Positions 1-30,739 of a DNA stretch of 30,739 nt are shown here, piece after piece. The translations under genes were made by a program, and so were the position numbers. The DNA lies in the IMG/VR virus record IMGVR_UViG_3300010354_008420, positions 1 through 30,739 of that record; one strand, written 5' to 3'. A model generated the notes under the pieces. That model did no database searches, was not told where the DNA came from, and was given only the letters and a program-made list of their open reading frames with translations. Origin of the DNA: a virus. How positions within the stretch are numbered: the first letter of the stretch is position 1; each line of letters opens with the position of its first letter.

Positions 1-37
1 AATAATGAGAATGCACATGAAGATGCACAAATGACAT
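1..37 (-). CDS. dnaE: DNA polymerase III alpha subunit (DnaE-type), N-terminus only
   Basis: Partial gene cut by the left edge of the window. The 12 visible codons read MSFVHLHVHSHY, which matches the start of the PHP domain of bacterial replicative polymerase DnaE (usual form FVHLHVHSxYS). The ATG at 37-35 follows a good ribosome binding site, GGAG, 5 nt upstream. It lies just downstream of the SSB gene on the same strand, with only 21 nt between them, so both are probably on one transcript. The product would be the phage's own replicative polymerase, working with the SSB, primase and helicase encoded upstream. The motif is very characteristic, but only 12 residues are seen, so length, other domains and integrity are unknown. 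Confidence 0.78.
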   Translation of the reverse strand, partial: MSFVHLHVHSHY

Positions 38-58
38 TAACTCTCCGCCTTTCGACTA

Positions 59-724
59 CTACCAGGTTACATCGCTAGATGTAGATGGTTCTTCTTCTTG
101 TCCGCCTTCTCCATTAAAGAAAGCTTCTTGATTCGCATAGGGTAGGTCACGAATCGCAGTTTCTTCCAACTTATAAAGTTCAAGACTTGAAGCATCAAAC
201 TTCTCGTCATCCTTTGCAAGAGGAATTATTGTATAACTTGTATCTGTTTTTGTTCCAGATCTTTTAATTCTCCACATAAGGTTTGTGATTGAACCCATTT
301 CTCCAGCGTATTCAATTAATGTTGGAGTAACTGTTTTACCACTTGATCCTTGTGAAAGAATTGCGACATATGGCTCTTCATTGCCGTCATCTACTAATAC
401 ATTAATATATAGTCTTGAACGACCCTTCCAGCCAGCCTTGTAATCTTTTCTATGCTGCTCGCATCCCCAGCATTTGCCTTGATCTTCCATTGTGCAAAGA
501 GCTTTGCGACGATAATCTTTTGGATTTGTATGTTCTACTGCAATAAATCCTAAACCCATTTTGTCATTATACTCTGGTGAGTCTGGATCCAACTCTTGAA
601 GGAAACGAATTTTTACGCTTTCTCCATCTTCTAACTTAACCCAACGTGCTTTGCTTTCAGAACCACCCGTTGACTGTGGCTTATCTATTACCTTTTTTAA
701 AGCTGCTAATCCTGTAGCTTTCAT
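59..724 (-). CDS. Single-stranded DNA-binding protein, gp32-like
   Basis: 221-residue protein read as a phage single-stranded DNA-binding protein that would coat exposed strands during replication. Residues about 25-170 form the core, with a likely zinc site (Cys77, Cys85, Cys88, His91) like that embedded in T4 gp32-type SSBs. The last 20 residues are acidic and end in Trp, as SSB tails that bind replication partners commonly do. It sits between primase and DnaE genes, which supports the role. It has its own extended -10 promoter and a hairpin in its short leader, consistent with a protein needed in bulk. The ATG has AAGGAG about 7 nt upstream. The family call rests on the zinc pattern, acidic tail and context; no fold search was possible. 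Confidence 0.68.
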   Translation of the reverse strand: MKATGLAALKKVIDKPQSTGGSESKARWVKLEDGESVKIRFLQELDPDSPEYNDKMGLGFIAVEHTNPKDYRRKALCTMEDQGKCWGCEQHRKDYKAGWKGRSRLYINVLVDDGNEEPYVAILSQGSSGKTVTPTLIEYAGEMGSITNLMWRIKRSGTKTDTSYTIIPLAKDDEKFDASSLELYKLEETAIRDLPYANQEAFFNGEGGQEEEPSTSSDVTW

Positions 725-746
725 AATTTCTCCTTAGTTTATATTT

Positions 747-778
747 GACGGTATACATCCGTCTGTTTTTCTATTATA
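747..778 (-). promoter_or_regulatory. Extended -10 promoter and leader hairpin of the SSB gene
   Basis: On the minus strand TGATATAAT (TG-n-TATAAT; hexamer 773-778) is a perfect extended -10 element. No good -35 is seen at the expected distance, as is allowed for this class. About 10-26 nt downstream lies an inverted repeat, GACGG (747-751) and CCGTC (759-763) with a 7-nt loop, which would fall at about +4 to +20 of the transcript. It could be an operator or an RNA-stabilising 5' hairpin. The -10 lies at the very end of, and just past, the primase gene. Confidence 0.55.
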
Positions 779-1774
779 TCACTTTCCCCAAGATCGATAT
801 TCGAAATCGGATACCGCATTATTAATACATAGCTTTATTTCTTCATCTGTCATATCGCCAGCATCTTTTGCATCATGTGGATATATCTTACCATAATCAT
901 AGGAAGCCCACAAGAGGTTTTTATTTTTTAATTTACTTGCAATACTAATTCCCAAATTTCTTCCAGCTTCATCACTATCAGTCATAATTATTATTTTATT
1001 AAAATACCTATTTAATAATTTAATATTATCTGTTGACACGTGCCCGCCTAAAGTTGCAACCACGTTTGGAAATCCAGCCTGGTGGACACGTATAGCATCA
1101 AAACTAGATTCGACTACTACAACATTATCACCTATCCTTTTTGCTCTATGTATATTGAATAAAGTTTTGCTCTTAGGTAAATTTGTACTATTCTTAAATC
1201 TTTTGTCTGATATTGATCTTCCAACTAAGCCAACTGGAATTCCGTCGGGGCTATGTACTGGAACAATAACCATGTTTTGATTAGCAGAATAACCTAATTT
1301 AAAATAATGCATTGAATCTTCATTAATACCACGAGATTTAAAATATTCCTGTGCGACTTTACTACCGCCTAAAGAATTATATAAATTATCTAATATGTCT
1401 TGAGAAAACTCTACAAAATCTGGCTTATCTTCTAATATACTATTTAGTTCTTCTTCAAATATTTCTTCTTGACTTGAAGACTTTGATGATATAAACCTCA
1501 GTGCCTGAAAATCATTTTTATCTAATATCTTTTTTACCAAATCTACCAAATTGCCAGACTGGCCACAAGAGGGATTAAAACATAACCATGCTCCAGTTGT
1601 TGTACTTATACTAAAACTAAATGTGTGAACGTTATTGTGAAAAGGGCAAAACATAGATATATTATCATTTGATTCAGATAGTATTTCTAGCCCTAGAGAC
1701 TTTATTACACCCCTAATTTGGGACGGAGTGTACGTGGAATTAATTTCCCTTGTGCCATTCCCTCTGTATCCCAT
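779..1774 (-). CDS. DNA primase, DnaG-type (CHC2 zinc finger + Toprim)
   Basis: Makes RNA primers for replication. From the ATG at 1774 it is 331 residues. The N-terminal CHC2 zinc finger has Cys43, His46, Cys65 and Cys70 (CPFH ... CFNPSC). After a linker, the Toprim catalytic domain shows VVVVESSFDA with Glu222 and IIMTDSDEAGRN with Asp266 and Asp268, the metal-binding acidic residues. It is shorter than cellular DnaG and lacks an obvious C-terminal helicase-binding domain, common in phages. A longer version begins at TTG 1825 but would overlap the preceding gene by about 120 nt; ATG 1774 still overlaps it by 70 nt, so the exact start is uncertain. It lies two genes after the DnaB-like helicase, consistent with a primosome pair. 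Confidence 0.9.
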   Translation of the reverse strand: MGYRGNGTREINSTYTPSQIRGVIKSLGLEILSESNDNISMFCPFHNNVHTFSFSISTTTGAWLCFNPSCGQSGNLVDLVKKILDKNDFQALRFISSKSSSQEEIFEEELNSILEDKPDFVEFSQDILDNLYNSLGGSKVAQEYFKSRGINEDSMHYFKLGYSANQNMVIVPVHSPDGIPVGLVGRSISDKRFKNSTNLPKSKTLFNIHRAKRIGDNVVVVESSFDAIRVHQAGFPNVVATLGGHVSTDNIKLLNRYFNKIIIMTDSDEAGRNLGISIASKLKNKNLLWASYDYGKIYPHDAKDAGDMTDEEIKLCINNAVSDFEYRSWGK

Positions 1775-2001
1775 GCCTTCTTCTTTCCCACATAAACTCC
1801 TTGGATAGTCATTAGAAACTTCCAAGTCTCACCGTTAAATTCTACCGAAAACGCTGGGTCTATGTCAAGTATTCTGACATAACCCTTGTCTCTCATATCA
1901 TGAATTAGTAAGCTTTCATATTGATGTTTAATTCTTATTATGTCAGAATCATCTAAAAACTCTACATTAATTTGAAATCGCTTTATTCTTTTGTGTGTCA
2001 T
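1705..2001 (-). CDS. Hypothetical 98-residue protein between helicase and primase
   Basis: I do not recognise this family. The protein is basic overall and alternates short strands and helices; the C-terminal 25 residues are Lys/Arg-rich and could touch nucleic acid, although that is a guess. The reading frame overlaps the end of the helicase gene by 35 nt and the start of the primase gene by at least 70 nt. It starts at an ATG without a strong ribosome binding site, so translation may depend on coupling to the helicase gene. Amino acid composition looks like a real protein, not a shadow frame, and without it there would be about 200 nt of unexplained sequence in an otherwise packed operon. 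Confidence 0.6.
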   Translation of the reverse strand: MTHKRIKRFQINVEFLDDSDIIRIKHQYESLLIHDMRDKGYVRILDIDPAFSVEFNGETWKFLMTIQGVYVGKKKAWDTEGMAQGKLIPRTLRPKLGV

Positions 2002-3232
2002 TATTTAATTCTGGTAAATTTTCATAAATAGGCTTGATGATACCACGATTGATATCCCACTCTAAAAAGAATCTAAAGTCTTGGCCGTGACGATTCTTTC
2101 TTGAAACTACCTCAACCAAATCTGTATTTGCATGCCTATGAATCGCCATTGCCATATCAGCATCATATTCAATTGCTTTTGACCAAGCGACTTGGCTCAT
2201 CATTGGAGGCTCTTTTTGATCAGATATATCATCAGCGGTTGCAGCAGTAATATCAATAATTGGAATATTATTTGACACTGCTAAGAGCTTAAAGTCTCTT
2301 GAAATATTTCTATTTCTTTCTACTTCTGAATTACTACGCTTATTATCATTAAACAACTGATGATAATCTAAAATAACTAAATCTGGTTTGTGTTGATCAA
2401 TTTTGCCTTGTATTGTCGCAGGCGTGACTTCCGCAGTGCCTTCGTTAGAAATAAGGATAAAGCTGTTTTTCCCTGAAGTTGTTTTCTTTCCCCATGATTT
2501 GAAGTCATCTAAGTTTATATCTCCTTTTGATAAATCGCTAGCTCTAAATAATCCAGAGCCAAGCATTGTGTATATTCTATCTCTCATATTCTCTGGAGCC
2601 ATTTCCAAAGACACTATCATTGGCTTAAATCCCTGCTCCCAGGCCTTACAGGCAAGATATGAAGTAAACCATGTCTTACCTCTACCTGGCCATCCTATGG
2701 CCACGATAAGGTGTCCTGGGGCCATTCCTGTAGGATATGCTCTGTCGATTGCATCAATGCCAGTTAATATGCCTGGGCTACCGCCCATGGCTGCAGACCT
2801 TTCTTTTACCGACTGATAATGTCTTTCTGCAGCATCTATATCAATTACATCAACGTCTCTAACATTATTAGTGAATCTACTTAGTGTTGCTAACTGTGAC
2901 TGCATATTCCCAAGCACACGAGATGCGGCATCTTCTTTTAACGCAGAACCAGCCTGCAACATAATTGTCTTAAGTCTACTTGAAACAAATTCATTCTTAA
3001 GTTTATCTAAATAATACCCAGTTTCTGCAGTTGTTTTAACTGGCTCAAAATCTTTATGGCGTTCCATTAATACGCCAACTTCTGGAACAGCTTTAAATTT
3101 ATAATAATATGACTTTAAACTGTCCCAAATATCTCTATGAGACGTAAATAGTTCATCGGCATTATCTGCTAGAAGGGTACTTATATCTTTATTTTTGCAT
3201 ACTGCAGATATTATCTCTGCTTCTGTATTCAC
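1967..3232 (-). CDS. Replicative DNA helicase, DnaB-like
   Basis: 421-residue hexameric-type 5'-3' helicase that would unwind the phage replication fork. Residues 1-120 correspond to the helical N-terminal domain; the RecA-like ATPase follows. Walker A is GWPGRGKTW (about 180-188), the conserved IVSLEM segment is at 206-211, Walker B is LVILDY (285-290), and near the C-terminus SRKNRHG and FFLEWD match the DnaB H4/arginine-finger region. Its GTG start overlaps the stop of the upstream gene by 4 nt (GTGA), so the two are translationally coupled. The primase follows downstream. Length is slightly below the usual 450 residues, typical for phage versions. Confidence 0.92.
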   Translation of the reverse strand: MNTEAEIISAVCKNKDISTLLADNADELFTSHRDIWDSLKSYYYKFKAVPEVGVLMERHKDFEPVKTTAETGYYLDKLKNEFVSSRLKTIMLQAGSALKEDAASRVLGNMQSQLATLSRFTNNVRDVDVIDIDAAERHYQSVKERSAAMGGSPGILTGIDAIDRAYPTGMAPGHLIVAIGWPGRGKTWFTSYLACKAWEQGFKPMIVSLEMAPENMRDRIYTMLGSGLFRASDLSKGDINLDDFKSWGKKTTSGKNSFILISNEGTAEVTPATIQGKIDQHKPDLVILDYHQLFNDNKRSNSEVERNRNISRDFKLLAVSNNIPIIDITAATADDISDQKEPPMMSQVAWSKAIEYDADMAMAIHRHANTDLVEVVSRKNRHGQDFRFFLEWDINRGIIKPIYENLPELNNDTQKNKAISN

Positions 3233-3543
3233 TCTTCACCCTCTACTAATCTTTTTGTTTTCTCAAGAAGCATGTTTCTGAGAACTTTATCTTCTTCAAT
3301 TTGAAGCATCATATCTTCCAACCTATCAAAATTAAAATAAAAAAACTGTAAGGGATGTCTGTCTTTGCCTGTTTCAAAATAATATTCAAGAACCTTCTTT
3401 GCACGATCATACCCTATGCTATCTACGACATCTTGCATAGCCCACTTTTCTTTGTACTTATTTAAAGATGGACTTTTACCATATTTATCCTTATATAAAT
3501 TTTGATATAAAGACAATAGGATATATGGTTCTTTACTTGCCAC
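3229..3543 (-). CDS. Small protein preceding the helicase, possible helicase loader
   Basis: 104 residues, predominantly helical, with many aromatic residues in the centre (FFYFNFDRL around 67-75) and a charged helical C-terminus. It starts at a GTG that overlaps the stop of the preceding gene by 11 nt and ends in a GTGA overlap with the helicase gene. Many phages encode a helicase loader or replisome organiser immediately before the helicase, so a helper role is a reasonable guess, but no loader motif or ATP-binding motif is visible. It could instead be an unrelated small replication protein. The gene itself is well supported by the coupled arrangement. Confidence 0.72.
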   Translation of the reverse strand: MASKEPYILLSLYQNLYKDKYGKSPSLNKYKEKWAMQDVVDSIGYDRAKKVLEYYFETGKDRHPLQFFYFNFDRLEDMMLQIEEDKVLRNMLLEKTKRLVEGEE

Positions 3544-3739
3544 TATTTAATTCTTCTTCCACTTCCTGTGTTTTTTCTACCAGTTTCGATTCAACAAATT
3601 TATAAACACGTTCAGTAGCCATGTCCACGTTTTCTTCTGGGCGAACAAAATCTTCTACGCCAATACCAATTTTGATGCTTTCAAAATTTCCTAAATTTCT
3701 TGTAAATGATAAATCAACTTTAACCTTTGTTTCAGACAT
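3533..3739 (-). CDS. Hypothetical 68-residue acidic protein
   Basis: Function not recognised. The first half reads as beta-strands (KVKVDLSFTRNLG, ESIKIGIGVEDF) and the second half as an acidic helix rich in Glu and Lys, suggesting a small alpha/beta fold with a helical tail. Its ATG overlaps the stop of the tiny zinc-finger gene upstream by 1 nt (TAATG), and its own stop overlaps the start of the next gene by 11 nt. That chain of overlaps makes it a real member of the replication operon. No metal-binding, membrane or catalytic motif is seen. Confidence 0.7.
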   Translation of the reverse strand: MSETKVKVDLSFTRNLGNFESIKIGIGVEDFVRPEENVDMATERVYKFVESKLVEKTQEVEEELNSGK

Positions 3740-3852
3740 TATTTATGTTCCGCCTTTCTGTGCCTATTTAAAGTATCGTGAGCAAATATGCCCCAACGAA
3801 CTTCTATTTCTTTTTTACAAATATCGCATATAACGACTTTGCCTTTTTCCAC
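3739..3852 (-). CDS. 37-residue C2H2-type zinc-finger miniprotein
   Basis: Too short for ordinary gene finders but well supported. From a GTG at 3852 it encodes 37 residues with Cys9, Cys12 (CDIC), His25, His31 and His36, a compact C2H2-like zinc-binding pattern, and a basic C-terminus. The GTG shares one base with the TAG stop of the upstream HTH gene (TAGTG), and its TAA stop shares one base with the ATG of the next gene (TAATG), so it fills exactly the 112-nt gap. Very small zinc fingers in phages commonly bind nucleic acid or host proteins; its target cannot be inferred. It sits among other probable zinc proteins in the same operon. Confidence 0.75.
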   Translation of the reverse strand: MEKGKVVICDICKKEIEVRWGIFAHDTLNRHRKAEHK

Positions 3853-4331
3853 TAGTCCGCCTTCCAAACAGGAACGAATCCCGTATCGGTCTTAGTATAC
3901 AATATTAAATTGTGTTTGAGAAGAGCTCTTAATTCGTTTTTTGAAGGCATACTCTTAGAATAACCTGATTCTAAAATAAACTGATGTATATCCATTATAT
4001 CCGATTCGCTAAACATAAACTTAAACCAAGTGCTTTCTGAATTCCCAATTGGGTATACTTTTTGCGGATATTTAATTTTGCCGTCAAGAATATAATCTTC
4101 AATTGTAATTTTATGTTTATTTAAAATTTGTGCAACTTGTTTTGTTGAATATGCATTTTCCATGTTCTTAATAACTTGCGAATATGAATAAAGAACACGT
4201 TTTTTATCTGGATAGCACCAGGCGATTAGCTCATCTTTTGCCCTTGAATAATTTAATACTTTATGTATTTTATTATTTAGGAAGAAATAGCTAAATCTTT
4301 TAGTTTGTTTTTTTCTACTTGTTCCAGCCAT
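3852..4331 (-). CDS. Helix-turn-helix (MerR/excisionase-like) protein
   Basis: 159-residue basic protein. A winged helix-turn-helix resembling MerR or excisionase DNA-binding domains is visible at about residues 59-95 (AYSTKQVAQILN, then EDYILDGKI and YPIG). The N-terminus is strongly basic (GTSRKKQTKR). The C-terminal half is of unknown fold. It could be a DNA-binding regulator or part of the replication machinery. Its ATG lies 55 nt inside the preceding zinc-ribbon gene and has only a weak ribosome binding site, but no better in-frame start precedes the HTH. Its TAG stop overlaps the GTG of the zinc-finger miniprotein. No integrase is seen nearby, so a classic excisionase role is not suggested. 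Confidence 0.72.
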   Translation of the reverse strand: MAGTSRKKQTKRFSYFFLNNKIHKVLNYSRAKDELIAWCYPDKKRVLYSYSQVIKNMENAYSTKQVAQILNKHKITIEDYILDGKIKYPQKVYPIGNSESTWFKFMFSESDIMDIHQFILESGYSKSMPSKNELRALLKHNLILYTKTDTGFVPVWKAD

Positions 4332-4465
4332 CGGCCTAGTGCACTCGTATCCTTATTTATCATCCAACGCTTTCCGCACAATATGCAGAATAGCTCTACG
4401 TGAAGTTTTTGTGAAAACACACGATCAACAAAAACTCTGCCATTACATCTTGCACATTTCATCAT
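4277..4465 (-). CDS. Zinc-ribbon protein, 62 residues
   Basis: A small protein with two CxxC knuckles, Cys4/Cys7 (CARC) and Cys27/Cys30 (CILC), typical of a four-cysteine zinc ribbon, followed by a charged helical tail. I choose the ATG at 4465: it overlaps the metallophosphoesterase stop as ATGA and has AAGGTG 8 nt upstream. An in-frame ATG at 4495 would add 10 residues but lacks this arrangement. Zinc ribbons of this size often mediate nucleic-acid or protein contacts; nothing more specific can be said. It is the second gene of the operon driven by the promoter at 5316-5343. Confidence 0.7.
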   Translation of the reverse strand: MMKCARCNGRVFVDRVFSQKLHVELFCILCGKRWMINKDTSALGRWLEQVEKNKLKDLAISS

Positions 4466-5268
4466 AAAGTAAACACCTTGCCGTCTACTACACATGAATA
4501 ATCTGGAGAGACCTGAATCAATTGGACATGTGGATATTTACCATTTTCAATATGAGCAATTGCAAATCCCTTTTGCCAATCATGGTGTTGCATGTACTTC
4601 ATGCCTGGACCCTTTTCATCACACATATGTCCAATTTCATATCCACGAATTGTTTCACCCTTACCCTTATTTCTCAATTCATATGTTTGAAAATGTGATG
4701 CAAGCCTATGGGAATGTCCACGTATTAAAGAAACTTGTAAAGAATTCATGTCAGCTCTTACCGCTCCAGCATCAGCAATAGAAATACCATGATGCACGTG
4801 AATATCGCCGTAGCGCTTCTTTGGCAAAGCATCATAATAAATATAACTATATCCTAAAGAATCTAAATTCCATAATGCTTCTGGAGTAACAATATTTATA
4901 AAATCTGGAAGCTTAGCATCCATATAGTTAAAAATACGAATGTCATGGTTTCCTAAAGCAGTAAATAATTCTGCATCTGGTCCAGCGACCTCTCTGTTTT
5001 TTGCATAAAACTCTCTTGCACCTTTTGCTTCATGCTGCATTAAAGGAACAATTGCTGCTCCATTTTGATCTTTATACATTTTAAGAAATTCAGCAGATCT
5101 TCCTTCAGTATATTTACTATAGCATGCTTGATCATCTGTATCTCCAAGTATGTCTACAACATGTGGTTTAAACCAATCCATGACCTTAAACCAAAGCTCG
5201 ATCATTTTGTTATCTTGGTATGGGAACTGTTGGTCGGATGACAACATCCACCTTAAATCATTTGTCAT
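4462..5268 (-). CDS. Calcineurin-like metallophosphoesterase
   Basis: 268-residue protein carrying the dimetal phosphoesterase signature: SSDQQFPYQD near residues 10-19 (the D-x-H motif has Gln in the His position), GDTDD at 42-46, GNHD at 106-109, HVHHG at 157-161 and GHSH at 184-187. Such enzymes cleave phosphodiesters or phosphomonoesters in nucleic acids, nucleotides or proteins; the substrate is not evident. The GDTDD form and missing first His are departures from the commonest motif. It is the first gene after a near-consensus promoter, with AGGA about 7 nt before the ATG, so it is probably expressed early. It lies at the border between tail and replication modules. Confidence 0.88.
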   Translation of the reverse strand: MTNDLRWMLSSDQQFPYQDNKMIELWFKVMDWFKPHVVDILGDTDDQACYSKYTEGRSAEFLKMYKDQNGAAIVPLMQHEAKGAREFYAKNREVAGPDAELFTALGNHDIRIFNYMDAKLPDFINIVTPEALWNLDSLGYSYIYYDALPKKRYGDIHVHHGISIADAGAVRADMNSLQVSLIRGHSHRLASHFQTYELRNKGKGETIRGYEIGHMCDEKGPGMKYMQHHDWQKGFAIAHIENGKYPHVQLIQVSPDYSCVVDGKVFTL

Positions 5269-5287
5269 TTATTTCCTAAAATATATT

Positions 5288-5308
5288 ACATTAATAATGC
5301 ATTAATGT
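5288..5308 (-). promoter_or_regulatory. Inverted repeat at the predicted transcription start (operator candidate)
   Basis: ACATTAAT (5288-5295) and ATTAATGT (5301-5308) are perfect 8-bp inverted arms around AATGC. The repeat begins one base past the predicted start point (about 5309) of the promoter at 5316-5343. That position suits a repressor operator or a 5' RNA hairpin; being A+T-rich it would be a weak hairpin, so an operator is the better guess. Confidence 0.5.
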
Positions 5309-5315
5309 GTAGTAA

Positions 5316-5343
5316 ATTGTAACATAAAAAAACAGGTTGTCAA
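5316..5343 (-). promoter_or_regulatory. Near-consensus sigma70-type promoter for the replication operon
   Basis: On the minus strand TTGACA (5338-5343) is separated by 16 nt from TACAAT (5316-5321), differing from the ideal bacterial promoter by one base and one nt of spacing. It lies just past the stop of the small structural gene and 48 nt upstream of the metallophosphoesterase ATG. It is the best promoter in the window and probably drives genes from 5268 down to the primase or beyond. Confidence 0.8.
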
Positions 5344-5350
5344 GATTTAA

Positions 5351-5770
5351 TTATCTAGTGACTTCTCTATTTTCAACAGCAATAAAATTAACTGTAACTG
5401 CTTTTGTATATTTATTATCTGAGCAATTAACATAAATTGTAGCAGAATTAGCTCCAGTAACTTTTGAGCCGACAGAAAATACAACATTACTACTAGATAC
5501 GTTTATTCCAAGTGCTGCTACCATGTTAGGTACTGTTTGAAATTGACCGTTAAAATTGATAGTCTTGCTTCCCTTTCCTGCAGACATCGGAACAGATGTA
5601 GTATCGGCATACACAAAGGGAATAGTGGATTTTGTAGTTCCACCAGAAGTTAAATTTAATAAATTATTAGATGCATTCCAGGCTTCTGTTATGTTAGTTT
5701 GTAGTTGATTTAATTGAGATGGGTCTATTGGAGCGCCTTGATAGAATGTAACTGCTTTAAAATCAGCCAT
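5351..5770 (-). CDS. Small virion/tail-associated protein
   Basis: 139 residues from the ATG at 5770, which has GGAGG 6 nt upstream; an in-frame TTG at 5785 is much less likely. The N-terminus (ADFKAVTFYQGAPIDPSQLNQLQ) resembles the start of tail-fibre-associated or appendage proteins, with a short helical segment followed by a beta-rich, Ser/Thr/Val-rich C-terminal domain (about 50-139), reminiscent of small receptor-binding or capping domains. It is the last gene of the tail module, directly after a coiled-coil gene whose stop overlaps its start. Function is inferred from place and composition only. Confidence 0.6.
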   Translation of the reverse strand: MADFKAVTFYQGAPIDPSQLNQLQTNITEAWNASNNLLNLTSGGTTKSTIPFVYADTTSVPMSAGKGSKTINFNGQFQTVPNMVAALGINVSSSNVVFSVGSKVTGANSATIYVNCSDNKYTKAVTVNFIAVENREVTR

Positions 5771-5915
5771 TATTATCCTCCGCAATCTTTTCTTTTTCTT
5801 TAATTAATTGTGTTATTTCTGATCTAAGGGCAGCAATTTCAACCTCATAGTTTGAAACAAGCTCTCCTATTCTTTGATGTAAAGCGTTAATTATTAGTTC
5901 CATTTTTTCTGTCAT
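5763..5915 (-). CDS. 50-residue coiled-coil protein after the tail fibre
   Basis: Short gene that fills the gap between fibre and final tail gene. It starts at ATG 5915 with AGGAGA 5 nt upstream and stops at TGA 5763-5765, 8 nt inside the next gene, so the two are coupled. The protein is almost wholly helical with heptad-like spacing of Leu, Ile and Val and ends with a charged EKEKIAEDNNG-type tail. A small trimer-forming coiled coil, a fibre chaperone or a structural minor protein are possible; no enzyme motif exists. Confidence 0.68.
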   Translation of the reverse strand: MTEKMELIINALHQRIGELVSNYEVEIAALRSEITQLIKEKEKIAEDNNG

Positions 5916-5945
5916 AATTCTCCTAGTTAGAATTTAATAATACCA

Positions 5946-8846
5946 TTATCCTTCAATAGCGTCAAGTCTCTGTTCTATGTTTTCTAACCTATCTTTAATT
6001 TCTTTTATAGCCAAGACAAGTAGAGCTGACATTCTGTCGTAGGCTACGCTGAGTGGTAGTCCATCAGCATCATAGTTTACAATACCCTTAAATTCTGGTA
6101 TAAGATCAACATCTTCTGCAATTAAACCAGAGATTGTTGGCTCTTCTTCATTTTCATTTATATAATTAAAGGATACTGGAGATAATTGATATGTTGCATC
6201 CAAATACCCAGATTTAGAAATTTCAATTATATTCTCCTTAAATCTTCTACTAGAAGTTGAAACTTTAAGGAATCCAGAAGAATTTTGAACAACTGTTGAT
6301 CCTGTCGTTGTTCCTGAACCTTGATTTAAAGAATTGGCATATATACCACCATCTGAATATAATCTTGTTCTAGGCCCGTTAGTTGCTGGTGCTGCAACTG
6401 GAGTATCTGAACTTCCGTCTCCTCCTACCATTACGCTTCCTGTTAATCTCAAATGTCTCCATCTATAGGGGTCTGTAAGGTAAGTTGGACTATACTTAAC
6501 ACCAAGATCTGCTGCTCCATCATAGTATGGATACCATGAGCTTACGACTCCAGCAGTTGCTGTACTAATTAAACCAATTCCATTAAATCCAACACAAGTA
6601 ACAGCACCATATCCTCCAAATGGAGCTCTTTGATATGATGAGTAAAAAGCGTTTGACTGTGAAGTATTAAAAGATGAGCCTCCTCCAGAATCCGAATCTC
6701 CTGTATCTGCAGTAAATGATGTATTGGAAATATTTATGCTTCCGCCATTAATAACAGAACCATTAATTGTTGTTCCAGTTATCGATGACCCACTTTTTAT
6801 TTGTCCAGTAAATTCTGCTGATGTTGCAAATAATTTTCCATCTGCTTGAACTCTAAATACGCCAGCTGAAGTTGAGCCTCCGTCTGTACTGTGATATATA
6901 TAAGATTTAGCAGCATCAGTTCCTCCGCCTATATCTGCTGTAGGATTAATTATAATGGCGTTGCCTGACGATGTTCCAAATCTTGCCTTACCTGTATTAT
7001 CTAATCTAAATGTAGAACCTGCTTCATTTGCTCCATTTTGAATTGCATCCGCAGCAATTAAAATTCCACCTATGTTTCCACCATTTGCTTTTATTGTTCC
7101 TGTTAAATCTACGCCAGACGCATTTAAAATTCCATTAGTGTCTACTGTAAAATTTGATGTCGTAATTTGTGTAGCTTTTAAGTGTCCAGTTACTGTGACA
7201 CCACCGCCAAGTGGTGCTTCAAAAACTGGGCTACCGCCTGAATTATAAATGTATAGTCCTGCAGGTATTCCACTTGATGCACTAGCAGACATATCTATTC
7301 TTCCGCCACCAGCAGCGCCTGCACGAATATATGTGGTAGTTTTTAGCGATCCAGCCTCTAAATTATTTACAGATATTGTTCCTGCTGATAACTTAGTTAC
7401 ATCAATTTCTCCAGCTTGTATTTTACTTGCTGTAATTGCATTAGTTGCAATCTTATCTGCAGTAATAGCAGAGGAAACAATTTTATCTGCAGTAATAGCA
7501 TTAGCTACAATCTTAGCAGAAGTAATTGCATTTGCTGCAATCTTATCAGCTTCAATGGCATTTGCTGCAATTTTTTCTGCAGTAATTGCTCCTGCTGCAA
7601 TTTTTCCAGCTTCTACCGAACCCGCTGCTAATTTAGCAGCCGTGATTGCGTTTGCTGCAATCTTGTCAGCATCAATTGCATTTGCAGCAATTTTATCTGA
7701 AGTAATAGCAGAAGCAGTAATTTTATCTGCAGTAATTGCATTAGCTGTTAATTTTGGAGTAGTGATAGCATCATTTGCAATTGCAGTAGATGTAACTGCG
7801 TTAGCAGCTATTTTTGCTGCAGTAATAGCAGCATTATCAATTTTAACTTCAGTGATTGCACCAGCTGCAATTTTAGCTGCAGTAATTGCGTTATTATCAA
7901 TTTTAACTTCAGTGATTGCAGCAGTAGCAATTTTAGCAGCAGTAACAGCATCATCAACTAATTTAGCATTTGTAATTATGTTATCTGCTAAATCTGAAGG
8001 TACCGCAGATCTAGCTCCTGTAGCTTGGTTTGTAACATTTGAAACTATGGCAGATTCTTCGCCTTTTTTATTTAAAGAACTTGCATGAAAATAAACTGGT
8101 TGATCATACCTAATATAAGTTCCATCTACTGGGGCAACAATTTTATTGCCAGTTTTATTTGCGGTCATTTGACCAACTTTTATGTATGTCCCAGAAGTTG
8201 CTGTTGAAGATGTGCCAGCATATATATTAATAGCCTGGAATCCATACCATTCTGCACCGCCAGTATAAGTGCCGTCCCACGCTACTTCAATTCCTGAAAG
8301 AACTCTTTCTGAAGTAAATCCTTTTGGAGTAACTGGAGTTTGAACTTCTTCCTCTTGTGAAGGAACTGTAATTGTATATCCTTCACTAAAAAATGAAGAT
8401 ACGCCACTCTTATAATAAACTTTAATTTGTACTATATATATTCCTGGCTCAGCTTTAAATAAATGCTTAAATGATCCTTTAAATGAACCTGCTGGCTTTG
8501 TTCCGTCTCCGTATGAAGTACCAGAAATGTGTACGTCTACTCTATCAAATTGAATTGGATCTACATCTACTCCAGTTCCAACTTGTCCGTTCCATTTTAT
8601 AATCATTCCGCCAGGTACTGCGACAACATCACCTGGTTCAAATTTTGGATCTCCTGGCAACTCTTCATTAGGAGTAATTAAATCTTTTCTTGCACTCCAC
8701 TTGCTAAAAGTATTATCTTTATAAGCCCATCTAAACTGTAAAGGGTATGTTGTTCCAGGCTTAAGTCCAGTTAAAATTACTTTAAAATATCCAGCCCTGT
8801 CTGACTTTACAGGTTTATCTTGTAACTCTTCTTCTGGTAAAGGCAT
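5946..8846 (-). CDS. Tail fibre with C-terminal S74 intramolecular chaperone
   Basis: 966-residue receptor-binding fibre. Residues about 1-275 contain fibronectin-III-like beta domains (GLKPGTTYPLQFRW and similar). Residues 288-497 are 21 ten-residue repeats of the form xNAITAxKIA, predicted to make a long trimeric shaft. A Gly/Ser/Thr-rich beta region follows, and the last ~102 residues form a peptidase S74 domain: Ser865-Ser866-Arg-Arg-Phe-Lys870 matches the S-x4-K self-cleavage site and the end is a coiled coil (IKEIKDRLENIEQRL). The domain helps the trimer fold and then cuts itself off before Ser865. The ATG overlaps the upstream stop as TAATG. The N-terminus begins within what looks like a fibronectin domain, so it presumably docks onto the upstream tail protein. 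Confidence 0.9.
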   Translation of the reverse strand: MPLPEEELQDKPVKSDRAGYFKVILTGLKPGTTYPLQFRWAYKDNTFSKWSARKDLITPNEELPGDPKFEPGDVVAVPGGMIIKWNGQVGTGVDVDPIQFDRVDVHISGTSYGDGTKPAGSFKGSFKHLFKAEPGIYIVQIKVYYKSGVSSFFSEGYTITVPSQEEEVQTPVTPKGFTSERVLSGIEVAWDGTYTGGAEWYGFQAINIYAGTSSTATSGTYIKVGQMTANKTGNKIVAPVDGTYIRYDQPVYFHASSLNKKGEESAIVSNVTNQATGARSAVPSDLADNIITNAKLVDDAVTAAKIATAAITEVKIDNNAITAAKIAAGAITEVKIDNAAITAAKIAANAVTSTAIANDAITTPKLTANAITADKITASAITSDKIAANAIDADKIAANAITAAKLAAGSVEAGKIAAGAITAEKIAANAIEADKIAANAITSAKIVANAITADKIVSSAITADKIATNAITASKIQAGEIDVTKLSAGTISVNNLEAGSLKTTTYIRAGAAGGGRIDMSASASSGIPAGLYIYNSGGSPVFEAPLGGGVTVTGHLKATQITTSNFTVDTNGILNASGVDLTGTIKANGGNIGGILIAADAIQNGANEAGSTFRLDNTGKARFGTSSGNAIIINPTADIGGGTDAAKSYIYHSTDGGSTSAGVFRVQADGKLFATSAEFTGQIKSGSSITGTTINGSVINGGSINISNTSFTADTGDSDSGGGSSFNTSQSNAFYSSYQRAPFGGYGAVTCVGFNGIGLISTATAGVVSSWYPYYDGAADLGVKYSPTYLTDPYRWRHLRLTGSVMVGGDGSSDTPVAAPATNGPRTRLYSDGGIYANSLNQGSGTTTGSTVVQNSSGFLKVSTSSRRFKENIIEISKSGYLDATYQLSPVSFNYINENEEEPTISGLIAEDVDLIPEFKGIVNYDADGLPLSVAYDRMSALLVLAIKEIKDRLENIEQRLDAIEG
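7350..7985 (-). repeat. 21 tandem 30-bp coding repeats in the fibre shaft
   Basis: Degenerate 30-bp units encoding ten-residue repeats with Ala-Ile-Thr at positions 3-5 and Lys-Ile/Leu at 8-9. The DNA copies differ mostly at third positions but retain common blocks such as the complement of GCAATTTTATCTGC. Such arrays change length by recombination and so can alter fibre length. The same periodicity produces a long artefactual open frame on the plus strand. Confidence 0.85.
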
Positions 8847-9781
8847 TAGAAACTTAACTCCATACGATATTCTACATCAACTAGTCTTCCTACAATTTTT
8901 GTCAATGGACTAGAAAGCACTGATCTACTAATTAATCCATAGGTTGGGTCAAAAGAATCTTCGTCGTTAATTCTAAGCGCATCCATTCCAACTGTAGTTT
9001 GAACTCCAGACTTAGGAACAACCACTATTCCAATTTTATTTATTTTAGAAATATCTGGATTTTCTGAATTTGCTCCAGCATACAAAACAGACAATAGAAT
9101 ATCGCTAGATATTTTATTTCCTGTACCCGAATTGTCCACAATTTCTATTTCATAATAAGCAGCATCAGAACTATAAAATCTAATTTTTATTTTATCTAAA
9201 TTATTATCATTCTTATAATAAGAAAATTTAATTGAATCATTTACGCTATACCCAGAGAAATCTGTTTCTGTTATTGTACAAGAATATTCTTTTTCTGTCC
9301 CCGTTCCAGAAGTAAAACTTAAAACATCTTCTCCTATTAATGCCCCAGTTGTAGATCTTTCTGGATTAAATAAATCTGAATCTTGCCAAGCAAATTGATC
9401 AGAGAAGTCTGATATAAATTTACTGTCGAAACTATTAGATGAGGATCTTCTTGATGGATAAGTTCCAACTTCTTTTATTACGCCAGCCACGTCCACAGGC
9501 AGAACTGTTTTATATACAACAAAATATTTTATTCCATTTTCATCTGAATATATATCAGTGCTACCAAATTCTACTGGAAGTCTATAAAATTCAAATCCAA
9601 GTCTTGTATCTGTTTCAGTAGCAGCAGTAGAATCTATGCCAAATGCTAAATCTTTTTTATGATCAGTTATATTTCCCGCAATAAAATTGGTAAGAAATCT
9701 TTTACCGTATAGAGTAATTATATTTTCTGATCTATATATCTCTTTACCATTTTCGCTAAATACGTATGTACCCTTAACCAT
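8846..9781 (-). CDS. Minor tail protein, fibre-proximal
   Basis: 311 residues, beta-rich, rich in Ser, Asp and Tyr, without enzymatic motifs. The N-terminal segment (YRSENIITLYGKRFLTNFIAG) resembles the start of proteins that attach to tail tips. Residues about 120-240 look like a carbohydrate-binding-type beta sandwich, and the C-terminus (GRLVDVEYRMELSF) is typical of a structural subunit. Its ATG lies 8 nt inside the upstream gene and its TAA overlaps the fibre ATG by one base, so it is in a coupled chain from tail tip to fibre. A fibre-base or adaptor role is likely but inferred from context. Confidence 0.62.
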   Translation of the reverse strand: MVKGTYVFSENGKEIYRSENIITLYGKRFLTNFIAGNITDHKKDLAFGIDSTAATETDTRLGFEFYRLPVEFGSTDIYSDENGIKYFVVYKTVLPVDVAGVIKEVGTYPSRRSSSNSFDSKFISDFSDQFAWQDSDLFNPERSTTGALIGEDVLSFTSGTGTEKEYSCTITETDFSGYSVNDSIKFSYYKNDNNLDKIKIRFYSSDAAYYEIEIVDNSGTGNKISSDILLSVLYAGANSENPDISKINKIGIVVVPKSGVQTTVGMDALRINDEDSFDPTYGLISRSVLSSPLTKIVGRLVDVEYRMELSF

Positions 9782-10187
9782 TTCCTACCTCTGTTTTCTT
9801 TTCCTTTTGAATATCTACCCATTCCACCGTGTCTGGAAATTTAGAAGTATTCTTAATATATATCTCATACTCCCAGTGTAACTGGCCATTAATATAAATC
9901 TTTTTTGGAGGATATACTATTTCTACAGAATCTAGGGACACTACATCTATTCCTCCGCCTGGATCTTCTTCCCCTTTTTCATCGTCTCCTTTAATTCCAC
10001 TGTCTTCTTCCCTAGATTTAAAATTTAGATTTGAGAAGTTAGAATCTTTAATGGGCTCCAGAACTGGATTTTCATTTTTTACCTTGCTAGGATTTAGAAA
10101 TAGGGCAGCCTTGCTACCTGGAGCTACAACAACAATAGGAGACTCCTGCTGTCTAAGTAGTTTTTTTACAGTATCTTTGGTTGCCAT
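9774..10187 (-). CDS. Hypothetical tail-region protein with disordered acidic centre
   Basis: 137 residues in three parts: a basic helical N-terminus (about 1-15), a low-complexity acidic Gly/Asp/Glu-rich middle (about 60-80), and a C-terminal beta region (KKIYINGQLHWEYEIYIKN). It lies between two tail genes on the same strand, so a minor structural or assembly role is likely. Its stop is overlapped by the next ATG in the junction AATGGTTAA, which also occurs at the 26874-26881 junction. No family recognised. Confidence 0.58.
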   Translation of the reverse strand: MATKDTVKKLLRQQESPIVVVAPGSKAALFLNPSKVKNENPVLEPIKDSNFSNLNFKSREEDSGIKGDDEKGEEDPGGGIDVVSLDSVEIVYPPKKIYINGQLHWEYEIYIKNTSKFPDTVEWVDIQKEKKTEVGNG

Positions 10188-10206
10188 TTTTTTATTATAC
10201 CATTAC

Positions 10207-11904
10207 CTATATTGTCCTGCATACTACGTCTGTAGAAAGGCCTTGCTGAAAAGTATGGGATACCTCTGTAACCACAAGGCTCTCTGTTCCAACAAAATTC
10301 TGATAAGCATATTTAATTGAAACAATATCTCCTATTTGTATTAATGGATTTCCAAAAATTTTCATTTTTACTATTCTTCCTTTATTAATTATTTGTGTCT
10401 TTATCCAGTCTCCCAAAGATTTAGCGTCTTCTAATCTTTGTACCCATGTTGTTTCAAACACCACTGGTCTTTTTACAGCATAGTCGTTATCCATTTTTGT
10501 TTCATATTCTAAAGTTGATGATTCAGTAATTGGATTTCCATATAAGAAAAAGTTTGCTGCATTCCCGTCAGCAAGAGGAGTGGTTGTTGAGCTATTATTA
10601 ATTGCCCAAACTTGAGATGAAAAGTTATTATAATCTTGTGAAAGAATAGATACTGCAGAATTTACTCCAGTGTCCCACCCTATAGGGTAGGCTGGAACTT
10701 TATTAAACTGTACATCAAATTTTCTAATTTCTCTAACAACAGTACCAAATTCATCAATAAAGTTTTTTACATTGCTTGGTAATTCTCCTTCTTGAAATTT
10801 TAATTCTCCAAAGGCTGTTGACAATAAATCTTTAGAATATCTTCCATAATATTTGTTTGTAATTGCAGAAACATCAGAAAACTTTTTTTCATCTATCTCT
10901 AAAGCGTACACATAATCAAAATGAGCTTTTCCTCTTGTACAAAGAAGAGCAATTTTTTGTGTAGGATCTACAATTTTAGTAACCTTTTTAGTCCCAGTGT
11001 CGTACTTGCTTGTGTCGGATGCAGAAAATTTTATTCCATTGATATATGCATTCATCTCAATTATTTTGCCTGAAACTTTAACTCTTATATCTACATTATA
11101 TATTTCTCCTGCAAATATTGAGACATCTATTGTTTCAGCTAATGTCTCTACTCCGCTTTTACCTGTTACTAACTTTACCCACCTTAATGTTTTCCTGGAT
11201 GTTTCGGCAGCTGATGATGCTGTTTCCATAATGAGGTAGTATCCCTTATTTCCTCTTTCATCTGCAAAAAATCCTATACCTGCTCCAGACTTACCGTTAT
11301 CTAGATCCGCAGCAAATCTAAAACTTGTACCGAAAGAATAGTATTTTGTTGAATATGAAGGTACTGTATTTTTACCCCCAGGTAATAGTACTGGGGAGCT
11401 TGTAGGTAAAACTACTGATTCAAAAGTTTTTGTAGCAAGTGTATTTTTTTTATCGTCTGATTGTTTAGATGAAAGAGTTAAATATCCTTTATAAAAATTA
11501 CTATTTATATCTTTTGGATCTGTAGAATTTCCTAATAAAGATTGACCTGCTATTTCTTCGTCCATGGTAAATGTAGGAGTTGTTAAAACTTGCGTTTCTT
11601 TATCTTGAGAAGCAAAATATGCAACAATTTCTAATTTATACTTATTGCCTTTTAATAAATTAGGAACAATAAATGTCGAAGATGTAGGATCTGGATCTAG
11701 TGGAACTGGTGATGTTGCTGTTGTTACATTTATAACATTTACCTTATAAAAAGATGGCTCTTCATCCATGTTCATAGTTTCAACAGTTACCTCGACTGCA
11801 TTATCAGATATTTGAATTATTTTAGGAGAATTTATAATAGATTTGTTTTCATCAACTCCAGCGTCGTTATCGAGCATGAACCCACCACTAAAAGCTAACA
11901 CCAT
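10207..11904 (-). CDS. Minor tail/tail-tip protein with lectin-like domain
   Basis: 565 residues from ATG 11904, which overlaps the upstream stop as TAATG like three other tail junctions here. An in-frame ATG at 11934 has GGGAGG close upstream and would add 10 residues, so the start is not certain. Residues about 25-110 look fibronectin-III-like; about 185-340 resemble a concanavalin/LamG-like beta sandwich (SFGTSFRFAADLD ... GIGFFADERGNKGYYLIME) that may bind surface sugars; the C-terminal 150 residues (IQIGDIVSIKY, VVTEVSHTF) resemble baseplate-hub beta modules. It follows the large tail-tip gene, suggesting a receptor-contact or hub role. No catalytic residues identified. Confidence 0.7.
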   Translation of the reverse strand: MVLAFSGGFMLDNDAGVDENKSIINSPKIIQISDNAVEVTVETMNMDEEPSFYKVNVINVTTATSPVPLDPDPTSSTFIVPNLLKGNKYKLEIVAYFASQDKETQVLTTPTFTMDEEIAGQSLLGNSTDPKDINSNFYKGYLTLSSKQSDDKKNTLATKTFESVVLPTSSPVLLPGGKNTVPSYSTKYYSFGTSFRFAADLDNGKSGAGIGFFADERGNKGYYLIMETASSAAETSRKTLRWVKLVTGKSGVETLAETIDVSIFAGEIYNVDIRVKVSGKIIEMNAYINGIKFSASDTSKYDTGTKKVTKIVDPTQKIALLCTRGKAHFDYVYALEIDEKKFSDVSAITNKYYGRYSKDLLSTAFGELKFQEGELPSNVKNFIDEFGTVVREIRKFDVQFNKVPAYPIGWDTGVNSAVSILSQDYNNFSSQVWAINNSSTTTPLADGNAANFFLYGNPITESSTLEYETKMDNDYAVKRPVVFETTWVQRLEDAKSLGDWIKTQIINKGRIVKMKIFGNPLIQIGDIVSIKYAYQNFVGTESLVVTEVSHTFQQGLSTDVVCRTI

Positions 11905-14000
11905 TATGCCCAGGAAGCTTTGTAAGCCTTCCATCCACCTCCCGTAAAAGCCTCACTAGTTTTAACATGGGCTGCAGGAGTAGTACCTAAAGCGCCCCTC
12001 TGTTTAACCCTCAATTTATTACTTGGACCGAAAGTTACATTTAAAATACCTGTAGAAGGATCATACCGTCTACTTTCTGCTAGCGCTTGGTACTTTGCAA
12101 CATCAGATTCAGATTCAATCCAAACATATTCTACTTTCTTATTTAACTTATTAACTAATTTATATTGCACAGCATCATACTCTATAATTTCAGAATTAAT
12201 AACTAAATACCCTGAATAAGAAAATGGAGAAAATATATTATTATACTCTGTCATTTGATCTATTTGAATTTCTATACCATCGCCTGCTGCTGGACTAGAA
12301 GAGGTAGTTTCAGATAGCAAAGCTCCTGCAGCAAGATAACTGACTGGAGAAGAATAAAGTGCTTCTGAAGATCCTATTAAATTAGAATTAAATGGGCTAT
12401 TATAAATAACCTTAACCTGATTAGCGCTTGGTATTTCTTTATGGCTGAAAAATGCTATGTTAGGAAGAGTTGTTCCGTCTTGTTCGTATGTAAATGTAAA
12501 AGATTTTTCTTTTGTATTGTCATATATATAGTTTCTACTTGATATTAATAATGTCCCATACTCATCAAAAAAAGCATTCATCTGTGTATCATTACATATT
12601 TCTTGAATTGATTCCCAAACGCTTTTTCTTCCATCTGACCACCAATAATTTATTAATGGAATTGAGTTGTCTGATTTAACATTTATTCCAAGAACTGGAT
12701 CGACTTCTTCTTTAATATTAAAATAATAGTTAGTAAATCCTACAGAATCTAGAAGCCCAGTAATTACTCCCGTTGCTGGGTAAGATTCATATAATCTTTC
12801 TGGAGCTATCGATTCCATTAAAAATTTTGCATAATCAAATGCCTGTATGTTTACAGAACCGTAACTAGATATCTCCCATGAATCTATATAAAATACTCCC
12901 TGCTGAACTACATCATAATTTGATGTTACAGTTACTGCATTACTGTGATAAATTTTAAAATAAGTTTTAATTTCTGCTTTTGCAACCATGTAAATAATAT
13001 CTGGATTAATAGATGAGTCTTCAAAATTATAATTTTTAATTTGCAAGGTAGCATTATTCATAGAGTTATCTTCATATCTAGCTAGATCTAAAACCATTGA
13101 ATTAGCAGAAACTTTTCCAACTGGTAGTATATCTTCTGAATTTGCAGATGCTTCTTTTTTAATCTGCATAGAAACTATATCTTCAGATATATCCTTTACA
13201 AGTCTTCCAGAAACTTCTATCAATCCTATTATTTTATCAGATTGATTGTTTGCTGTAACCCTAATCTTTTCTACCTCTAGTGGATTAGCATACTTAAATT
13301 CTGTTCCGTCACTATTAGCATAAATATCATTTAATCCCGCTTCCCATGCGTCTACAGATTTATCAACATAGTGTAAAATTAATTTGCCATTAAAAATGCT
13401 TGTATATGTTCCAATAAGAGTTTCTGGCTGATTCTTTAATTTTATATAAACGCTGCAACTTGACGGAATGTAATGAAATTTTTCAAAGGTAATAATTATT
13501 TTATTTATAAAAGCTGTTTTACTAGAGTTTGAATTAACATAATTTACAGACACATCTAAGTTCTTACCAATTGGAGTAACAAAATATTTATATTCATTAG
13601 TATCTCCCGCATAATAAACTCTAGGCATATCGCTAGGGTACTCGTATGTCCTTAAAGAAGAATAGCTGTATGGTGGTCTTAAATTTAAATTGTCGGATTG
13701 CTTTTCAATAAATTCAGATGGAGTAGAAATATAATATTTAACTCCTCCAACTTGCGGCCTAAATGGTTTAACAATAGAGTCTACTGGAAATAATTTTTTA
13801 AAAGGATTAACTTTTAATAAAGCTGGTGTACCATCTGAATTTTTTACTTGTGATATATAATCACTATCTGTTGCAGTAGTAGTTACTGTTAAATTCTCTA
13901 ATAAAGAATTCATATTATATTCTATTCTTGCACCAGGTTTGGCAACAATAGAAGATTGTTGTTTAAATAAATTAGTTAAGTTTGAGGATATATTTAACAT
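11904..14000 (-). CDS. Tail-tip/hub protein (Tal- or baseplate-like)
   Basis: 698-residue protein in the position of the tail-associated hub, two genes downstream of the tape measure. The N-terminal half contains a beta-sandwich of discoidin-like look (about 150-270: SSCSVYIKLKNQ ... KIRVTANNQSDKIIGLIEVSG); the middle (about 330-520) resembles the ring-forming hub fold of siphovirus tail tips (WEISSYGSVNIQAFDYAKFLMES). I see no lysin motif. The ATG overlaps the previous stop by one base (TAATG) with AGAGGT about 4 nt upstream. The role is to close the tube and hold fibres; the assignment is from position, size and composition. Confidence 0.7.
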   Translation of the reverse strand: MLNISSNLTNLFKQQSSIVAKPGARIEYNMNSLLENLTVTTTATDSDYISQVKNSDGTPALLKVNPFKKLFPVDSIVKPFRPQVGGVKYYISTPSEFIEKQSDNLNLRPPYSYSSLRTYEYPSDMPRVYYAGDTNEYKYFVTPIGKNLDVSVNYVNSNSSKTAFINKIIITFEKFHYIPSSCSVYIKLKNQPETLIGTYTSIFNGKLILHYVDKSVDAWEAGLNDIYANSDGTEFKYANPLEVEKIRVTANNQSDKIIGLIEVSGRLVKDISEDIVSMQIKKEASANSEDILPVGKVSANSMVLDLARYEDNSMNNATLQIKNYNFEDSSINPDIIYMVAKAEIKTYFKIYHSNAVTVTSNYDVVQQGVFYIDSWEISSYGSVNIQAFDYAKFLMESIAPERLYESYPATGVITGLLDSVGFTNYYFNIKEEVDPVLGINVKSDNSIPLINYWWSDGRKSVWESIQEICNDTQMNAFFDEYGTLLISSRNYIYDNTKEKSFTFTYEQDGTTLPNIAFFSHKEIPSANQVKVIYNSPFNSNLIGSSEALYSSPVSYLAAGALLSETTSSSPAAGDGIEIQIDQMTEYNNIFSPFSYSGYLVINSEIIEYDAVQYKLVNKLNKKVEYVWIESESDVAKYQALAESRRYDPSTGILNVTFGPSNKLRVKQRGALGTTPAAHVKTSEAFTGGGWKAYKASWA

Positions 14001-14476
14001 TATACCTCTTCCATACTAAGAGAGACATTCCAGAAAGCGTTTACTCCTCGCTTAACTAATTGAAAACTACAATTTGTAAATGATACGGTATATTCTTCTT
14101 CGTTAGCAGTACCATAATCTTTTGAACCGCCTTTTGCAAAATTTAATCTAATTTTAAAAGTTGATTTTCCTGAAGTGCTTTTATAAAATTCTCTTAAATC
14201 TTCCGCCCCCCACTTACCATCGGCTGTTTGAACCCTGTATGACGGGAGCATTGTCCAAGAAACATTAAACATTTTTTTATCATTTACATAAAATTTTCTT
14301 AATGTTCCGTTTGCCATTCTTTGAGTTTCTTCAATTCTCAAAGAAGATACATCTACTTCTGACCTATTATGATCAGATAATTCTACCCATGTTTCGGAAT
14401 TAAGTGCGGGAGTAGCAAGAGGATCTTTTGCGTATACTCTTATTAAATTACCCTTTGGTAATGTTATAATTGTCAT
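14000..14476 (-). CDS. Distal tail protein candidate (Dit-like position)
   Basis: 158 residues, beta-rich, directly after the tape measure gene, where long-tailed phages place the distal tail protein connecting tube and tip. The sequence has alternating strands (MFNVSWTMLP, FKIRLNFAKGG, EYTVSFTNCSF, WNVSLSMEEV), consistent with a tail-tube-derived fold. Both ends overlap neighbours by a single base (TAATG), implying fixed translation ratios. It is shorter than classical Dit proteins, so it may be only the tube-like domain. No enzymatic motif. Confidence 0.66.
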   Translation of the reverse strand: MTIITLPKGNLIRVYAKDPLATPALNSETWVELSDHNRSEVDVSSLRIEETQRMANGTLRKFYVNDKKMFNVSWTMLPSYRVQTADGKWGAEDLREFYKSTSGKSTFKIRLNFAKGGSKDYGTANEEEYTVSFTNCSFQLVKRGVNAFWNVSLSMEEV

Positions 14477-17400
14477 TAAGCACCTACTCCTAAACTTATA
14501 TTACTATTTGATGCACTTTTTTCAAAAGACATTAAAGATTTAAATTCTTCAAATACCTGTCTTCCATTTTTAACTGGTTCAGTAAATGTCATTTGAACAG
14601 AACCAATATTTATATTTTTATTATTGGTTGAAGTAGTATTCATTGTACCATTTCTTAAAGCATTTACATAGTCTGTATCATAAACGCCTTCTCTTCCAGC
14701 CTGCAATATAGCAGACACTTCTGATCCATAAGCACCAGGTATTGGGCCATTCCAATCATGGAATTTTCTTATTTGACCAGCGTAGCCACCTTTAGCCATT
14801 TTTGGAATTAATAAAGATTGACCTAAAGCTTCTTCTGCTCTTTTTATTATATCAAGCCAAAGAGTAGTTCCACCATGCTCTAAATTATATTTAGAATGGC
14901 CTGGCATTGCTGTCATGAGTGGAGATGAAAGCTTTATTGATCTTCCAGAATCAGAATCTTTCATTATCTGCATTAATGCTCTTATTTCATTTTCACTTAA
15001 AACAGATTTTAATCTTTCTACTGCTTCTGGAGATACTTTTCCTTTTGAAGGCATTAATGCTGTTTTATAAAAATCATACATTCTTAAATATCTTTGAGGG
15101 CCGCCTTGTCCATTCCATCCTAAACCAATTCTTGTTGCTGACCTTAAGCTATCTATGGTTGCTGGATTAAATACATTTGCATATTCCTCCATCATTCCGC
15201 CCATTCCTATTGGAGTTGGAAATGCTTCTGCTGGAATATCCGCCCTGTAGAGTCCTCCATACTGTTTACCCGCAAGATTAGTTCTTGTCAAACCTAAGTT
15301 TCTTAAATATGAAGCAGCCATTCTTGAATTTAATGACCAGTAGCCACCTAGCTCATGTGCTATGTTTGTGCTAAAAATTTGTTCTGGAGTAAGAGATGGA
15401 TCTGACATCATCATTCCACTTACATAATTATCATAATTCCATGGAGCTCTAACGGCCCTAAACATTGCTAACGGCTGTGAAGCACTTAATCCATGTGCTT
15501 GAAGATATGCAGCATTTGCAGCTTTAATAAAATCTGAAGGTTTATCTATTTGAGAAGCAGATGGGCCAGAAAAATCAAATGCCTCCCCTTTCCATCTACT
15601 TGTTGCATTTTCTGCATTTCCTACTATGGATTTAAAGAAATCGTCTTTGCTCATTCCTTCAACAACTGGGTTTTTTGATGAAACTAAAATATCATAAGCT
15701 TTGCCCCAATATTTTCTAAAAGCTGCTCCAATGTCTGAAGATTCATCAAACATAGACGTAGATAACTTTAATGAGTCAGTAGAAGAAATACTTGGAACAG
15801 CTCTTCCAGAACTAATTGCTGACTCAACCATTGCTTTACGCAAGTTTCTCATTATAGTTGTACTTGCCTTAGTAGAACTAATTGCTGTAGACCCTGTAGC
15901 AGCTGTAACGCCTAGTTTTGCTAATGCTCCTGTACCAGCAAAATTGAGTGGGAATAATGCTGCAGATAAGGTATCTCCCTTTCTTCCCTGACCAGCAACT
16001 TTTCTTAATAATGACTTAAGTCCTAGTGGATCTGCTGACATCCATGAAGTAAATTTACTACTATTTAATAATGATTGTGCTTCATCTTGTGATTTTGTTA
16101 GACTATTAACATACTTTTGGAACCAATTTAATTTTTTAGCTGGGACTTGATTACGCATTCCCTTTTCATGTGGAGCTCCACCATCTTTAAATCCTAAATA
16201 TCCACCTTGATTAAACATTAATGGGCCAAGACCGTATGCACCATTTCCTATTCCACCCATAGAAGCTCCAGAACCAGCGTAGCGTTCTGGAGATTTATCC
16301 AAACCTAATCCAGGACCTCCATAAGGTTTCTTTGGCTGTTCAGCCATCTGATGCCAATAATCTGAGAATTGAGGAATGTTTCCAGTAAATTTAAGTCCTG
16401 GAATTTCTGTTCCACCCCAAGGATCTTTTCCGTCATTATTAAATATTGGCTTACCATATTTATCAAATCCAATTGGTGATTGTTGATATAGTCTTTCTAA
16501 TTCTCCCCAATATCTTCCATGCGGACTACCTATAGGCCTTCCGCTTCTTGTATATGGAACACCTGGTTTACGATTATTTATTAAAGGATTTAAAGATCCA
16601 CCTTCTTTAAATCCTAATGCAGAAAGTTTAGTAATCCCTGCAACTTTCATAGGAATTAAAGTATTCATATTTAAATTTTGTTTATCTACAAAATCTGGAG
16701 AAGAAACTAAATTACTGTAATTTGATCTAGCCTCGTCAGGTCCTGAGTATTTTGATCCAACTACATCAATATAATCTTTACCAGTTGCTATCTTATATGC
16801 TCTGTAAGCCCAAAAATTTCTTGTATTTAATCTATAGTAATCTTTGTGCGGTCTTTCATATTTAAGCATAAATAATTTAGTTGCGTCAGCAATGCTATTT
16901 GTTTTATTCATTGCTTTTATAGTTGTGCCTTGACTTGGCATTTCATATATTAAAAAGTCTATTTGATTTTCAAGACTGTATACGTCTTTTCTTCCATTTC
17001 GTTTTAGCCATGCTAAATAGTTTTTCCATCTGGCATCTGCTCCCCATTGTGCTATACCTCTACCTGCCCAAAATAATTTTCCAGTTTTAGGATGTCTATG
17101 TGGGGTTTCATTAGATCTTGGATTTAATGTAGATTCTGCTATTAAATTACCTACAATTCCAGCTGCTGCTTCTTTAGTGAGTCCTGCTGAAATTAATTTT
17201 TGCATTGAGTATGACATTCTATCTTCAAGCTTATTAAAATTATATGAAGGAGCTTTTATTCCACCCTTTGATCCTTGTGCATATCTATTGAAATATCCGC
17301 CATTGGCAAATCCTAATACATTTTGAGCAGCTTGTATTAAACCATCTGTACCCTTTTGATTTATAAGATCCATATTTGAAACGCCTATATCGGCAACAGA

Positions 17401-20400
17401 AGAAGCTCTTGTTATATATTCTTCATTAGAAACTCTTATTGGAGATATTCCGCCATTAGATCCCATTACATAACCTGGAATTGAATCTGATGTTCCGCTT
17501 CCTGGACCCTGTATTAATCCATTAAAGTTTCCGCCTAAATATTTCTTATAATAAAATACTCTGTTTACGCCTGCTACATCTTCTTTAGAATAAATAATAA
17601 CATCAGCCTTAACTGGCTTTCCAGTTTCGTCAACAAACATATGGCCTTTTACTACATCTCCAGGGTTTAATGATCTAGCATTATTTATAAATTTGCTTGC
17701 TGGCTCTGTATATATTTGCTTGCCTTCTGATGTTACTCCAAGAGATTGTCTGTCTCCGTTTCTTCCTTGAGGAACAGAAGTTGTTACTGGATCGTCTTTG
17801 CCAGCTGGTCCAGCAACTGGAACAACAGTTTGTTTTCCGTCTGTTCCTGTAGCCGTTCCAGTATTAGCTTTTACTCCAGCAATAATTGCAAGAAGTCTAA
17901 TCATTTCATCTTGCTTAACATTCATTACATCAAATATATTTTTTAAAGAATTTTCAAATGTATTTGTAGTTCCGTCTAGTTCCGCTTGTAATATAGGAGC
18001 AAGAGATTTAATTACTGGATCTTGAGAAGCCTTCATTTGTCTTATAGTTTCTTCTACTATAGATCTTTCAATTTGATCATATCCGCCTTCTTTCATCATA
18101 AATGCTTGAATTGCTTTATTGAGCATATCCTGCATTGCTTGAACATTTTTAGTAGCGGCATCAGAAGTTTCTTGTAAATTATCTAAATCTTTTTCTAGGC
18201 CTTTTATTCTATTTCGTAAAGATTCAATTTGTGCCTCTTCTGCCGACACATCTTCTTTTTCTTTATCATCTATAGCTCTTTTAGCTAATTCTAATTGTTG
18301 TTGTCCTACAAGTCTTTGAATATCTAATTGTGCCTGTGCTGCTGTCTGCATATCGCCAGCAGCCATTGCGTTGTTATATTCAAGCTGCTTCTTTTTAATT
18401 TGAAGCAATACATCTTCATCTTGCTGTTCACGCTCTAGCGCTTTTCTTCGTTCATCAGCTTCTTCTCTGATAGAATCAATTATCTTTTGATGTTTTTCTA
18501 TTTCTTCTTCTAAAGCTTCTTTTCTATCTTCATAAGTCTTTATAACTTTTTCATTAATTACTGCTGTCTTTTTAGATTCTTCATTAATTTGCTTTACTAA
18601 AGCCTGGAATGGGTTAGAAGCAGTATCTGTTCTAAATAGTGTATCTAATTTCATAAATGCAACTGCTATGTTCTGTGCTTTTGCTGGATCTAGATTAGAT
18701 AGATCCATAGATACGCCCATTGTATATAATCTTATCTTCGCATATACGCTAGCTAGATTTTCATTTTTACCTAGTATGCTTGCTAATATCGGGTTTTGAT
18801 TTTTTAAATTTATTAACTGTTCATTAGTTAGTTCAGCAGAACCTGCTTGAGATTTATTTATTTTTTCTAGCTGGATCTGGAAAGCTTCAGCTGCGTCTAC
18901 AATTCCCCATTGATTTACTTTTAATCCTATAATTTTTTGTTCTGCATTTGAAAGTGCATTAAATAAAGTATCTAGGCTTTCTGATAACTGGTCTATGTTA
19001 CCATTATTAAGTAAATTGAAAAATGTATTTAATGCTGAAGATGCAGCAGTAGCTTCATCTTTTATAGCTCTAAAACCTTCTGAGGCAATTGCTTTAACAG
19101 CATAAGTTGCTTTATTAGATTGTGATATTAAAGCGTATATAATGTTTGTGGCTTCTTGTGCTGACATTCCTCCAGCAACAAATTGAGCTTTTAATTGTTC
19201 TGCTTTTGCAGAAACTTCTGCTCCAGATGCCTTGTCAAACATTTTAATTAAATCTGGAAATTCTTGTTTAACTTTTGCTTGTAATTCTTTTAATTCTTTT
19301 ATGGATACAGTTAATCCTGGAACTCCAGCACTAGTGTAACTTGAGAATAGAGCTCCGCCAGATTCTTTTATTGCAGTCATTCTATCCTTAGCTGCTTTTA
19401 ATGTATCATTAAGAGAAGTAAATTTTAGATTTAATTTATCTACTGTATCTTGTGTTGGAGCAAATCCTTGATCAATAATTCTTCTATGCTCATTAATCAT
19501 ATCGTTTACTTTTTTAATAGCTAATCCGATACCAATTATTGCTGCACCAATTTTAATTGGGCCAGGAAGCCTCCACATCCATTGGAATGCTCTTTTAGCC
19601 AAAGAACCTTTTTCTGCTGCTTCCTTGCTTGCTAAACCTATTTTGGATAATGCTTGATAGGCTGCTAATTCTCCTAGTATGCTTCCAGCAATTGCTCCAA
19701 ATGTTCCGCCAAGTTGTCCCCCGATCATCATTCCGCCCATGCCGCCAACTACAGAAGCTCCCATCATTGCTCCCATACCCATTGGCTTAGCCATGCCAGG
19801 ATTTGGCGCTACTATAACCTGATCAGCAGTAGGTTGCGTATCAATAGGTGCAACATAATAAGGACTTTGTTTTGGAGTTTCTCTCCAAGATCCTGGATTG
19901 CCTTGCCATGTTGCAGCATTCGGGTTCTTTGGTCCATAATTTCTTCTACCTCTTCTTACAACTCCTCCACCACGATTATATTTAGGTACAGAGTGAGTTG
20001 AGTGATATTTAGACCAATTTACATTCATTCCCTCATCAAGTCTGCCAAGCATTGCTAAATAAGGAGCTCTATCGGACTCTGGTAATGAATCTATAAACTT
20101 AAGAAGCTTTGGCCTCATCTTTTTCATAGCAGATTTCATTTTTGATCCATACTGACGTGAAGTCATAGATGCAGCAACATCTTTTGTATTATGTGCGAAA
20201 TCTTTTCTTGCCCCACCTCTAACTGCAAGCAAATTAATTAAAGCTTGTTGTTCCATTGAATGCATATTAGTAGCATGGGAAGTATTCATTGATGCTCTAG
20301 AAAATACTCCTGCTGGCCCAACATCAGCCAGTACATTTCCAAATACATTTGATTTTGACAAATCTTTATTACCAAAAAGTAAAGAAGCTATTGTCTGTCT

Positions 20401-23400
20401 AATCATTTGATCTGGTGTAAATTTAGTTCCTCCTGCAGCAAACTTTGGATCAAATGGAGATTCAAGTCCTAATAGTTTTGATTGACCCGTCGGATCTAAG
20501 GGATTTTTAATTGTTCTTATTATTTGTTCAGGAGAATCTAGTCCGAAAACTTCTCTAGATATTCTAGTTCCGTACATCTCTGCCTTTGCAGATATTTCAT
20601 TTGGAACACCTTTAAAGAAAACTAATTCCCCTTTATCATTTTTATAAAGACCTGATACTCCAGGAATAGGGAAGCTTTTACCTGTACTTGGGGCTATCAT
20701 ATGGCTATAATTAGCAGTTGGAGAATCTGCAAAACTTCCTAAAGATTTTTTACTTGAAAGTAATTTTGCCCATTCTAATACTCTTAACATTTTTTCTGGA
20801 GATAATAATGACATAGGATTTCCATATCCCATTCTTCCACGAACTATTGATCCTCCAGGAATTAAACCGCCTTCATTTAATCTAGTATCTACAAATGAAG
20901 TTCTTGGCATTAAATTAAATCTTGGGTTATTAAGCAAAGATAAGAATTCTAAGAATGATCTATTTCCTACAGCACCTCTACTTATTGATTTACGTAATTC
21001 ATCCATGCTGCCTACGCCAGAAGTTTTTGTAGCCCAATCTACTAAAGACTTTGCGTGTGGGTTATCAAAAGCTACAAAATTGCCCCACAATTTTCTATTT
21101 CTAGTTTCTCCAAGTTGCGAGTGCAGCCAATTTATATCTGACTCTCCTGCCATTGCTTGTAAATAATTTCCTCTTGCGCTAAATCCCCAAGATCCACTGC
21201 TTGAAGTTTTACCAGCAATATCTCTTGGAGACATATGCTCTGAAGCAAATTTATTTTTTGTTTTGTCTCTTAATAAATTAAGAAGTTCTTTTTCATTTGC
21301 AGCATTTAAACGATCAGTGTCTAGTCCAAATACCGAACTGTATATTCTATCAATTTCACCAGATTTTAATTTAGAAGCTACATCTGGATCATTTGCTAAT
21401 TCTCTTAATAAACTTATAGAACCTGCATCCACTTGAGAGGCATGCAAATTCATTGTGCCTGCTCCTACACCAATAAGGCTCTTTGACAATCCTAGTTTAT
21501 TTAATTTAGCCTGTCTTTCTTTTACTATTCTTAAAGCTTCTTTTTTAAATTTAGCTCTATTTACTCTTCCAGAAGTTTTAGATGTTGATAATCTATATGC
21601 GTTTTCTACATCTTCATGCGCCATCTTTACTGCATCTTTGGGATTAACTCCAATTGAAACTAATGCTGAAGCAGCATTTATTTTCATTCTAAACTTAGCT
21701 TCTTCTGTCCAATCTGCAGATACATCATATCTGTTTGCTATTGCTGCTCTTGATTTATAATCATCCCAATTACCATAATTACCTATGCCTCTCATAATTT
21801 GCCCGCCCAAATTATATCCATTATTTGCAGCATCTACGATTGCATAAAGCTCTGGCATTTTTGATATTTTAGGACCAAATACAATTTCTCCAGGAGTTAA
21901 AGCTGCTGTAATTTTTCCGCCGTCTTCATATGTATATGGTGCCATTGCTACTATATCCGCATAATCTGGATTTTGAGCAGCCTCTTGATTTAATACATAC
22001 CCACCAACTGGAATAGATCCTAGCCTGTCATCATAATTAATTGATGTGTCTCCAGATACTACAGTCTTACCTGGACCAAATGATTCAATTCCTCCACCTG
22101 TGTTAAATCTTGGCAATCTTGTAGTTTGTATGCTATATGGAGCACCATAAGTTCTTATGCCCCTTAATCTTCCAAACTCTTCCATGACTGCTTTATTAGA
22201 TTCTTTTTTATATAAATCTCTTAATGTAAATTGTCCTGAAGCATCAACAACTGGCTGATCCATTAGTGGAGCTTTTGTAAAATCAATTGTTCTTCCTCTT
22301 GATGCAGCAAATGCTGAAACTTCAGCTCTCATCATCATATCGATTTCAGCATTTAACGCCATGATTCTAGTTATGGCTTGTTCTGTTGTTATCTTTGCAG
22401 CCATTAAATCATCAACAATTAATGAAGATTGGGTAGCAGCTTGCTGTGTAAACTTTTGAGTAATTGGTAAAATGTCGTCAAATGTTTGTAATAAATCGGT
22501 GCTTACTGTTCCGCCTAATGATATTGTTTTCTTTAATGCTGCTACTTCTGCTTCTGTTTGCATTCCCAAAGTTGCCATTAATGCATGGAATTTAGCAGCT
22601 TCTGGAGCAACAATTCCAGTTGATACTCCTTTTATAGAAGTAACCCCTTCTATATTTGGTAAACGATCCATCATATATATCTGAGGATGTCTACCTATTT
22701 TTTGATTTACTGGAGTGGCTCCTGGAACTCCGCCAAATATTGAAGCAGGATTATTTGGATCACGTGGATTAATATGAGACATTGAACGTGTATCCATATC
22801 ACCAACTAATGGATTAGTAGGATCTACTTCTCTTATTCCTCCAGCAACTATTAATCTTCCTCCAGTTGTTGTTACGGAAGGAGTTACTCCTGGACTTACT
22901 GGAACAACACCATTAATCATTGCCCTTTCAAGACTTGCATAATCAGTTATTAATTTTTGTAATGCAGTATGTAATACGCCTGCAGCTGCTGCGTCTGAGT
23001 AAAATGCTTTTTCTACAAGATTAGCTGCTTTTTCTGCAGCAATCATTTCTGGCGTCAGCATCTTCCAGCCCTTTGTACCTTGGAAGAATGATTTCATTAA
23101 AACAATACCCTTTGTTATATAGCCAAAGAAGTTAGCAAGAACACCAGTTATCATAATTAATGGTCCAGCAATTGCTGTTATAGCGCCAAATCCAGCTATG
23201 AATTTTTTAATTGGGTCTGGCAATCCACTTACAAAATTAACAATCTTTTCAAATATATTTAATATCTTTGTTCCAAAATTTAAAAATTCATCTCCAACAC
23301 CAGCAAGGCTTGCTTTTAATGATTCTACTGCTCGTTTAAATTTACCAGAAGCTGATTCGGTTACTAATGTTAATTCTCGACCTGCAACTGCAGCTAGCTC

Positions 23401-24813
23401 TGAAGCGCTTGCATTCATTAAATTCATAACTTGTAATGTTTGGCTTCCTTCTTTACCTAAGTTATTAAATAATGCAGCCATTCTTGCAAATTGAAATTTT
23501 CCAAACATTTGCTCTAATGCTCTTGCTTTACTTAAAGGATCTAGTCCATCTAAAGCTTTTTGTAATCCTAATATCATTCCTGTTGTATTACCAGTATTTT
23601 GAGCAACTAAGCCCATTATGTCAATTCCAAAATCAGACATTACAGCAACTGTTTGCTTTGTAGGATTAATCATAGATGCAAGACCAGACTTTAATGCGTT
23701 AGCTGCTTCGGATGCATTAACGCCACCTTCTCGCATGGCAGTTAAATATAAAGCTAAATCTTCTACACTTCCGCCTAATTGCTTGACTACAGTTCCAGCT
23801 TTAGGAATAGCTTCAACTAAATCGTTAAGGGTTGTTGATGTCTGGTTTTCAACAGCGTTTAAAAAGTTAATGGATTCTGTTAATTCTTCTGTATTTGATT
23901 TAAATGCTGTCTGTATAGCAAGCGTTGCCTTCATTGCTTCTTGTCTATCTACTTCGCCTAGTACTGCTAGTCTTGTTGTTTCCTTAACTGAAGCCAATAA
24001 ATCATTACCAGTTTTGCCTGTTGCGGCAATATCAGCAGCTAGTGCTAAAGTATCTTTGAAGCTGACTCCCATTGTTTGAGATAATTCTTTTGCAGTTTCA
24101 GTTACATCTTTTCTTATTTTATCTAATTGCTGTGATGATGATCCAGCTAAGTCTCCGTACACCTTAACCAATCTTGTTAATTCTTGATCTGCTTCTCTAA
24201 ATGCTTTTGCTGCCGATGTTCCAAACATTGCCAAAGGAACTGTTAATCCTACCGTTAACTGACGACCAGCCCACTGAGTATTTTTACCCCAGTTAATTAA
24301 TTGTGTTGATCCCTCAAGAAGTGCACGATTCATAATCTGCAATTCCATTCTTGCTAACTGAGATTTATTTTTAACTAAATCTAAACCTCTTGGAACTGCG
24401 ACATTAAATTGCATTAAACCTTGAGCGTTTCTGCCCAATGGTTGTAATACTGCATTTTGCAACATAACTTGCTCTCTGGCAAGCTCTCTAATTAATCCCT
24501 TTGATGTTTTTGCATGTTGCTGAAATGTACTAAAATAATCTCTTAGTTTTAATCTTCCGCCATCTAAATTTTTACCAAACTTATCTACATCTGAATTTAA
24601 ATTAACAAAGTGGCTTGAAAACAAGCCACTTTGAGTTAATGTGTCTCTAAATGCATTGTTAGCAACTTTTGTTGCTGCTGCAATTGATTTATTAGAAGCA
24701 AGTAGTTCTCTTTGTAACTTTTGTAAACTAGAAGTAACCCGATGTACTTCTGATACCAGGTTTGATAAGTCAGCCTTGGCGACTATACTCGTTACAATTT
24801 GCTCGTCAGCCAC
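14476..24813 (-). CDS. Giant multidomain tape measure protein
   Basis: 3445 residues, one of the longest tape measures I would expect. It sets tail length, fills the tube and is ejected during infection. GTG start with AAGGAG 7 nt upstream, three bases past the chaperone stop. Domains: tape-measure core about 217-450; hydrophobic segment 537-575; TMP motif LTPGEIVFGP about 970-979; unassigned helical module about 1000-1310; kinase-like module about 1345-1600; Gly/Met-rich hydrophobic segments about 1677-1719 and 1750-1770; strong coiled coil about 2080-2233; TMP motif GTSDSIPGYV and SNEEYITRAS about 2433-2478; tail-lysozyme-like domain about 2533-2679; ADP-ribosyltransferase-like module about 3095-3245. 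Gly-Gly motifs (NTGGG, NEGG, NRGGG, ANGG, KEGG, NQGG, AKGG) punctuate the modules. At 0.15 nm per residue the tail would be about 500 nm, so the globular modules probably do not count toward length. Confidence 0.92.
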   Translation of the reverse strand: MADEQIVTSIVAKADLSNLVSEVHRVTSSLQKLQRELLASNKSIAAATKVANNAFRDTLTQSGLFSSHFVNLNSDVDKFGKNLDGGRLKLRDYFSTFQQHAKTSKGLIRELAREQVMLQNAVLQPLGRNAQGLMQFNVAVPRGLDLVKNKSQLARMELQIMNRALLEGSTQLINWGKNTQWAGRQLTVGLTVPLAMFGTSAAKAFREADQELTRLVKVYGDLAGSSSQQLDKIRKDVTETAKELSQTMGVSFKDTLALAADIAATGKTGNDLLASVKETTRLAVLGEVDRQEAMKATLAIQTAFKSNTEELTESINFLNAVENQTSTTLNDLVEAIPKAGTVVKQLGGSVEDLALYLTAMREGGVNASEAANALKSGLASMINPTKQTVAVMSDFGIDIMGLVAQNTGNTTGMILGLQKALDGLDPLSKARALEQMFGKFQFARMAALFNNLGKEGSQTLQVMNLMNASASELAAVAGRELTLVTESASGKFKRAVESLKASLAGVGDEFLNFGTKILNIFEKIVNFVSGLPDPIKKFIAGFGAITAIAGPLIMITGVLANFFGYITKGIVLMKSFFQGTKGWKMLTPEMIAAEKAANLVEKAFYSDAAAAGVLHTALQKLITDYASLERAMINGVVPVSPGVTPSVTTTGGRLIVAGGIREVDPTNPLVGDMDTRSMSHINPRDPNNPASIFGGVPGATPVNQKIGRHPQIYMMDRLPNIEGVTSIKGVSTGIVAPEAAKFHALMATLGMQTEAEVAALKKTISLGGTVSTDLLQTFDDILPITQKFTQQAATQSSLIVDDLMAAKITTEQAITRIMALNAEIDMMMRAEVSAFAASRGRTIDFTKAPLMDQPVVDASGQFTLRDLYKKESNKAVMEEFGRLRGIRTYGAPYSIQTTRLPRFNTGGGIESFGPGKTVVSGDTSINYDDRLGSIPVGGYVLNQEAAQNPDYADIVAMAPYTYEDGGKITAALTPGEIVFGPKISKMPELYAIVDAANNGYNLGGQIMRGIGNYGNWDDYKSRAAIANRYDVSADWTEEAKFRMKINAASALVSIGVNPKDAVKMAHEDVENAYRLSTSKTSGRVNRAKFKKEALRIVKERQAKLNKLGLSKSLIGVGAGTMNLHASQVDAGSISLLRELANDPDVASKLKSGEIDRIYSSVFGLDTDRLNAANEKELLNLLRDKTKNKFASEHMSPRDIAGKTSSSGSWGFSARGNYLQAMAGESDINWLHSQLGETRNRKLWGNFVAFDNPHAKSLVDWATKTSGVGSMDELRKSISRGAVGNRSFLEFLSLLNNPRFNLMPRTSFVDTRLNEGGLIPGGSIVRGRMGYGNPMSLLSPEKMLRVLEWAKLLSSKKSLGSFADSPTANYSHMIAPSTGKSFPIPGVSGLYKNDKGELVFFKGVPNEISAKAEMYGTRISREVFGLDSPEQIIRTIKNPLDPTGQSKLLGLESPFDPKFAAGGTKFTPDQMIRQTIASLLFGNKDLSKSNVFGNVLADVGPAGVFSRASMNTSHATNMHSMEQQALINLLAVRGGARKDFAHNTKDVAASMTSRQYGSKMKSAMKKMRPKLLKFIDSLPESDRAPYLAMLGRLDEGMNVNWSKYHSTHSVPKYNRGGGVVRRGRRNYGPKNPNAATWQGNPGSWRETPKQSPYYVAPIDTQPTADQVIVAPNPGMAKPMGMGAMMGASVVGGMGGMMIGGQLGGTFGAIAGSILGELAAYQALSKIGLASKEAAEKGSLAKRAFQWMWRLPGPIKIGAAIIGIGLAIKKVNDMINEHRRIIDQGFAPTQDTVDKLNLKFTSLNDTLKAAKDRMTAIKESGGALFSSYTSAGVPGLTVSIKELKELQAKVKQEFPDLIKMFDKASGAEVSAKAEQLKAQFVAGGMSAQEATNIIYALISQSNKATYAVKAIASEGFRAIKDEATAASSALNTFFNLLNNGNIDQLSESLDTLFNALSNAEQKIIGLKVNQWGIVDAAEAFQIQLEKINKSQAGSAELTNEQLINLKNQNPILASILGKNENLASVYAKIRLYTMGVSMDLSNLDPAKAQNIAVAFMKLDTLFRTDTASNPFQALVKQINEESKKTAVINEKVIKTYEDRKEALEEEIEKHQKIIDSIREEADERRKALEREQQDEDVLLQIKKKQLEYNNAMAAGDMQTAAQAQLDIQRLVGQQQLELAKRAIDDKEKEDVSAEEAQIESLRNRIKGLEKDLDNLQETSDAATKNVQAMQDMLNKAIQAFMMKEGGYDQIERSIVEETIRQMKASQDPVIKSLAPILQAELDGTTNTFENSLKNIFDVMNVKQDEMIRLLAIIAGVKANTGTATGTDGKQTVVPVAGPAGKDDPVTTSVPQGRNGDRQSLGVTSEGKQIYTEPASKFINNARSLNPGDVVKGHMFVDETGKPVKADVIIYSKEDVAGVNRVFYYKKYLGGNFNGLIQGPGSGTSDSIPGYVMGSNGGISPIRVSNEEYITRASSVADIGVSNMDLINQKGTDGLIQAAQNVLGFANGGYFNRYAQGSKGGIKAPSYNFNKLEDRMSYSMQKLISAGLTKEAAAGIVGNLIAESTLNPRSNETPHRHPKTGKLFWAGRGIAQWGADARWKNYLAWLKRNGRKDVYSLENQIDFLIYEMPSQGTTIKAMNKTNSIADATKLFMLKYERPHKDYYRLNTRNFWAYRAYKIATGKDYIDVVGSKYSGPDEARSNYSNLVSSPDFVDKQNLNMNTLIPMKVAGITKLSALGFKEGGSLNPLINNRKPGVPYTRSGRPIGSPHGRYWGELERLYQQSPIGFDKYGKPIFNNDGKDPWGGTEIPGLKFTGNIPQFSDYWHQMAEQPKKPYGGPGLGLDKSPERYAGSGASMGGIGNGAYGLGPLMFNQGGYLGFKDGGAPHEKGMRNQVPAKKLNWFQKYVNSLTKSQDEAQSLLNSSKFTSWMSADPLGLKSLLRKVAGQGRKGDTLSAALFPLNFAGTGALAKLGVTAATGSTAISSTKASTTIMRNLRKAMVESAISSGRAVPSISSTDSLKLSTSMFDESSDIGAAFRKYWGKAYDILVSSKNPVVEGMSKDDFFKSIVGNAENATSRWKGEAFDFSGPSASQIDKPSDFIKAANAAYLQAHGLSASQPLAMFRAVRAPWNYDNYVSGMMMSDPSLTPEQIFSTNIAHELGGYWSLNSRMAASYLRNLGLTRTNLAGKQYGGLYRADIPAEAFPTPIGMGGMMEEYANVFNPATIDSLRSATRIGLGWNGQGGPQRYLRMYDFYKTALMPSKGKVSPEAVERLKSVLSENEIRALMQIMKDSDSGRSIKLSSPLMTAMPGHSKYNLEHGGTTLWLDIIKRAEEALGQSLLIPKMAKGGYAGQIRKFHDWNGPIPGAYGSEVSAILQAGREGVYDTDYVNALRNGTMNTTSTNNKNINIGSVQMTFTEPVKNGRQVFEEFKSLMSFEKSASNSNISLGVGA
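15090..15531 (-). other. ADP-ribosyltransferase-like module inside the tape measure (candidate)
   Basis: Tape-measure residues about 3095-3245 show the three-part pattern of R-S-E ADP-ribosyltransferases: LAMFRAVRAP with Arg3119 (Arg3122 nearby), then GYWSLNSRMAASYL with Ser3160, then GGLYRADIPAEAF followed by MMEEYANVFNP with Glu3209/Glu3210. Order and spacing (41 and about 50 residues) are like small ART toxins, as is the strand LYRADIPAEA. If real, it would modify a host target with NAD after ejection. The call is by eye; the Glu motif is not a perfect E-x-E, and a structural search could overturn it. Confidence 0.42.
16775..17220 (-). other. Phage tail lysozyme-like domain inside the tape measure
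   Basis: Residues about 2533-2679 read like the phage tail lysozyme family: LTKEAAAGIVGNLIAESTLNP with likely catalytic Glu2560, then GRGIAQWG, ENQIDFLIYEM and a helical end (ADATKLFMLKYERP, YRAYKIATG). It would cut peptidoglycan glycan strands locally to let the tail pass. This is an expected activity for a tape measure. Confidence 0.8.
20014..20781 (-). other. Atypical kinase-like module inside the tape measure (candidate)
   Basis: Residues about 1345-1600. A strand VFFKG with Lys1401 is followed 11 residues later by Glu1412 in AEMYGTRISREVFGL, as in the Lys-Glu ATP-anchoring pair of HipA- and lipid-kinase-like folds. Further on, FGNKDLSKSNVFG places Asp1484 and Asn1489 five apart, like the catalytic loop D-x4-N, and LADVGPAGVFSRA supplies a possible metal-binding Asp1497. 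The gap between Asn1489 and Asp1497 is short for a kinase, so this is a weak-to-moderate call. Bounded by Gly-Gly motifs on both sides. Confidence 0.33.
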
Positions 24814-24816
24814 TAA

Positions 24817-25478
24817 TTACTCCTTAGAGTATCCCAATCCCATTCCGATTCCAAATCCAGCTTCATTTGCAAACGAACCCTGTAATGACACTACATCATC
24901 AGCGGATGCGTTTATTCCTAAAGCTCTTCTTCGAACATCGTCGAAACTAGGACCCTCCTTTTCTTTTTTATCATCTCTAAGATCTACTCCCTGTAAAGAT
25001 GCTAAAAATATTCTATTTTCTTCTTCAGCTTTTTGTTTTGATTTCAGAGTCTGAAGAATCTCTGGCATTGATAGATTGCTTTCTATTTCGTCATAATTCT
25101 TCCAGTTACCCAGAAGAAATAACTCTCCTAATAAAGCGGCAAGATCTAGTTCTGACCAGCCAGAACCGCTGCCGCCATCAGGTTTGGGTCGTCCATCTTA
25201 ATTCCTCCACAAACTTCTAGAATGCGGTTAATTGTTGGAACATCCAAAGCGTCTTCTAATGCATCTCTATCTTTTACAAGATCTGGTAATTGCTTTTCTA
25301 AAGCTACAGCACATGCATCAATAAGAATTGTTAATGTCTCATCTTCATTTTGAACATCTGCTGTTTTTTGAATTACTGTCATGAACTTACGTAACTCTTT
25401 AATTGTAAGAGGTTTTAGAGTGACTTTATTGCCATTCTGAAGTTCAATTTCTTCTACGTCGTATACTTTTGTAGCCAA
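24817..25478 (-). CDS. Tail assembly chaperone, -1 frameshift fusion (GT-type)
   Basis: Product of a -1 ribosomal frameshift: 99 residues in the first frame (25478-25182), then base 25182 is read again and translation continues for 121 residues to the stop at 24817, giving about 220 residues. The extension begins PDGGSGSGWSELDLAALLGELFLLGNW and ends in a charged, partly disordered segment. Fusion chaperones of this type bind the tape measure and recruit tail tube subunits. The second frame has no ribosome binding site of its own near its first ATG (25068) and is open back past the slip site, so independent translation is unlikely. Its end overlaps the ribosome binding site of the tape measure gene. 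Confidence 0.88.
25136..25188 (-). promoter_or_regulatory. Programmed -1 frameshift signal: CCCAAAC plus nested stem-loop
   Basis: In the zero frame the heptamer reads C CCA AAC (25182-25188), a perfect X-XXY-YYZ slip site. Six nt later a nested stem-loop begins: outer stem GCGGCA (25170-25175) with TGCCGC (25136-25141), inner stem GTTCTG (25161-25166) with CAGAAC (25149-25154) around a 6-nt loop. The zero-frame TAG (25146-25148) lies inside it. Spacing and structure are those of known -1 signals. Confidence 0.88.
25146..25478 (-). CDS. Tail assembly chaperone, short form (G-type)
   Basis: 110-residue protein between the tail tube and tape measure genes, the fixed place of the tail assembly chaperone in long-tailed phages. 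N-terminal beta strands (VYDVEEIELQNGNKVTLKPL) are followed by helices (IKELRKFMTVIQKT, DALEDALDVPTINRILEVCGG), typical of the family. The start is a TTG at 25478 with AAGGAGG 5-6 nt upstream. Most ribosomes would stop at TAG 25146; a fraction shift at the CCCAAAC site to make the fusion. The ratio of both forms is needed for tail assembly. It has its own promoter upstream. Confidence 0.85.
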   Translation of the reverse strand: MATKVYDVEEIELQNGNKVTLKPLTIKELRKFMTVIQKTADVQNEDETLTILIDACAVALEKQLPDLVKDRDALEDALDVPTINRILEVCGGIKMDDPNLMAAAVLAGQN

Positions 25479-25506
25479 TTTATCCTCCTTAAGGATTGTC
25501 TAAATT

Positions 25507-25535
25507 ATTATAACATAAGGATATTAATGCTACAA
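25507..25535 (-). promoter_or_regulatory. Promoter for the tail chaperone-tape measure operon
   Basis: On the minus strand TTGTAG (25530-25535) and a perfect TATAAT (25507-25512) are 17 nt apart. It sits between the terminator of the tail tube gene and the chaperone start at 25478. The -35 matches only three consensus bases, the -10 matches all six. Confidence 0.6.
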
Positions 25536-25539
25536 GTGA

Positions 25540-25563
25540 AAGGCCCCCATTTCTGGGGGCCTT
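25540..25563 (-). terminator. Hairpin terminator after the tail tube gene
   Basis: Perfect 9-bp inverted repeat AAGGCCCCC (25540-25548) and GGGGGCCTT (25555-25563) with a 6-nt loop, 24 nt past the stop of the tail tube gene. On the minus strand the stem is followed by a short, imperfect U-run (TTTCACTT), so termination may be partial, letting some transcripts continue into the tape measure. Confidence 0.75.
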
Positions 25564-25586
25564 AATTTAATAATTAAAATTAATTA

Positions 25587-26267
25587 TTATGCCCAAGCAC
25601 GGTCAATAATTAAACCGTATTCTTGACCGACCTTTGAAGCATCTGGAAGAAGACGGAATGTTACTGGGAATGTGGTTGGAGTTGTACGAGCCAAAGAGAA
25701 CTGTGACTGTTGTACAGAAAGAACACGACGTGCATAATATACACGCTCTGTCTTTGGAGAAGCTGTTGTTGGAGCTTGTCCAACTGCAATTAGCTGACGC
25801 TCTGTTGGAGCTTCACCTAATGATCCACCCGCAAGTGCGAGAACATCATTTCCGCTTTGTGTTCCTGTAGATGGTGATGTTAAAGTGTCTGATCCCTGTC
25901 CAAATACAACTAGAACATTTTCTAGTGTACCTTCGGACATTTCTGTTGCGATCATAACCTCCATCGCAGACTTGAACAGCTTAGCTGTATCAAGCAACTG
26001 GTCAACAGTTACAGAATCGTATGTTGGGTTATATGTGATCTGAAGACCATTGTTAGTAAAACCAACGTTTCTGTAATAGAATGCACCGCTTGTTACACCA
26101 TTAAGTGTATCTGTATAAGATTTTGTTGTCTCATATGCAGCTGCATCTGTTGAGCCTGGTTCTGCGTTTTCCTTGTATGCTGATCCTTCTGTAATATCAA
26201 TGTTTGAAATAAACAATGGAGAAGCACCAACGAGAATATTTTTAGCATTACCTGCTGATTGTGCCAT
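25587..26267 (-). CDS. Major tail tube protein
   Basis: 226-residue subunit that polymerises into the tail tube. The place between tail-completion and chaperone genes, the size, and a beta-rich sequence with a central helix (VDQLLDTAKLFKSAMEVMIATEMSEG, about 88-113) support this. Its leader has an almost perfect Shine-Dalgarno AGGAGGT 7 nt before the ATG, the strongest in the window, and it is flanked by its own promoter and terminator, as expected of a protein needed in hundreds of copies per virion. The gene also looks richer in G+C at third codon positions than its neighbours. C-terminus DASKVGQEYGLIIDRAWA is typical of tube proteins. No sheath gene is present. Confidence 0.85.
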   Translation of the reverse strand: MAQSAGNAKNILVGASPLFISNIDITEGSAYKENAEPGSTDAAAYETTKSYTDTLNGVTSGAFYYRNVGFTNNGLQITYNPTYDSVTVDQLLDTAKLFKSAMEVMIATEMSEGTLENVLVVFGQGSDTLTSPSTGTQSGNDVLALAGGSLGEAPTERQLIAVGQAPTTASPKTERVYYARRVLSVQQSQFSLARTTPTTFPVTFRLLPDASKVGQEYGLIIDRAWA

Positions 26268-26274
26268 GAATTAA

Positions 26275-26293
26275 ACCTCCTATTTCATGAAAT
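26275..26293 (-). promoter_or_regulatory. Palindrome and near-perfect Shine-Dalgarno of the tail tube gene
   Basis: The 12-bp perfect palindrome ATTTCATGAAAT (26282-26293) abuts AGGAGGT (26275-26281), 7 nt before the start codon. As RNA it can only form a short tetra-to-hexaloop-free helix in dimers or a small hairpin; as DNA it is a possible protein site. Function unknown. Confidence 0.4.
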
Positions 26294-26341
26294 GTAATAT
26301 ATATATATTTGTGGCTGGCTAGGCCCTTTCCTCTAGGACTA

Positions 26342-26370
26342 ATTTTAGAGTATAATACAGCCTAAAGCAA
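26342..26370 (-). promoter_or_regulatory. Probable promoter for the tail tube gene
   Basis: Minus strand TTGCTT (26365-26370), 17-nt spacer, TAAAAT (26342-26347), placed directly after the stop of the preceding gene and about 75 nt before the tail tube ATG. The match is moderate; overlapping TATACT (26349-26354) could serve as an alternative -10. Confidence 0.42.
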
Positions 26371-26371
26371 A

Positions 26372-26881
26372 CTAGGCAAACCTGCCATTATTGTCTGTAA
26401 TTCTTGAATATTTTACCTCAAGAATTACGTCTGACGCTAAAAAGCCCTGTATTTCTTCTGATGGCTTAATTGGGGAAATGTCAGCAATGAATAGGCTATG
26501 AAATTTAAACTTGTCAGAAAGATTAGACCATTTGTTTATGTCCCTAGCTGAATCATCCATCCTTCTAAATTCGTCCGTCATAAAATTTCTTATTTCGACT
26601 ATATCTGAAACCTCTGTAGAATATATAGTAAATAGTATTTGCTCACAGCATATGAGCCAATTGTCTTCGTATGATAGACCTATTTTGTCATAAACTATAT
26701 GTTTTTTCCCGCTCAAAAATTGATTCATTTCTGGGGCTTGCTGAACTGGAATAATTGGTATCAATGTTTCTTTTAAATTATCAGCATAATAATTATTTTC
26801 ATCAAAGATATCTGTATCCTTTAATTTATTCCAAAGGTACTTCCTTAACTCAAACATAGCATCAAGCTTATAGTTAACCAT
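26372..26881 (-). CDS. Tail terminator/tail completion protein
   Basis: 169 residues, immediately before the tail tube gene, the usual site for the tail terminator (lambda gpU-like), which caps the tube and joins it to the head. Predicted alpha/beta fold: N-terminal helix (AMFELRKYLWNKL), a central strand pair (DNWLICCEQILFTIYST), a helix (DIVEIRNFMTDEFRRMDD), and C-terminal strands (FLASDVILEVKYSRI). This order is what terminators commonly show. ATG overlaps the upstream stop by 8 nt. Assignment from position and predicted secondary structure. Confidence 0.68.
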   Translation of the reverse strand: MVNYKLDAMFELRKYLWNKLKDTDIFDENNYYADNLKETLIPIIPVQQAPEMNQFLSGKKHIVYDKIGLSYEDNWLICCEQILFTIYSTEVSDIVEIRNFMTDEFRRMDDSARDINKWSNLSDKFKFHSLFIADISPIKPSEEIQGFLASDVILEVKYSRITDNNGRFA

Positions 26882-27665
26882 TAGATACCCCCGAAAAAGC
26901 CCCTAGAAGGGCTGCCTCAGCCTCGCTGGCTATACTGTTAGGTGAGAAGCTATACCTCACAGTTTTAATTTGTACGGGCACCTCAAGGGCTTTTGAGATA
27001 CTAGAATTAAATAAACGTTGAAACCCAGATCTTTTAATCGACATATTAACTAGCTGTCCAGTAAAGAAATATTTATACGCTGCTAAAAATGAATTTTTTG
27101 TAGCCACGCCTCCTGGTTTTTTAACCGTAACAGATTCTCCTTTAGGCATAAATATTGTATTACCGTCAATATTAAAAGATAATCTTTCTGAAAATCTAGG
27201 CTTGATAACTACAGATTTTCCTTCTTCCATAACCGAAGCTTTTTTAATAAAAACATGACTACGTTTTGATGTTTCTGAAGGAACAAATGATCTGGAATCT
27301 AGAAGCTCATAATTAATTTGAAACATTAATCCTTGTTGAGAAATTTTATTTAATTTAAATAGTCTTGCAGATCTATTTCCAGCCTTGCCCCACTCGTAAA
27401 CGTGGTGTAAAGATTTTGGAGATGTTCTTGCTTTTGCATCTATATACTGACCAAAATCTTCATCTATTTGTTTAAATAAAACATTTTGAAAAGAACTTTG
27501 AAATGTTTTGTTTGCAGTTAATTTAGCAAGCACATTTGTTTTATAAAATATTGCAGCAGATATTTGCGCCACCGTGGAATCTTTAATTGCACCACTTACA
27601 GGCTGACCAGCCATTAAACTAACTAGTCCGCTTGCAGCTTGCAATGCCATTGCCTCAGAAGCCAA
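26874..27665 (-). CDS. Neck/head-tail joining protein (HK97 gp10-like candidate)
   Basis: 263-residue protein within the neck gene cluster. Basic, mixed alpha/beta, with a hydrophobic helical N-terminus (LQAASGLVSLMAG) that is not a convincing signal or membrane segment. The location between the stopper and tail terminator genes suggests a tail-completion or joining role. The longest frame begins at TTG 27665, 11 nt inside the previous gene; ATG 27650, 4 nt past that stop, would give 258 residues and may be the true start. Larger than ordinary gp10-like proteins, so other neck functions are possible. Confidence 0.58.
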   Translation of the reverse strand: MASEAMALQAASGLVSLMAGQPVSGAIKDSTVAQISAAIFYKTNVLAKLTANKTFQSSFQNVLFKQIDEDFGQYIDAKARTSPKSLHHVYEWGKAGNRSARLFKLNKISQQGLMFQINYELLDSRSFVPSETSKRSHVFIKKASVMEEGKSVVIKPRFSERLSFNIDGNTIFMPKGESVTVKKPGGVATKNSFLAAYKYFFTGQLVNMSIKRSGFQRLFNSSISKALEVPVQIKTVRYSFSPNSIASEAEAALLGAFSGVSNG

Positions 27666-28083
27666 TTTGCTGATTCTCCGATCTCTTTAGTGATGTATTA
27701 TATCCAACCACCGAACCGAATGGATCAGTAATTGGTGTTGATCCTACTACTTCAAACACAGTTGCAGTATCATTTGGATAATTTAATTCAAACCATATTG
27801 GGTTTCCATTGGAATCTTTTATATTAGAAATTTTTTCTCTCTGAGTTAGCCTATCAATTGTTCTAACTTCTAAATACTGCTGATTTTCATATTTGTTTGA
27901 AAAAATTTGTTTATCTAAATTTCTTGTAACATTTTGAGCAACAACACCTCTGGCGTAACAAGGCAAAGTTTTATAATACATAAATTGCCTTTTCATAACG
28001 CCAGTGTCTGGATCTTGTTCTTCCTCTTGTCTATAAACATCTAAAGTCATAGACAATAGACCGTCTACAACGCTAAACATCAT
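27655..28083 (-). CDS. Head closure/stopper-like neck protein
   Basis: 142 residues, beta-rich, second gene after the adaptor. Sequence elements such as LDVYRQEEEQDPDTGVMKRQ near the start and IWFELNYPNDTATVFEVVGSTPI towards the end resemble small head-tail joining (SPP1 gp16-type stopper) proteins, which close the portal channel. The start ATGATG overlaps the adaptor stop as ATGA, so expression is coupled. No catalytic motif. Family call is from position and composition. Confidence 0.66.
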   Translation of the reverse strand: MMFSVVDGLLSMTLDVYRQEEEQDPDTGVMKRQFMYYKTLPCYARGVVAQNVTRNLDKQIFSNKYENQQYLEVRTIDRLTQREKISNIKDSNGNPIWFELNYPNDTATVFEVVGSTPITDPFGSVVGYNTSLKRSENQQIGF

Positions 28084-29063
28084 ACCACTACCATTTGAGT
28101 TATAACATAATCAAGAAGAAGTTTGTCTGCATATGAAGACCCAGTTCCATTGAATGCTTCTGATTTAAACTCAAAGTCCCAATCTGTTGTTGATATTTTA
28201 TTTACGTATTTATCTCTCCATGCTCTATCTTTTGAAAAATACGATCTCATTATTTCTATTGTAGCTTGCTCTACGTCATCTGGTACGGAATGCCATCCAA
28301 ATCTAGCATAGACATCATATGATTTATTTGCCTTAAATATGTTTGGTGAAACATCATGAATTGATGGAGGAACCATACCATTTGCAATATACGTATCTCC
28401 TTCAATTAAAGAAGACTGATTTATTTTAATTCCAAATCCGCTTGCAGTTGGCTCAATAATGTAACCAATATTATTTATATTGTTTAAATTATCTATCAAT
28501 ATATTATCATTTTGATGTAATGTATGGAGTTGATAAATTTTGCTCGGCAATGGTAATACTGATGAGTCATTACCCATAATTGTAAATTTATTATCATGCA
28601 AATAAAATTTTTGTCCAGTGAAGTGTTCCACTTGTTTTCTAGCGTACTTCTCTGCCATTCTTAATTCGTGATATGATTTATAATTTGGATCATTTGCATC
28701 AGACCCAACACCTAAATCCTCTAGAGCTTCTTCTATAGAGATATATGGTGTAACTACGTCTAGATATGTGTAGTGATAATATGTTGTGGAATTATATTCA
28801 TACACCCACTGCAATTTATATTTTCTATTTCGATTCGCATAAGTTACTGGAACAATTACAGAGTAAACGCTAAAATCTACGTCTGACTCTGTAGCAGTAA
28901 GTGTTAGAATAACATCTTCTGGGTCAATTGCAGGAGATACTTTAGGATCTTCAGTTATATCTGAAAAATAAACAACTACGTCGCCTTCAGGCTGTACAGC
29001 TTCTCCATTAATATATAATTTTGTTGATACCGCTGTATTAGTGTTTTTGTATATCTCTGCCAT
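28080..29063 (-). CDS. Head-tail connector adaptor
   Basis: 327 residues. The N-terminal ~110 residues look like an immunoglobulin-like beta domain (VSTKLYINGEAVQPEGDVVVYF), an addition to the usual connector. From about 115 a helix-rich connector of the gp6/gp15 type follows: ISIEEALEDLGV, RMAEKYARKQVEHFTG, and near the end VPDDVEQATIEIMRSYFSKD, the typical long helix of adaptor subunits. It would bind the portal ring and carry the tail. It is the second gene after the capsid gene. The ATG has only a weak ribosome binding site. Confidence 0.72.
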   Translation of the reverse strand: MAEIYKNTNTAVSTKLYINGEAVQPEGDVVVYFSDITEDPKVSPAIDPEDVILTLTATESDVDFSVYSVIVPVTYANRNRKYKLQWVYEYNSTTYYHYTYLDVVTPYISIEEALEDLGVGSDANDPNYKSYHELRMAEKYARKQVEHFTGQKFYLHDNKFTIMGNDSSVLPLPSKIYQLHTLHQNDNILIDNLNNINNIGYIIEPTASGFGIKINQSSLIEGDTYIANGMVPPSIHDVSPNIFKANKSYDVYARFGWHSVPDDVEQATIEIMRSYFSKDRAWRDKYVNKISTTDWDFEFKSEAFNGTGSSYADKLLLDYVITQMVVV

Positions 29064-29072
29064 TTATAAGGT

Positions 29073-29468
29073 TTAGTTATAGTACTCTTGTACCTCTCTT
29101 GGCGAAGCCAATCTAAACCCTTCCTCCTTGTCAAAAATTTGCTGAGCCTTATCACTTGGCATTGCTACAAAAGGATGATCTTTAGTAAATGTGTAACCTA
29201 AAACATCATATCTGTAATTATTTCTAGTCATTCTTACAAGAACAGCATCTTTATCAACTTCTTGATTTGGATCAAATTTAGTAAGAACTTCTACTTCTTC
29301 TTTTGCGTCTTCAATATTTTTAATTGTATTTTGATATACGGACCAGGTCACGCCTTCTTCTGCCAGTGCGGCAACAATGTCTGCTTTATTCTTTAGTCCT
29401 TCAGTATCTACGGCAAAATCGTCTGCAATCTGCTTTAACTCTTTTACCTTTAATGTGTCAAATGACAT
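29073..29468 (-). CDS. HeH/SAP-like domain protein after the capsid gene
   Basis: 131 residues. The first 40 (LKVKELKQIADDFAVDTEGLKNKADIVAALAEEGV) match the helix-extended-helix fold of HeH/SAP/Rho-N domains, small DNA- or protein-binding modules often found in genes beside phage capsid genes. The C-terminal half (about 70-131) is a mixed segment ending SPREVQEYYN. It may be a minor head protein or head-completion factor. ATG with AAGGAG 6 nt upstream, and a promoter of extended -10 type just before. The exact role is not known. Confidence 0.68.
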   Translation of the reverse strand: MSFDTLKVKELKQIADDFAVDTEGLKNKADIVAALAEEGVTWSVYQNTIKNIEDAKEEVEVLTKFDPNQEVDKDAVLVRMTRNNYRYDVLGYTFTKDHPFVAMPSDKAQQIFDKEEGFRLASPREVQEYYN

Positions 29469-29495
29469 ATTATCTCCTTAATATTAGGTCTATTA

Positions 29496-29504
29496 ATTAT
29501 AGCA
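29496..29504 (-). promoter_or_regulatory. Extended -10 promoter after the capsid terminator
   Basis: TGCTATAAT on the minus strand (hexamer 29496-29501, TGn 29502-29504) is a perfect extended -10, with only T-rich sequence at the -35 position overlapping the terminator tail. It lies 28 nt upstream of the HeH gene ATG and would drive the neck operon. Confidence 0.58.
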
Positions 29505-29520
29505 TTAGTAGATTAAAAGG

Positions 29521-29552
29521 AAAAGCCCCCAAAAATTAATTTGGAGGCTTTT
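29521..29552 (-). terminator. Rho-independent terminator after the capsid gene
   Basis: Thirteen-bp arms at 29540-29552 and 29521-29533 around a 6-nt loop; the single non-Watson-Crick pair is a G-U wobble only when read as minus-strand RNA, which shows the direction. The stem is followed by TTTTCCTTTT. It lies 23 nt past the major capsid stop, uncoupling capsid from neck expression. Confidence 0.85.
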
Positions 29553-29574
29553 CAGCAGTTTAATTCCTATTTAA

Positions 29575-30609
29575 TTAGGAAGCAACCTTAACGTTCTTAA
29601 CAACGACCCAAGCATCTGCTTGTTCAATTTGAGCTCCAACACGAGTATACATTGTATATTCGATTGAGTCTTTCTTAGGCCAGAAGAAGCGGTACACGGT
29701 AACATCACGCTTGATACCAATAACAACGTTATTTGGGAATGTCAAGTGGATATCGCCCTGATCACCATCAGCGCCCTGAGTTTCCTTAAGCAAAGGAACT
29801 TCAACAATCGGAATACCGAATGCAAATGGGGCTGTGAAGCCTGCTGGACCACCAAGACCTGCTGTCTCGCCACGGATAATGCTTGCTGCAATATCTTGTG
29901 GGTTAACGTTTGATATATTCTGAGAAGTAGAATATAAGTAATCTTGGATTAGATTAGAACCAGAAAGGAAGCGAAGGTCTGGACGACGCTGCTTGTACTT
30001 TCTTGGGAGTGCCTTTAGGGCATTATTGAAGACTTCACGGGAGATGTTAGCGCCATCGGCGTCAACAACGTGACCGTTTGCCTTAGCAATCTTTACAATA
30101 CCATCAAAGGCCTTGTATAGATTGTCAGATGAGAGAGATGTATCACCATTAAGAACTACATCTTCAAGATCGTTACCTGCCTGTGTTGCCATCAGACGTG
30201 CAATGTGATCTTCGAGATCGGCACCTTCGATATTGTCTTCTAGAGACTCTGTTGAAAGTTCCCAATCAAGACGTAGCTTCTTTGTTGTAAGAGAGATCTT
30301 TGAGAATTGTACTGCAGCATTTGTGCCAGTATTCTCTGCTTCTGAAGCAAGCTTCATAAGCTTCTCGCCTACGCCAATACGATCAATCTCAGTAGTATCA
30401 GCTCGCATGCGAACTGTACGTGCTAATTTACCGACTACTGTTGCATCGAACATGTAATCGAGGAATCGTGCAGACTGCTCTGGATTTAGGAGACCACCTT
30501 TACCTTCGGATCCAACATGGATACCGTCGGTGGGATCTGCTGCTCCAACCATGCTACCTGTCATGGTAGTATCGGCTGCTGCTGCTTTAGCTAATAGTTC
30601 ATTACTCAT
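29575..30609 (-). CDS. Major capsid protein, HK97 fold
   Basis: 344-residue shell protein. Features that fit the HK97 family: helical N-arm, GLLNPEQSARFLDYMFDATVVGKLARTVRM (about 39-68; spine-helix entry region), the E-loop/P-domain strand LTTKKLRLDWELSTESLEDN, and the C-terminal VTVYRFFWPKKDSIEYTMYTRVGAQIEQADAWVVVK. There is no long N-terminal scaffold domain, so scaffolding probably comes from the gene upstream. The ATG lies 19 nt past the upstream stop, with a somewhat distant GGTGA site. Codons look more C-rich than in the rest of the window, in line with very high expression, and a strong terminator follows. Confidence 0.9.
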   Translation of the reverse strand: MSNELLAKAAAADTTMTGSMVGAADPTDGIHVGSEGKGGLLNPEQSARFLDYMFDATVVGKLARTVRMRADTTEIDRIGVGEKLMKLASEAENTGTNAAVQFSKISLTTKKLRLDWELSTESLEDNIEGADLEDHIARLMATQAGNDLEDVVLNGDTSLSSDNLYKAFDGIVKIAKANGHVVDADGANISREVFNNALKALPRKYKQRRPDLRFLSGSNLIQDYLYSTSQNISNVNPQDIAASIIRGETAGLGGPAGFTAPFAFGIPIVEVPLLKETQGADGDQGDIHLTFPNNVVIGIKRDVTVYRFFWPKKDSIEYTMYTRVGAQIEQADAWVVVKNVKVAS

Positions 30610-30628
30610 TAGTTTATTTTCACCTACC

Positions 30629-30739
30629 TTATTTTATCAATTCACTAACGGAACCGAGGAAAGTGCCGTTCCATTTTGATTTTTTTATTGTTACTTCCTG
30701 TGACCCGCCAAGGTCAGAGGACTTCTTAATTGCAGTCTC
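30629..30739 (-). CDS. C-terminal end of a probable capsid protease/scaffold protein
   Basis: The frame is open from the right edge to TAA 30629-30631 and supplies the last 36 residues only. They contain two Gly-rich and Lys-rich stretches and end KSKWNGTFLGSVSELIK. Tails with a W-x-G-x-FLGS pattern occur at the ends of phage head maturation protease/scaffold proteins encoded directly before the capsid gene, which is where this one lies; that comparison is from memory and position. The rest of the gene lies outside the window. Confidence 0.6.
   Translation of the reverse strand, partial: ETAIKKSSDLGGSQEVTIKKSKWNGTFLGSVSELIK

Follow-up and report, generated by a model that had tools for sequence, protein, structure and literature searches.

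The 30,739-nt stretch of viral DNA analysed here (referred to as the window) carries a near-consensus promoter and an inverted repeat directly ahead of its replication genes, and in many actinophage-like genomes a corresponding promoter and predicted leader hairpin are kept together at the head of the operon. The promoter is probably that of the replication operon, of the type read by the primary sigma factor, and the repeat probably gives the operon mRNA a hairpin at its 5′-end and is not an operator. What had been a single suspected operator would thus be a cis-element of replication control that is conserved among a large group of environmental actinophage-like genomes; the element also occurs in culturable Streptomyces phages, where it is directly testable. 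A literature search of open-licence papers found no description of a promoter-hairpin element of this kind.

The promoter and the inverted repeat in the window

The two promoter elements, 16 nt apart on the minus strand, match the consensus at 11 of 12 positions (Table 1). The features of an extended −10 promoter for the primary sigma factor, namely a −35 element, a spacer of 16–18 nt, A2 and T6 in the −10 element and a TG, were all found. The predicted transcription start falls at the repeat or one base before it. The arms of the repeat (5308–5301 and 5295–5288) are of 8 bp each, both perfect and 5 nt apart; the stem they would form begins 7 nt after the −10 element, that is, no more than about one base from the assumed +1, and precedes the ribosome-binding site. 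The initial annotation had described this arrangement, TTGACA-16-TACAAT followed by ACATTAAT-5-ATTAATGT at the predicted start, and it is indeed present. Its view of a strong promoter where the tail genes meet the replication genes was also borne out, the promoter being kept at that junction in relatives.

Table 1. Features of the promoter region and of the neighbouring genes in the window (all on the minus strand)
Feature	Position	Strand	Basis
−35 element TTGACA	5338..5343	−	sequence; exact in 114/117 distinct upstream regions
Extended −10: TG (5324–5323), T, TACAAT (5321–5316)	5316..5324	−	promoter scan
Predicted transcription start, 7–8 nt past the −10	5308..5309	−	deduced from promoter spacing
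Inverted repeat ACATTAAT-GCATT-ATTAATGT	5288..5308	−	read as a 5′-terminal RNA stem-loop
AGGA, probable ribosome-binding site	5274..5277	−	sequence
Gene just upstream of the promoter, tail side	5351..5785	−	no family match found
Metallophosphoesterase, first gene of the replication operon	4462..5268	−	PHROG 221, E 5.1e-52
Small protein with CxxC pairs	4277..4495	−	PHROG 12850; sub-threshold NCBIfam dual CXXC match
HTH protein, possibly MerR-like by fold	3852..4331	−	PHROG 9440; Pfam HTH_17 below cut-off; Foldseek
DnaB-like helicase	1967..3232	−	family matches
DNA primase	779..1825	−	family matches
Single-strand DNA binding protein	59..724	−	PHROG 9721

The promoter is beyond chance even when taken alone: the window contains one extended −10 promoter with at least 11 of 12 matches, against a mean of 0.1 in 30 first-order Markov simulations. 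A looser promoter scan of positions 1–15000 returned 67 sites (65.2 expected). The repeat taken alone is much less remarkable. Perfect 8-bp arms separated by 3–9 nt occurred at 12 places in the window, with a simulated mean of 4.8, and the exact repeat occurred once. The leader folds at −5.0 kcal/mol (z −1.94; with 21 further upstream bases, z −0.23), and the energy of the stem itself is about −2.5 to −5 kcal/mol. The stem is AT-rich and is followed by AATATATT, with no U-tract. Rfam gave no match in window positions 4900–5800, nor in five relatives.

Translation of the metallophosphoesterase would begin at the ATG at 5268. Upstream of the promoter lie long tail-side genes, likewise on the minus strand, and from their gene content the two groups would be expressed early (replication) and late (tail). 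An ORF of 3445 aa on the minus strand (14476–24813) is probably the tape-measure protein, judged by its position and appearance. A scan of genome contigs for the metallophosphoesterase gene found no relative, and the Actinomycetota hosts are therefore deduced from relatives only.

Conservation of the promoter and the leader hairpin

Upstream regions were collected by way of the metallophosphoesterase protein, and thus independently of the motif. Two protein-seeded scans supplied the best 80 of 535 and the best 80 of 577 relatives which, with the window, made 161 rows; four were too short and were dropped, and merging identical 110-nt regions reduced the 157 usable rows to 117 distinct ones. 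In this best-80-per-scan sample, TTGACA was exact in 114 of the 117 distinct regions, the spacer was of 16 nt in 109, the −10 was extended in 104 and it read TACAAT in 85. Nearly all 117 showed a hairpin between promoter and start codon, mostly of a sequence other than that of the window. GTCACG was paired with CGTGAC or CGTGGC in 71/117, and most of the others had different stems at the same place. The hairpins of most relatives resembled terminators (GTCACG-n4-CGTGAC-TTTTTT); that of the window's clade is AT-rich, 5′-terminal and devoid of a U-tract. Five distinct leaders, those of the L225 group, had just a short stem reaching into the start codon. Since both TTGACA and a hairpin are kept in relatives to this extent, the pair of promoter and repeat in the window is also beyond chance.

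The leader hairpins had a mean score of 18.9, against 9.6 (sd 2.9) for shuffles. A score of at least 13 was reached by 90% of 82 leaders and by none of the 55 other extended −10 promoters found on the same contigs within 1.5 kb upstream, which have short leaders. A motif scan gave at least 120 matches; among the 120 listed, 117 had a metallophosphoesterase gene 16–57 nt downstream, two were cut by the contig end with the gene start still visible, and one lay elsewhere; the promoter was upstream in 118 among the 120 matches listed. Three records of 114–120 kb contained one copy each of the promoter and hairpin unit. In two relatives (L010 and L046), a gene that looks by eye like an oxygenase gene has been inserted before the metallophosphoesterase gene, in the region at 3.2–4.0 kb of each, and in both the promoter and hairpin precede the inserted gene, which indicates that they belong to the operon start. 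These two were excluded from the stem counts, leaving 115. The sole match among the 120 listed that is not placed before the gene (L102, 4236–4260, minus strand) has a similar hairpin in another context. In L043, L053 and L058, the leader and the tail-side sequence are like those of the window's clade while the metallophosphoesterase falls into another group, a mismatch that suggests recombination at the boundary between the tail and replication genes.

The isolates most closely related are phages of Rhodococcus and Streptomyces. No promoter-hairpin unit was found directly upstream of the gene in the Rhodococcus phages Trina, NiceHouse and Weasels2, nor in the Streptomyces phages Circinus, Muntaha and Ankus. 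All five phages of the Boydwoodruffvirinae type inspected (Braelyn, Tomas, StarPlatinum, HangryHippo and Coruscant) had the promoter and a short leader with no comparable hairpin. The seven Loccivirinae examined (Annadreamy, Blueeyedbeauty, Sham, Moab, Comrade, Jada and Forrest) had TTGACA-17-TAnnnT and a strong leader hairpin ahead of the same gene. They resemble the window in this combination of TTGACA promoter and leader hairpin before the metallophosphoesterase gene, but differ from it in their GC-rich stems of 10–14 pairs, in the internal position of the hairpin and in having an HNH gene upstream.

Pairing in the leader and the operator hypothesis

The initial annotation had read the repeat as the operator of a repressible promoter. 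A phage repressor, perhaps the autoregulating HTH protein, would bind over the start site and shut the promoter. The perfect symmetry of the repeat and its position over +1 agree with this, as does an HTH gene within the operon, a relative of which was found in all 15 related records searched. A DNA palindrome and an RNA hairpin differ, however, in the irregular pairs that they should tolerate: G-T and A-C alike in the former, and G-U in the latter when read on the transcribed strand. The stem search gave G-U and A-C an equal penalty, and only distinct stems were counted. The 30 distinct core stems of the environmental set contained 12 G-U, two A-C and three other irregular pairs. Six distinct stems scoring above 15, from 12 Streptomyces phage isolates with the promoter, contained 13 G-U and no A-C pairs. 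This excess of G-U over A-C is not predicted by DNA symmetry and points to RNA.

Covariation was examined in the 13 stems with a 4-nt loop, in which 94.8% of the cells pair and five of the nine pairs change on both sides. Their covariation was 0.521, against 0.286 when shuffled (0/500), and lay above all slid controls; two other measures were weaker, the number of pairs with a double change giving 19/500 and that of further pair types 497/500. The hairpin of the window type (window, L002, L009 and L043) has all 32 pair cells paired despite five substitutions in the arms, although four sequences are too few for the pair shuffles (248/500) to be informative. From these comparisons it is concluded that pairing in the predicted RNA, rather than an operator sequence, is what has been kept.

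The operator reading fares no better in other respects. The arms are not repeated elsewhere in the window at up to two mismatches, whereas an operator would be expected to recur at other controlled sites, and a 120-kb relative has just four other places, each with two mismatches. In most relatives the sequence has been replaced where the promoter is kept, and a terminator-like hairpin occupies the same place. As regards the absence of the repeat from relatives with the same promoter, against which the initial annotation had set its proposal, the exact sequence is indeed absent but the hairpin structure is not. MerR-like proteins usually bind between the −35 and −10 elements, which also counts against a site over +1. 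The MerR likeness of the HTH protein is itself a weak match of a modelled fold: the best Foldseek hits to the AlphaFold model (mean pLDDT 80.7, 40 sequences) were of the MerR family, at a best E of 0.08 and none at 0.001, and Pfam HTH_17 scored 20.7 bits, below the cut-off of 27. Annotated HTH genes also occupy this place in Streptomyces and Rhodococcus phages, including some without the promoter unit, so nothing ties this protein to the repeat; its autoregulation through the repeat is possible but unsupported. Altogether, a repressor operator appears very unlikely.

Possible roles in termination, stabilisation and entry into the operon

In most relatives, the hairpin and its U-tract would act as an intrinsic terminator close to the promoter, an attenuator damping or gating access to the operon, which may also halt read-through from the tail genes. 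A U-tract followed 92 of the 115 hairpins, T reaching about 80–90% across the five or six positions after the stem. These tracts go with unrelated stems, which fits intrinsic termination. The threshold of a terminator score was passed by 77/115 hairpins, the window lying far below it; the G+C-rich stem and U-tract of an intrinsic terminator were accordingly found in relatives and not in the window. Expression of an operon whose promoter is directly followed by a terminator would call for an explanation, which counts against this reading. Were the hairpin an attenuator, these phages would control replication-gene entry by termination and not by a repressor.

In the window phage and its close kin, the hairpin is probably not a terminator, since it lies at +1, is AT-rich and lacks a U-tract, and the most likely remaining role would be that of a 5′-terminal stem-loop that slows mRNA decay. 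Its stem starts no more than a few bases from +1, given the assumed start; in the window's clade and a few others the stem start is at about +1. Hairpins at the 5′ terminus comprised 17 without and five with a U-tract, and internal ones three without and 49 with, a split whose cut-off was chosen post hoc, which counts related sequences and which is inflated where the stem was extended into the U-tract. Early-region terminators of the actinophage phiC31 reportedly have no poly-U tails, and would in this be like the actinophage early hairpins lacking a U-tract described here. In Bacillus and E. coli, mRNAs are stabilised by hairpins located at the 5′-end or close to it (PMC3997798). The window hairpin is similar to those described there in lying at about the predicted +1 and before the ribosome-binding site, but differs in its weak, AT-rich stem.

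The repeat of the window might instead be a product of chance or a decaying remnant that has lost its function. Palindromes of its size are common in the window (the 12 places mentioned above), it folds weakly, and the U-tract is missing. Nevertheless, it sits at the hairpin position of the family and, as noted, all pairs are kept in the window, L002, L009 and L043 through five arm substitutions, so that loss of function seems unlikely. About as unlikely is an arrangement in which the hairpin is the terminator of the late tail operon with the early promoter embedded in the same 3′ region, newly started polymerases passing the hairpin because it is so near the promoter. The tail-side stop codon lies, by eye, directly ahead of the −35 element in many relatives, a terminator-like hairpin with a U-tract is found in most relatives, and the palindrome described below would add a second hairpin in read-through RNA only. 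Behind the promoter, however, the hairpin would also form in the promoter's own transcripts; that of the window has no U-tract, and a strong hairpin at another place in the window comes ahead of a promoter-like site.

A second palindrome, ATG[T/C]TACA..TGTA[A/G]CAT, overlaps the −10 element and the start in 61 of the 104 regions with an extended −10 (for example L062 and L076), to which these counts are confined; the window lacks it. At the variable pair, 49 regions have T-A and 12 have C-G, and none of the 61 is mixed. At least eight switches between T-A and C-G were counted on the metallophosphoesterase tree, but leaders appear to recombine along with the tail side (leader types of the window's clade recur in L043 and L053), and the independent switches would therefore be fewer. 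The stem varies in length, over a span of 19–24 bp, with mostly about five central bases unpaired. This variable span does not suit a dimer operator of fixed spacing; a hairpin is likelier. A promoter on the reverse strand was also rejected, as by reading its −10 would miss the last T in several variants. Through its downstream arm, TANNNT comes to lie at about −1 to +5. In the 34 distinct regions that lack the palindrome, TANNNT was found near the start in 38%, against 20% when shuffled (p 0.012). The spacer between −35 and −10 is weakly conserved, with no clear binding motif.

Control of replication-gene entry by antitermination is best known from lambdoid phages. That the replication operon of a large group of actinophages is gated by promoter-proximal antitermination, a phage factor having to load on the polymerase at this one site for the operon to open, is considered quite improbable; it is suggested because TANNNT sits where an AlpA-controlled promoter has its pause element. 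Such gating would combine the extended −10 promoter, TANNNT as a pause-like element at the very start of the transcript and, about 25–35 nt downstream, a terminator. The covarying −10 palindrome would belong either to the loading site or to a second hairpin that arises in read-through RNA alone, and the switch would have been lost in the window's clade.

PalpB, which is controlled by AlpA, has a −10-like pause element at −1 to +5 (PMC9371919), and the AlpA and lambdoid Q systems (PMC9371919, PMC7969949) resemble the present one in that an intrinsic terminator lies between the promoter and the first gene; the TANNNT of the relatives' −10 palindrome, at about −1 to +5, is placed as is the PalpB pause element. 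They differ in that here no antiterminator and no clearly conserved motif between −35 and −10 were identified, in that the window has neither a pause-like element nor a U-tract, and in governing late or lysis genes where replication genes are found here. The put RNA of HK022, about 70 nt with two stem-loops, suppresses termination (PMC9378689). Like the present leaders, it is structured RNA encoded right after an early phage promoter, but the leaders described here have one short hairpin that, in most relatives, is itself terminator-like.

Two other sites in the window were noted. A second extended −10 promoter, TTGACG-17-TATTAT, lies at 5937–5965 (minus strand) ahead of a small gene (5763–5915), and similar TTGACG promoters, with short leaders and no hairpin, are found upstream in many relatives. 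Farther along the same strand, a strong G+C-rich hairpin (25563–25540) is followed by the promoter-like site TTATGTTATAAT (25518–25507). The order of this element (25563–25507), hairpin and then promoter, is the usual one, and is opposite to that of the replication-operon element.

Follow-up and report, generated by a model that had tools for sequence, protein, structure and literature searches.

A predicted lambda G/GT-type programmed -1 ribosomal frameshift in the tail assembly chaperone gene of an uncultivated phage, with a probable relocation of the slip site in one clade

The programmed -1 frameshift of phage lambda gpG/gpGT has been reviewed in PMC5009743 (citing Levin 1993 and Xu 2004, 2013, 2014), and this tail chaperone frameshift is widely conserved among long-tailed phages (PMC5009743). 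We analyzed a comparable locus on the minus strand of a window of 30,739 nucleotides, which comprises positions 1 to 30,739 of the IMG/VR record IMGVR_UViG_3300010354_008420. As in lambda, an overlapping ORF pair is found between the major tail and tape measure genes, and a -1 slip close to the end of the first ORF is predicted to give a short G protein and a minority G-T fusion. Unlike the lambda site, the window contains the slippery heptamer CCCAAAC followed by a clear downstream stem-loop.

The genes of this region are arranged in the order major tail, G, T and tape measure. The zero-frame ORF (25478-25146) starts with TTG and encodes a G-type tail assembly chaperone of 110 amino acids, and its end reads ...GGIKMDDPNLMAAAVLAGQN. 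The heptamer, at 25188-25182, is read as C_CCA_AAC in the codons GAC CCA AAC, which is the phase suited to a tandem -1 slip. The -1 frame is closed by a TAA at 25200-25198, opens just ahead of the heptamer and thereafter stays open until a TAA at 24819-24817, and the T-type domain in this frame (25182-24817) comprises 121 amino acids and the stop. The predicted fusion joins 25478-25182 to 25182-24817, reads base 25182 twice and contains 99 + 121 = 220 residues. These readings agree with the initial annotation, which left the strand unstated but had described a heptamer in the correct phase, a narrow window for shifting and a fusion of 220 residues. The G and T ORFs directly precede the tape measure protein gene (24813-14476, 3445 amino acids; phrog_10030, E 6e-116 over the part searched), and directly upstream of them is a gene encoding a major tail protein-like protein with an Ig-domain (26267-25587; phrog_2175, E 3e-29), which is syntenic with the 'major tail protein' gene of Streptomyces phages.

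When we compared the two parts with protein families, the G part matched phrog_10504 (E 1e-37) and, weakly, phrog_344 'tail assembly chaperone' (E 2e-4), while the T part matched phrog_10474 (E 4e-16). In tblastn searches and record comparison, both parts proved homologous to proteins annotated as tail assembly chaperones in Streptomyces phages of the Stanwilliamsviridae, and this homology together with the gene order bears out the earlier assignment of the gene as a tail chaperone. Neither G nor T had a match above the cut-off in Pfam or NCBIfam, the family searches detected nothing similar in sequence to G or T of lambda, and a sequence search against solved structures yielded no credible match. 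AlphaFold2 modelled G with low confidence (mean pLDDT 64), and comparison of the model with the PDB gave no significant match, the best TM among the matches listed being 0.41 for YqbN (3klu; E 0.98). A literature search combining this phage family and frameshifting found no dedicated paper among those covered.

The Stanwilliamsviridae phages Kenrey, Patelgo and TunaTartare, and also Francob, carry homologous G (approximately 45-53% identity) and T domains in identical gene order, with a CCCAAAT heptamer at the same D-P-N codons, and joined chaperone CDSs have been deposited for Kenrey, Patelgo and TunaTartare. They are different from the present locus in that they are cultured soil phages, their heptamer ends in T, the overlap is 3 nt longer and the downstream fold of these Streptomyces relatives differs. 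In six Streptomyces phage records (L004, L088, L089, L090, L092 and L093), the T part is annotated as a separate, internally started gene that omits the conserved first residues, and the joined CDS is probably missing from these records. Three of them, Angela (L004), Coruscant (L090) and Karimac (L093) of the Boydwoodruffvirinae, contain no X_XXY_YYZ; they have CCCGGAA instead, read as C_CCG_GAA at the homologous codons right after the -1-frame stop, and may use a different kind of slip site. In Rhodococcus phage Francesca (L091), a distant relative for which a joined CDS has been deposited, a GGGAAAA is located only 16 nt ahead of the zero-frame stop.

CCCAAAC is not enriched as a word in the window (3 found against 2.5 expected), and the chance of any in-phase X_XXY_YYZ within 17 codons is approximately 14%, with the rate taken from other genes. 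The heptamer motif by itself is not significant; its conservation is. Scans of viral contigs yielded 310 sequences including the window, among which some loci were the same contig fetched twice, and 171 of the sequences were distinct. All 171 contain an in-phase X_XXY_YYZ within the narrow stretch left open in the -1 frame, namely CCCAAAC in 125, AAATTTG in 28 and CCCAAAT in 18, two of the last overlapping AAATTTA. Furthermore, the zero frame shows suppressed synonymous variation from codon 97 onward to the gene end (p ~1e-8, a value that ignores relatedness), a pattern that a slip site with dual coding after it would produce.

The AAATTTG sequences form a clade in which GAC CCA AAC CTN has been replaced by GAT CCA AAT TTG. 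The peptide Asp-Pro-Asn-Leu is kept, while CCCAAAC has disappeared and A_AAU_UUG has arisen one codon downstream; GAT is present in 28/28 of this group and GAC in 143/143 of the others, and none of the 171 distinct sequences lacks both heptamers. A tree from which these codons were left out places the relocation at a single point, so that the 28 sequences represent one event and not 28. In L285, CCCAAATTTA, at 0-based offset 323-332 counted from an ORF start at locus position 1001, contains two in-phase heptamers that overlap and may represent an intermediate between the two states of the slip site. Based on these observations, we suggest that synonymous changes probably moved the slip site of one clade from C_CCA_AAC to A_AAU_UUG, a distance of one codon, and that they were accompanied by a G-C to A-U exchange in the stem, with the overlapped sites of two other relatives as a possible intermediate stage. 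If this is true, the relocated site is a natural experiment on slip-site turnover without loss of function, and it is the sole part of the locus that would interest a recoding specialist.

The putative stimulatory stem-loop (25175-25136) starts after a 6-nt spacer, CTGATG. Its outer stem pairs GCGGCA with TGCCGC (25175-25170/25141-25136), its inner stem pairs GTTCTG with CAGAAC (25166-25161/25154-25149), and the zero-frame stop TAG (25148-25146) is enclosed between the inner stem and the outer 3' arm; the spacer, the nested 6-bp stems and the enclosed stop had all been noted before and are present in the window. For the 52 nt that follow the heptamer, the folding energy is -19.4 kcal/mol (z = -2.4 relative to dinucleotide shuffles), and a 111-nt stretch including the heptamer gives z = -3.8. 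Conservation of the heptamer and stem in relatives had been proposed as a check on the initial annotation; an in-phase heptamer is kept in all 171 distinct sequences, and the stem is conserved in part. Pair counts over 81 close sequences, 40 of them distinct, showed the 5-bp core of the outer stem, GCGGC/GCCGC, to be paired in all 81 (40/40 distinct), and in the AAATTTG clade one pair of this core was exchanged on both sides from G-C to A-U, a compensatory change. The sixth outer pair (A-U) was absent in 28 of the 40 distinct sequences, and in the inner stem four pairs were invariant and two were broken in 3 and 6 of the 40. Since the sixth outer pair and two inner pairs are not conserved, the comparison supports only the outer 5-bp core well and leaves the inner stem less secure, and covariation in the stem is slight. 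A stem-loop supported by conservation is found a few nucleotides past the heptamer, as in 3' stimulators of the dnaX type. A longer basal helix closing the 6-nt spacer (columns 8-13 with 56-61) was also considered and rejected; it has some compensatory cells, but 2 of its 6 pairs are broken in 30-50% of the sequences.

We then examined coding in the -1 frame. Past the zero-frame stop, this frame shows a pN/pS of 0.22 and no stops in 50 distinct relatives, while the other two frames show values of 1.2 and 2.2 and have stops in 47-50 of the 50 sequences, a pattern that marks the downstream -1 frame as a gene under purifying selection. One could suppose that G and T are two separate genes and that the -1-frame ORF is started independently, for example at the ATG at 25068. 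The simple ORF list does give a separate 83-amino-acid ORF there (25068-24817), splitting the fusion as the initial annotation had expected of a simple ORF caller, and several Streptomyces phage records annotate the T part on its own. However, the conserved -1-frame segment starts about 30 codons ahead of this ATG: its W-x-E-L-D-L motif begins approximately 10 codons past the slip, still within the zero-frame overlap. In 98/104 sequences no ATG, GTG or TTG precedes this motif in the T frame, so the -1-frame domain would need a shift; the listed exceptions have TTG only, inside the G gene, and phage TunaTartare and L101 are without any ATG, GTG or TTG across the T frame. Independent initiation also leaves the heptamer conservation unexplained, and we regard it as very improbable.

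A GGAGG (25208-25204) and an ATG (25196-25194), found in the GGAGGAATTAAGATG that stands directly ahead of the heptamer in the window, could be taken as an internal start or as a Shine-Dalgarno-like stimulator of the shift. This candidate was rejected because it is not conserved: some relatives have CTT or CTG for the ATG, many have GGTGG for GGAGG, and a Shine-Dalgarno-like core is found in that stretch in only 37/104 sequences. Although the window has a GGAGG, its lack of conservation speaks against an upstream stimulator of the dnaX type. The ATG is in the zero frame, and ribosomes starting there would reach T only after a shift. GGAGG and the heptamer are 15 nt apart, slightly more than the range optimal for -1 stimulation. 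Either role is very improbable. That the heptamer arose by chance in a decayed or misassembled gene, through sequencing error or pseudogene formation, might seem compatible with the 14% chance rate given above, but the site is conserved in 171/171 sequences across independent assemblies, which already refutes this explanation, and both parts are under purifying selection; its probability is negligible. Transcriptional slippage is unlikely, as the site has no long A or T run.

The locus thus combines overlapping ORFs before the tape measure gene, an in-phase slippery sequence near the end of the first ORF, a second ORF that is coding in the -1 frame and appears reachable only by a shift, and chaperone homology, which are the features of the lambda type. 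Based on the chaperone homology, the gene order, the heptamer conservation including its synonymous relocation, the purifying selection confined to the -1 frame and the absence of another start for the conserved -1-frame segment, we suggest that the tail assembly chaperone gene very probably undergoes a lambda G/GT-type programmed -1 ribosomal frameshift, as the initial annotation had proposed, with the shifting itself deduced from sequence. Most ribosomes would translate the chaperone gene as far as the TAG, giving the 110-residue G. A minority would be paused by the stem-loop 6 nt downstream, both tRNAs would slip from CCA AAC to CCC AAA, and reading would go on in the -1 frame to yield the 220-residue G-T fusion at a rate that we likewise infer. 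By analogy with lambda, G may coat the tape measure protein, and recruitment of the major tail protein may fall to the T portion of the fusion. In the lambda type, G and GT are both produced at a set ratio and are absent from the virion. Such an arrangement has long been known and is therefore not surprising; the locus is an ordinary further member of the lambda G/GT group and leaves the understanding of tail assembly frameshifting unchanged. For an abundant group of uncultivated phages with relatives among the actinobacterial phages, it puts right the annotation of a fused gene which simple callers divide, and the deep alignment allows slip-site conservation and relocation to be studied.

Elsewhere in the window, two overlapping ORFs on the minus strand (10207-11934 and 11904-14000) correspond to successive parts (5-614 and 671-1074) of one minor tail protein family, phrog_10359; in Streptomyces phages a single gene, for example LilMartin gp58, matches both. 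By eye, no slippery heptamer was seen in their 31-nt overlap. Since a GGAGG is found shortly before the ATG of the second ORF, the pair looks like a split gene with a coupled start.
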